Shown here one piece after another: positions 1 through 64,000 of a stretch of DNA of 64,000 bases (its first letter is position 1; the number at the start of each line of letters is the position of its first letter). The DNA is from Selaginella tamariscina (lineage: Eukaryota; Streptophyta; Lycopodiopsida; Selaginellales; Selaginellaceae). The stretch covers positions 930,805-994,804 of the forward strand of contig PUQB01000098.1 in assembly GCA_003024785.1 (NCBI GenBank), read 5' to 3'. A model generated the notes under the pieces. It was not told the DNA's origin and made no database searches. It was given only the letters and a program-made list of their open reading frames with translations. Both the position numbers and the translations under genes were made by a program.

Positions 1-950
1 GATTGATGACATCGAGGAGATGCAACAGGCCGTGCTCACGGATGAGAAGGAAGAGGAGGTTCCTGCGCTAGACTGGTTCCTTATAGAAAAGTTCAGACAC
101 AGGTGGCCAGGTACCATACAGCTGACAGCCAGACTCGCTACCAGCATATTGCGGGAGAATATGGTTTCAACTTGGTGATCTTCGACCTTCCAAATGGGAC
201 CTTGCCAGGAAATACAACGAGTGATACGCCATACCTCTACCTTGATCCAGTGAAGTTCGATGAAGCACTCCAGTTTGCAGGTATGCATATGGCTGCAAAT
301 GGTTGGTTGGTTGTGTTTGCTGCAGCAAACACCTGGGATCAAGTTGTCCGAGCTGCAAGTGTGGTGGACCTTCAACTTGCTGCAACGTACTACATCTACA
401 GAGGGCGTGGTTGGGGCTACCGCAACAAGATGAAGGTACTTTTTTCTTTATTCATGAAGTTCATTAATGATTTTTGATGTTTTAACAGGAGAGCATCCTG
501 CTCCTTCTTGTCTTCCAAGATGCATCTAGAGGATTGCGCGATAATCCGCTGCGTTTGTCATCAACAATTCTTGTTGATAATCCTGAGCGGTTCCAAGAAC
601 CATGGTAGGCATTTCATTTCAACAATTTAAGTATTTACCATTATCTTCACATGCAGGATGGACTACCAACCGAAGAGCACTCGATTGATGCAGCTCGTGA
701 TAGAACGACTCACCCGGCCAGGTGATCTTATCTGGGATATAGGCAGTGGTACGGGGTCCTCAATGCTTGCAGCTATCGAGCTGGGAGAAACATTGTTGGG
801 ACTGAGAAGAACCCTGAGCTCGGGAGAATTGCTATGAACAGGATTAAAGAGAACATCCAGCCAGAGGAAATCCCAACCCAAGCAATAGCGACGTCAAGTA
901 GGACTGGTGGTTCACGAATTGCAGCATTGCTCAATCGTAAGAAGAAGTGA
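1..950 (+). CDS. N4/N6 DNA methyltransferase-like protein, 3' part
   Basis: Three exons are visible: up to 435, 489-604 and 657-950. GT-AG introns of 53 and 52 bp join in phase, and the gene runs off the left edge. The last exon holds a SAM-binding motif I, DIGSGTG, preceded by YQPKSTRLMQLVI and followed by NIVGTEKNPELGRIAMNRI. That order resembles the N6_N4_Mtase family (permuted, catalytic motif first). The block expected to carry DPPY reads FDLPN near 180-200, so the catalytic motif looks lost although SAM binding could remain. The end is basic (NRKKK, stop at 948-950). Two frame breaks (about 65-100 and about 800) each need one extra base, so the copy is either decayed or mis-sequenced. 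Only the N-terminal end of this gene is missing. Substrate and activity are unknown. Confidence 0.6.
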
Positions 951-1204
951 CAAGTGTTGAATTGTACTCTTTGGTGTTGAAATAAAACTTTAATAATACA
1001 GTATAAACATGGCTATGATTTAAATATTTTTTGTTGTTAATTGCCGACTGAGCCAAAATCCTAAATTCTAAGAATATTTAGGAATATTCTAAGAATATTC
1101 TGGTAGATTCTTTAGAATATTCCGGGTCCAAGCCCGGAAGCCCAGAAGCCCTCTTTTTGTCGGGACTCGTACAATGTGTGGTTGTGCATGGTGGTCTTCT
1201 TAGT
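951..1204. other. AT-rich spacer after the methyltransferase-like gene
   Basis: No gene seen. It contains several repeats of the form AGAATATTC (1071-1125) and a TA-rich stretch leading into Repeat A. Confidence 0.5.
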
Positions 1205-2330
1205 GTGTATATATATAATATATAACACGATATTATGGGTTGAGGGTTTGAAATTCCTTTCTACAGTCACTCACTGGAGAGCTCTTGGTCGATAAGTAAG
1301 CTCTTAATAATTCTATGTTTGTGAAATTCCTATGTTATTGCTGAATCATAAAAAACTTCTTAAATTAACCTAAATAACTAAATAAATCTTGTATGTAAAT
1401 ATCTCTCCCTTCAGCTATATGATTTTACATTGGACACATACATACGTACATACATATTTTTTTATCTGTAGAGCCCACATGTTTGAATAGATATTTTCCT
1501 ATTGAATTCTCTATGTAAAATCCTTATTTTCCTTCCCCTGTTTCTAGTTTTTACTTGTCTTAGTCCGTGTTGCTCATATATATATATACACTCTTAGTAC
1601 ACACCACTCACAATTGTAAACCTGAATAGTAAGCTCTTCTTTATTTAAGATACATGGTGAGCATTAGGAAGAAGAAGTATGTAGCAGCAATCAAAGCGTC
1701 AGGAGCTAGAAGCACACTAAACAAAAACCCGGTACAGTCACAATTGTTTTATGCGTACATATTGTTGTTGAGAACCATTTTATACTTGTTAGTCTATTTC
1801 TTTATAAGGTCGAGCGTTATTTAATAACAATTCTAGTGGTAAGTTTAGTTGTAGTACACAACAAATCTTGTTTTTTCTATAATATATTCTTACTACTCTA
1901 AATTACAAAGTTGACTGCTAGATCCTCAATCTAGCCAGCCGGCATGCAAGTTTGGAGCTGTACCTTCACATAAGACGAGGAAAGGCTGGGCCGTAAACCC
2001 AAGGAGTGTCATGTGTGGTTGCCACCATTGGGAGCACATGTGGAAATCAGGGTCAGATGGAACATACCCTTGCTCACATAGTTGCAGCCAAACGCGTTCG
2101 GCTGCATATCCGAATGTTTGCAAACGCATTCGGAAGTTGATTATCTTCCGAACGCGTTCGTGAACGTTCGGATATGCAGCCGAATGCGTTTGGCTGCAAC
2201 TATGCTTGTTCATGTCACAAGAGCAGGAACAAGATTTGATGGTGTGTGCAACAACAAGAGAGAAATGCATGGTACTATAGAGATTGCAAACACTGTCGCC
2301 GCCACTGACAAGTAAATGTAACATTAAACT
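1205..2330 (+). repeat. Repeat A copy 1, with a spliced small-protein gene remnant
   Basis: This copy aligns by eye with 42648-43640 (+) and partly with 13330-13720 (-). A coding exon begins at ATG 1652 (MVSIRKKKY, very basic) and is followed by a roughly 170-bp intron-like stretch. The next exon encodes a segment with a CxxCxC cluster and a nearby His, seen best in copy 2. In copy 1 this second exon is broken by a stop and by a 128-bp hairpin insertion at 2077. In the consensus the two exons join in phase, so the unit once encoded a small basic, probably metal-binding protein. I do not recognise the family. It could be a gene of an undescribed mobile element or a multicopy host gene. Confidence 0.5.
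2077..2204. mobile_element. Foldback MITE, probably hAT-like
   Basis: This 128-bp stretch is nearly one long hairpin. It begins CATAGTTGCAGCCAAACGC and ends with the inverse, GCGTTTGGCTGCAACTATG; the arms meet around TTGATTAT near 2139. It is flanked by CTTGCTCA (2069-2076) and CTTGTTCA (2205-2212), an 8-bp target duplication with one mismatch. The related sequence at 43499-43512 has the uninterrupted target. An 8-bp duplication suits hAT-type MITEs. No coding capacity is expected. Confidence 0.75.
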
Positions 2331-2781
2331 TACTTGTAAGGAATTGAGTGTGAATGCCTAACATTTATCAATTAAACACTAAAGCTTTTAAATAAGTGAA
2401 TAAGTACTAGTATGAATGAGTTTTACAACTTAGATAGCTAACTAAGTTAAGGGTTAGTGTGAATGGCCCGTTATGTTTAAATAATTACTTATGATATTCA
2501 TTTATTTTAATGCACTATCTGTGCATTCAAGTTGTAATGCAGCATTACATCATTTTTTTTATAACTAGTGTGTATAATGGAGTAAGTTTAATATTTTAAA
2601 TTATTTCTTACAGATTAATAATTACATCGTTTAGATAAGTATGTATCAAATTAACATAGGCGTGAGTGTTATATTATTATTTTTTTGGTTGAAACCTGTT
2701 ATACATACACACACACACACACATATATAACACTCATAAGGGTTATTCAATTCTATTTATATAATGAGCTATCCTACTTGA

Positions 2782-3050
2782 AAGTATTTATAAACTTATT
2801 TATTAAATATTAAATTTCAAACATTGATAACAACATTGCCCTTCATTTACTAAATTGTTCAACTCATATATGATATGATGATAAATGGTATATATATATA
2901 TATATGTATGTATGTATAAGTATTTATAAACTTATTTATAAATATTAAATTTCAAACATTGATAACAAACATTGCCCTTCATTTACTAAATTGTTCAACT
3001 CATATATGATATGATATTGATAAATGGTATATATATATATAATATATATA
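2782..3050. repeat. Two-copy tandem duplication, about 136 bp
   Basis: The block from AAGTATTTATAAAC through a TA microsatellite at 2782-2917 is repeated from 2918 with few changes. Each copy ends in a (TA)n tract, which may have driven the duplication. Confidence 0.75.
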
Positions 3051-4666
3051 ATATATAATATATAATATATATATATATGTATGTATGTATGTATATGTAT
3101 CACAAACATAAGGTAGCGATTGTTAAGTTCGTTAATTATATTCTTATGAAAGAGTTTGTAGGCATTCTTTTAATTCCCATAAATAATTAGTAAAGTATAT
3201 TTATTGTTACAATATAATGTATATATTTACACAATATAAATAATATATCAAATAAATTATAATACTTACATATCAACTTGCAGTATGTAATGTAATGCTT
3301 ATAAGAAAATACATCTTGCATTTTGAAATAATTCACAAAAAAATTTATGTAGGTGGATACATCTTAAACTCAAAACCATAATCAATACAAGATTAAATAA
3401 ATAAGGCCCTTAAAGCGACCTCTTGAACTCAAAACCTTAATCAAACAAGGCCCTTAAGCCATATATTAATAAAGTGGTAATATAACGAAAAGGTACAATA
3501 AAATTGTTTTTAAATAAATTAAAAAAAAAATTTAACATAAATATTGAGGATACCCATGGAATATTCTTAACTATGCTTATTTTATTAGGTTTTAAACGTG
3601 CAATGAGTTAAATATGAAATAGCCATGAAATGTGTTTCACATTGAGAGATCCTTGTTGCTTAACATAATAATTACTACAAGCTAGTTCCTTCATGTTTTA
3701 CTTAGGATAGGTGACAAGTTTAATTTTGTGTTTTCTCAGTAGGAAACAAAATACTATATATTTTTGGAACATATACATTAAAACTTTTCTTCAACAAAGA
3801 ATTCAAGAAAAAGAATAATGTTTTTATAAAGCTAGTCATTTAAACTATTTTCATTTGCATATGAATTGCATTTCTTACATCTCTTGAGGAACAAAATCAA
3901 TTTTGCTATGGTGTTTTTCTACATTTGTAGTCTCTGTAACTAAGACATGAAAAGCTTCTTTGGCTAGATTATTGATTACATAGTCTTTGATGCCTTTTTC
4001 CTATCCACCCATATATAATGTTGGCCGTGTTTATTTATTAGATAGAATTTATAATAGTTGTTGATGATGACACACATTTAAAATTTAGGATGCACATGGA
4101 TAGAATTTATAATGGTTGTTAAATAGGATTTAAGATGTGTTGTGATGAAGGTTTTCACAATATACACATAAATATCACATTGAATGCACATATTATATAA
4201 GATATTACACATGCTCACTATTGGTGGGCTTTATTATTTATTAATAATTTATTAATTAATGGACTCTTAATCTAATTATTATCCTTAATATATTGAGTTT
4301 ATCTCTAAGATGGGCACTTTAAATTTGAGCCTTTGACCTAAACTTACTAGGAGATGATGTTCAAATGCAGCCTACCCATACACAAACAAAACATGCACAC
4401 AAAATACTAATTAAAGCATGCATATGGAAAAGTGTATATTACATGCAGAAAACATAGAACATATATATATATATTGTGTATATATTTGTACATACACATG
4501 TAGATGCACATATATAAGGTGTTAACATATTGATGATACTTTACTTTATGTATTTGAGAAATAATTTATAATTTAAGATTACAAGTGTATATATAGATAC
4601 TTTAACAATATTATTGAATTATAACACTATGAACTTTATATATTATGGTGCACAATAAACTTAAAG

Positions 4667-5047
4667 CGAACCATTAACTTGAAATTCAATAATTTTTGAA
4701 ATTTTCTTTTCCAAAACAAAACTATAAAGAGCACTTATGAAATAATAAGACACTAAGAAATACTGTAAAGTTCTTGAACCTAATAAATATATACGAATCA
4801 TTAACTTGAAATTCAATAATTCTTGAAATTTTCTTTTTCAAAAGAAAGCTACAAAGCACACTTATGAAATAATAAGACATTAAGAAATATTGTAAAGTTC
4901 TTGAACCTAATAAATTTATACGAACCATTAACTTGAAATTCAATAATTCTTGAAATTTTCTTTTCCAAAACAAAGCTACAAAGCACACTTATGAAATAAT
5001 AAGACACTAAGAAATACTGTAAAGTTCTTGAACCTAATAAATATATA
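4667..5047. repeat. Three-copy tandem repeat, 127-bp period
   Basis: Units start at 4667, 4794 and 4921, each with CGAA(C/T)CATTAACTTGAAATT, so the period is exactly 127 bp. Copies differ by a few substitutions. The 88-residue open frame on the - strand comes only from the repeat and is not a gene. Confidence 0.85.
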
Positions 5048-5865
5048 ATTTAATATGTTGATATTATCACATTTACTATATATTATTTTAACATTATATT
5101 AGAGACAACGAGTCAACATTTATGGCTTTTGTACTTTATATGATTTTTATACAACACTTTGCCATAAAACTACATAGTTCTATACATGATTAAATATTCA
5201 ATTATTTTTGGTTAAAAAGTTTTACATCCATGTGGTTAGTCATGTATTTCTAGTGAATGAAATGGTATGTTTCTTATAATATTTGATTTTATACACAAAT
5301 AATTACATTACTTAAAGATTCACACTTGAATTGGAGTACATTTGATGTGCATGTTGATACAACCACATCCATACGAACATCCACACTTCTTTACATTTTA
5401 AATAAAATTTACATATTGACAAGTGAAGTTTATAAAATTTGTACACTTGAAGAATAAAATTTATGTATTGGCAAAGTAAAATCCATTAAATCCATACAAA
5501 ATGTCATTCTCAACACCGAGGCATGTTCATGGCATATAAATATTTCACTTGCACCCATGTGAAGCCTAATATACTTATTTGCAAACTATGCTGGCTCTAA
5601 TTAAGTTTTCTCACCATCCACCGTGCACCCAGATGAAGCCCTTTATCATTTTAATCAAACTGGTTAGCATCGAGGATGTTAGATGCAGCTTAATTGAATT
5701 TTATCTTCCAAAATTGATCCCCATCCTCAGTGTCGAAGATAGGGGATGCACATATGTTTAGATGATTACTACCTTTGGAAACAATTGATGAATCTTCAAC
5801 ACCAAAGATTAATCATCCATATGTGGAAAGACAATATAATGGGCCTTAGAGTTCCCATCCTCGGT

Positions 5866-7420
5866 TGAGAGTTCAATCCTTGCTAGGGGTGGAACATGAC
5901 CCCAAGGTAGCAATAAAACAAGTAAATGTGGGCATGAACAAGAAACCTTGATTGGTGCACATCAACACTTACGTAAAATTAGAATTGAGGGAACGGATTG
6001 CCGACTGCCTCTGCAACCATAGAGAGGTGTTCACTTGGAGGTACCACGACCTGAGGGGAGTACCACTAGAGTTGTGTCAGCATGATTAAGCTGAAGCCTG
6101 ACACGAGGCCTAGCTTCAGCAATGATACTGCATCAACTTAAACTATGCCTGTAAGGCCAAGCATGAGATTGACAAGTGGTTAAAAGCGGAATTTGTGTAC
6201 CCATCAAGAACCTAGAGTGGCTATCACTGATTATCATTGTGTCAAAGAAGGATGGGTATAATTTGACTCCCTAAGTAACATCTTTCAAAAATGAAACTTC
6301 TAAATTTATTTAAATAAAAATCTTTTTAATCCTAGAGGATGTAATGGGGCACTAGATGTACTCATTCATGAATGGCATTAGCAGATATAACCAGGTCATG
6401 ATTGCGGTGGAAGACCAAGCCAATCACATTCATCATGGATTGAGGAGGGTACATCTTCAAGGTCATGCCGTTCAGCCTTTGCAATGCCCAGCCATGTTTT
6501 AGAGGTTGGTCTAGTGATATTTCTGGATAACCATCACACTTCATATGGCCATTCGTAGATGACTTCACAACATACGGACTAGAGAAAGAGCACGTGAAGC
6601 ACCTTGAATGGTGTTTTAGTGTTGCGAGAGTATGGAATATATATATATATATTATATACCCATCCAAATGTGTGTTGGCATGATGTAGGGAAGCTACTCA
6701 GACACTCGATTGAAGGAGGGCATCACCGTAAACCCAGGATTGGTTCGGTGTAGGCGATAATAAGATGCAACACCCTAGAATGTTACCAAGCTTGATGATT
6801 TTATGAAACATGCTTTACCGCAAGTTCATCAAGTAGTATGCTGATATAGGCCCAACCAATGACCAAACTACTGAAAAAGGAGGCACTATACAAATGGACC
6901 ATTAGTTGATAGGCAGCTTTCAAAGACATCAGTGCCAATTGGTGGAGGCGCCTATCCTTGTCCACTGAACTAGAATCGACAAGTCCACTTACAAATAGAT
7001 GGGTCTAACGTAGCAATGGGCGTAGTTCTGTCCCATGAAAGACGGCGAGTGGATGCTTCGGCCATAGTGTAGAAAGCCGACTCATGAACGACCCCGAATG
7101 AAAACGCAAGGCAGTGATCTATAAAGTGTCAAAGTTTTGCCACTACTCTTTTGTAACTTTGTTCCGATTGTGGATCATCACAGCCTACTCCACCTTGTCA
7201 ACAAACCTCAACTCACTAGAAGACCGACGACATGGATCCTTCTATTGTAGGAGTTTGACTTCACCGTGGTCCATAAGGCAAACAAGTTGCATGTGTCACT
7301 TGACCTCCTGTCTAGGACACCATCCCAAGGCCGCACCACTTCTCAACATACTAGATGCCAACCTCTTCAAAGTAGTGATGAAAGTGAATCACCATGAACC
7401 ATTGAACAGCAGCTAACCAT
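5866..7420 (+). pseudogene. Reverse transcriptase/RNase H remnant of element G
   Basis: Translation with frame changes gives HREVFTWRYHDLRGVP near 6030, the usual block just upstream of Gypsy RT. RT-like words follow near 6190-6270 and then GISRYNQVMIAVEDQ near 6370, matching the GFSGYNQI...ED block. PMTKLLKKEALYKW near 6860 matches the RT-RNase H connection. Stops are frequent and no YxDD box is readable, so it is dead. Confidence 0.6.
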
Positions 7421-7529
7421 CGACACAATAACTAGTAACGACGTTAGCTCACAACTAATTCACAGACTTTGGAATGTTGTTATTCACAAGCGAAGCTTTG
7501 CCTGAAAGTGCTTGCCATTCTAGCTAATT

Positions 7530-8172
7530 GGGGATTAGCTATTATAAGTAGGGGAGAGATGACATCTTTTGGAGATATCCTCTAGTGTGGGAAAATCCCC
7601 GAGATCCTCAGTGTAGCACACACAGGACCTAGTGCTGGTAGCACTGTAGCAATTATTGGAATTGACTAACCATGGCTGGCCAAGGCATGGAGTACCACTC
7701 ATTAGTAGGAATGGCGGCATTTGAGAAGTGGGGCCTAAACTTTGTAGGCCAATCCTACGCAATACACTCTAAGTACATCGTGGTGGCAACAAACTACACC
7801 ACAAAGTGGGTAAAAGTGAAGGTGCTCATGGAGGCTATGGCAAGGGCAAAGAACGAAGTTCATTTATGGATGAGGTTAGGTTGCCTGCTAAGCTAGTTTT
7901 GGACCAGGGGAGTCACTTTATCAACGAAACAGGTCCGTAATTTGATCAGCACATTCATCATCAAGACGCACATCAACAACTTATTACTCAAGGAAATGAA
8001 CAAACTGAGTCCAGGAACAAGACACTGGTGACCATTTGAGAAAGCTCTCCACGACAACTCGGCGATGAGAGGAGATGCTATCATCCATCCTATGGGAATA
8101 CCGAACGACCTTCAAAGCCTCAACCAGAGCCATGCCCTTCCATTGGCTTATGGCATGGCCATCATGCCATGT
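7530..8172 (+). pseudogene. Integrase remnant of element G, first part
   Basis: The frame at 7672-7896 reads FEKWGLNFVG followed by HSKYIVVATNYTTKWVKV, the start of a Gypsy integrase core (D-F-x-G and TDYxTKW blocks). At 8085-8165 comes the YRTTxKxST..PF.L.YG block in changed frames. The piece ends where the 1.3-kb insert begins. Non-functional. Confidence 0.65.
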
Positions 8173-9552
8173 GCTGAAAGGTCAGAGGACTGAAGACCCC
8201 GAGTACATGTTGCTGGCACTTGCGTATGTGTATGTGTATGTGGATGGTTGTGTTCGTTGGTTTCTTTGTGGCACTTGCGGTGAATGGCAAATGTTGTGGC
8301 AAATTCGTATGCACTTGATTGGCTCACTGCTTGGGTTAGGCACTGCCTACGGGCTGTGTTGAATGGTCAGGGACTGAAGACCTCGAATACGTGTTGCTGG
8401 TTGAGTGTCTAGAAGGAGTTATACACTTTGTTGGTTCAGGCATTTGCATTTCGTGTTTCATTGCCTCTTGCTGGTTGCAGTAGTGGCATCTTTTTGAGTC
8501 GGCTTCAGGATTTGAGCTACTAGTGGAAGTGCGGCCCCATGTTTAAGGTGGTAAGGAGCCACCATTTATGGCCTGTCGGCGTGTGCGTTGAGCCTAGCAC
8601 ACCCCGGGCGTGAGGCTCCCATGCTTGGAAACGGATGGTTATTTTGGTACGGTGTTACTCCTCTTTGATGGGCATTTGCTATACAGTTTGCGGGGGATTG
8701 CTCTAAGGTTTAATGGGTATCTTCTAAGAGGGCAACTGCAATGATGGTTCTTGTTTATGAAGAGGTTTGGTGTGTTTATAATAAGTGGTCATTCTATGCG
8801 TATTGAGCATATCCTTGGGCATTTGATGTTTGATCTTGGTGGATGTGTATGTGGTATGCTATAGTGGTTGTCATGGAGCTACTTTGGGCATCTGCTGCAG
8901 ATTGGTTTGACCTTGTTTGTTTGTGTGTTTGCTTGTTGCTTTGGTGTGCTTTGCGGTGTTACTCCTCTTTGATAGTCATTTACTATACAGTTTGCTGGGG
9001 ATTGCTCTAAGGTTTAATGGGTATCTTTTAAGAGGGCAACTGCAACGATGGTTCTTGTTTATGAAGAGGTTTGGTGTGTTTGCAATAAGTGGTCATTCTG
9101 ATGCGTATTGGGCATATCCTTGGCATTTGATGTGTGATCTTGGTGGATGTGTATGGTATGCTATAATGGTTGTCATGGAGCTACTTTGGGCATCTACTGC
9201 AGATTGGTTTGGCCTCGTTTGTTTATGTTTGCTTTTTGCTTTGGTGTGTGCTTGTGAGCTGTGGTTTGGAAATTGAAGCTCGAGACAGTATCCGAGTGAG
9301 TGACTAAACTCATAAAGGTCTGAATCGATTACTTTCTTCTTCGAACACTTAGCGATGCTTGGGTTTAGGGGATGGGAATAAGAGTAGGTTTATATAAATC
9401 CGTTGGGATGTTTTTATGTACACTTGTATTTAGCCCCATGAATAAACTTTAAACATTCCTTCATCCATCCTATGGGAATACCGAACGACCTTCAAAGCCT
9501 AACCAGAGCCATGCCCTTCCATTTGGCTTATGGCATGGAGGCCATCATGCCA
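8083..9552. repeat. 1.3-kb insert flanked by a 90-bp direct duplication of integrase sequence
   Basis: About 90 bp of integrase sequence (from CATCCATCCTATGGGAATACC) occurs at 8083-8172 and again at 9462-9552. Between them is sequence that is not retroelement pol. Its second half is a tandem duplication: roughly 8650-8930 is repeated at about 8955-9240 (both contain TTTAATGGGTATCTT). A short segment containing GACTGAAGACC also occurs twice (8186 and 8370). No gene recognised; the 119-residue open frame at 8917-9276 lies in the duplicated part. Confidence 0.7.
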
Positions 9553-9960
9553 TGGGAGTTTACCATACCCATCTTATAAACGAGCCTAGAGAACAAGATC
9601 ATGAAAGAACGGTGGTCACCCATAGAAGACTAGAGCAATTGGAACAACTCAACAAAGAGCAACTCGTGGTGCAACTGATTAGGTAGACCCACCAATAGGA
9701 GGTCCAACATGAGAAGACATGAGAAGGAAACTTCTGAGGTATAACCAAGGTAGTGGGTCTGGTAGTACAAGAAGCAGCAAGTACTCTGGAAGGTCAAACT
9801 TAGGCCAAGATAGAAAGGACCATATGAGGTCCTCAAGATCTTCGACAACGAGACAATACTGCTGGGCACCAAATGAACAACCACTATGACAAAAGTCAAT
9901 GGGAACCTCCTTAAATCGTACATCCACTTGGTCAAAGCCCTAACCAAGGCACCTTGATGT
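9462..9960 (+). pseudogene. Integrase C-terminal remnant of element G, second part
   Basis: After the duplicated 90 bp, translation gives LAYGMEAIMPWEF and later GPYEVLKIFDNETILLG near 9820, the C-terminal domain of Gypsy integrases (GPY motif). It is broken by stops and frameshifts. Confidence 0.6.
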
Positions 9961-12177
9961 GAGGGATCAACTGCAGTAGCATGCCCCCATGGAAGAACGA
10001 TAGAGGTTGGGGTGACACTAGTTGAAGGAAGGACACCCAACAGGGAAGCCAACCTTCCCTAGCCACACATGTGGCTATCTCACAAGGTCACATGGTCCAT
10101 GAGGGTGGACCACACGCAAAAGGCACATACTATGAAGGTTATGATGGTCAATTGGTGCCATCATTAAGCAATTAAGGTGCAAGGGTAAATACGCTAGTCA
10201 CCTCAAATGACATCATTAGGACCATCATGTCGCAACACCCTTAAAAGGATGACAAAAGTAAACAAAGGCGCATGCTTCCTCTCACTCTGCAGCCCTCCTA
10301 ACAGAAAGTCTAACACTCTGACACCATAGTGACATAATGAACTGAACACAACATGCCAGCATTCATCCAAGAAATTCAGGTGTCCTATGGAGGCCAAGAG
10401 AGGACAGTAGAGCTCATTGCACCTAGGTATTCCAGGTTCGAGGATTTAATAATCGAGTGACCTAACATCTAAGAGGTTAGAAGACAGATGCGTATGCTCG
10501 AATTCTCAATCTCCCTTGGGGAGAATGGAGAACTTGGATGCGCCATGATACCAAACAATTCATCCAGTCCACACATCTGGAGACCGGTAAGACCAGACGA
10601 TTGGGGATTTGATTCAGCTTAGGAGGCAACGCATCCTACTACATGGGGGCGACAATGTTCTAGCTACCGAAGGGTGGTCTTAGTGTTGGAGGAGCTGCAA
10701 AGCTCGAGCACTAGTGATTCCCTGCCAAGAGGGACAAGGTATCACAATCCAAACTTAGCATACAAGAGAAAGGAGGTGGACGAGTTCTTGGACACTCACG
10801 ATATTCATGTTCACTGGAAGAATGAAGAGATGCATCCCCATGCAACTGGCAAATACCCTTTGCAGCGCATGGGAGGGAGTCATTGGGCAAATTGCCTTAG
10901 GCACTACACAATCTAGACATTAACCCGCAGTATCAATGGTATCCGAAAGGGGACATGCTTGAAGCTCTCCACGGCCAGCCACATTGACATCATGATTGTC
11001 TGGTTGATTAGTCAAGTTCCAACTCCCATATCAACACAGCTCTGATCTGACACTACAAGAGTCACAGAGGAGGGGGAGTAGGTTAGAATAAGCGAAGCAA
11101 ACAAGGGGAAGCAATTGAAAACCCCAAAGTTGTCACAAAAGCAGGTAAGAAACAACGCATCCCTAGAGGAGGAGCAGCCTAGGTTTAGGAACCCTCATGA
11201 GAAGGAGTAGAGACGTCCAACCAAGGAATCCATGCCAACAATTCCTATGGTGGTGGGTTTCGTTACCGCCTAACCTGACACAAGTACCGCAGGGAGTGGC
11301 TAGAGACCTTGCAGGGCCTTCAAAACCGACAAAAGATTCTAAGGATCTACTCGGCAATACCTACCAACACTTCCACGCTAATAGGCAGTGGGCTTCTTTG
11401 GCCCACATCAAACTTGCAAAGGCCTTCGACTGAATTAGGAATGTGGTGTCAATCTATAATGAGTTGGACCTCACGGAGGTGGCCAAAGAGCATGACACAA
11501 TAGTAGGCAAGCTCATGTAATGAGAGGTGCGATGGCCTCCAATGGCTCCATGACCAACTTGAGCATGACCACGAGCATGCCATAGAGAAGAAAGAGTAGC
11601 AGAACTACAAGCTCGGTACAAGGCTCGAGCAGAAGGAGGGGAGGTCAGGGAAGCCCAAGAGAAGCTAGTAGTAGTCAGGGAAGAACTACACCAACACATC
11701 AACTAGCTTATAGAGTGAGATGAGAGTTGACCGAGGCTAGTGCAAAGTTTACAACCCATCATGAGGAGGCCACGCTGGAAGGACAGATGGTAATAGTCCT
11801 ATCACAGCCAGACGAGAGGGAGGAGCATGTTCAAGTAGTCGAAGCCCAACTAGACTAGCTAAGGACCACCATCAAGGAGTTGGAGAAGCACGCACAACAT
11901 CAGGAGCAACAACTTGCGGTCAAGGAACAAGAGCTGCAATATGTTCGAGTGAGTTAGGGAGCTAGAGGCCTAGCTTGCATACACCCAAGAGCAACATGTA
12001 GGAAACACAGCCAAACTTCAGGGGGCTATTGAGCTGTAGGATTTATTGATTGCCGCCTTGGAGCTAAAGTTTGCTATAGTAAAGAGGTAAGCCACCACCT
12101 ACCACAAGCATTACGACGTCAGATAGGGATGAAGGAAGCATGGCCCAAGGACATGCCAACAAGTAAGTCCAAGCATC
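9961..12177 (+). other. 3' region of element G, no intact gene
   Basis: No gene can be supported. Between about 11550 and 12090 broken frames give Glu/Gln/Leu-rich coiled-coil-like peptides (for example VREAQEKLVVVREEL). This fits a decayed extra ORF between pol and the LTR, comparable in position to the one in element E. Confidence 0.4.
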
Positions 12178-12872
12178 TAGTTGATGGTGGTTTGTCCATT
12201 GTCAAACGACCAACAACGGGAATAAGCGACGGTTTAGAAGGGAGGTCAAATGGTGGAGTGAGCGACTTACAATAAGTATAGACTGGCAATGAGATTGTCA
12301 AGTGGCACTGATAGCATGCTAGATCCAATCGTATGGATCAACTAAATACTAAGGAAACACGTGTGGGAAAGTGCATTAAGTCAATAGGCCAAGACCTAGT
12401 CATAGGGAGGAGGTCCAATGGGGAAGCGCCACCTGGCCTACATCTTAGTACCGCTCGACCCACTATATAAGCAAGCAGGCAAGCAGTGGGTCAGGGTCCT
12501 TCTAGTTCATCTTCTTTGTGTGTCTTGCTTCAGCTAGCTTTGGGAAAGGAGGCCATCTTGTACTTCTAAAAGGCAATATATACATTTCTTTGTCTATTGT
12601 TGTTTGCCCCTGTCTCCCTTCTTTCTCTCTTCTCTTGCTTCCTCCTTTGCAAGGGCCCACACACCATAACGAGGGGAGCTCAAGTCCATCGATACATGGA
12701 CCCTCACGGTGTCCGGGTAGAGGGCACCACTACACTTTCCTTTTACATCCCAAAGTAATGGCTGGAACCCTAGTTTGGAACCTCAAGATTGGGCATTGGC
12801 AACATTGTCCATGTGACCATTGAGACCACCCAAAGCCATCCTACATCTGGCCTACAAAGTCCCCGATAACCA
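12178..12872 (+). mobile_element. 3' LTR of element G (695 bp)
   Basis: The LTR starts TAGTTGATGG (family consensus TGGTTGATGG) and ends ATAACCA. It has a TATA box, CACTATATAAGC, at 12461, and AATATATA a little further on. The same LTR family occurs on the - strand at 47537-48229 (693 bp), as a U3 fragment at 31071, and more distantly as the solo LTR at 33505-34372. The open frame at 12518-12823 lies in R/U5 and is not a gene. Confidence 0.7.
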
Positions 12873-13329
12873 GTATTAAGGTTCATTAAATAATTAAGCC
12901 TAGGCATGAGTAAATCTAGAAGGTATTTTAAGATAAACTCACCAAGTTAAGGATAACAATTTAGTTATTAAGGGTCTAAATTAGGAATAAACTCATCAAA
13001 TTATGAATAACAACTCTCGGATGTTGCATATAAATATGATTACGTATCCTCTGTGCAATTACATATTACAAAAAACCCTTTGTATACGAGTCATTTTGTA
13101 AACCATAACCTTTACATTTCTTTTATTTAATACTCCTTCACATATATATATATATATTAGTAAAATTAGTAAAAAATCTCTTCTAACTCCTTTAAATATG
13201 ATGCAAAGGAACTAAATCATTTTGTTAATTATCCTTTAGATTTATAAATTTATTAATATAAATCTACTTCATAAGTGTTGTATTTTTTACTTAAATGGTG
13301 CAAGTCAATTATCTCACTACCCTCTCTCT
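12873..13329. other. AT-rich spacer
   Basis: No gene seen. Contains a TA microsatellite at 13141-13157. Confidence 0.5.
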
Positions 13330-13720
13330 TGGTGTTGTATGTGCCATCAAATCTTGATTGTGACATGAGCAAGGGTATGTTCTATATGGTAAACCCTTAT
13401 TTCCACATGTGCTCCCAATAATTGGCAACCACAGACATGACACTCCTTGGGTTTACAAGCCCCGCCTTTCCTCGTCTTATGTGAAGGTACAGCTCCAAAC
13501 TTGCGGCCAGATTGAGGATCTAGCAGTCGAACTTTGTAAGTTAGCAAATAATAACAATTAATTAGAGTAGTAAGAATATATTAAAGAAAAAAATAGATTT
13601 GTTGTGTATTACAATTAAACCTACCACTAGAGTTATTATTAAATAGTGCTCAGACCTTATAAAGAGATAGATTAACAAGTATAAAATAGTTCTCAACAAC
13701 AATAGCATGATCCATGTCAT
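13330..13720 (-). pseudogene. Repeat A copy 2, second coding exon
   Basis: On the - strand the frame at 13350-13545 reads VRLLDPQSGRKFGAVPSHK and then CKPKECHVCGC with downstream His residues, the cleanest copy of the Repeat A second exon. It is preceded on the - strand by an intron-like AT-rich stretch similar to the intron of copies 1 and 3. The first exon (MVSIRKKK) is absent. The cysteine spacing suggests a small metal-binding fold; I cannot name the family. Confidence 0.5.
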
Positions 13721-14828
13721 ATCAAGTAGCCTCGATAGTACCACATGGGTTTATGATTTAGGATGGTTATTGATGAAGAGTATTGAATAAATTTATTATA
13801 TAAGATAGTACACATGCCCGTAATAGTGGGCTTAATTATTTAATACTACTTTATTAATTAATGAACCCTTAAGTTGTTATTTTTAATTTGATGAATTTAT
13901 CCTTGAATTAAACCCTACCCATTTGTTACCCTTAATATAGCTCAACTATTTAATTACTCTTAATCTAGTTGTTATCTTTAACTTATGAATTTATTTTTAA
14001 GTTGGATCCTTAACCGAGTTTTCATCGTTAATTTAGTGAGTTTATTCATAAACTATTATATTCACTTTGTTAAAAATAAAATAAACTAAAAAAATAAAAA
14101 GAAGATGAATAGTAGATGAATGACAACTTTTAACTTTTTTTTTCCTCCCAAATTTAATATGGATTTAGGGATCTTTTAAATGCCTTAGATCTATCATACA
14201 TACTAAATGTACTAGTATATTCTAATCATATAAAGCAAATTTTACATGTAGTTTCCAACATAGAAAGAGATTGTATTGTTCTATTTATAAACTATATTTT
14301 ATTACTAAGGTTTTAAATCTTTTATATTAATTAATATTATATACATGCATAAAGACACCTTACACATTGTATACACTTTAAATATATTTTAGTTTGAATA
14401 TTATATTATTGTATTAGTTTAGTACAAATGATATATTAAAACACATTATTGAGTTTAAAATTAATACTAGAATTTTGTAGTGGGATTTTTCATTTTTACA
14501 CATAAATTTAAACTTTAAAATTTACATTTGAGATTATCATGAATACAATGGTGAATTTCTTGTTTGTGATTTAATCTAACATATTTCATATTCTTTTTAA
14601 TTTGTTATCTTTGTTTTCACCTAATCTATGCTTGTTTATTAATGTTGCTTTTATTTATTTATGTATTGCATTTTAAAATATATATATAATAGGTTAGATG
14701 CATATGAAAATAAAAAGAATGATCATTTTTATCATGTGTCTTTTTCATATAACACATTACTGTGGAGCATTCTTAAATCCAAAGGATATGCATTTTCTTT
14801 ATTTTCTTATAAATAAATAAATTGTATA
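13721..14828. other. AT-rich stretch with dispersed-repeat fragments
   Basis: No gene seen. The segment 13706-14060 (CGATAGTACCACATGGG, then ACACATGCCCGTAATAGTGGG) resembles 41310-42250. The remainder is AT-rich with no recognisable feature. Confidence 0.45.
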
Positions 14829-15779
14829 TGTCAGAGTTTTTACTTGGTGCTATGAAGGTGGCTTACCAAATGCCAACCCCGGAATCCCTTTTTAGAAACC
14901 TCACAAAATTTGGTAAAGTAACCCATGTTAGGAATTTGTCCCTTAAGAACTCACACCCCTAGTTAGCCAAGTCCATGATCAAAGCTCACCTTATGAGTCA
15001 AGATGCGTGGGTTAGCCGAGTTGCATGTATTGTTCCTAGCTTGGCGTGAATGAGGCGGTTGGAGTAAGGCCTCATCCACTATTCTTGCGAAATGTGAACT
15101 CGAGCAATTTTTTCCAGGCTTGTGAACGGGTTAATAAACTAACTCCTTGAATTGCCGGTCACAAGGGTGAAATCTTGCCAACGATAAAGGTAGGCTAACT
15201 CAAAGGTGGGACGTACCCATGTTGTGTGAAAGTTAGGGCAGCACAACGGAAAGTTGTGCCTTGATGACACAAGTTTAGCTTGCACCGGTAAGAGAATAAC
15301 GTATTCTCTTTTAAACTTAGGGACTCTCACTACATATACTCTACCTTATTTATGTGCCAGAACCCACCCCCCTTATTTTCCTATTTGAGTAAATGGGTTG
15401 GCACAAAATGCTAGCTTTTAATGAAAATTAAGAAGACTTAACTTTAACCCTAAACCTAAACCTAACCCCCAAGTGGGGGGTATTAGGGCGTGGGGTTAGG
15501 TCAACCCTAGGGGTGTCCCTAATCTTTTTTGACAAGTTATACTCTTGAGGAAACCTAATTGGTAATGTCAAACTGGAAGAGTTTTTTAAAAAGTAAATTT
15601 TAGCTTCGCCTAGAGTTTCTTGTAAATACCTAATAACACTCGATTGAACTATCACTAGATACCCAAGTGCACTAAGCAGGCATGTTTCCTACTACATCTA
15701 GAGCCTGTCAACATATATAGTAAGTGACAACAATCAACCTCCAAAGTAAGAAGGTCGAGTCATAGTAAAAACTATGACA
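14829..15779 (-). mobile_element. 3' LTR of chromovirus B (951 bp)
   Basis: The + strand begins TGTCAGAGTTTTTACT and ends AGTAAAAACTATGACA, so the termini are a long imperfect inverted repeat with TG...CA ends. Immediately beyond 15779 lies CACTCCCCACCTTT, the complement of a polypurine tract AAAGGTGGGGAGTG, where plus-strand priming should occur. No second copy is in the window. Confidence 0.75.
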
Positions 15780-15797
15780 CACTCCCCACCTTTGAAA
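15780..15797 (-). other. Polypurine tract of chromovirus B
   Basis: On the - strand AAAGGTGGGGAGTG directly precedes the LTR start TGTCATAG, as expected for a retrotransposon PPT. Confidence 0.7.
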
Positions 15798-16194
15798 ATG
15801 TCAACGATGTCTAACTCCAAGACTAGACTAGACTAGACTAAGCTAGAAAAAAATAATTAAAACTAACACTAATCACTCTATGCGGAGTCAACAAAAAGTT
15901 CACATGTTTTATTACCCCCTTTGCATTTCGTAAAACCAAGTACTTCAAAATTGTCGTTCACTGAGCTACAACTCAGTTGCGGAGGCACCACCTACAACAT
16001 TAAGTCACATGGAGACCTTTGCACGTCTGCAAAGTCTGTCATCCGACACAAATAACAAATTAGTTAATTTCTTTACTTTAACTAGAATGTATATCGAAGA
16101 CCTCTAGTTAATATTGCATGTCGGCCCCTAGGTTAATAAAAAATAAAGTCCACTTTATTTCTTATCATCATAGCAGACAACTTGAGACCTTGGC

Positions 16195-18860
16195 TCAAAC
16201 TTATTCACTAACTCCATCGTGTTTTATAGATTTTCCAATGGTTCCTATGTCGATTTGCATGCCGAGTAACCTTTTATTTAACAAAATATTCACGCTTACA
16301 TTTATGCTGTTCCTCCCTTTTAATATTGCCTCAACCTCGAACTCTTTCTCCTCGCCAACTAATTCTGGAAGCAGACGTAAACTATGATATCTTTCCAAAT
16401 GTTTCTCATCTTTATAAATGGTTCAAGTAAATTAACATGAAACACATTGTGTATTGCTCCCAACTCTAGAGGAAGATCTAACCCATAAGCCACCTTTCTT
16501 ACTTGCTTAACCACCTTGTACGAACCTATGTAGTGTGATAGAAACTTCTTCGAAAAGAGTTGAAACCTTTAGGTTTCTGGTACTCAACAATACCATATCT
16601 CTAACCTGATACTTTACACTTCGTCGATGCTTATCGTACTACTGCCGATACCTTTTTTGTGCTACAATCATTACTTGAAAAGTAGCATCCCATGTGCAAT
16701 ACATCTGTCTAGTGAACTCTACTACAAAGGAAACTCAAATGACATCGTTTTCAGCAACACCATATTTTAAGAAATACCACCCTTATTCTCAGTTAATACC
16801 TTCACCCAATCGCAGTGTGTGTCGACTTATTGTAACATATCTCAGCCATATCAAGTGTTCAACCCAATCAAGTTGATCACTTTGAACATAGCATTTAAGA
16901 TAGTCCTTGACTTGTTGGTTCACCCTCTCCATTTGACCATTTGTTTGCAAATGGTAAGCAGTACTAAACTTCAACATCGTACCAAACTATTTAAATAACA
17001 TTCCCCAAAACTTGCTTGTAAACCAAGGATCTAGATTTGAGATCAACATTTTCGATAATCTGTGCACTCTTACGACTTTGTAAAAGAATAATTTTGCTAC
17101 TTGTTTTGCATTCACTGTCTTTATAGTTAGAATGAAATTAGCAACCTTTTGAAATGGCCGCTCTAAAATTGGTACATACTGCAACTTCCCAATTCATTTT
17201 TTGACTGACTCTTTACTTGTTGACATGTGGAGCATATCTTAGCATACTCAACAACGTCGTTTATCATTCATGGCCAATAAACTCCCTATTTTAGTAGAGC
17301 CAACGTTTTATGCCTTCACCATGTCCTGCCAAAGGAACATCGTGATGTTTTCTTAACAGTTTTTGCCTCCATGTCCCTTTTGGAACATAAAGTCTCTTAT
17401 CTTTATAATAGAGAGCTCCATTGTGCACTCAAAATGTGCCCACTTGAGTGTATCCATTCAATTTTTTATTTTTACTGGAATATCACCACTCTTTGTAATT
17501 AATGAACCTATTTCCTCTTTGTTACCATGTTTAGGCCTCCTTAGCAAACTTATCTTGAGGATATGTCGTCACAAATTCATCCATCAAAGTTGACATTGGT
17601 GTCAACCTAATATGAAGATAAACTTTCCTACTTAGTGTGTCAGCTACCACATTGTGTTTTCTAGCTTTATGTCTGATTTTATGTTGAAATTGCACTAACT
17701 TCTATTGCTATCTAGCATACTTTGGTGATAGCTTCGGCTGCATTTCAAAGTACCTTAGAGTTACACTATCTGTCCAAACCACAATGTCATGACTTAGAAG
17801 ATAATGATGCCAATACTCCAAGGAAACAACAATAGCATACATTACTTTTTGTGAGTAAGCCATCAAATTTGTGCAGCATCCAACTTCTTTAAGAAAAAGG
17901 ATACCGGATGTCCTTTTTGCTGTAATACACCACTAATTGCAAAGTCAGAAGTGTTACACTCCATCTAAAATGGATCTTTAAAAGTTGGCAATTACAAACT
18001 AGCTCAAAAGAGATAGTTTTTTTGAGTTTAATGAACGCAATGTCAAGGAATGTTCTTTGTGAGATTTGTCAATGGAACTGCTATCTTTGAGTAATTTTTT
18101 ATAAATCTATGGTAACCTATTAAACAAAGAAATGATATGACTTCATACATGTCTTTCAAAATCGTCCACTCGGTAATAGCTTGAACTTTCTTTAGATCCA
18201 TAACAACCTTCAAGTGTCCCAAGAAGTCTATTTTGGTTTGACCAAATGTGCACTTGCTTTCTTTAACATACAATTGGTTTTCCCTCAATCTCTAAAACAC
18301 CTTTTTCAAGTGTTTTACATGTTCCTTCAATTTTAATTGAAGATCAGAATGGTCATCAATATATATCATTACAAACTCGTTTAGATAGTCTTTAAACACA
18401 TCATCCATCATGTGCAAAAAATTGTTGGAACATTATATAACCCAAATGGCAAGACTAAAAACTCAAATGATTCATAACACGTTTGAAAAACGGTTTTCTC
18501 AATGTCATTCTCTATTACCCAAATTTGATGGTACCCATATCTCAAATATATTCTTAAAAAATACTTTGCTTTCGATAGCTTATCAAATAAGTCATCCACT
18601 CGCGGAAGAGGATACTTATTTTTAATGGTTATTGCATTCAATACTCAATAATCTACACACACATCGTATCATTTTTTTTCATTACAAACAAAATCGATGT
18701 ACCATACGGGGATCAGCTAAGCCAAATATGTCCTTGACCAATCAATTCCGTTAGCTGTCTCTTCAATTGCATCAACTCTTGAGGGTTTAACCGATAAGGG
18801 ACTCTTACCAAAGAAAACAAACTTGGCATAATCTTTATCTTGTAATCCACACCTCAATGT
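16195..18860 (-). pseudogene. pol polyprotein of chromovirus B (RT, RNase H, integrase, chromodomain)
   Basis: RT lies at about 18860-18040: KNKYPLPRVDDLFDKL, LPFGLYNVPTIF, and YIDD at 18352-18363. RNase H and the connection lie at about 18040-17600. The integrase zinc finger has CSTC near 17225, with an H...GH block upstream. The core follows at 17180-16790 (STAYHLQTNGQMERVNQ). The chromodomain start, ELVGEEKEFEVEAIL, is near 16350. Frames shift repeatedly, so it is non-functional. Confidence 0.8.
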
Positions 18861-18958
18861 GGAGGTAGCTCGAGTAGTAAGTCTTTTGACAACATGTCCT
18901 TAAACATGTTTAAGACTTCCATAATGGACTGAATATATTCTTGATCATTTATTATTTT

Positions 18959-18963
18959 GACTT
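18959..18963. repeat. Target site duplication GACTT, left copy
   Basis: GACTT directly precedes the TGTCA terminus of element C and recurs at 30844-30848 after its other end. Confidence 0.85.
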
Positions 18964-19300
18964 TGTCAAGCCACGATCCAAGAGTAAGGAAGTTTGACTC
19001 AAGAGCAGGACAAGAACTAAGAACAAGACGAGAAAGGAGGCTAAAAGCAAGACAAGAACAAGACAAGAACATGACAAGAATAAGAGGCAAGAACAAGACA
19101 AGAATGATCATAGGATGACTGGTGTTAATAAACTAATTGTACAATAATTAAGTTGGAGCTTTTATGTCACAACTCCAAGAGCTAAACTAGACCTGAGCTA
19201 ATCTAGTCATGAGCTAAAAATAATGTACTTATCTTGTAGGTATATATCATGTAGGCATATCATGTATCCCGTATCCTATATCCTATATCGGGTCGTGATA
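18964..19300 (-). mobile_element. 3' LTR of chromovirus C (337 bp)
   Basis: On the - strand it starts TATCACGACCCGATA (TG changed to TA), right after the polypurine stretch GGGAGGAGGTGC, and ends GTGGCTTGACA. It shares the GATACAGGATA-type short repeats and AACAAGACAAG tracts with the 5' LTR, but is about 50 bp shorter. Confidence 0.8.
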
Positions 19301-19311
19301 GCACCTCCTCC

Positions 19312-22010
19312 CTAAAGACGAGTTCCACGAGTCTTGGGACTTGGTTTAACAGGATAACACTGATGGAAGGCAGCAACCTTGGAAGAAGCATGGAGTAAAT
19401 TGGATGCAGGTTCCCAAGTGCGGTCGGTAAGTAAATAACCTTTCCAATCCACCAAGTATTGAAGTTGGTGACGATGAAGACGAAAATAAAAAATGACTGC
19501 AACTTCGTACTCAGGTTCATTGTTAATGACCACATGAGGGTGAAGTTTTATAATAGATGGTAGCTTTAGTCGGAAAGTTACAGGATTGACCTTAGCCGCA
19601 ATCCTATAAGGACCCAATTGTTGAAAATCCAACTTAGAAGAAGGCCAGTTGATGCAATATGCTGACGAAGAAGCCACACAAGATCACCAATCTTGTATGC
19701 AAGTGCCGGCTGACGATGAGCATCAGCATGACGCTTGTACTGTTCTTGTACTTGCTGAAGATGAACTCAAAGATCATCTTATACCTGATGAAGATGATGG
19801 AGACAATTCTGTACTGCATGAGCGGAAGAAGGAAAGCATGAGGAGCAAAGTCAAAATGTGGATGGTAGCCTATAAGAACGAAGAAAGGTGTCTGGCCTAT
19901 AGATGCGTAAACAAAGTTGTTCTAAGCAAACTCCGCCATAGGAAGAAGGTCCAACTAGTTGTCTTGTTGGTAACTTATGAAGCAGCAAAGATACTGCTTC
20001 AAGGTCTAAATTGTGCATTCTGATTTCCATCAGTTTGCGGATGATATCCTGAAGAAAGATCCGCTTTAACTTGTAAACTCCGGAGAAGCTCTCGCCAAAA
20101 TCTGGACATGAATTGTGGGCCTCAATCAAAAACAATGCTCTCAGGAAGACCATGATGTCGGAACACTTCGCGGATCACCAACTTAGCAGTTGTCTAGCTT
20201 GTAACCATCTTGTTACATGGTAGGAAATAAGCATATTTGGTGAAATGGTCAACCACCACAAGAACATCAAATCCACGAGGAGGAAGATTTGTGAGAAAAT
20301 TCATAAAAATAGATCTCCAAGGAGCAGAAGGAACAGGAAGAGGACGAAGAAGACCAGAGGGCGCGTGACGAGGCATCTTTAACCTGTTGCAAATGTCACA
20401 ACTCCGTACAAACTTTTTCACAAAACCTCGCAACCCATGCCACCAATAGTTGCAGTCACTAACTCAACGGTCTTGGCCACACCAAATGTCCTGTAGCCAG
20501 GGTATTATGACAATCTTGTACCACATGAGTCCTATAAACACCAATAGGAATGTACATGAGACCTTCCCGGTACAAGAGTCTGTCATGTATGGCAAACAAC
20601 TTGTAGTCTGTATGGGAATTGGAGGAAGAGGAGCTTACGATGTCATGACTAATGTGTGAGAACACATTCTTTGCCAAGTCGTCTATAGCCAATTGCAAAC
20701 GGATGTCCTGTAGAAGTGTTCAATTTGTTGGAGCTTAATGAACCTATAGTGTCACAAGCCGAAATCATCAGGACCCAACAACACTTGCTTTTGACAATCA
20801 TATGCAGGATCGCTTGGGGTCGGTGCAAGGTAAGAGCTCCTAAACAATGCATCTGCTTTGCCATTCCTAAAACCAGGCCTATAAACGATGATAAAATCAA
20901 AACGTGATAGGAATTCTGCCCACCTAGCCTGTTGCCAATTGAGAACTTAAGCCGTTTGAAAAAACTCTAGGTTCTTGTGATCGGTAAGAACTTGTACAAG
21001 ATGTACAACACCTTCCATGAAGTGCCGTCACTCCTCGAATGAATCCACAATGGCCTTGAGTTCCTTGTCATGAATCTCGTAATTGATCTCCACCGAAAGG
21101 AACTTACAAAAGTGAAAGGCTACAGGATGGAGTAACTTATTTTCTCCAACTGGTGATAGGATAGAACCTATTGTAAAGTCTGAAGCATCTACTTCAACGA
21201 AGAAGGGACGAGAAGGATCATGATATACTAAAATTGGAGCTGTCGTGAAGGCGTCCTTGAGTGCTGTGAATGCATGTTCCGCCTTATCGGACCAAAAGAA
21301 ATCCCCTGTGCACTTTGTGAGTTCCGTGAATGGAAGTACATGCTTGGAGAAGTCCTGTATGAATCGCTTGTCAAAGTTTGCAAAGCCAAGGAAATATTGT
21401 ACGTCTCATACAGACTTGGGCCTCTCCCACTTCACGATAGTCTTCACCTTGTGCATGTTCATGGAAATGCCATCAGGAGAGACGATGTAGCCCAAGAACT
21501 CCACAATATCCTTGTCAAAAAACACTTCTCCAACTTCGCATACAATCCATGTTTGCGAAGCTTCTATAAAACTAGTCGTACATGCTTGTCATGTGCCACC
21601 TAGTCCTTAGAGAAAATCAAAATGTCATCAAGTAGATCACCACAAATTGATCCAAGAAGTCACGAAAAATGTCGTTCACCATGTGTTGGAACACGGTTGG
21701 GGCATTTGTAAGTCCGAAAGGCATCATCGTGTACTCGAAATGTTCATACCTTGTACGAAAGGCAGTCTTCCACTCATTGCCTGGATGAATCCGTACAAGA
21801 TTGTAGGCCCCTCGTAAGTTCCGGATGGTGACTTGACTCAAACCCTTGTAGTCCACAACCAAATGCAAACTCCCATCTTTCTTCTTAACAAAGAAAATAG
21901 ATGCTCTTGCAGGGGACTTTGAGTGATGAATGAAGCCGGATGCCAAGTTGTCCTTGATATACTGGCGAAGAACCTCTAATTCTGTAGGTGACATTGCATA
22001 AATCGGTCCG
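19312..22010 (-). pseudogene. RT, RNase H, integrase and chromodomain of chromovirus C
   Basis: RT at 21994-21617 ([29 protein letters not shown]). The YLDD box near 21625 is disrupted by a frameshift to YLMT. RNase H lies at about 21600-20700. Integrase runs from 20700 to about 19850, with its zinc finger ending in CDICNRLKMP near 20390. The chromodomain at 19530-19400 has YEVAVIFYFRLHRHQLQYL. Frames are broken in many places. Confidence 0.85.
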
Positions 22011-22741
22011 AACGGTGTAGTCTTCCCTTCTGCAAGATCGATAGAACAGTCGTACGCCCTATAAATAGGAAGAACTACAACCTTGTGCTTATCAAAAATG
22101 TTCTAAAAGGAGTGATACTTGGATGGCAGGAAGAAGTAGGAGAAGGAGAAGGAGATTGTGAAAAACATGAGAGTCAGATATAGGAGAGGTAGAAGAGGAC
22201 GTAGGAGTTACTTGAAAAATAAAAAGATGAAAAGGAGCAGGATCAGTGGCAAGTTCATGTATAGTAATGGTAAGAACTTGGAGAGGAGAAGGAGGGAGTT
22301 GCAAATGAAAAAGAGAGAGGATCTTGGGGGATATAACAGAAGCAGAGTAATGAAAAGAGACAAGATTGGGGAAAACCTGTGCGGATGTTGACGAGTGTAC
22401 AAAATTGGAAAAATCCTGTACAGAAGTCTGTGAATGCACAGGAGTGAGGAGAGCCTACAAATGTATTGACGAACTGACAAGAGGTGGATCTTGTTGAGGA
22501 GGAACCTTCGACATTGATACAGATTGGAAGAACCTTGTACAAGAATCCATGAACTTATAGGAGTGGAGAGAGCCTGTGGATGTGTTGATGAATTGACATA
22601 AGGTGAATCCTATCGAGGAGGAATCTTCAACACTGATACAAGAATAGGTATAATCAATCTTATAGCTTGTATGCCTTAGACACTAAGGTCATATTCTATA
22701 CGCAGGAAGGTACAAGATTGATCCTGGCTGCTAGAGAGGAA
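22011..22741 (-). pseudogene. Protease-RT linker of chromovirus C
   Basis: Serine/proline-rich linker coding on the - strand, related to 25080-25690 of element D. Overlapping open frames on both strands here are simple-sequence by-products. Confidence 0.55.
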
Positions 22742-23010
22742 AATGTGAGCGTCCTAACCTCCAGTCTATTTGAGGATTTGCAACCACAAACCATGGCATG
22801 CCCAAAACGATGGGAGTCGTCCGAGTCTTGATCAAGTTGAAGGAAATCGAACAGTTGAATGCGCCATGAGTGCAAAAGAGAGGTGTGGTAGCATGGGTAA
22901 TTGTGCTAGAAGCAATCAAACAACTATATGCAACCTCTATAGGAACTGCACGCTTCAACTTCATCACCAGAATGCCATACTGAGTTGCAAAAGTGTCATC
23001 CATGAAGCAT
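22742..23010 (-). pseudogene. Protease of chromovirus C, C-terminal part
   Basis: The - strand frame reads ACFMDDTFATQYGILVMKL and later IVLGMPWFVVANPQIDW, typical of Gypsy aspartic proteases (the LGMPW block). The active-site end is 6 kb away, beyond element D, at 29253-29280. Confidence 0.8.
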
Positions 23011-23015
23011 GCATT
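23011..23015. repeat. Target site duplication GCATT, left copy
   Basis: GCATT precedes the 5' LTR of element D and recurs at 29248-29252 after the 3' LTR. Removing D restores the protease sequence of C. Confidence 0.85.
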
Positions 23016-23588
23016 TCTCACGACCCGATACAGATACGGGATTCCGGATACAGGATATGGGTTGCAGGACTTTCCTAGGATTCCGGATACAGGATATGGG
23101 TTGCAGGACTTTCCTACAGATATTCCTACCAGGATTCCGGACACAGATACGGTTGCAGGATATGCCACAGGATATGCCTAGAGGATAAGGGACATGTGGA
23201 CTCATCTTAGCCTCTGCATGCAGTCACTTTTAGCATCATGTCTAGATTAGCTCTTGGAGTTGTGAGCATAAAAGCTCCGACCTAATTGTTGTACAATCAG
23301 TTACTATCAACACCAGTCTTACTACGATCAATCTTGTCTTGTTTTGTTTCCTGTCTTGCTCCTGTCTCGCTCTTGTTTCCTGTCCTGCTCCTGGATCCTG
23401 TCCTGTTCTGGATCCTGTCCTGCCTGTCTTGTTCCCGGATCCTGTCCTTTTCTGTCTTATCCTGTCCTGTCTGCTCCTGGATCCATCCTGTTCTGTTCCT
23501 AGTTCCGTCCTGCTCTTGGTCCTGTTCCTGAGTCAAGCCTTTGTTCTTGGAATCCTGCTCTTCCTGGTTCCTGGATCGTGGCTTGACA
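23016..23588 (+). mobile_element. 5' LTR of chromovirus D (573 bp)
   Basis: It starts TCTCACGACCCGATAC (expected TGTCAC) and ends GTGGCTTGACA. It contains a tandem copy of the GGATTCCGGATACAGG block and a long pyrimidine-rich minisatellite built from CCTGGATCCTGTCCTG-like units. TATA-like GCATAAAAGC lies at 23267. It differs in length from the 3' LTR by repeat gains and losses. Confidence 0.85.
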
Positions 23589-23682
23589 GTTTGATAGTAA
23601 CTGCTTTCATAGCTCTCCATTTTCCAGCTACTTTTTTCCTTGATTCTTTTCCTTCGTTTTCCTCCTTTTTCTTTCATAGATC

Positions 23683-24660
23683 ATGGCTGATTTTGAGCAC
23701 TTTCAACGCGAGCACCAAATGTTGCTTCATGAGCTGGCCACTTTGCGCCAAGTGGTCACCGATCTGCAAGGTTCCACCAATGCGGCACATGCAGCTGCTG
23801 ATGCATCCTCCAAGGCTGCTGCGCAGGCTCTCTCCCAGGCATCGGTGGTTCCCTCTTCATCGAACTTTTCTTCGGAGCCGAAGGTTAGCATGCCAGAGAA
23901 GTTCAGTGGCAATCGTGCCGATTTCCAAGGTTTCCTGAATCAGATCCGGCTCTTGATCCGTATGCAACCACGGCGCTACTCGACTGATGCTCAAAAGGTG
24001 GGTCTTTTGGCATCCTTACTAAGTGGATCTCCACGGGCTTGGGTTGCCCCTTGCTGGAGCGTGACGACCCATTGATGGAAGACTTTGAAGGTTTCGTGGC
24101 TGCCTTTGAAGCCTTTTGGAGATCCTGATAAGTACCGTTCTGCATGCACGAAGTTACGGAAGCTCACTCAAGGATCCCGACCAGCTTCCGTCTATGCATC
24201 CGAATTTCAGCAACTTTGCACGAACATTCCATGGGACGAGACTGCATTGATCGAACACTTCCGTTTTGGGTTGAGGGACGATGTGAAGGACCTTCTCCTT
24301 ACGTTACCGGATGCCCAAACATTAGCGGAGATCATGCAACAAGCTGTTCGTTGCGACAACCGTTTGTTCGAGCGTCGTCAGGAAAGATCCCGTCAGCAGT
24401 TCCTGCAAACCAATCCTGCAGCTGTGGTACATGTTCCTGCACCACCTTCTGGAGTAGTTCCTATGGAGGTTGAGAAATCCAAGCGTGGCTCTCTTTCCGC
24501 TGCTGAGAAGCAACGTCGCGCAGTGAGAACCTGTGCTTGTATTGTGGTGGAGCAGGACACAAGGTGGCAGATTGTCCTATTAAAGCCAGGAACTTCAAGA
24601 CGCGTGAAGTTGAAGCTGAAGTTCAGTCGGAAAACTCCAATGTCCACTTCGTCTAGGAGC
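23683..24660 (+). pseudogene. gag of chromovirus D
   Basis: It starts at ATG 23683 (MADFEHFQREHQMLLHEL). A retrotransposon gag core follows (MPEKFSGNRADFQGFLNQI, then DPDKYRSACTKLRKL). A CCHC zinc knuckle, CLYCGGAGHKVADC, lies at 24534-24575 and binds nucleic acid in the capsid. Frame breaks occur near 24050, 24120 and 24525. The protein packages element RNA in virus-like particles. Confidence 0.85.
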
Positions 24661-24729
24661 CGCGAAGTTGGACGTAGGTGCAGGCTCCATTGGTGCTGCT
24701 CATACCATTCCATCACTCAAGTTTCCTGT

Positions 24730-25070
24730 ACACATTCATCTTAATAATCGAGAGCTCAAGGAGTTTGCCCTGTTAGACACTGGTGCAAATGCATGCTTCA
24801 TGGATGACATTTTGCAACTCAACATGGCATTTCGGTGGTGAAGTTGAAGCGTGCAGTTCCTGTAGAGGTGGCCGATGGGCGTCTGATTGCTTCTGGTGCA
24901 GTTACCCATGCTACCGAACCTCTCTCTTGCAGTCATGGCACATTCAACTGTTCAATTTCCTTCAACTTGATCAAGACTCGGTCGACTCCCATCATTTTGG
25001 GCATGCCATGGTTCGTTGTTGCAAATCCGCAGATCGACTGGAGGTCTAGGACGCTCACGTTTTCCTCTCC
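24730..25070 (+). pseudogene. Aspartic protease of chromovirus D
   Basis: The active site DTGAN lies at 24776-24790, followed by ACFMDD. After a frameshift near 24815 the domain continues (VKLKRAVPVEVADGRLIAS, ILGMPWFVVANPQIDW). It would cleave the gag-pol polyprotein. The frameshift makes this copy inactive as written. Confidence 0.85.
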
Positions 25071-25700
25071 GACAGCTAGGATCAATCCTGTACCTTCCTT
25101 GTGCAGGATACATCCTTAGTATCTGAGGCAGTACAAGCTACAGGATTGACCGTGCCTGTTCCTGTACCAGTGTTGAAGACTCCTCCTCGACAGGATTCAC
25201 CTCATGTCAGTTCCTCAGCACATCCGCAGGCTCTCTCCTCCTGTAAGTTTGCGTTCCTGTACAGGGTTCTTCCAATCCTGTATCAGTGTCGAAGGTTCCT
25301 CCTCAACAGGATCCACCTCCTGTTGATTTCAGCACATTCGCAGGCTTTCCTCACTCCTCGCAACCACGGACTCCTGTACAGGATTCTTCCAATCCTGTAC
25401 ACTTCAACATCACCAGGTTTTCCAATCCTGCCTCTTTCTGTTACCTGCTTCTGTTCCACCCCCAAGATCCTTCCTCTTTTTCAGTCACAGCTCCCTCCTT
25501 CTCCTCTCCGAGTTCTTACCACTACCATGCATGAACTCGCCACTGATCCTGCTCCTTCCACCTTTTTGCCTTTCAAGTAACTCCTACGTCCTCTTCTACC
25601 TTTCCTGTATCCGACTCTCCTGTTTTTCAATCTCCTTCCTACTCCTTCTCCTTCTCCTCCTTCTTCTCTACCATCCAAGTACACGACTTTAAGGACGTTT
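25071..25700 (+). pseudogene. Protease-RT linker of chromovirus D
   Basis: Low-complexity Ser/Pro-rich coding stretch between protease and RT, with frame changes. No conserved domain seen. Confidence 0.55.
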
Positions 25701-27000
25701 TTGACAAGCACAAGGCTGCAGTTCTTCCTGTTCACAGGTCCTACGACTGTCCTATTGATCTTGCGAAGGAAAGACTCCACCGTACCGATTTATGCATTGT
25801 CACCCACAGAGTTGGAGGTTCTTCGTCAGTACATCGAGGACAACTTGGCATCCGGCTTCATTCGTCACTCAAAGTCCCCTGCAGGAGCGCCTATCTTCTT
25901 TGTCAAGAAGAAGGATGGGAGTTTACGTTTGGTTGTGGACTACAGGGGTTTGAATCAAGTCACCATTCGGAATCGGTACCCGTTGCCATTGATCCCGGAA
26001 CTTCTCGATCGGCTGCGAGGAGCAAAGGTGTTCACGAAGATCGACTTACGAGGGGCCTACAACCTTGTACGGATTCGTCCAGGCGATGAGTGGAAGACTG
26101 CCTTTCGTACAAGGTATGGACACTTTGAGTACACGGTAATGCCTTTCGGCCTTACCAATGCCCCAGCCGTGTTCCAACACATGGTGAACGACATCTTTCG
26201 TGACTTCTTGGACCAGTTTGTGGTGATCTACCTCGACGACATTTTGATTTTCTCCAAGGACCAGGCGGCACATGACAAGCATGTACGATTAGTTCTACAG
26301 CGGCTTCGCGAGCATGGCCTGTATGCGAAGTTGGAGAAGTGTTTTTTCGATAGGGATTCTGTGGAGTTCTTGGGCTACATCGTCTCTCCTGCTGGCGTTT
26401 CCATGGACATGCACAAGGTGAAGACCATCGTGGAGTGGGAGAGGCCCAAGTCTGTACGAGATGTACAATGTTTCCTTGGCTTTGCAAACTTCTACAGGCG
26501 GTTCATACAGGACTTCTCCAAGCGTGTACTTCCACTCACGGAACTCACCAAGCGCACAGGGTTTTCTCTTGGTCCGACAAGGCGGAACATGCATTCACAA
26601 CACTCAAGGACGCCTTCACGACAGCTCCGATTTTAGCACATCCTGACCCTTCTCGTCCTTTTTCGTTGAAGCAGATGCCTCGGATTTTGCAGTAGGATCC
26701 GTCCTATCACAAGTTGGAGAAGACAAGTTGCTTCATCCTGTAGCTTTTCACTCTCGTAAGTTCCTTCGGCGGAGATCAATTACGAGATTCATGACAAGGA
26801 ACTCAAGGCCATTGTGGATTCGTTCGAGGAGTGGCGGCATTTCCTGGAAGGTGCTGCACATCCTGTACAAGTTCTTACGGATCACAAGAACCTGGAGTAT
26901 TTCAAACGGCTCGAGTTCTCAGTCGGACAGGCTAGGTGGGCGGTTCCTATCACGTTTTGATTCGTCATCGTCTACAGGCCCGGTTTTCGGAATGGCAAGG
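25701..27000 (+). pseudogene. Reverse transcriptase and RNase H of chromovirus D
   Basis: One open frame to 26636 carries the whole [62 protein letters not shown], and the catalytic YLDD at 26229-26240. A frameshift follows near 26560. RNase H continues in other frames to about 27000. This is the best preserved polymerase in the window. Confidence 0.9.
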
Positions 27001-28611
27001 CGGACGCATTGTCTAGGCGCTCTTACCTTGCACCAAGCCCGGGCGATCCTGCATTTGACTGTCAAAGGCAAGTGTTGTTGGGTCCTGATCGATTCCGGCT
27101 TGCGGCACTGCAGGTTCATCAGGCTCCAGCAAATTCAACACTCCTACAGGACGTCCGTTCGCAGTTGGCTACAGACGACTTGGCAAAGAATGTGTTCTCA
27201 CACATTCATCCTGACGTTGCAAGTTCCTCTTCCTCCAGTTCCCGTCCAGACTACAACCTGTTCACCATACAGGATGGACTCCTGTACCGGGAAGGTCTCC
27301 TGTACGTTCCTGTTGGTATTTCCAGGACTCGTGTGGTACAGGATTGTCATGATACCCCGGCTACAGGACATTTTGGTGTGGCCAAGACAGTGGAGTTGGT
27401 GACTCGCAACTATTGGTGGCCTGGGTTGCGAGGTTTTGTGGAGAGGTTTGTACGGAGTTGTGACACTTGTAACAGGTCGAAGATGCCTCATCATGCACCC
27501 TCTGGTCTTCTTCGTCCTCTTCCTGTTCCTTCTGCTCCTTGGAGATCCATTTCTATGGATTTCCTCACAGATCTTCCTCCTCTCGTGGATTCGATGCAGT
27601 TCTTGTGGTGGTTGACCGTTTCACCAAGCAGGCTCATTTCCTACCCTGCAACAAGACAGCTACAGGTCAGACAACTGCCGAGTTGGTGATCCTGAGGTGT
27701 TCCGACATCATGGTCTTCCTGAGAGCATTGTTTCCGATCGAGGTCCACAATTCATGTCCAAGTTTTGGCGAGAGCTTCTTCGGAGTCTACAGGTTAAAGC
27801 GGATCTTTCTTCAGGATATCACCCACAAACCGATGGGCAGTCCGAACGCACAATTCAGACCTTAACAGTATCTTCGTTGCTTCATCAGTTACCAGCAGGA
27901 CAACTGGTTGGACCTTCTTCCAATGGCGGAGTTTGCCTACAACAACTCCGTTCACGCATCTACAGGACAGACACCTTTCTTTGCTCTTACAGGCCACCAT
28001 CCACGTTTTGACTTTGCTCCTCCCGCTTCTCCTTCTTCCGCTCCTGCAGTACAGGATCGTCTTCAGCATCTTCGGCAGGTACAGGATGATCTCCAGGTTC
28101 ATCTTCAGCAGGCACAGGAACGATACAAGCATCATGCTGATGCTCACCGTCAGCCGACCTGCATACAATTGGTGATCTCGTGTGGCTTCTTCGTCGACAC
28201 ATTCGCACCAACAGGCCTTCTTCTAAGTTGGATTTTCAACGATTGGGCCCTTACAGGATCGTGGCGGAGGTAAATCCTGTAGCTTTCCGACTCGAGTTAC
28301 CATCCACGGTGAAACTTCATCCTGTGTTTCACACCTCCTTCGTCTCCTTCCTCGGTCGTGTTTCTTCTCCTCCCCCTCCTGTGGTCATTGACACTGAACC
28401 TGAGTACGAAGTTGCAGCCATCCTTGATTCTCGTCTTCATCGCCGCCAACTCCAATACTTGGTGGATTGGAAAGGTTATTGCCTACTGATCGCACTTGGG
28501 AACCTGCATCCAACTTACTCCATGCTTCTTCCAAGGTTGCTGCCTTCCATCGGCATTATCCTGCTAAACCAGGTCCCAAGACTCGTGGAACTCGTCTTAG
28601 GGAGGAGGTGC
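27001..28611 (+). pseudogene. Integrase and chromodomain of chromovirus D
   Basis: The zinc finger spans about 27340-27480 (H and H in HDTPATGHFGV, then CDTCNRSKMP). The core follows with frameshifts near 27580, 27680 and 27880 ([32 protein letters not shown]). The C-terminal chromodomain is near 28400-28530 (YEVAAILDSRLHRRQLQYL, VDWKGY, then DRTWEPASNLL in another frame). Chromodomains direct integration to modified histones. The polypurine tract GGGAGGAGGTGC ends at 28611. Confidence 0.88.
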
Positions 28612-29247
28612 TGTCACACCCGATACAATACAGGATTCCGGATACAGGATTCCGGATACAGGATATGGGTTGCAGGACTTTCCTACAGATATTCCTACCA
28701 GGATCCGGACACATGATACGGTTGGAGGATATGCCACAGGATATGCCTAGAGGATAAGGGACATGTGGACTCATCTTAGCCTCTGCATGCATGCAATCAC
28801 TTTGCATGCATGCAACCACTTTTAGCACTCATGCCTAGATTAGCTCTTGGAGTTGTGAGCATAAAAGCTCCGACCTAATTGTTGTACAATCAGTTACTAT
28901 CAACACCAGTCTTACTACGATCAATCTCGTCTTGTCTTGTTCTTGTCTTGTTTCCTGTCTTGCTCCTGTCTCGCTCTTGTTTCCTGTCTGCTTCTGGATC
29001 CTGTCCTGTTCTTGGATCCTGTCCTGCTCCTGTCTTGTTCCCGGATCCTGTCCTATTTCTGTCTTTTCCTGGATCCTGTCCTATTTCTGTCTTATTCCTG
29101 GATCTTGTCTTGCTCCCGATCCTATCTTGCTTCTGGATCCGTCCTGTTCCTGTTCCTAGTTGTCCTGCTCTCGGTCCTATTCCTGAGTCAAGCCTTCCTG
29201 TTCTTGGAATCCTGCTCTCTTCTTGGTTTCTGGATCGTGGCTTGACA
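28612..29247 (+). mobile_element. 3' LTR of chromovirus D (636 bp)
   Basis: It starts TGTCACACCCGATAC and ends GTGGCTTGACA, so its termini are TGTCA/TGACA. Compared with the 5' LTR it has an extra TGCATGCATGCAA duplication near 28790 and extra CCTGTCCTATTTCTGTC units near 29050. TATA-like GCATAAAAGC lies at 28858. Confidence 0.9.
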
Positions 29248-29252
29248 GCATT

Positions 29253-30360
29253 TGCACCAGTTTCTAACTGGGCAAACTCCTTGAGCTCTCGATTATTGAG
29301 GCGAATGTACAGGAAACTTGAGTGATGGAATGGTATGAGCAACACCAATGAAGTATGCACTTACGTCCAACTTCGCGGCTCCTAGATGAAGTGGACATTG
29401 AAGTTTTCCAATTGAACTTCAGCTTCAACTTCACGCATCTTGAACTTCCTGGCTTTAATTGGATATTCTACCACCTTGTGTCCTACTTCATCACAATATA
29501 AAGCATAAGTTCTTACCACGACAACATTGCTTCTCAGCAGCTGAAAGTGGGCCATGCTTGTATTTGTCAACCTCCATAGGAACTACTCCAAAAGGTGTCA
29601 TAGTAACATGTGCTATGGCTATAGGATTGGCTTGCAGGAACTGTTGACAAGATTTTTCCTAATGACGCTTGAACAAATAGTTGTCGCATCGAACGGCCTA
29701 TTACATGATCTCTGCTAAGGTTTGAGCATCTAGTAATGTAAGGAGAAGGTCCTTCACATCATCCCTCAACCCAAAACGGAAGTGTTCGATCAATGCAGTC
29801 TCGTCCTATGGAATGTTCGTGCAAAGTTGTTGAAATTCGGATGCATATATGGAAATTGGTCGGAATCCTTGTGTGAGCTTATGTAACTTCGTACATGCAG
29901 AACATACTTATTGGGATCTCTAAAGCAGGCTTCAAAGGCAGCCACGAATCCTTCAAAGTCTTTCATCAATGGTTTGTCACGCTCCAGCAAAGGGGCAACC
30001 CAAGCCCGTGGAGATCCAACTAGTAAGGATGCCAAAAGGCCAATCTTTTTGCATCAGTCAAGTAGCAGTGTGGTTGCATGCGGATCAAAAGCCTGATCTG
30101 ATTCAGAAAACCTTGAAAATCAGCACGATTGCCACTGAACTTCTCTGGCATGCTGACCTTTGGCTCTAAAGAAGAGTTCGATGGAGAGGAAACCACGGAT
30201 GCTTGAGAGAGAGCCTACGCATCAGCCTTGGAGGATGCATCAACAGCTGCATGTGCCGCATTTGTGGAACCTTGCAGATCTGTGACCACTTGGCACAAAG
30301 TGGCCAGCTCATGAAGCAACATTTGGTGCTCGTGTTGAAATTGCTCAAAATCTGTTATGA
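29253..30360 (-). pseudogene. gag and protease start of chromovirus C
   Basis: gag starts near 30355. The core (MPEKFSGN...) and MASLLVGSPRAWVAPLLER follow near 30035. The zinc knuckle near 29470 reads YALYCDEVGHKVVEY, so two of its three cysteines are gone. The protease active site near 29270 reads ETGAN instead of DTGAN. The element is clearly dead. Confidence 0.8.
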
Positions 30361-30454
30361 TTCGTAAAAGAAAAAAGGAAAACAAGAGGGAAAAATTAAG
30401 GAGGAAAAGAAGTAACTAAAAATCAAGGAGTTATGAAAGCAGTTACTATCAAAC

Positions 30455-30843
30455 TATCAGCCATCATCCAAGAGTAAGGAGCTTGACTCAAGAGCAGAAC
30501 AAAAACTAAGAACAAGATGAGAACATGAGGCTAGGAGCAAGACAAGAACACGACAAGAACATGAGGCAAGAAGCAAGACAAGAACATGACAAGAATGATC
30601 GTACAATGACTGGTGTTGATAGTAACTAATTGTACAACAATTAGGTCGGAGCTTTTATACTCACAACTTCAAGAGCTAAACTAGGCCTGAGCTAATCTAA
30701 TCATGAGCTAAAAATAGTATCCTTATCATGTAGGTATATCCTGTAAGCATATCCTATAGGTATATCCTATAGGCATATCCTGTAGGTATATCCTGTAAGC
30801 ATATCATGTATCCCGTATCCTGTATCTTGTATCGGGTCGTGCA
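30455..30843 (-). mobile_element. 5' LTR of chromovirus C (389 bp)
   Basis: On the - strand it starts TGCACGACCCGATAC at 30843 and ends TGATA at 30455, followed by the GTTTGATAGTAACTGC leader shared with element D. It is rich in TAGGTATATCCTG-type short repeats. Confidence 0.8.
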
Positions 30844-30848
30844 GACTT
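30844..30848. repeat. Target site duplication GACTT, right copy
   Basis: Matches 18959-18963 and marks the outer end of element C. Confidence 0.85.
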
Positions 30849-31692
30849 CACTAATATCTAAAACTATTGCAAGAAATACACGTCTTGATGTTTAATCACC
30901 TTATGCAATTGAGTTAAGGTAAGAAATATAGGATTCTAATCCTTATTAGTTAGCATTTCCATCCTGAGTGTCATTTTTTTAACATCCTCTTTGTCCATTG
31001 CTAGTGTGATTCAATTATCCCTGAATCCCCACATGTTTATAAAATCATTCCATACCTAACACAAAGTCAATGGTTGATGGTGGTTTGACCACTGTCAAAC
31101 TGCCAGTTGGCATGAATGAGCAACAGGACGAAGCGGCCAAGCAATGAAGGTATCACAAGTACGGATTGACGGCGACAGCTGTTAGGCGGTGCTTAATTAG
31201 GCGTAGATCCAATCGTCCGGATCAACTACCAAGGTACTCGAGACAACACACATAAGAGAGGCACATAAATGTTACAAGCAGGACTATCACAAGGCAATAG
31301 ACCAATGAGAAAGCAATTCTTGATTTGAACATGAACTACCCTTGTTATATTATTAAAAAACTTTATCAAAATTAATCTTTATTTCATTCATTTTTATTAC
31401 ATCCAAATTCAATCAACAAGCTAGACTAGTTAATATGAAATTATATGTTGTTCCAGTATCGATCATCATTCGGACTCGGTCCCCTCATATTTTTTCTGTA
31501 AAATATAATAAAGGGTCAGTTTTATCTTAAATAGCAAATAAGGCAAGTTGTGTTTGGCATAACATTACCTCTTTGACTCGTCTTCCAAAATCTTTAAGCA
31601 TTTTAGGTTCAACAACTTTTTCTTTTATCATCGCTTTGAAGTGTCCCGATTGTTATGACGGTGTCCAACACACTTTAATAATATGACCGTAT
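30849..31692 (-). pseudogene. Chromovirus B continued: protease and adjacent region
   Basis: On the - strand the protease active site IDTGTTYNFI is encoded around 31437-31463 (DTG at 31452-31460) and the later block LGMEWF near 31045. Upstream, near 31640-31560, a gag-protease spacer is readable. An LTR fragment splits the protease at 31071-31313, and element E ends the segment at 31693. Confidence 0.7.
31071..31313 (+). mobile_element. U3 fragment of a TGGTTGATGG-type LTR inside chromovirus B protease
   Basis: It starts TGGTTGATGGTGGTTTGACC and follows the LTR of element G (12178 onward) for about 240 bp, stopping before the TATA box. Without it the B protease has normal spacing between its two blocks. 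The right boundary is approximate. Confidence 0.6.
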
Positions 31693-31736
31693 TGTTAAAC
31701 AGGAAAACAGGAAACCTCACCTTTTCCTGTTTAACA
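31693..31736 (+). mobile_element. 5' LTR remnant of element E (44 bp)
   Basis: It begins TGTTAAACAGG and ends CCTTTTCCTGTTTAACA directly before the PBS-like TTTGGCGACCACAG. Only the two ends of the LTR remain, while the 3' LTR is about 530 bp, so most of it has been deleted. Confidence 0.65.
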
Positions 31737-31849
31737 TTTGGCGACCACAGAGGGATTTGCCATTGCAGTGTTAACATTCATTGAGAAAAGAGGCTAAAAA
31801 GATAGAATTTTCATTCTAAAAAAGGCTTAGAAGGTGTAGAGCTGGATGT

Positions 31850-33500
31850 ATAGGAGAAGGAATGAATGGAGCCATGGAGAAACCATCATCCTGATCCAGC
31901 ATTAGCTAATCAGAGGAACCAAAGGCAGGCCAATAGAGTGGCTGCCCAATAGCAACCTGAATCTAACGAAAATAGACATTAAAATATCCTTGGGAAGATA
32001 GTAGAGGATATTGCAGAAACAATACAGAAATCTAAGCATGATCCAGAGAATTGGAGGCAGTATTAAACAACTAATTTAGAGGAAATTGTGAGAGAGTGCC
32101 TGTTCAAATACCGAGATTGCAAAGAGTAGGATCTCCTGAGAACTCCCGGAAAGGAAGGGAGGAAGGTGTAAGAGGAAATACACCAGAGCAAAGGATTATT
32201 ATAAATATGGCACTTTTCTCGAGAATGTTTTGGGGTACGGTGATGTATCCCACATTCTCTACAGGAAAGAAGGAGAATCCGAAAATACATTTACAACAAT
32301 TTAAAGAGGTAGTAAAACTGTATAAGGTGATGGATGCAGAAAAGCTGCTTATATTTCCACATACATTGAAAAGAAATGCCTCTTATTGGTATTATGATCT
32401 TAAAAAAAAAGTTAGAGAGGATTATCAGAAGGTTACTGATGCTTTTAAGGAATATTTCAGAAAGAAGGAATTACTGGAGGAACATTTAGAGAAGTTAAGA
32501 ACTATCCTTCAAGGCAAAATAAAAAGATAGATAAATATACACACCGTTTTAAGAAACATAAGAAAAAGTGTAAGGCATATGTAAAGGAGGATGCCTTATT
32601 GCAATGGTATAAGCAAGGGTTGTTAAAACCATATAGAGATTTAGCACTCACTATTAATGAAATGATAGAGAGGATCTTATTACTTCAATTAAAAATATAT
32701 GAGAAGAAGAGAAGGCAAATAAAAAAGATTGCAGAAGGAAAGCCTGAAAGTATATAGAAAGGACGAAAGGAGGAGGAGGCTGATGTAGTAAAGGTTCATA
32801 AATATCTAATAGATGAGAAAGCATTAGCTTAAATGATGAAAACTTTGAAAGGAATGACAATTAAGGAGGAGATAAAGGCAAAAGTATGGTGCACTAAATG
32901 TAATAATCCTGGCCATATAGTGGAGGAATGTAGGCTGCAACTACCTACATGCCAAATATGTGAAAAGGAAGGACATGTGGCTCGGAATTGCAGGTAGTTC
33001 CTGAACCAGAATGTGGCTCGTATAGAGAGATAATGGAAAATGGAGGAATGTCCACCTCCTAGAAGGTTCCCACTTAATAGGAACCATGGGAATGATAAAA
33101 ATAATAATGTTATTCCTTTATGAGAACAGAAATCATATATCATATGGCAGAAGGAATCACATTCCTTATTAGAATAGGAACTTTGGATATTATAAGAGAA
33201 GGAATGATGTTCCTTACGAAAACAGAGAGGATAGGTATTACGGAGAAAGGAATGGTCTATACAATGGAAACAGAAGGATAGATCCTATAGAGAAAGAAAT
33301 GATAAATAATATAGGGGAGAAGAAAGACCTTATCAAGGTCAAAGAGGTAGAAATAAGCAATATAATCAGATAAGTGATAGACAAGGATCACAGGGTAGGA
33401 ATTTTTCTTCCTAAGTTTATTATACATGTGGTGAAAAAGGACAATCTCTAGGAATGTCCTAGGTGGAATGTACAACCTCCTACTTCTACTAGGATGACTA
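31850..33500 (+). pseudogene. gag of element E
   Basis: A long open stretch (32096-32530) holds the retrotransposon gag core (NPKIHLQQFKEVVKLYKVMD, ASYWYYDLKKK). Two CCHC knuckles follow: CTKCNNPGHIVEEC at 32890-32931 and CQICEKEGHVARNC at 32950-32991. A third, broken knuckle lies near 33420. Several stops interrupt it. Confidence 0.8.
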
Positions 33501-33504
33501 ATGT

Positions 33505-34372
33505 TGGTTGATGGCTAGGTGCTCCTTAGCAACAAGGTGGAGGTCTATAGGGGGACAACCAAAGGTCCTAGGAGAAGGTGCGGGGGTCCCGCAGAGGAGG
33601 TGCGGGGGTCCCATGGAGAAGGTGCGGGGGTCCCGCAGAGGTGCATAGGTCCTAGGAGGAAGGCCAAAGGTCCACAAGAGGACAACTAGGGGCATTAATG
33701 AGCCCTAGTTATGGCAGTGATGGCGATAGGTCATCATGAGGAAGGACGATATAGGTGGCCATCATAAGATTCCAGGAAGTAAGTGAATGATGGTGACATG
33801 GTTGATTGCCAACCATTGGACCATGTGGCAAGTGTCGATTAGACTATAAAAGGGGATTGGCTTCAACACAAGGGGAGGGATCGACAGAGGAACATACATT
33901 CATATAAGGTTTCTAGCAGGCTCTCCCACAATAGCAAACAACATGGGTGCCCCTGGCTACACCAATAGCCAGGGACGCCCAACCCAATGTAGCATAGATC
34001 TTAGCATAGCTAAATAGGCTCTTCCCCTTCGTATGGGAGTGGAAGTATTCTTCTTTCCTAAATAGATCCTAGTTCTTCTTCTCCATAATATGATACAAGG
34101 TGATCATTGGCTGGCTGCCAGCCATGGGAGCCCACAGACAGCCACGGCGTTCCATCCGCCACTAGACCCAACGAACCCAATGTCTAGCAACCAAAAGGGT
34201 GGACTACATTAGAGGAACTCCCTCCAGGCACACATCCACCGAGAGGCTCCATGTGGACCCCCTAGGGGGGACCCCCCCCCGCATGTCTGGAGTGTGGGCG
34301 TTGGCAACAACGCTCTGGCAACTCCACATCTAGGGAACACAATAGTCCACCAGCGCAAGGTTGAGACGACCA
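33505..34372 (+). mobile_element. Solo LTR (868 bp) inside element E
   Basis: It begins TGGTTGATGGCTAGG and ends GAGACGACCA. It is flanked by AATGT at 33500-33504 and at 34373-34377. A TATA box, GACTATAAAAGGGG, lies at 33843, and a GTGCGGGGGTCCC minisatellite at 33577-33640. The TGGTTGATGG start links it to the LTRs of elements G and F. A lone LTR with a 5-bp duplication indicates LTR-LTR recombination after insertion. Confidence 0.85.
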
Positions 34373-34377
34373 AATGT

Positions 34378-35320
34378 GTAGCCTACAACACTACTAATTC
34401 AGATAGAGAAAGGAAAAGATGAGTATCCACTCGTTGCAAGGGCAATTATAGCTCTTCAAAGGAATAACAAGGAATCCTCTTGTTATGGAGAAGGAGAGGT
34501 AGGTACTATTCCTAACAAGAACGAGAGCTTGTTACAGGAGAATGTAAATGAGCAGGAACAGAATCCTGACCGAAAAGGTCGGACTGATAATGAATCAGAA
34601 GGTATAGAAGGTGCTATAGATAAAGTAAACAAGGTTTTTTAGTATTACCATTACAAGATAGAGATAATGGACTCCATGTATCACCAAGCTATATAATCAG
34701 GAGGTAAAGGTTACGCTTGGACAAGTTGTATAGGTAGCTCCTTACATAAGAAACTAGATATTGAATGCATTAAGTCTGGTTTAGCAAACATCACCTTCAA
34801 GTGAAGGATATACAGTTTGTAAAATGGATAAGGAAGTACTGTATGAAGTGATTATGATGGACATGTTCCTTGCATCACAGTATATGTGAGCAGGAATAAG
34901 TTAAAGAGAGTGTTAATAGATGGAGGTTCAGGGGTGAATTTTATTGAAGAAGGTGAATGTAAAAGGATGGGTTTAGGACCAATCCAACCTACCTCATTTA
35001 ACTTTAAAATGGCCAATCAAAGAAGTGTAAGGCCGTTAGGTATAGTGAGAGCGGTTACTATATCCGTGAAAGGACTTCAATTTAAAATGTCCTTAATAAT
35101 CCTACGAATGGAAGGACAAGATGCTACATATACTATGTTGTTAGGCCGACCTTGGCTTAAGATTGCCCACGTTGTGCAGGATTGGGGCTTAGGAAAAATG
35201 ACAATAGGACAAGGTGAGGATATCTATACTTATATTAAGAGATATCTAGCAAAGAAGGATAGACCAATTACATTGGAAGGATATGATTGGATGCAGGGCT
35301 TAGATGATAAGGAATAAGAG
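34378..35320 (+). pseudogene. Protease of element E
   Basis: The open frame at 34886-35317 contains an aspartic-protease active site, IDGGSGVNFIEEGE (Asp codon at 34919-34921), then MLLGRPWLK, the usual C-terminal block. DGGS rather than DTGS is common in Tat-like elements. The upstream part (34378-34885) is the gag-protease spacer with stops. Confidence 0.8.
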
Positions 35321-36960
35321 GAAATTTTAAAGACATTCTGATTTGAAAGCCCTTGCAGAAATTGATTTGTATGCAATTGTGAAGAAAAAGGAAAATCTCC
35401 CAATAGGTATAGCGAGAGGATCAATTGGGATTACATGAAAAATTTTATAAATCGGTTCCTTATGAAATGAACCTACAGAAACAACCTGCAGACTATATTT
35501 ATATCTATATTAATGATCCTTTAGAGCAAGTCAATATAGGAATAGAACATGAACCTAAGGTGTTAACTATAGCTCAAGGACTAGATCCTGTTTTAAAGAT
35601 AAAGGATTGACATTGTTAGAAGAGTATAAAGATGTATTTGCATGGTCCTACTAGGATCTAAAAGGCATACCCCCAGAATTGTGTATGCATACTATCCAAC
35701 TCTTGCCGGGATGCCAACCAGCTAAACAAAATGCATATAGGATGAATCCTAATTATGCAAAGTTGGTTAAAGAGGAAATTGATAAGTTGTTACATGTTGG
35801 TTTTATATATCCTATACAAGGAGCACAATGGTTATCACCACTTGTAATTGTTCCTAAGAAAAATGGAAAACTAAGAGTATGTGTAAACTATAAGAAGTTA
35901 AATGATGTAACAGCTAAGGATACTTTTCCTATTCCTTTTACAGAGAAAATGCTGGATAATGTTGTTGGACATGAAATGTATTTCTTTATGGATGGCTTTT
36001 CAGGATATAATCAAGTGATGATAACTCTAGAAGATCAACATAAGATAGCTTTTATAAGTTCGTGGGGTGCATATGCCTATAGGGTCATGCCTTTTGGCCT
36101 ATGTAATGCACCCTTTACATTTCAAAGGATTATAACAGATACCTTTCGGGAATACCTTTTAAACTTTATGAAAGTCTTTATGAACGATTTTAGTGTTTAT
36201 AGCACGAAAGAGGAACATTTACATTGTCTGAAAAAATGTTTCTAGAAATGTAGGCAGAATCTGTTGCCTTGAATCCAGAAAAGTGTAACTTCTTTGTTAA
36301 GTCAGGAATCCTTTTGGGACACGTTGTTTGTAAAGAAGGTATAATGGTTGACTAGGATAAGGTTAAGGTTATCCTGAGTTTACAACCACCGCAAGATATA
36401 AAGGAATTACGGAGATTTTTAGGCAAAATAGGTTATCATAGGCAATTTATAAAGCAATATGCTCAAATTACGAAACCTTTAACAGATTGTTAAAGGCAGA
36501 TGTACCATATGAATGGACATTAGAGTGTCAAGAGGCCTTTGACTAGCTTCGAAAGGTTCTTACTAAGGCTCCAATACTTGTTAGCCCAAAATGGGATCAA
36601 GAATTCCACGTTCAAGTAGATGCCTTTGATATGGCTATAGGAGCCGTCCTTATGCAAATGCAAGAGGATGGGAAGGATCGTCCCATTTATTATGTTAGTC
36701 GTAGACTTACACCTATGGAAGTAAATTATACCACTACAGAAAAGGAAGCATTACGCTATCCATAAGTTTAGACATTATCTTCTAGCTAATAAAGTTAAAA
36801 TTTTTGTGGATCATAAAGCTTTATTATACTTACTTAATAAACATGTTCTTATGGGAAGGTTAGCCAAGTGGTTTTTACTTCTACAAGAATATAATTTTGA
36901 GATAATTCATAAGCCGGAAAGGCAGCATGAACAGGCTGACCATTTAAGTCGTATTAAATA
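35321..36960 (+). pseudogene. Reverse transcriptase and RNase H of element E
   Basis: RT lies in the open frame at 35679-36245: ELCMHTIQLLPGCQP, VKEEIDKLLHVGFIYP, MPFGLCNAPFTFQRI. The catalytic YxDD box near 36175 reads FMNDF, so the first Asp has become Asn. RNase H follows in broken frames to about 36960 (QVDAFDMAIGAVLMQ). It would copy element RNA to DNA, but this copy is dead. Confidence 0.85.
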
Positions 36961-37199
36961 GGTGAAGCTCCTATTCGGGCTTGGATGATTTTCCTGATGT
37001 GAATTTATTTCGAATAGAGGTTACATGATTAAGGTGGTTAGATCATATAAAACAATATCTAGCCACTGGAACAGTACCACCTGTTTATAAAACAGTAGAT
37101 GAAAGGAAGTTGTTTGTCATGAGGACACAACACTTTTCTCTCATGGGAGGAAAGCTATATAAATTGGGATCTGATGGTGTGTTACGAAGGTGTGTAGAG

Positions 37200-38035
37200 C
37201 CTTCAGAGGTCCCGAAGGTTCTTAAAGAGGCTCATTCAGGCCTTGCATGAGGTCATTTTGCAGAGGAAATAAGAAGAAGAAAGATCCTTCAAGCGGGACT
37301 ATGGTGGCCTACCTTATGGAGAGAGGTAGCTAGCTATTGTAAGGTAGAACCTTTTTAGAAATGGGGAATGGACTTTATAGGACCAATTAATCCTGTGAGC
37401 TCAAAAAGGAATCAATATATATTGGTTTTAACAGATTATATGACTAAATGGGTAGAAGCAGAGCCTATGAGAAAGGTTGATGCATACAATACAGCAAAGG
37501 TTATATATAATACCATAATAGTACGTTATGGTATTCCTAAGGAAATTGTGAGTGATAGAGGAAAACATTTCGTGAATGAAATGATAGAAATGCTTATGAA
37601 GGAGTTTGTGATAAAGCATAAGAAGTCTACACCATATTACCCACAAGGTAATGGGCAGGCTGAGTTGACAAATAAAGTCCTTAAAATTATTTTAAGGAAG
37701 GTGGCTCAGGATAATCAGAAGGATTGGGATGAAAGGTTACTAGAAGTTCTCTGGACCTATAGGACAGCCTATAAAGTGACTATAGGCATGACACCTTTTA
37801 AGCTTGCATATGGATTAGAGGCCATAACTCCGATGGAGTATATTGTGCCATCCTTCCAAATAGTTGTACAGTGTATATATGGGAGAGAAGGATTTTTGGG
37901 TAACTTGCCTAATAGAGTAGAGAAGTTGGATGAGTTAAGAATGTATGCCTTATGGACAATACAAGGGATTCAAAGAAGAAGGAAGGCCTGGCTCGATAGG
38001 AACAGAAGAGGAAAGGAGATAAAGAAATAGACTTA
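37200..38035 (+). pseudogene. Integrase of element E
   Basis: The open frame at 37368-38030 begins MDFIGPINPVSSKRNQYILV and contains TDYMTKWVEAEPM, GIPKEIVSDRGKHF and STPYYPQGNGQAEL, so the core D,D,E arrangement is visible. An upstream piece (37200-37360) has the zinc-finger region with stops. No chromodomain follows. Confidence 0.85.
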
Positions 38036-38399
38036 GTCATGTGGTATAGAGGTAAGGTGGGAGAAATGAGTCAGAAGTTGAACTTGAAATGGATAGGCCC
38101 TTTTCGGGTTAAATCTATAAAGGAGTGGTGCAATTAGAAACATTGGAAGGAGAGGAAATTGAAGGAATGGTGAACAGTAATAAAGTAAGGAAGTACATAG
38201 AGGAGAAGTTGGGAAATATTATTTATGCTGATTTGAGGAGTATATTCTCTTCCTAGTAGTGCACGAGAACCGAGAGTGTAGATCTAGGGTTTTACAGAGT
38301 GTGCTACGAGAGAGAAATGTCAGCAAAGAAAGGCTGTTTGCCTACACAGAATTGCCGAGAGCTTGTCAATCCTCCCAATGGGGAGAGATTGGGGCAAGT

Positions 38400-40460
38400 G
38401 TAGTTGGTACATACAAGGTGGAAATACTCTGCGGAGATGGAAAAGGTGTTGAAGGAGCTCGGTTTATGGGCGTATGTGCAGATTTTGAGAGACGAAGAGC
38501 CCCATGACGAGCAGTGTTTCACGTTGGTTATGTTAATGGAAAAGGTAGAGAAACTTGAGTTGGGGTTTATGACGTATTCAAAGGAGAGGAAGCTTCTCAT
38601 TACAGAAAGGTTGGTTGAGAAGGTGTTCCAGTTGCCGCAGTCGGAGGGCGAGGTGAAGGCCAATAAGGCTCACCTCACGGAGTATTTGAGAGAAGGGAAG
38701 TAGTATGTGAGTAAGGTTGGGCTGATGTTGTCGGATCTCGTGGAGGAGATGCAATTGGCAGTAAATTTTATTGTCAATGCATTTGAGTTTCGGACATCCC
38801 ATATCACGGTGTCAAATCCAGTCATGTCATTGTATGATAGATTGAAGGCGAAGAAGCCGGTGGGAGTGGCTCGGTACCTATTAAAAATACTGTGGGAGCA
38901 CCTTTGCGCTATGCAGAAATTGGAGAAAAGAGGAAAACCTTCATCAATGATGGTGTTTACATGGGTGCAAGTCATTGCAGACTATGTATGCCAACATGGA
39001 GAGCCAGCAAGACCGGAGATTGTGGCTCGGATGAACAAGTCAGGAAGGAAACAGAGTTGTTCCAAAGGAAACATGCGAAGCGCAAAGGACCGGAGTCAAA
39101 AGGGAAGGAATCAAGTGGCGATGGGCAAAGAGAGGAGGACAAACAGGTGGAAAAGGCGCATAAGAAGAGGAAGATTAAGGTGGAGAGGCCGACAATAGCA
39201 AAGAGGACCACAAGATCTGGAGGAAGAAGCGGCAAGCTGAAGGCAGGAGCAAAGGAGAGTGCAGAATAGAAGCTTGTGGTGGATCTGGAAGAAGAGGAAG
39301 AGGAGTATTCGGGAGGTACGACACTAGGGAGGAACCATTGGAGCAAGGAGAGAAAGATGAACCTGTGGAGGAGGGCCAGTCAAAGATGAGCTGCACGAAG
39401 TGGAGAAGGAGCGTAGGACAAAGGTGAGGCAAGAGATTAGGAGGGATTTCCAAAAGCAGGGGATAATAGAACAAGAGACTACTCCAAGGTAGTCAAAGGA
39501 GGGTGGCCAATGATGATAGTTCCGTTGGAGACAGTGGATCCTTTTGAGGAGAAGACAGTGGAGAAGGGCAAAATAGTGGTAGACAAACAGACGGATCAAC
39601 AAGAAGAGAAGCGCAAGGTATATGAAGCATCTCTGGATATTCTAGGTCCGGCGGTTACGTGACAACGTGGATATAACCGACGACGGTGTTGTGGAAATTG
39701 CAAGAGAGATGGTGCGTGGATCCAAGTTTCCAAGACACCAATTTAACCTGCCCAGTTCCAGTCATCACCGAGAGCACATGGAGTATGTATGAAAGGGGTG
39801 TGTATTGTGGCAGTGGATCGCAGGGTATGCCGGTGTCTGATTTTTGTTTAGATGAGGAGGATCCACGTCAGCAGCAGCAGGAATGCAACATACAAGTGGA
39901 TATGTCGTTCAAGCGTCGGAGGGCATTTGTGGAAGGATGCGCAGGTCACGGAAACGCAAATGCAGTTTGCGCAGGTGCTAGCGCAGTTGCAGTCGGAAAT
40001 GGTAGAGCAAGTCGTTGGAGGAGGAAACGAGGTGCAGGATACAATGCAGTTGGCGACAAGCCTTTTCAACCATCTGGTCAACACAGGATATACGGTCAAA
40101 GATAGAGCAAATATCCAGCGATTGATTGTGCAAGCATGGAGAGTATCATGACGCCCAAGATGACTGCCATTCAGGGGATGATGAGCAAGGGTATTTAGTG
40201 GCCGATGAAACAAAGGACCTCGAGTCCAGTGGTGGAGCTCAAACCCCCGATGACGGTGCAGAAGCCAATGACCTTATTTCAGAGGCTAGTGCGAGCGCGA
40301 GATGAGAGCCAGCAAACTGCTACTATTCTATCAGTGGTGGTGGACAAGTTTCAGCGTCTTCAAGAGGAGAATGAGCAACTTAGGGAGATACATGCGTTTG
40401 GTCTGCAAGTAGCAATGGTGCAGCAGGAACTAAATAAGGAAAAGGCCGAGTTCTAGAAGT
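38400..40460 (+). pseudogene. Extra ORF region of element E between integrase and 3' LTR
   Basis: Open stretches follow each other on the + strand with few breaks: 38404-38703, 38707-39198, 39852-40151 and 40205-40456. The first two read through one TAG at 38701 and look like one globular, helix-rich protein (KVFQLPQSEGEVKANKAHL, LLKILWEHLCAMQKLEKRG) ending in a basic Lys/Arg-rich tail. The last part is coiled-coil-like (QRLQEENEQLREIHAF). No signal peptide or membrane span is seen, so it is not env-like. Tat-group elements can carry extra ORFs here; I cannot assign a function. Confidence 0.6.
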
Positions 40461-40543
40461 ATAAGGATCAGGAAGAGGTGGAGTATCAGGAGGAACTCAT
40501 GATGTGTTGCCGTGAGGACACAATAACAAATAAGGAGGGGCAG

Positions 40544-41071
40544 TGTTAAAGGTAAACTATTAGGAAGATAGGACATCCTACTATGGAGAGAATAAGGGTA
40601 GGAAGGTCTGTAGTAAGCATGGAAGGAAAGGCTGTGAAGGGGAAAAATCCTTACCGAGAGGAAAAGGTGAGTAAGGAAAAGGAAAAGGAAAAGGAAAGAA
40701 AACTCGGAAAGGAAAAGGATGACATGGCAAGAGGAAGGGTAGTTAAGGGGTAGTTAGGGTAGGGGAAAAGGGGTCTCCACAAGAAGTTCCAGCAGGAGAG
40801 AGAGAGTTTCCACACTTTATTCTCTTGTATTCATGTTAGTAATGAAGGTGCATATTATAAGATTTTGTGTGTGCAATATGTATACTTTCAATGAATGGAT
40901 CTAACAAGGCAATAGCCAAAACCGTTCTTGCCCTTGACTTCGGAGACCAGTCATTGTGGCACTGAGAGAAGGTGTTTTAATATATGTATATGTGGAGAGT
41001 TGATGTAAAGAAAGTGTGTAGCCTCTCTTAAAGGTTAGGAGAAAGGGTGAGGTTTTCTCTTTTCCTGTTTC
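40544..41071 (+). mobile_element. 3' LTR of element E
   Basis: It starts TGTTAAAGGTAAAC right after a polypurine tract (AAGGAGGGGCAG, 40532-40543). It has a GGAAAAGGAAAAGG-rich stretch near 40675-40720 and ends near GGTTTTCTCTTTTCCTGTTT. The terminal TTTAACA of the 5' copy is not preserved. Confidence 0.65.
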
Positions 41072-42647
41072 TTTCTTCTTTTTTTGTTTGTACTTACTAA
41101 AGAGATGTAAACTTTATACGTAGGATTTATATAAAAAAGCACAATGCACATTAGATAACCCTTTTAAACTTGTGAGTTTACCTTAACTGAGCTGTTATCC
41201 TTAACATTTAACGATCTTTAACCATGTTGTTATTTTTAATCTGGTGAGTTTACCCTTAACCCAATTATCACTTTATCATACATGGTCATGCATTATCCAT
41301 GACTGGTCAAGTGGCCTTGATAGTGCCACGTGGGTTAGGGGTGTTATGATATACATTTAAAAGTTAAGATGACTATTGAATAGAATTTAGGATGGTTTTA
41401 ACGAGGTGTTTCATGACACACGTTTAGGGTTTAGGGTTTAGGATTTAGTATGGTTGTTAGATATGCTTTAGGATGGTTGTTGAATAGGATTTAGAATGAA
41501 CCTCTTTTGGATAGGATTTAGGATGGCTCATAGATAGGATTTACAATGGCCCTTTAATAAGCATTCACAACATGTGCGGTCCCCGGCCCCTACTATCCCA
41601 CCCCCCTATATCGCTAGGCGTTGGGGACCCATGAACGAAAAAAATCACTGGCTTACGGAATTCCCTGCCAAGGCGAACCACTCCACGGCACCGAATCGAC
41701 GGTTAGAGATACACATTAAATAAACTTATTATATAAGATAATACACATGCCCATAGTTGGTGGGCTTAATTATTTAATAATAATAATTTATTAATCAATG
41801 GGCCCTATCCTTGAGTTTATTTCTAAGTTGAACTTGTAACCCAATTATTATCCTTAATTTGGTGAATTTAACTCTAAGTTAAATAATTAACCCAATTGTT
41901 ATCTTTAACCTAGTGAGTTTCTCTTTATTTACCTATTTATCCATGCCTAGGGTTAACTATTTAATGACCTTTAACCTAATTGTTATCCTTAACCTGGTGA
42001 CTTTATTCTTAATTTGATCCTTAACCCAATTATTATCCTTCATTTGGTGAATTTATTTCTAAGTTGGATTCTTAATAACCCAATTGTTATACTTAACCAA
42101 GTGAGTTTATCCTTGAGTTGGGCTTAACAATTTAATCATCATTAACCAAGTTATTATCCTTAACCTAGTGAGTTTACACTTAACAAATATATTATTCCTA
42201 ACCTCATGCCATGTATGATCCATGTCTAATCAAGCGGTCCCAATAGTGCCACATGGGTTTAGGATTTAGGACAGTCATTGATGAGGGGTTGATGACACAT
42301 GTTTAGAATTTAAAATGGATATTGAATAGGATTTAGGAACCATTCATGGGGATATTGATGACACATTTGGATTTAGTGTCATAGTTCTAACCTAATGGAT
42401 TAACTACCTGGGTAAAGATTATGGAATATGTGGCCAAAAGACCTAAGCGAACCTGAGTCATTATGACTAAAGGCCTTTCATAAACACTAATTGGCCCTTT
42501 ACTTATTTGGCTTAAGGGGAGAGGGAAGGGTTGTGACATGTAAGATGGCCGTTCAAATAAGATTTAGGATGGCCATTTGAATAGGATTTAGGACAGCCAT
42601 TGATGAGTGTCAATTACACACCTTGATGATTTAGATGGGCGTTGATA
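41072..42647. other. Non-coding stretch with GGATTTAGG and ACCCAATT-type short repeats
   Basis: No gene. GGATTTAGGATGG-like units recur at 41380-41540 and 42250-42620. CTTAACCCAATTATCCTTAA-like units recur at 41160-42190. A GC-rich island lies at 41570-41700 with no recognised content. Telomere-like GTTTAGGGTTTAGGG occurs near 41425. Parts resemble 13706-14060 and 4190-4290. Confidence 0.5.
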
Positions 42648-43640
42648 GGATTTATATAAAGAGAGAGGATATTATGGGTTTAGGGTTTGAAATTCCTTTC
42701 TACAGTCACTCACTAGAGAGATGAGTAAACTCTTAGTAATTCTATGGTTGTGAAAGTCCTCTATTATTGTTGAATCATAAGAACTTCTTAAATCCGAAAT
42801 TTTAACCTAAATATAATCTTGTATGTAGATATGATTTTAGATTGGACACATATATACATACATACATATTTTTTATTTGTAGAGCCCACATTTGAATAGA
42901 TATTTTCCTGTTGAATTCTCTATGTAAAATCCTTTATTTTCCGCTACAATTTCCCCTTTTTTCTAATTTTTTACTTGTCTTAATGCTCATATATATATAT
43001 ATATATATCTTAGTATGAGCTCACTCACGGTTGTAAAACCTAAATAGTAAGCTCTTTGTTAGATTTAAGATACATGGTGAGCATTAGGAAGAAGAAGTAT
43101 GCAGCAGCAATCAAAGCGTGAAGAGCTAGAAGCACACTAAATCAAAAAACCTGGTAAGTGGGTATAGTCACATTTGTGTATATACGTAATTGAGAATTAT
43201 TTTATACTTATTAATCTATCTCTTTATAAGGTTTGAGCATTATTTAATAATAACTCTAGTGGTAAGTTTAATTGTAGTACACAACAAATCTATTTTTTTC
43301 TTTAATATATTCTTACTACTCTAATTAATAGCTATTATTTGTTACTTTACAAAGTTTAAATTCTAGATCCTCAATTTGGCCAGTTGTACCTTCACATAAG
43401 AGGAGGAAAGGCCGGGTGTAAACCCAAGGAGTGTCATTCTGTGGTTGCCAATTATTGGGAGCACATGTGGAAATCAAGGTTTACCAGATGGAACATACCC
43501 TTGCTCATGTCACAAGATTAGGAACACAAGATTGATGGCACATACAACACCAAGAGAGAGAAATCTTTGTGGTACTACAAAGATTGCAAAACAGTTCCTG
43601 CTATTGACAAATGAAGGACTTCAATCTTTTATATGTGTAG
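42648..43640 (+). repeat. Repeat A copy 3, with promoter and split small gene
   Basis: TTATATAAAGAG at 42651 is a plausible TATA box. ATG at 43076 begins MVSIRKKKYAAAIKA, with a stop after KA in this copy. A donor GTAAGT follows at 43154. The second exon after 43350 retains the PSHK and CGCQLLGAHVEI words and ends in a frame reading WYYKDCKT. It matches copy 1 without the MITE, so this site shows the empty target. Gene family unknown. Confidence 0.5.
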
Positions 43641-44620
43641 TTTCATCTTAAATTATTTCTTGAGTGTAGTTCATATTTCACATTTATGTTATAAACATAA
43701 GTTTAAATATGTATGAAATAAGTTATTATTGTTTCATATTATAATTTTATTTTAAATAAATTTAACACATTTGAAACACATATATCTCGGGATGTCACAT
43801 ATAAATCATGTACATAACCCTCTCTCCATGTGCGAGAAGGGTAGAAGGTATTTTTGCAATACATATGTATGCGGGTGTATGTAAGGAACCTTGGTAGGGT
43901 GTACATAAGGGGTTGTTAATCTAAAATTTTTCTATGCCTACAAACATAATTGTAGTCACCACCGTCAACCCGTAATAAGGAATGAATAGAATATGGTGAA
44001 TATATGATAAAATAGAAATCAAACTTTAAAAGGTCAGAATAGAGTAAAAATGGTAAGGTATATAGAAATAACTACTACGGATCCCGTCGTAATAGTGAAG
44101 AAAGAGAAGTATACTAAGAAATAGAGAATCAAGTAAAAAGACGAAATGAGAGTACGATGAGAGTTTATATTATGTTTACACAATGGCACATAGTACAATA
44201 TTTAATATACTCGAGGTCTCTTTCTAGTCCTATTCTACTGTATTTATATTCGTACTTATGATTTAGTACTAGTGGTTATCATAACTTCTTTTGAGCTTAT
44301 ATGATTAGTTACGTAACCACTTCATTGCAATTATGATAATTTCTACATAGGTTGTATTCCGCTAACTTTGTAGATGCATATTCCATCTCAAACACTATAT
44401 TACGGTTGTAGCCCGTAGTTCTGTGTTCTTATCTAACCCTCATATTTTCACCATATATGTATTTTTTGTATTTTTCTCATTATATGCCCTAAGGAAAGAA
44501 ACATAACTAAAAACTCCTAGGTGACTAAATATGACCATAACATCCCCCTAGACTAGAAATGTTGCATTGCCCCAATGCAACCTTAAGATGGTCCTACGAT
44601 AATCTTACAAATGGAGGCAT
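43641..44620. other. AT-rich stretch, nothing recognised
   Basis: No coding or RNA feature could be supported. Short open frames are scattered and without similarity to known motifs. Confidence 0.5.
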
Positions 44621-45649
44621 TAATTGCTTCTAGCTTTTGATTGTGCTCTTAGAGTTTCTACAAATTCCTCTTCTTCCTTTGGAGTAGCCGTGTTTATTGG
44701 AGTGGTACTCTCTAGTTCAGTGACGAGGTATCCTATTTGTTCACTTTGTTTCTTCTTGTGCCTAGATCCCATACAAGACTCCTTTCAAATCTTTATAAAT
44801 CCATGCAAACACATGTGCATTTTGTCGTAATACATTAATGACCTTCAATTGGTACTCCAATTCCAAATCCACTATGGATTAACAATTTTAACTTAGGCCA
44901 TGATTTAAACCACAGAATAAACTATAATAGTTTAAATTAATAAATTTGAAATCAATTTATATAATGATTTTAATAATTTAAATTAAATTAAATATATAAA
45001 TTTAATCTTACATTCTTTAATTTTATGAAACCTTCTCAATTGATTCATTATCTAAGTTATTAGTATATATATTTTTTATTAAAAATTAAGGTTTACTATT
45101 TATGAATAGTAAAAACCATGGTCTAAGCTAAAAAAGTTAATCTATGAAATCAATTACAATTCATACTTTATGTGGTTCTTGTTTGCTTATCTTGATCTTT
45201 ATTTCTTTTGTCTTTTCATTACTCATAATCTCCAATTATTGTTTGGTTCGTGTTATTTGTTCATTCTTTGTTTCTTATTGTAATTGTTGCTCCTTTTATT
45301 GTTTGAACTTGTTTGTTAATCCTAATACTTCAATATGTTGTTGTGGCACATCATTTGTAGACATATTCTCTTCTCCATTATTCTCCGTGTTGTAGTGGCC
45401 CTCATTTTCGGGTGTCTTCTAATATAAATCAATTTGTGCAATCTTTACCAATTTTGAATTATTGTCTAACAATTCTCTTTCCTCTTTCTTTGTGTTGTAG
45501 TGTCCCCCATTTTCTGGTGTCATCTAATATAAATCAATTTGTGCAATCTGGACCAATTCTGGATTACTATCAAACAGTATTTTTTCCTCTTTCATATTCA
45601 TACCATAGCTCCAATCATAATTCTCTATTCCTAAGGGTTGAGTTGGTCG

Positions 45650-46060
45650 TTTAATTTGTGTCTTTTATTGCATCTTAATAACAGCTTCTTGTCCATTCTT
45701 GTATAATGTCATTTCATTGTGTTCCTAATCATGTTGTACTTTTACATCCCGTAACCAGGGTTGACCTAACAAGATTCAATAGGGTTGATTTGTTTAACCA
45801 ATTTGCAATATGACAAAGGACATCTTGTATTTAATCCTTGCAATATCAATGCAAAAAGCTCTAATTATTCCAACAAGTTGTACTTTTATCTGATCTGCCA
45901 TCCATACTAAGAAGGGTGCATTCTCCATTGGTCCAAGTTCCAATTCCTTGCAAGCTTCCTCCTCAATAATGTTGACTCTTGAGCCTCCATTAATAAGTAT
46001 GTTTTAGATGTTGTTTCTTCCAATACATACAATTATCATTGGTACTTCCTCATCCCAGTC
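45650..46060 (-). pseudogene. Protease of element F
   Basis: Reading on the - strand gives ILINGGSRVNIIEEEACKEL near 46010-45950, then LLGQPWLRDVKV near 45770. The active-site Asp is replaced by Asn (NGGS). It otherwise matches the protease of element E. Confidence 0.7.
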
Positions 46061-46409
46061 TTTCTCATCTCTAAGAATTTTGGCCGTATTCACCTCAATT
46101 CGACTTGTATTTTGTTGGGTATGGCTTGCATTCAGTACATTAATTATTTGCATTTGTAAGAATGGAGCAAGTGTAAGTAAACTCCCTTATATTCAACTAC
46201 ACCAATTGTTGCAATGTAATGGCCACAATATGATTTCCAAGTGGCAATGTTGATGTGGATCCCATGGATTGCTTGATTACTTCATTGGGTATAGAATCTT
46301 TCTTTTCTTCTTGCTGTATTTCTGGATTTGGTCCGCCATTTTCTACACTATAGCTTTCTTTTTTTTCCAGTTTTTGCGTATTGGTTCTTCTTTACTTGCT
46401 TCCATCCGA

Positions 46410-47530
46410 ACTCACTTAGCATGTGTCACTACATATGTTTCTGCTGAAGCTAAGTTCATATCTTCTTCCCACTTGCATTCATGATTTTGTTTCTCCTGGT
46501 CACCTTCTTGTTGGACTTCAACCCTCTGTGTTGCTGGTTTTGGTGGTGGTACTCTTGAGTTATATTTGTGGTTCAGACACTCGAGTGAATAGTGTCCCCA
46601 TTCTCCACATGTATAGCATCGGACGTTATTTAGTCTATTACATTTAGTGGAATAATGTCCCTTTTCCCACATCTGAAACATGTCACATTAGGATTCCCAC
46701 TATGTTGAATTGGTGGAAGGAGTAATAAGGGTGGCCCTGCTTGCACAGGTGCTAGTAATAAAGGTTGTCCTTCCCACAATATCTCTTCATTTTTGTTCTA
46801 CTGATAGTATGGTCTTGGTTTGCAAGGGTATCTTTTTCCATTTTTGTTCCTTCAGTCAATGTTATATTGTCTTTATGAATAATCAAATTGGTTAGTACTC
46901 TATGTTGCATTCCATTTGGGTGGTGGGTAGCCTTCAATGCACCCAATCATCAGTTGTGGTTTATATACCTTGTACTTTAGCATTGTCTCACTTCGTGTCC
47001 TACTCCTCCACATAACTGACACTTAGTATTTATATTCTAAAGCATTGTGTTGTTCATGCTTACATGTTGTGCACAATACTATTCTAGGATGTACTTGTAC
47101 CTCAATTTCTCTCTTATGCAGTCTATGTGGTTTGCATTCCTCATCATCTATGTATTGTGGTGGTATCAATGTTTCAATTTGTTCCACCTCCTTTATAGCA
47201 TCTCTTAAATCGTGTGGCCTTGCCAATCATACTTGGAGTTGCCAACTCTTACATAACCCATTGACGTACCATTTTCTTGCCAATTTATCAATGACATCAC
47301 CCATCTCACAATGATTGTATATTCTTTGAAATTTGCACATGTAATCCTCTACTACTTCTATAGGTCCTTGTCATAATTCCTGCAATTGAACTGTCTTGTG
47401 ATACTTTCGAACATAGTAATTCTTGAATATATAAGTAGTGTTTTGTACTTATCAATTGTGATAGCATTCCTATCAACATTACCCACACAAGCTTGGTTTT
47501 TTGCCTTGCTGGTGCTCAGCATAGAAGGGG
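46410..47530 (-). pseudogene. gag of element F
   Basis: CCHC knuckles near the 3' end: CYTCGEWGHYSLEC at 46577-46618 and, in a shifted frame, a second one containing GHYSTKC. An upstream piece at 47226-47023 reads MARPHDLRDAIKEVEQIETL. Frames are broken. Confidence 0.7.
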
Positions 47531-47536
47531 TGGATG

Positions 47537-48229
47537 TGGTTGTCAAGGACTCTTCATGCCAATGTGGGATGACTTAGGTGGTCTCCGTGGTTGCCAGGAC
47601 ATTTTGCCAATGCCCAATGGTAAGTCAATGGTATGGTTGTTACTTTGGGATATACAGGAAGTGTTGTGGTGGCCTCTACCTAGATGCTGCGAGGGTCCGT
47701 ATACTGGTGGACCAGAGCTTTCCTTTTGGTGGTGTGGGCTTCTTCTAAGGAAGGAGAAAGAAGAGGAGAGGAGGAAGGGAGATTCGGAGAAGTGGGCAAT
47801 GGTAGGCAAAAGCGATATGTGTATATTGCCTCTTAGAAGTACAAGGTGGCCCCTTCCCCAAAGATGGCTAGAACAAGACACACACAAGAGGATGGACTAG
47901 AAGGACCCCCAGCCACTGTTTACCTCCTTGCTTATATAGTGGTTGGGTGGTACTAGAACGTAGGACATGTGGCACTTCCCCATTGGATTGCCACCTATGT
48001 TGTGGTCTTATCCTACTAGCTTAATGCACCTCCCTCATGCTTGTTGTCCTTAGCACTTTGGTAGTTGGTCTAAACGATTGGATCTAACTTGCTGTTACTG
48101 ATGCCTAATAGCCATCACTATTAGTTTGTACCTGTTGTACATCCCCTGCTCCTTTGTTCGGCCTCTCTTATGAATTGTCGCTTGTTCGTGCCTACTGCTT
48201 GTTTGATGGTGGTCAAACCATGTTGACTA
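47537..48229 (-). mobile_element. 5' LTR of element F (693 bp)
   Basis: On the - strand it begins TAGTCAACATGGTTTGACC (family consensus with transitions), has CACTATATAAGC near 47940, and ends GACAACCA at 47537. Colinear with 12178-12872. Confidence 0.75.
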
Positions 48230-48600
48230 GGATGATGTTAGGATCCAAACAAGTTTTCACCTAACCTGCACCTTGCAAGTTTCACCTGCCCTACACCTGG
48301 CGAAGTTTTGACATCACCTTTGCCTAGTGAAATCCATGACCACAACGTAGAAACCGCAATCACATATCTTTGCATGGGATCCACAACCATATAGCTAGTT
48401 GCATGCTTGCATGGGCTTGAGTATAAAGCCTAAGCTCTAAGGGCCAAAACCCTTAAAGCAATCAACACACTTTTCTCCACCATTCTATCGCTTCTTCTTT
48501 CAATTTAATCTCAATTCTCACCATAGTTCTTATCTGCCGACATGCATAGTCTTTGCCATCTGTCGGTAGACAAAGTATTCCTGCTCAGATTCTAGTTCTT
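48230..48600 (+). other. LTR-like non-coding segment
   Basis: It contains a TATA-like GAGTATAAAGCC at 48419 and AT/CT-rich transcribed-looking sequence, but no second copy is available for comparison. Could be the 5' LTR region of a deleted element. Confidence 0.35.
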
Positions 48601-49044
48601 GACACAAGGCAACATGAATGAGGAAGCTAAAGATCTTAGTGTTAAGCTTAAGAACATTCAGAGTTTGTGCAAGAAGAAATTACAAGCAACGCAGAGCTGA
48701 GCTATTAAGTTACTAATGAGCATAGAAGCTTTTGAGAGTTCCAAGTGGGAGATCTCCGAGTGGTATTTGCCACGCATGTAAGGCAGAACACTATTGTGGC
48801 CTTACAAAAGGGACGTAATGATAAATTGTCTCCCAGGTACTCAGGTCTTTATGAGATTTTGGAGCGTATTGGTAAGGTGGCAATTGACTATAACTGCTAG
48901 AAGGAGTGAGGGTGCACCCAATGTTTCATGTACTCATAAGGAACGAGTCCTAGGTAGATTCTTTGTGGATGTATGAGGCAAATTATACAAAACTTGAGTA
49001 AGTTATACTACCCTTGAGGACAAGGACTTGCTAATGGGGAGGAT
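48601..49044 (+). pseudogene. Integrase C-terminal remnant of a chromovirus (H)
   Basis: Translation gives GRNDKLSPRYSGLYEILERIGKVA near 48810-48880, the conserved GPY/F-like end of chromovirus integrases, and then LEDKDLLMGRIV. The purine-rich GGGGAGGA at 49036 precedes TGTTATGACTC, a likely LTR start. Confidence 0.65.
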
Positions 49045-50090
49045 TGTTATGACTCATATAACAAATCAAAGAATATTTCCTAAAAAGGTATAGCTAAAAT
49101 ATTCCTTAAAGGCTATTAATAGATTTAGATATAAGGTATAAAAGGAAATAGGAGGATTAAGAAAGGCACCTTAATATTGGAAGCCTTTTTGGAAAGCAAT
49201 GTGTGGAGACTAGAGACAACTCAAGGAAGGTCGAGTGGTCTTGTGAGGGTTTCTAGTTTGTACTTATTGGTGCCTAACATCACCAAAGTGATGCCATTTC
49301 TCATCATGGGTGATCGAAGAAGGGAGGTGGTAGTAGTAACTCTTGAGTCTATGAACGAACTAATTCGTCTCATTATATTATCTTCACCAAAATGATGTTG
49401 TTTCTCATCATGTCTCATTATATCCTTAACAAAGTGATGATGTTTCTCATCATGGTCTGTCTTCTTATATCCTCACCAAAGTGATGCCATTTTCATCATT
49501 GGTGACCAAAGAAGGGATGTGGCAGCAATAACTCTTGAGTTTGTGAGTAGATTATTCCATCTTGTTATATCCTTACCAAAATGATGCCGTTTCTCATCAT
49601 GAGTGACCAAAGAAGGGAAGTGATAATAGTAACTCTTGAGTCTGTGAGCGGACTAATCCATCTCGTTATACTATCCTCACCAAAGTGATGTTGTTTCTCA
49701 TCATGAGTGACCAAAGAAGGGAAGTGATAGTAGTAACTCTTGAGTATGTGAGCGGACTAATCCATCTCTTTATACTATCTTCACCAAAGTGATGCCATTT
49801 CTCATCATGAGTGACCACTGTGAGCGGACTAATCCATCTCTTTATATTATCCTCACCAAAGTGATGCCATTTCTCATCATGGGTGATTAAAGAAGGGAGG
49901 TGACAATAGTATGACAATATATACTTCGGAATTTCATCTTTATTTTCATGTGATGGACCTTGAGCTTTGATGAATTAATTTTGTTATGGATTTTGTCATA
50001 ATGTCAAAAATTTTTTTTATTTTTTCTAAAGACCCTTGAATAAGTCTTAATTGAGATATGATAATAGATTGTTGGACACTATACATAACA
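49045..50090 (+). mobile_element. Candidate 3' LTR of remnant H
   Basis: It starts TGTTATGACTCATA after a polypurine stretch. A TATACATAACA at 50080-50090 would give matching inverted ends (TGTTATG/CATAACA). About half of it is the tandem repeat listed next. The right boundary is a proposal. Confidence 0.4.
49264..49915. repeat. Tandem repeat, CACCAAAGTGATGCCATTTC units
   Basis: At least seven imperfect copies of a unit of roughly 60-130 bp. The unit holds TCACCAAAGTGATGCCATTTCTCATCATG, a GTGACCAAAGAAGGGA stretch, and GGACTAATCCATCTC. Copies differ by internal deletions, so spacing varies. The 65- to 83-residue open frames here are repeat products. Confidence 0.75.
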
Positions 50091-50850
50091 ATCCTAAACA
50101 TTTTGCTTAAGATCAAAGTACACTTATGTAGCAACAATATAATCATCACTAAAGATTTAATAATAAGTCATGTTATTGTCTCTGTCTTACCTCAATTGTA
50201 GTTAAAGATTCAATTTCTATAAAATGAGACATTGTCGTTTTTATTTGCAAATGAGAAATTGCATTGTAAGAACAATGGTTTGTGCAAGTATTGTGCTAAT
50301 TTAAATCATTTTGTTCAAAAATCCCTAAGCAAGCCATAGCATTAAATTAATCATGTACATTTTAAATGCACGTTGTAACTAAAGTGGGCATGATACGTGA
50401 AAATGGGAATATAAAATAAATTACTAATTAATACTTAAGTTTTAATTATTAATTAATCATTTAATTAATATGTAATTAAGCCTTAAATATTAATTAATTA
50501 ATTAATTAATCCTTCAATAACCTTACTTAGTAAGGAATATTCCTAAAATATCTTAGAATATTCATATTATTCTAAAAATAGTTTACAATAATGAAGAAAT
50601 ACTATCAAACATAATTACAAATGAAATCATTTTCTTATCAACATGTTAATTTTTTATAAATACTTTCTTCCTAACCATAAGAGAAATCTCCTCATTTTGT
50701 CTAAATCATCACTCTCCGGATTAATCAAATCATTTTGGTCAATATCTTGATGTTGTTGCCACCACCTAACACTCTCACGAATGCAATTGGGAGTTGCCAT
50801 CCTTGTTAATACATAAGATGTAATAAGACCAGGTCTGCATAAAGGCTCAT
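50091..50850. other. AT-rich intergenic stretch 3' of the HAD gene
   Basis: No gene seen; contains (TTAA)n-type runs at 50440-50510. It should include the 3' UTR of the - strand HAD gene. Confidence 0.5.
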
Positions 50851-51828
50851 CTAAAAATGACGTTCCTTAAGAATAATATTATAAAGCGCCCGGTTGCTAT
50901 CCTTCATTTTATAAAATTCAAAATCACGAGAAAGAAAAGCTTCAGGAAATGTATGATACGGTGGATACTGCTCACAAAAATTTTCGAGATTCTTCTTTCT
51001 GAGGCACGTATCCAAGTAGTTCACTAGCTCATCCATGATATCGGTATCAGAATATGGATCGAAAGTGATTGGATGAATACAAGCAATGTTTTGGTTGAGC
51101 ATAGCCTTCTGAGGAGAGTCGTCTACTACTAAGATATGTGCATTCTTCATTATCCTTAAGCGACTGATCTCCCCATGAGTCCCAATTATTCTTTCATTCT
51201 TGAAGAAGTATGGCTTGCTTTCCTTTCTTATATTGTGAAATTCGAGAGGTTTATAACACATTCGCTGGTCAAAAATCCAATCTTTACGAATCACCTCTTC
51301 TGCAACACTACAATGTTTCTTAAGCAAATTCAACAGCGGTGTTAAGTTATGAATCTGCATGCATGACCAAATCCCCACAAGCGCACCCATCTCCTTAAGC
51401 TTTTGAAAGAGACGATCCAACCCTGGACGAAAAATAATATCATATCGAAATTTACCATGACAAGGAATGAAATCTCCTTGTTTGATTTCTTTTTTCCTAT
51501 CCTCGGGCCTTTGTCGATGAAGCAGAACACCATTGACATCCAACAACACAATATGGCCATGAGTAACATGAGATAGCGTTGCCTCTTGAATACTTTGCAA
51601 ATCACTTGTTTGCTCCCTTTCACATTTATCCGTTGCCACTATCTCGTTGCCTATCCCTTCATCATTTAATTGTACATCATCCTTACAAGATTCAGATATT
51701 GCATGCGCTGAAGAAATTGATTTCGGAACTGAAGCCAATAAAAATGATGATGAAAAAACTGAAGTGGCCCCCATGGTAACGATGTTTTGAGCTGCATTAT
51801 TATCCATTTCCTGCATGAACTCTGTCAT
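50851..51828 (-). CDS. FCP1-type HAD phosphatase-like protein
   Basis: One intact frame of 325 residues from ATG at 51828; the frame is open slightly further upstream, but with only GTG. The first 90 residues are Ser/Asp-rich and unordered. Then comes the HAD fold: motif I VLLDVNGVLL (nucleophile Asp about residue 97), IFRPGLDRLFQKL, motif II GIWSC (Ser about 155), conserved RKDWIF, and motif IV VVDDSPQKA (about 236). The second Asp of the usual DxDx(T/V) is Asn here, as in many plant FCP1-like proteins, so phosphatase activity is uncertain. An exon-like stretch ending near 51845-51915 may add a different N-terminus. It lies about 270 bp downstream of the ParB-like gene, on the same strand. 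Confidence 0.85.
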   Translation of the reverse strand: MTEFMQEMDNNAAQNIVTMGATSVFSSSFLLASVPKSISSAHAISESCKDDVQLNDEGIGNEIVATDKCEREQTSDLQSIQEATLSHVTHGHIVLLDVNGVLLHRQRPEDRKKEIKQGDFIPCHGKFRYDIIFRPGLDRLFQKLKEMGALVGIWSCMQIHNLTPLLNLLKKHCSVAEEVIRKDWIFDQRMCYKPLEFHNIRKESKPYFFKNERIIGTHGEISRLRIMKNAHILVVDDSPQKAMLNQNIACIHPITFDPYSDTDIMDELVNYLDTCLRKKNLENFCEQYPPYHTFPEAFLSRDFEFYKMKDSNRALYNIILKERHF

Positions 51829-52096
51829 TCTGACATGTGGCACAAGAAATTGTCGCCAAACCCCTCTCTTACCTCATGCCAATGCTGAAAATCCATGTTC
51901 TCAATTGTTTCATTACATCTGCAAAATGATAATTAGCTGACCTTAAAATTATCAAGGTATATTATTTACCTTGTTAATGTGTGACCCATGTTTGAACTAA
52001 AAGCTTCATTAATCCTTGAGAATTTATTTTCTGTACAAATATAAAGAAATATACAAAAATGCCTTATGTTACACTCATTTACAACTATTCATCACT

Positions 52097-55000
52097 CTAA
52101 CAATTCATTAACAATTCTTCTTCGCTATTACCTTCTGAGTGAGGCGAAGAAGGTCTAAGCCGCTTGTGAGATGGTTCAAGATCTTCTGCATCTTCTATTG
52201 ATGTTTCCATGGGTAATGGAGTGTGCGAATGTTCTGTACTCCTCGAGATAACTTCCGGTCTAATATCTGATTGAAGTTCGTCTCAGACTCCGACATTGAA
52301 CCAGATTCGTCTTCAGAGCTATCGCACTTATCTGGAGGGAACTTTCTCAAATACTCCTTTATGGATTCGTTGGGGTACTCAGTTGAGAACCTATCTATCC
52401 ACTTGTTCAGGTCCTCAACCATGGTCTTATCCTTTTCAACGGCAAAACACATGTATGCCGAAGGTAACACTCCTTCAAGACGGACCCCCTAGTGCAGTAG
52501 TCAAAAACCCACGCATCACTGTGAGGACCCCTGATCAAGTTGACGATGCTCCGTGCCGCTTGACTTGTGATGTTTGGATAACGTACATTGCCGAATACGT
52601 CACTCTCACCTATCGGTGTATCGGATGGAGGTTCAGGGCCGTTGGAGTGCAAACAGATGCCTGGCCAGTCATTTGGAAGTTTGAAACTGTTTGGCGCATT
52701 CCTAACAACCAAGTGAACAACCGAATCAATGCACTTCGGATCAGCATCATTCATATAAAATCCTGTCCAACGATGTTTATTCCTCTTGGCAAAGGAGAAG
52801 GCAAAGGTATCGGTGACATGAGCAAGAATCAAGAAATAAATACCTGAAAACGTAGATATCAGTCAAGAGTGCAAGTGAATTCAATAATAAATACCTTCTT
52901 TGTACATACTTGCACGGCTAAGTTTCTCCACCAAATCCTCTAGTGTCCTGTCTGTCGAAGGATTTTTTGACACCCGCCGATCCATCACGAACAATTGAAA
53001 CGGTTTCCTACAAGCAGTGATGGTACCCCATAAAGTCTCCGAATCCAACAACAAACATCTGTAGGGCTTGTCGTGATTCGTAGCATCCTCCTTTATAAGG
53101 TTCAACTCGGTTCTCCGCTGCTGAAGGACTGCCATAAGAGAAGGCGTCATCCAATGTTCTCCTTTTTGGCGTTGGCGTGCAATAGATTCTTGCCCAGATC
53201 TTCCGATTGATTCACCCATTCGACAAGCATATCATCATTTGTCACATGCAAATATTTGCTGACCTCTTCGTATGTTGAAGCCGAAATCCAACCCAGTTTG
53301 TGGCAGTGTATTCCCAACCACTCCTTGAAGTGCCTGACCGTCTTCAACTCCATTGCCTTGAGATGAAAAGGAGAGGTGGGGCTGCTGTTGTTAATCTGTA
53401 ATTTGCCATCAATCACCAAATCAGCCAAGACTTCCATCTCCTCCATCGTTGTTCCATTTAAAGGCTTCAACCATGTGAGCTTGAAATCGTTGTCTACATC
53501 CTTTATAGATTGAACAGACTTAGCCTTCGGCGTCTTACTGGGTTTCTTTGCAGACTTCTCTGAGGGCTCCACTTCACTTGTCTGCTTCTTCTTCAGTGTT
53601 CCTTTTGCAAAGGATTCCATAATCCCCAACCATTTCGCAAAGATCCTATCCTCGGGACAAGAAATCAACATCATCAAAAAGGATGTTTCCTTCCCGCCCA
53701 CCTGGGCAAAATCAACTGCTACAATTTCTTCAACTCTCTGAGAAAAAGACAGATTAATATACCGGCGAGATAAATCCCGCCCAAACAATTGCTTACCCGG
53801 TAGTCCGCAGATTGTGTATTCCCTGCGGTAGCTCTTTGTGGTCGCTGAAGAGATTCCCACACGGCTCGCGTGTGTTTGAACTTCTCCCATATTTTGCTGT
53901 TGTAGTGGTTGGTGTCTGCAGCGTCCCATTCCGCCGATAACTTATGGTACTGCTCGATTGTGAGATTCGGCTTCGCTAAAAAGCCGATCTTTTCGTCAGC
54001 TTCTCACGGGTATGCTCGGAAAGTTTTGTTGCCATCGTTCCTTTGTTGTGTTCGTCGAGAAGTCGTTGGGCTGCCGTTATTGTGTGCTGGCCACTAATGA
54101 TGTAGTACTTAACTGATTTTCTATTCTCCGTCTGAACCTTCCTCATTTGTTCCGGTGTTGTGATCCACACTTTGTCAGCGCCTTTGTTTTCGTAGTATGC
54201 GCACAAAACAGCATTATGTGGAACGGTGTAAGAATTGTCGTCCTTCATCTTCTCCATGAGCTCAGCTACACGTTCCTGATTCAGTGGCCTGTAATTGAAG
54301 TTTGGGTTGACGCTGCAATACTTAACCCTACACTGTAAATCCTATCATCCAACATCATTTCCTTGTGGCTTATTGCAGCATGGGACGCCACAGGTGCAGC
54401 TGACAAAACGACTAATGATTTTCTTCTACGATCCGAATCAACATGTGTGATCCCCGATTGATGCTGTTCTAATGTTCTCGGCACACTCTTCCAGCTCCCG
54501 AAATTTGCTAAGCAAATTGAACGTGATCTGTAAAGAACCTGAGACCAAGCCACCCTCTCAATCTCCTTTATGATGTCGCTGTGTTCTTCTTCAATGTGAA
54601 GAGGGACGATTGCTCCACTTGTGGATTTCTGTATTGTGAAGCAATATCTCCTGAGAATACAACCTACTCGATGAGTCTGAAGATCTTCAAGTAGACATCC
54701 AGTTGGATCCCCTTCATAGATGGGCTTTCGTTGAGTTGAAGAAGAACTCCACGGTCAACATCATTAGTGAACACGTGAACGTCATTATCCACAAGTCGAC
54801 AAAACCACCCGAAATTAATGTTGTAACTGGCGACCTCTGGATCCGAGAACGTGACATTGGATGGAACGAGGCATATGTGTCGAGCATCGTTCATCTGGGT
54901 TCACAGCATGCTTTCGGATGCTTGACTAGCACACCCACTTTCCATTGTTTTGCTTGTCCATGCGATGTGACAGAGGTTAGTTTGACAGCAACCATGGTTG

Positions 55001-55197
55001 TTTCCAATGCGCTTCCCGTTTAGTTTGAAATATGGCCAAGTTGATTCCAGAATCCCCCCTGCCCATCTCTTCTCCTGCTCTCGTCTTTAATGTCACCTCA
55101 ATTCCACATCTGAATACAAAAATGATTAGTTCAAGCACATATCCGAGTATAACAGATTTTATTTTAATTCTTACCCAGAATTTGACGACGACTCCAT
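52097..55197 (-). CDS. ParB-N-like and methyltransferase-like fusion protein
   Basis: Four exons on the - strand: 55197-55175, 55109-53797, 53737-52895 and 52843-52097. GT-AG introns of 65, 59 and 51 bp join in phase. The product is about 950 residues. Residues about 280-370 look like a ParB-N domain (YRPLNQERVAELMEKM, then YYIISGQHTITAAQRLL at 54107-54057). A Lys-rich linker follows, then a domain ordered like the gene at 1-950: LLLDSETLWG where a DPPY motif would sit, and AWVFDYCTRGS...CFAVEKD as a degraded SAM motif I. The C-terminus is acidic with a basic HKRLRP. Frame breaks near 55013, 54899, 54711, 54327, 53991, 53165, 52473 and 52284 each need one base more. ParB-N folds bind DNA or nucleotides in bacteria; the role here is unknown. 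It might instead be a transposon-borne gene. Confidence 0.6.
53764..53781. promoter_or_regulatory. Palindrome near-copy in intron 2 of the ParB-like gene
   Basis: GGCGAGATAAATCCCGCC matches the array consensus GGCGGGATTAATCCCGCC at 16 of 18 positions. It is the only copy I see inside a gene. Function is inferred only from similarity. Confidence 0.55.
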
Positions 55198-55535
55198 ACT
55201 AATGACTCGATCTCCTTGTTTAATAAATCGTCCTTCTGCAAAATAATACACTATGAATACAAATCATATAAAAACGCACACACACTTGTATAAACCCGAA
55301 TATACAAAAATAATACACAGAGAGAAGTAGACGAATTAACTGTCCAAAGCTCACTTTGTGCTAGTGCAAAAGAAAGATAACATTTCGTTTTAGAACCACC
55401 ACAAATGTGAGCTCTGGACAGTTTTACATAGATTCCTAGCTTTTACTCGAAATATTATGATAAGATGATAAAAGTAAATAAAATGAGATATGCAACTTAT
55501 ATATACTAATACACATATATATTCACATGGAAGGT
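55198..55535. other. Upstream region of the ParB-like gene, with an inverted repeat
   Basis: No gene. At 55341-55423 lies an imperfect inverted repeat (AACTGTCCAAAGCTCACTTTGTG against CACAAATGTGAGCTCTGGACAG), possibly a small MITE or a stem-loop. No clear TATA box. Confidence 0.45.
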
Positions 55536-56700
55536 GCGGCGGGATTAATCTCGCCACCCCTTCAATGCCTCCTGAAAGAGTGGGCGGGATTAATCTCGCC
55601 ACCTTTCTGGAGGCCTTGAACGGGAGTGCGGAATTAATCTTGCCACCCTTCTCGGTCTCAGAGAGAACTGGGCAGGATTTATTTCTCACACCCCTTCAGT
55701 GACTCCAGAAAGGAGGCGGGATTAATCTCGCCCACCATGTAAGGGATGGTTAAATGAATTTCCCCACCCTTCCCTTCTCTCCATTGGTATGTTGTAAACC
55801 TTCTACGTCTCAGACAGAAACGTTTGGGATTGGTCCGACTCACCAATGGAGAAAAAAGGAAGGGTGGCGGGATTCATTCCTCCAACAGGCATTGAAGGCT
55901 CGGCGGGATTAATCCCGCCGCCCAGGGCCTTCACTCGGTCCCTATGCGGCGGGATTAATCCCGCCGGACGCCAATTCCCTGCGCGAATCGGGCGGGATTA
56001 ATCCCGCCGCCTAGGCCCTTCAGGCAGGCCAATGGCGGCGGGATTAATCCCGCCCGATTCCGCGCAGGGCAGCGGATTAATCCCCGCCCAGGCCCTTCAC
56101 TGGGCCTAGGCGGCGGGATTAATCCCGAACGCCAATGCCCTGCGCGGAATCGCGGGATTAATCCCGCCGCCTAGGCCCTTCAGGCAGGCCAATGGCGGCG
56201 GGATAAATCCCGCCGATTCCGCGCAGGGCATGCTACGCGGCGGGATTAATCCCGCCGCCCAGGCCCTTCACTCGGGCCTTAGTCGGCGGGATTAATCCCG
56301 CCAAAGCCAATGCCCTGTGCGAAATCCGGCGGGATTAATCCCGCCGCCTAGGCCCTTCAGGCAGGCCAATGGCGGCGGGATAAATCCCGCCCGATTCCGC
56401 GCAGGGCATGCGTACGCGGCAGGATTATCCCGCGCGCAGGGCATGCGTACGCGGCGGGATTAATCCCGCCGCCCAGGCCCTTCAGGGCCTTAGCGGCGGG
56501 ATTAATCCCGCCGGACGCCATGCCCTGTGCGGAATCCGGCAGGATTAATCCCGCCGCCTAGGCCCTTCAGGCAGGCCAATGGCGCGGGGATAAATCCCGC
56601 CCAATTCCGCGCATGGCATGCATAGGTGGAGGGATTAATCCTGCCACCCAGGCCCTTCACTCGGGCCTGAAATGGCGACGGGATTAATCCCGCCGCTACA
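55536..56700. repeat. Palindrome array 1 (about 25 units)
   Basis: About 25 copies of the 18-bp perfect palindrome GGCGGGATTAATCCCGCC or close variants, about 45 bp apart. In 55900-56700 four different spacers alternate: one holds GGCCCTTCACTCGGGCC, one GCCAATGCCCTGCGCGGAAT, one GGCCCTTCAGGCAGGCCAAT, and one the reverse complement of the second (ATTCCGCGCAGGGCAT). This gives a higher-order period of roughly 180 bp. The array is far more GC-rich than its surroundings and starts about 340 bp upstream of the ParB-like gene start. Confidence 0.9.
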
Positions 56701-57600
56701 CACCACCACACACACAGATTATATATATATATATGTGTGTGTAGGAGAGTGCGTGTGTGTGCCAGAGATAGTTAAATCAGATAAAATTATACAGATATGT
56801 ATATACGCATGTGTGTGCGAGAAATAGATAAATAAATAAAATTATACAGATACTGGTTTAACATAATATATGTATGTATACATAGTATATATATATATGT
56901 GTGTGTATATGTATATCGTGTGTATGCGTGTGTGAAACAAATAAAATCATACAGATAAACAAACACACACATACACATATATATACAGGAGTGTGCGTGT
57001 GTGTGCGAGAGATACAATTAACAAATCAAAAATTATAACAGATACACACACACACACATATATATAGATAAATAATAGAATATATATTATATATATATTA
57101 TATATATATTATATATATATCTGTGTGTGTGTGTGTATGTATACGAGTGTGCGTGTGTGCGAGAGATAGAGATCTATAGAGAAGAGAGAGAGAGAAGGAG
57201 ATATATATATATATATATATTATCTGTGTGTGTATATGTATACGAGTGTGCGTGTGTGTGCAAGAGATAGAGATCTATAGAGAAGAGAGAGAGAGAGGAT
57301 ATATATATATATATATCTGTGTGTATATATGTATACGAGTGTGCGTGTGTGTGCAAGAGATAGAGATCTATAGAGAAGAGAGAGAGAGAGGATATATATA
57401 TATATATATATCTGTGTGTATATATGTATACGAGTGTGCGTGTGTGTGCGAGAGATAGAGATTTAAATTATATTATTAAGATACACACACATATAAATAT
57501 ATATGTGAATAAAAATAAATAAATATCACAAATAACGCAGAGGAGTGTGCGTGTGAGAGAGAGAGATATCTCACCTGTGTGAGAGAGAGAAGGAGATTTC
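56701..57600. repeat. TA/GT and GA microsatellite block of the left arm
   Basis: Repeats of TATATA, GTGTGTGCGTGTGTG and GAGAGAGAG. A unit of about 125 bp (GAGATAGAGATCTATAGAGAAGAG ... ATACGAGTGTGCG) occurs three times between 57170 and 57450. Open frames rich in Tyr, Ile and Cys here are not genes. The block is mirrored at 63300-64000. Confidence 0.8.
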
Positions 57601-60035
57601 ACTGCCGCCGCCTTACAAACCCTAGGAATATACTTAAACCCTAAAAGGAATAGAATATATATTAACCTAATCGAATATTCCTTTTAAGAATATACTTAAA
57701 CCCTAAAAAGAATAAACTATAGATTCGCCCTAAATGAATATTCTTTCATTATTATCAGCGTGTGCGTGTGCGTGGGTTTATCACATACACCCCAAGAATA
57801 AATATCATGCAAGGGTTTAACACGTGTGTGTACATGAGAGTGTTAAAGTTTCACATGCAGCATATATATACACACATAGTATTATACACATAGACATACA
57901 TATATATTAGTATATATTAATATTAGAGAGACAGAGTACAGGATCATGTATGGTGTGTATGTATGAGAGAAGAGTGACAATACATATTATGGATCATGCA
58001 TGGTGTGTATGTATGAGAGAAAAGTGAGAATGTTAACAAATTAAATTCATACACATTGGATATATTAGTACACACATATACATACACACATGTATACACA
58101 CAGACATACATACATATTACATGTGTAAATTCAATGTAGGGTTTAGGGTTTAGGGTTAGGATGGATCATGCATGGTGTTTATGTATGAGAGGAGTGAGTG
58201 TTATACACAGATATACATTATACATATTACATAATATTGTAACATCATACATATTATGGATCATGCATGGTGTGTATGTATGAGAGAAGAGACAGGTTAC
58301 ATATTATGGATCATGATCATGCATGGTGTGTATGTATGAGAAGGGATTATGCATGGTGACACTGTGTATGTATGAGAGAAGATATAGTGTTAACAAATGG
58401 AAATCGTACACATTGCATATATTATATTAGTACACATATATACATACACACGTGTATACACAGACATACATATATATTACATGTGTAAATTCAATGTGTT
58501 ACATACACACACACTTAGTACATATAGATCATACATGCGTTGAACATGATATTTTTTCAATAAAGAAGCAACATATAATTTCTCAAGTTTGGTTTAGGGC
58601 AATGTGCATGTGTGTGTATATGTGTCTCTGTAAGTGCTTCTAATGCGTGTGCACATGTATATATAAATTTATGATTGTGTTTATATATAATATGTGCAAA
58701 ACAAACATCGAATAATTAAGAAAATATTAATATACACACTATGAACATATTTTAAATTATACATAATAATATATGATTTTATTTAATATAGCCATATATA
58801 GTTTTAATAATATATATTAATTTAAAATTGATAATAAGGTTTAACATAGAATATTCTTGAAATAATAACAAATTAATTGAGAAAATCCCATTAATATATA
58901 CAAATGTAGAATAATTACTGAGATAATTAAGAGACTAATTTAAATTATGATAATCATGTTTAATACTGGAATATTCTTTGAATATTAAGAAATAACAAAG
59001 AATATCCCATTAATAGTAGGAAATGTAAATTAATTACTCGAGTAATTAAGAAATAATAATAATAAACAGACTATGAATATATTTTAAATGATACATAATA
59101 ATATATCAATTTATTTATTGTATTAGTGTATATATATATATATAATATAAACTTAATAATATATACTTGAATATTAAGAATGTAGAATAATTACAAAAAT
59201 TTCGTAATATTAAACAGCTTGAAGCACTTGAATGACATTAAATGCAATTTTAAAACACTCATTGGAATTGGAGAGTAATATATGTTAGACTGTTGGTTAT
59301 TTGTTTAACTCATCTTAAATTTTCTTTTCTGTTATTTCAAAAATTTTAAATTTTTGACATAGTATTATCAGTCTGACATGTAAATTTAAAAATACATTTA
59401 ATTTCCCACTCAAATTCAGATCTGGTTTTTCCGGCAAGGGTTTTCTTTTCACTCTTCAGATTTTCTTTTTTCTTCTTAGTGATCAGCTTAGGAGCGACAT
59501 TAAATTGGGTGCGCTATTGTTTATAGGAAAGCACGGCGCCTTCAGTGCTGTTTACAAGTAAGTATTATAAACAAATTTAGATATATTTATAAAGATTCAC
59601 TCTCTTACATTTCTCTTAAATTTTAGAATTTAGGGATTTAGGAATGCATTAGGATTACAATATATTCTTGTTAAGGATTTATCCCGTTTAAATATACTTT
59701 TAACTTAGTATCTCGGTTAGCCGGGCGGCGGGATTAATCCGGCCATTTTTTTTTTGCCTCTTTGAAGAGGTGGCGGGATTAATCCGCCACCATCTTTTTC
59801 ATAGCTTGACAGAATTAGTTCGGGCAATGCTTCTCCGCTCTTAAAAGAGCAGCGAGATTAATCCCGCCGATAAACTCTCTCAACTGATAATGATTTACTT
59901 AAATTTATTTAGAAAGAGTTGTCGCGGGATTAATCTCGCCAACCATTTTAGGAGGCAGAGAAGGGGTGGCGGGATTAATCTTGCCACTACTTCCCTGTTT
60001 TAAATATTTGTGGGCAGAATTCATCCCGAATCTCT
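56911..60035 (+). repeat. Left arm of a giant inverted repeat
   Basis: The arm mirrors 60830-64000 about a centre near 60430. Landmarks on both sides: telomere-like repeats (58137 and 62704), a GGCGCCTTCAGTGCTGTTTA block (59537, inverse at 61331), GCCGCCGCCTTACAAACCCTAG (57604, inverse near 63236), and TATCGTGTGTATGCGTGTG (56913, inverse at the window end). By eye the arms differ by several percent, mainly substitutions and small indels. No gene is recognised inside. Confidence 0.88.
58137..58160. repeat. Interstitial telomere-like repeats, left arm
   Basis: Three tandem TTTAGGG/TTAGGG units, mirrored at 62704-62730. The TTTAGGG type is the usual plant telomere unit. Confidence 0.7.
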
Positions 60036-60565
60036 TTGAATCATAGTTTCGGAGAGAGTTGTAGGCGGGATTACTCCGCCGCTTATTCCCCGTCGTCAGA
60101 GTTGTGGGCGGGATTAATCTCGCTGTTATTCTCCGTCGTCAGTGTTGTGGGCGAGATTAATCCCGCCCCCTCTTCCTCGTTGGAGGAATTGCGGCGGGAT
60201 TAATCCGCCGACTCTCACAGACGAGGAAGATCTGGCGGCGAGATTACCCGCCGGTACTTCCTAGTCGGAGGGAGCCCGCAGCGGGATTAATCCCGCCGCT
60301 ACTTCCTCGTCGGAGGGAGCCCGTAGCGGGATTAATCCGCCGCTACTTCCTCGTCGGAGGGAGCCTGCAGCGGGATTAATCCGCCGCTTCTCTCCGATGA
60401 GGAAGTATCGGCGGCGGGAATTAATCCCGCCGCTCTCTCCGACGGGGTAGAGTAGGTGGCGGGATTAATCCCGCCGACTTCTCCGATGGGGTAGAGTCGG
60501 CGGCGGGATTAATCCCGCCGACTCACTCTGAAGGGGTAGAGTCTGCGGCGGGATTAATCCCGCTC
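59725..60565. repeat. Palindrome array 2 (about 18 units)
   Basis: Copies of GGCGGGATTAATCCCGCC and variants at intervals of about 40-45 bp in 60060-60565 and more widely in 59725-60030. Several central units have short inverted spacers built on TCCTCGTCGGAGGGAGCC. The array occupies the centre of the giant inverted repeat. The part before 60035 belongs to the left arm. Confidence 0.88.
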
Positions 60566-60829
60566 AGTTATTTTAATAAAGCATGAGATATTATTTTTAT
60601 ATATAATTATGTATTATTGACATGCATATTATTAAGCAACTGCAGTTATGATTTCTTATAAATATTGCATAAACAGATATATAAAAACTATTTATGTGTA
60701 GGACAATATGTATAATACTGGAGATAAAGTATGTCTTCTTCGGAACAACGAAATAGTTGCACTGGACTGTGGAAGTTCGAGATGAATGCATATGTCACAA
60801 ATATTGCCCAAGGATCTTGTGTGTACGTA
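60566..60829. other. Unique AT-rich centre of the inverted repeat
   Basis: No mirrored counterpart on the left side. It holds only a short open frame on the - strand (60597-60791) without recognisable motifs. Confidence 0.5.
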
Positions 60830-63800
60830 TGGGTGAACACCATTTTCAATGTTGGGAATGGAATTTAGGATGAATCCTGTCCATAATATTTAAAATAGGA
60901 AAGTGATGGAAGATTAATCCACCTTCTCTGCCTCCTAAAAATGATTGGCGAGATTAATCCCATAGATAACTCTTTTCAATAAATTCAAGTAACTCTTTAT
61001 CAGTTTGAGAGAGTTATTGGCGGGATTAATCCCGTCGCTCTTTTTAAGAGGTGGAGAAGCATTGCCCGAACTAATTATGTCATAGTTTATCAAAAGATGG
61101 TGGCGGAATTAATCCGCACCTCTTCAAAGAGGCAAAAAAAATGGCCGGATTAATCCCGCCACCTGGCTAACCAAGAATATTAAGTTAAAAGTATATTTAA
61201 ACGGGATAAATCCTAACAGAATATATTTAATTCTAATGCATTCCTAAATCCCTAAATTCTAAAATTTAAGAGAAAATGTAAGAGAGTGAATCTTTATAAA
61301 TATATTTAAATTTGTTTATAATAGTAAACAGCACTAAAGGCGCCGTGCTTTCCTATAAACATAGCGCACCCAATTTAATGTCGCTCTTGAGCTGATACTA
61401 AGAAGAAAAAAGAAAATCTGAAGATGAAAAATAAAAAAATAAAGAAACCTTGCCGGAGAAAGAACCAGATCTGAATTTGAGTGGGAAATTAAATACATTT
61501 TCAAATTTACATGTCAGACCGACAATACTTATATCAGAAATTCGAAATTTTTGAAATAACAGAAAAGAAAATTTAAGATGAGTTGAAACAAATAACCGAC
61601 AGTCTGACATATATATCTCCAATTCCAATGAGTGTTTTAAAATTGTATTTAATGTCATTCAAGTGCTTCAAACTGTTTAAATATTACGAAATTTTTGTAA
61701 TTATTCTACATTCTTAATATTCAAGTATATTATTATTAAGTTTATATTATATATATACATAATAAATAAATAAATTGATATATTATTATGTATCATTTAA
61801 AATATATTCATAGTCTGTTTATTATTATTATTTCTTAATTACTCGAGTAATTAATTTACATTTCCTACTATTAATGGATATTTTGTTATTTTCTTAATAT
61901 TCAAAGAATATTTCAATATTAAACATGATTATCATAATTAAATTAGTCTTATTCTTAATTATCGTAATTATTCTACATTTGTATATATTAATGGGATTTT
62001 TTCAATTTTTGTTATTATTTCAAGAATATTCTAGTGTTAAACCTTATTATCAATATTAAATTAATATTATTATTAAAACTATATATGGCTATATATTAGA
62101 TAAATCATATTTATTATGTATAATTTAAAATATGTTCATAGTGTGTATATTATATTATTTTCTTAATTATTCGATGTTTGTTTTGCACATATATATAAAC
62201 ACAATCATAAATTTATATACACGTGCACACGCATTAGAAGCACTTACAGAGACATATGCACACACATGCACATTGCCCTAAACAAACTTGAGAAATTATA
62301 TGTTGCTTCTTTATTGAAAACATCATGTTCAACGCATGTATATCTATATGTACTCAGTGTGTGTGTTGTAACATATTGAATTTACACATGTATATATATG
62401 TATGTCTGTATGTATACACGTGTGTATGTATATATGTGTACTAATATATATGCAATGTGTAAATTTTCATTTGTTAACACTATATCTCTTCTCTCATACA
62501 TACACAGTGTCACCATGCATAATCCCTTCTCTTACATACACACCATGCATGATCATGATCATAATATGTAGCCTGTCTTTTCTTTCATACATACACTATG
62601 CATGATCCATAATATATACTGATGTTACAATATTATGTAATATGTATAATGTATATCTGTGTATAACACTCACTCCTCTCATACATAAACACATGCATGA
62701 TCCATCCTAACCCTAAACCCTAAACCTACATTGAATTTACACATGTAATAATGTATGTATGTCTGTGTGTATACACGTGTGTATGTATATGTGTGTACTA
62801 ATATATCCAATGTGTATGAATTTAATTTGTTAACACTTTCACTCTTCTCTCATACATACACACCATGCATGATCCATGAAATATATACTGTCTCTCTTCT
62901 CTCATACATAACAACAATATGATCATGTACTCTGTCTTTATAATATTAATATGTACTAATATGTATGTATGTCTATGTATAATACTATTGTGTATATATG
63001 TATGCTGCACGTGAAACTTTAACACTCTCATAGACAACAGTGTTAAACCCTGCATGATATTTATTCTTGGGGTGTATGTGATACCCCAGCACACGCACAC
63101 GCTGATAATATATGAAAGAATATTCGTTTAGGGCGAATCATTAGTTTAATCTTTTTAGGGTTTAAGTATATTCTTAAAAGGAATATTCAATTAGGGTTAA
63201 TATATATTCTATTCTTTTTATGGTTTAAGTATATTCCTAGGGTTTGTAAGGCGGTGGCGGCAGCGGTAGTGAAATCTCCTTCTCTCTCACACAGGTGAGA
63301 TCTCTCTCTCTTCTCACACGCACACTCGTCACAACACACAACACACATATATATATACACACATAGAGATATATATATATCTGTGTGACACACACATATA
63401 TATATTATATATATTATTATATATATATATTATAATTCCTTCTCTCTCTCTCTTCTTTATAGATCTCTATCTCTCAACACAACGCACACTTGTATACATA
63501 TACACACAGATATATAATATATATCTGTGTGACACAGATATATATTATATATATATCTTTGTGTGTGTTTGTGTTTGTGTATCTGTATAATTTATTAATT
63601 TATTAATTTTATCTCTTGCACACGCACGCACACTCCTGTTTATCTGTATGATTTTTTTGTTTCGCACACACGCATACTCACGATATACATACACACACAC
63701 ACACACACATATATTATACCTATATACATATAATATACATACATATTATGTGTACAGTATCTGTATAATTCTATTTATTTATTTATTTTCGCACACACAC

Positions 63801-64000
63801 GCACACTCCTATACATATATATATATATATATATATACACAACATATATATGTGTGTGTGTGTGTATCTGTATAATTTTATTGATTTGTTAATTATATCT
63901 CTCGCACACACACGCACACTCTGTATATATATATGTGTGTGTGTGTGTTTGTTTATCTGTATGATTTTATTTGTTTCACACACGCATACACACGATATAC
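60830..64000 (-). repeat. Right arm of the giant inverted repeat (continues beyond window)
   Basis: Inverse copy of 56911-60035. It includes five degraded palindrome units at 60905-61165, AT-rich sequence, telomere-like repeats at 62704-62730, and the microsatellite block at 63300-64000. Similarity continues to the last base, so the arm does not end here. Confidence 0.88.

Follow-up and report, generated by a model that had tools for sequence, protein, structure and literature searches.

What kind of gene lies behind the spliced reading frame on the minus strand of a Selaginella tamariscina contig, whose product an earlier note read as a ParB-N-like domain fused to a methyltransferase (MTase)-like domain, and does it belong to the plant or to something that moves within the plant? 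The window, by which we mean the whole 64,000-nucleotide stretch analysed (C1370:930805-994804 in the coordinates of the genome search), contains plant-type Ty3 elements recognised by eye, and an inverted pair of Ty3/gypsy-like retrotransposon stretches at 18969-30826 whose main alignments are 84-88% alike. On C525, a contig that enters the comparison below, an ALOG-domain gene (PF04852, E=2.4e-64) is present, a family typical of plants. The features on which the argument draws are collected in Table 1.

Three-frame reading of positions 55300-52050 yielded a gene that opens with an ATG at 55197, is interrupted by three GT-AG introns of 65, 59 and 51 nt, and closes with a stop codon at 52097; taken together, the region's five longest open frames cover 809 codons, whereas 300 Markov simulations averaged 429 and never exceeded 629. 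The coherent exon structure with phase-matched GT-AG introns described in the earlier note was borne out, the identical structure recurring in 19 of the 21 sequences tried (20 copies of 8-10 kb fetched for comparison and the window copy), namely in 18 fetched copies and the window, while no start was found in L021 and no third donor in L022. Both motifs reported there, YRPLNQERV and IISGQHTITAAQRLL, are likewise present in the window gene. Among the 19 spliced copies, three (L015, L019 and L023) are open over 970-978 codons, the fetched copies not being a random sample because they were chosen mainly for long open frames; the reading frames of L015 and L019 are cleanly open, and that of L023 is open solely because three one-base deletions cancel out. 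Relative to intact L015, one-base indels shift the frame of the window copy at 11 places, and it has in addition a net in-frame loss of three bases. Because gap columns outnumber substitutions in several pairs (17 versus 13 for the window and L014, 30 versus 5 for L014 and L011, though only 6 versus 10 for L014 and L025), assembly error would explain these indels as well as degradation of the copy does. Additionally, an imperfect hairpin was noticed by eye at 55339-55422, with arms AACTGTCCAAAGCTCACTTT and AAATGTGAGCTCTGGACAGTT, between array A2 and the gene start; at the gathering threshold, Rfam gave no match anywhere in the window, the hairpin included.

Table 1. Positions, strands and bases of assignment of the features discussed, numbered within the window
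Feature	Position	Strand	Basis or remark
Terminal inverted repeat at the 3' end of transposon copy 1, reading ATGCACGTTGTAACTAAAGTGGGCATG on the plus strand	50366-50392	-	Homology stop among copies and inverted match
Copy 1 of the transposon, cut off ahead of the transposase-like gene	50366-60849	-	Alignment to the complete C525 copy ends at 60849
Phosphatase-like ORF of NIF/FCP1 type within the element (motif LLDVNGVLL)	50851-51828	-	Pfam PF03031, E=3.8e-12
ParB-like/MTase-like accessory gene, window copy frame-broken	52097-55197	-	Splice signals and frames
Exons of the accessory gene	55197-55175, 55109-53797, 53737-52895, 52843-52097	-	Splice signals and frames
MTase-like region (LLLDSETLW, IYFLILAH, VFDYCTRGS ... 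VEKD), intron 3 inside	52195-53198	-	Motif order alone
Palindrome copy within intron 2 (intron 53738-53796)	53764-53781		Palindrome search
ParB-like region, box II position IISGQHTITAA, GxxR arginine replaced by Thr	53979-54341	-	hhalign, natural copy L015 against phage ParB-MTases
Array A2 of GGCGGGATTAATCCCGCC, upstream of the accessory gene	55538-56694		Palindrome search
Array A1 of GGCGGGATTAATCCCGCC	59727-60564		Palindrome search; adjoins the transposase-like gene in the complete C525 copy
Transposon copy 2, inverted, reaching the contig end 5.2 kb past the window	60868-64000	+	Alignments

The gene is far from alone in its genome. When the 100-residue ParB-like stretch was searched against the plant's own 300.7-Mb assembly, all 150 scored places matched with E < 1e-56 and at least 90% identity, and since these places come from 4087 first-look candidates, the copy number is at least 150. 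Substitution divergence is 0.1-0.4% inside subfamily A, with the exception of L024 at about 1.3%, and 4-5% between subfamilies A and B. The transposon that carries the gene is thus a young, high-copy element that has recently been amplified.

Its limits are sharp. In the window (at 50366) and in 18 of 20 fetched loci, homology among the copies breaks off at a single base following ...TTAGTTACAACGTGCAT, with differing flanks beyond, and no sharp 3' homology end was seen in the remaining two fetched loci, L022 and L028. On C525, the other end of the element was located 14.0 kb away as an inverted repeat matching at 25 of 27 bases, and this complete copy is flanked by TTAG on both sides. Together with TTAT/TTAT on C495 and AAGT/AAGT on C542, a 4-bp target duplication accompanies all three copies in which both ends were seen, set against a chance control in which flanks of different copies agreed in 5 of 171 pairs; C794 was left out of this test because its far end is not at the expected place. 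With the opening 494 bases of that end as query, a DNA search that scored 40 of its 1940 candidates gave 41 matches; all but one, which was partial, ran full-length from base 1 at 98-100% identity. On the strand opposite the accessory gene, the C525 copy holds ORF pieces carrying the motif GHTHEDIDAFFS, one matching DUF7869 (PF25273) at E=4.6e-27 and a second at E=1.2e-5, just under the curated cut-off; this gene, whose position and strand are read from that one complete copy, would be the transposase. Inverted ends, target duplications and a presumed transposase ORF are the attributes of a cut-and-paste DNA transposon, and the gene in question is a passenger (accessory) gene of such an element, a recently multiplied plant DNA transposon of 14 kb. 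The element also encodes a NIF-type ORF, downstream of the accessory gene and before the element end both in the window and on C525, with D-x-N where DxDx(T/V) would presumably be usual for this phosphatase type; its dN/dS of 0.16-0.75 (four pairs) comes from too few changes to judge selection.

These observations bear directly on the origin proposed in the earlier note, a horizontally acquired and domesticated single host gene. Introns, a constrained protein and the plant character of the contigs would accord with that origin, but it is contradicted by mobile ends, by target duplications and by at least 150 genome copies at 90% identity or more, which rule out a single-copy domesticated gene and leave the proposal with next to no probability.

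The window itself holds two truncated copies of the element head to head, and the transposase end is absent from both at their junction. Together they account for the long inverted repeat that lies right of the gene, with a main alignment 85% alike when indels are counted. That junction, at 60849-60868 (and in L029), lies 8.3 kb from the contig end and may be a real rearrangement or an assembly effect. One molecule read twice was considered and set aside, copy 2 being nearer to L027 and L009 (0.11-0.12%) than to copy 1 (0.37%), and it keeps some plausibility because the contig ends 5.2 kb past the window. Short open pieces at 60690-60870, next to array A1 (e.g., MYNTGDKVCLLRNNEIVALDCGSSR), resemble plant transposase-associated proteins by eye.

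The accessory protein evolved under purifying selection. Across six pairs, five between subfamilies and one within A, which share lineages and are therefore not independent and whose figures come without confidence limits, dN/dS was 0.25-0.26 for the whole protein, 0.28-0.37 for residues 1-280, 0.06-0.15 for the ParB-like residues 280-400, 0.09-0.30 for residues 400-640 and 0.26-0.35 for the MTase-like residues 640-910. The C-terminal tail of 68 residues is apparently unconstrained, with no synonymous and 2-8 nonsynonymous changes over the six pairs (5-8 between subfamilies).

What this constrained protein resembles was assessed against a profile of phage ParB-MTases, for which 80 loci were fetched, 75 gave an ORF and 34 were kept on the grounds of length and a DPPY-type motif. 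When the ParB-like part was aligned to these 34 proteins by hhalign, three of 100 shuffles scored equally high; the weak alignment lands on the box II position and continues into the downstream segment. The available part of PMC12704722 gives GxxR as the box II motif of ParB-CTPases, and the corresponding residues are GQHT in all 20 fetched copies and in the window. The ParB-N-like fold that the earlier note placed at about residues 280-370 is upheld insofar as box II aligns and fails at the GxxR arginine, which is Thr; the likeness to ParB is weak.

Permuted N6_N4 DNA methyltransferases carry a DPPY/F/W motif IV and an FxGxG motif I. In the accessory protein, LLLDSETLW occupies the motif IV region of 19 of the 20 fetched copies (L022 did not yield the stretch) and DYCTRGS stands at the motif I position of 18 (L021 and L022 did not yield it), the window agreeing in both; a DPPY-type motif IV was seen in none of the fetched copies where the stretch was found. 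Aligned by hhalign to the 34 phage proteins, the MTase-like part did no better than shuffles (30 of 100 as high), and the whole protein scored -1.3 bits against their HMM, a value equalled by 142 of 500 shuffles. With no profile match and with motifs IV and I absent, the protein falls outside PF01555. Furthermore, no Pfam or NCBIfam family matched the intact protein at its cut-off, the best sub-threshold Pfam matches, PH_BUD3_C (E=0.0068) and DUF4612 (E=0.011), being chance-like and neither of the domains concerned; PHROGs gave nothing below E=0.03 for two frame-joined pieces of the gene; a search that requires shared five-residue words found no homologue among 5.8 billion proteins; the sequences of solved structures offered nothing beyond one match at E=1.6; viral contigs yielded nothing; and tblastn against phages produced a lone match at E=10. 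By these profile searches and shuffle controls, the ParB assignment is weakly supported and the MTase assignment is not, and the C-terminal permuted N4/N6 methyltransferase order proposed in the earlier note found no statistical support. The protein is nevertheless retained by selection, though the residues expected for catalysis are absent.

The closest counterpart in gene plan is Sola1-1_Ec32 of Ectocarpus, a 21.5-kb element which, in the available part of its description (PMC12477816), encodes a 1104-residue ParB-like plus N4/N6 MTase protein opposite the transposase; the same part points to relatives in green and red algae (Iyer 2011; Petroll 2025) and proposes that such proteins bind and methylate, or mark, their own transposon. 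As far as this portion of the literature describes them, ParB-MTase transposon accessory proteins are known from algae, brown and, by citation, green and red, and a keyword literature search, with most subscription papers outside its scope, recognised no land-plant case. The large Selaginella transposon likewise encodes a single product of roughly 1000 residues (978) opposite its presumed transposase. It differs from what that source describes in its green plant host, its length of 14 kb, the degenerate catalytic and NTP motifs of its protein, and its NIF phosphatase ORF, palindrome arrays and intronic palindrome, and the two are likened by gene plan, not by sequence. For the assignment to this class, context is stronger than sequence because the Ectocarpus element shows an equal arrangement: position and strand opposite the transposase agree, whereas profile support is weak for ParB and absent for MTase. 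The ParB/MTase reading thus plausibly points, by analogy, to a transposon accessory family with a matching gene plan. Conversely, the protein could be an unrelated second transposon ORF whose ParB and MTase motifs are chance look-alikes, as the missing family matches and the shuffle scores for both parts and the whole protein would allow; the shared plan with the Ectocarpus accessory gene and the course of the ParB alignment through box II and beyond argue against this, and we regard it as rather improbable.

Further comparisons concern the superfamily and the phage fusions. The 4-bp target duplications (TTAG, TTAT, AAGT) are of the length found in the Sola superfamily, and the inverted ends of about 27 bp compare with the 32-bp inverted repeats that accompany 4-bp duplications in SrosS, the Sola1 of Salpingoeca rosetta (available part of PMC6875170); Sola1 is also listed for Physcomitrella in the part available of PMC9033089. 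The element may on this basis be called Sola-like, a label taken from duplication length, gene plan and analogy and not from a comparison of DUF7869 with any Sola1 transposase. In the accessible portion of PMC12704722, phage proteins of the ParB-CTPase fold are fused to an N6_N4 methyltransferase, the identical domain pair to that claimed for the accessory gene, but GxxR is lost here and the 34-protein phage profile misses the accessory protein. Bacterial systems are the subject of PMC12839542, as far as its accessible text goes.

A possible target for the protein lies within the element. The 18-bp palindrome GGCGGGATTAATCCCGCC has 32 matches in the window at up to two mismatches, all within 53764-61160, compared with 0.00 expected in shuffles. 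The complete C525 copy has two arrays, one by the transposase-like gene and the other by the accessory gene, both located between the two genes. The upstream array occurs in 18 of the 20 fetched loci, L021 starting at the contig start and L010 lacking an array; L010 may be a truncated copy because its homology to the other copies also stops just before the gene. Each of the 20 fetched copies, like the window, has the palindrome core in intron 2. In 343 units taken from 18 copies, information in the core was 1.66 (A) and 1.84 (B) bits per position, versus 0.20 and 0.24 in the surroundings; because units were picked by their ten inner bases, the unbiased part of this evidence is confined to the outermost three core positions at either end (1.0-2.0 bits). 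The commonest spacing is 44-46 bp (123 of 266 spacings under 120 bp).

Altogether, we consider it likely that a Sola-like 14-kb cut-and-paste transposon carries the gene as its accessory gene and that the gene's product, a palindrome-binding and probably non-catalytic protein, falls within the ParB-MTase class. As a member of the algal-type class of transposon accessory proteins, it would bind the element's own iterated GGCGGGATTAATCCCGCC palindromes in the divergent promoter region, as their co-occurrence suggests, and this binding may regulate or shield the element, although the transposase could be the palindrome binder instead. A non-catalytic DNA-binding or scaffold role is more likely than an active methyltransferase because the nucleotide-binding and methyl-transfer motifs are missing. 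Counting against this explanation are the failure of the profiles to identify either domain, an MTase-like region that scores no better than shuffles, the want of a homologue in the word-based protein search, the unconstrained last 68 residues and the array-less L010.

A rival reading follows the proposal made for the algal relatives (PMC12477816, available part): the protein would be an active enzyme that places N4-C or N6-A methyl groups on the arrays of its own element. This would sit well with the purifying selection on the MTase-like part and with the real PF01555 domain of a second family in the same genome. It is at odds with the lack of a DPPY-type motif IV, with DYCTRGS at the motif I position and GQHT at that of GxxR, and with an MTase-likeness not above shuffles, and we judge it unlikely.

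The second family is a multicopy gene on the plus strand, spanning window positions 1-900 and the preceding 2 kb (L112, window -2000 to 0). Its ParB-like stretch carries FICWDGNHRLKVLQKL, with a GxxR-type DGNHR motif, and on the same strand downstream follow FNLVIFDLPNG, PGDLIWDIGSGTGSSML and EKNPELGRIAMNRI, with DIGSGTGSS in the methyltransferase part; strand and spacing suggest that the two parts form one gene. The last part, in the form of the natural ORF L119, passes the curated cut-off of PF01555 (E=5.6e-10), and the frame-joined MTase part beat 100 of 100 shuffles against the phage profile, on which the ParB part was equalled by two of 100 shuffles and aligned outside box II. Pfam gave nothing in the ParB part, and nothing was found for the gene in viral contigs. 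It is repeated at least 150 times, all 150 scored places (of 1106 candidates) matching at 97% identity or more. When this gene was compared with the main gene, 351 of 500 shuffles equalled the local alignment of the MTase parts; in hhalign, 57 of 100 shuffles did so for these parts and 17 of 100 for the ParB-like parts. The motif I stretch of 61 residues gave a global alignment whose score 10 of 2000 shuffles attained, but this is not counted as evidence because the stretch was chosen by eye. A dispersed repeat at 1229-2076, 13322-13704 and 42668-43560 (79-88% alike), one copy of which adjoins the second gene, may mark the end of that gene's element. Quite tentatively, at least two repeated families would carry ParB-like/MTase modules, the second perhaps an active bacterial-type methyltransferase marking plant DNA and the other a non-catalytic iteron-binding regulator.

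With the main gene read as a likely member, the finding extends the algal class of ParB-MTase transposon accessory proteins to a green plant, and it suggests that such a protein can be retained after losing its enzyme activity. Being young and high-copy, with some copies intact, a protein under constraint and the palindrome arrays as an evident candidate target, the Selaginella element makes the published guess of transposon proteins that bind or mark their own element directly testable.
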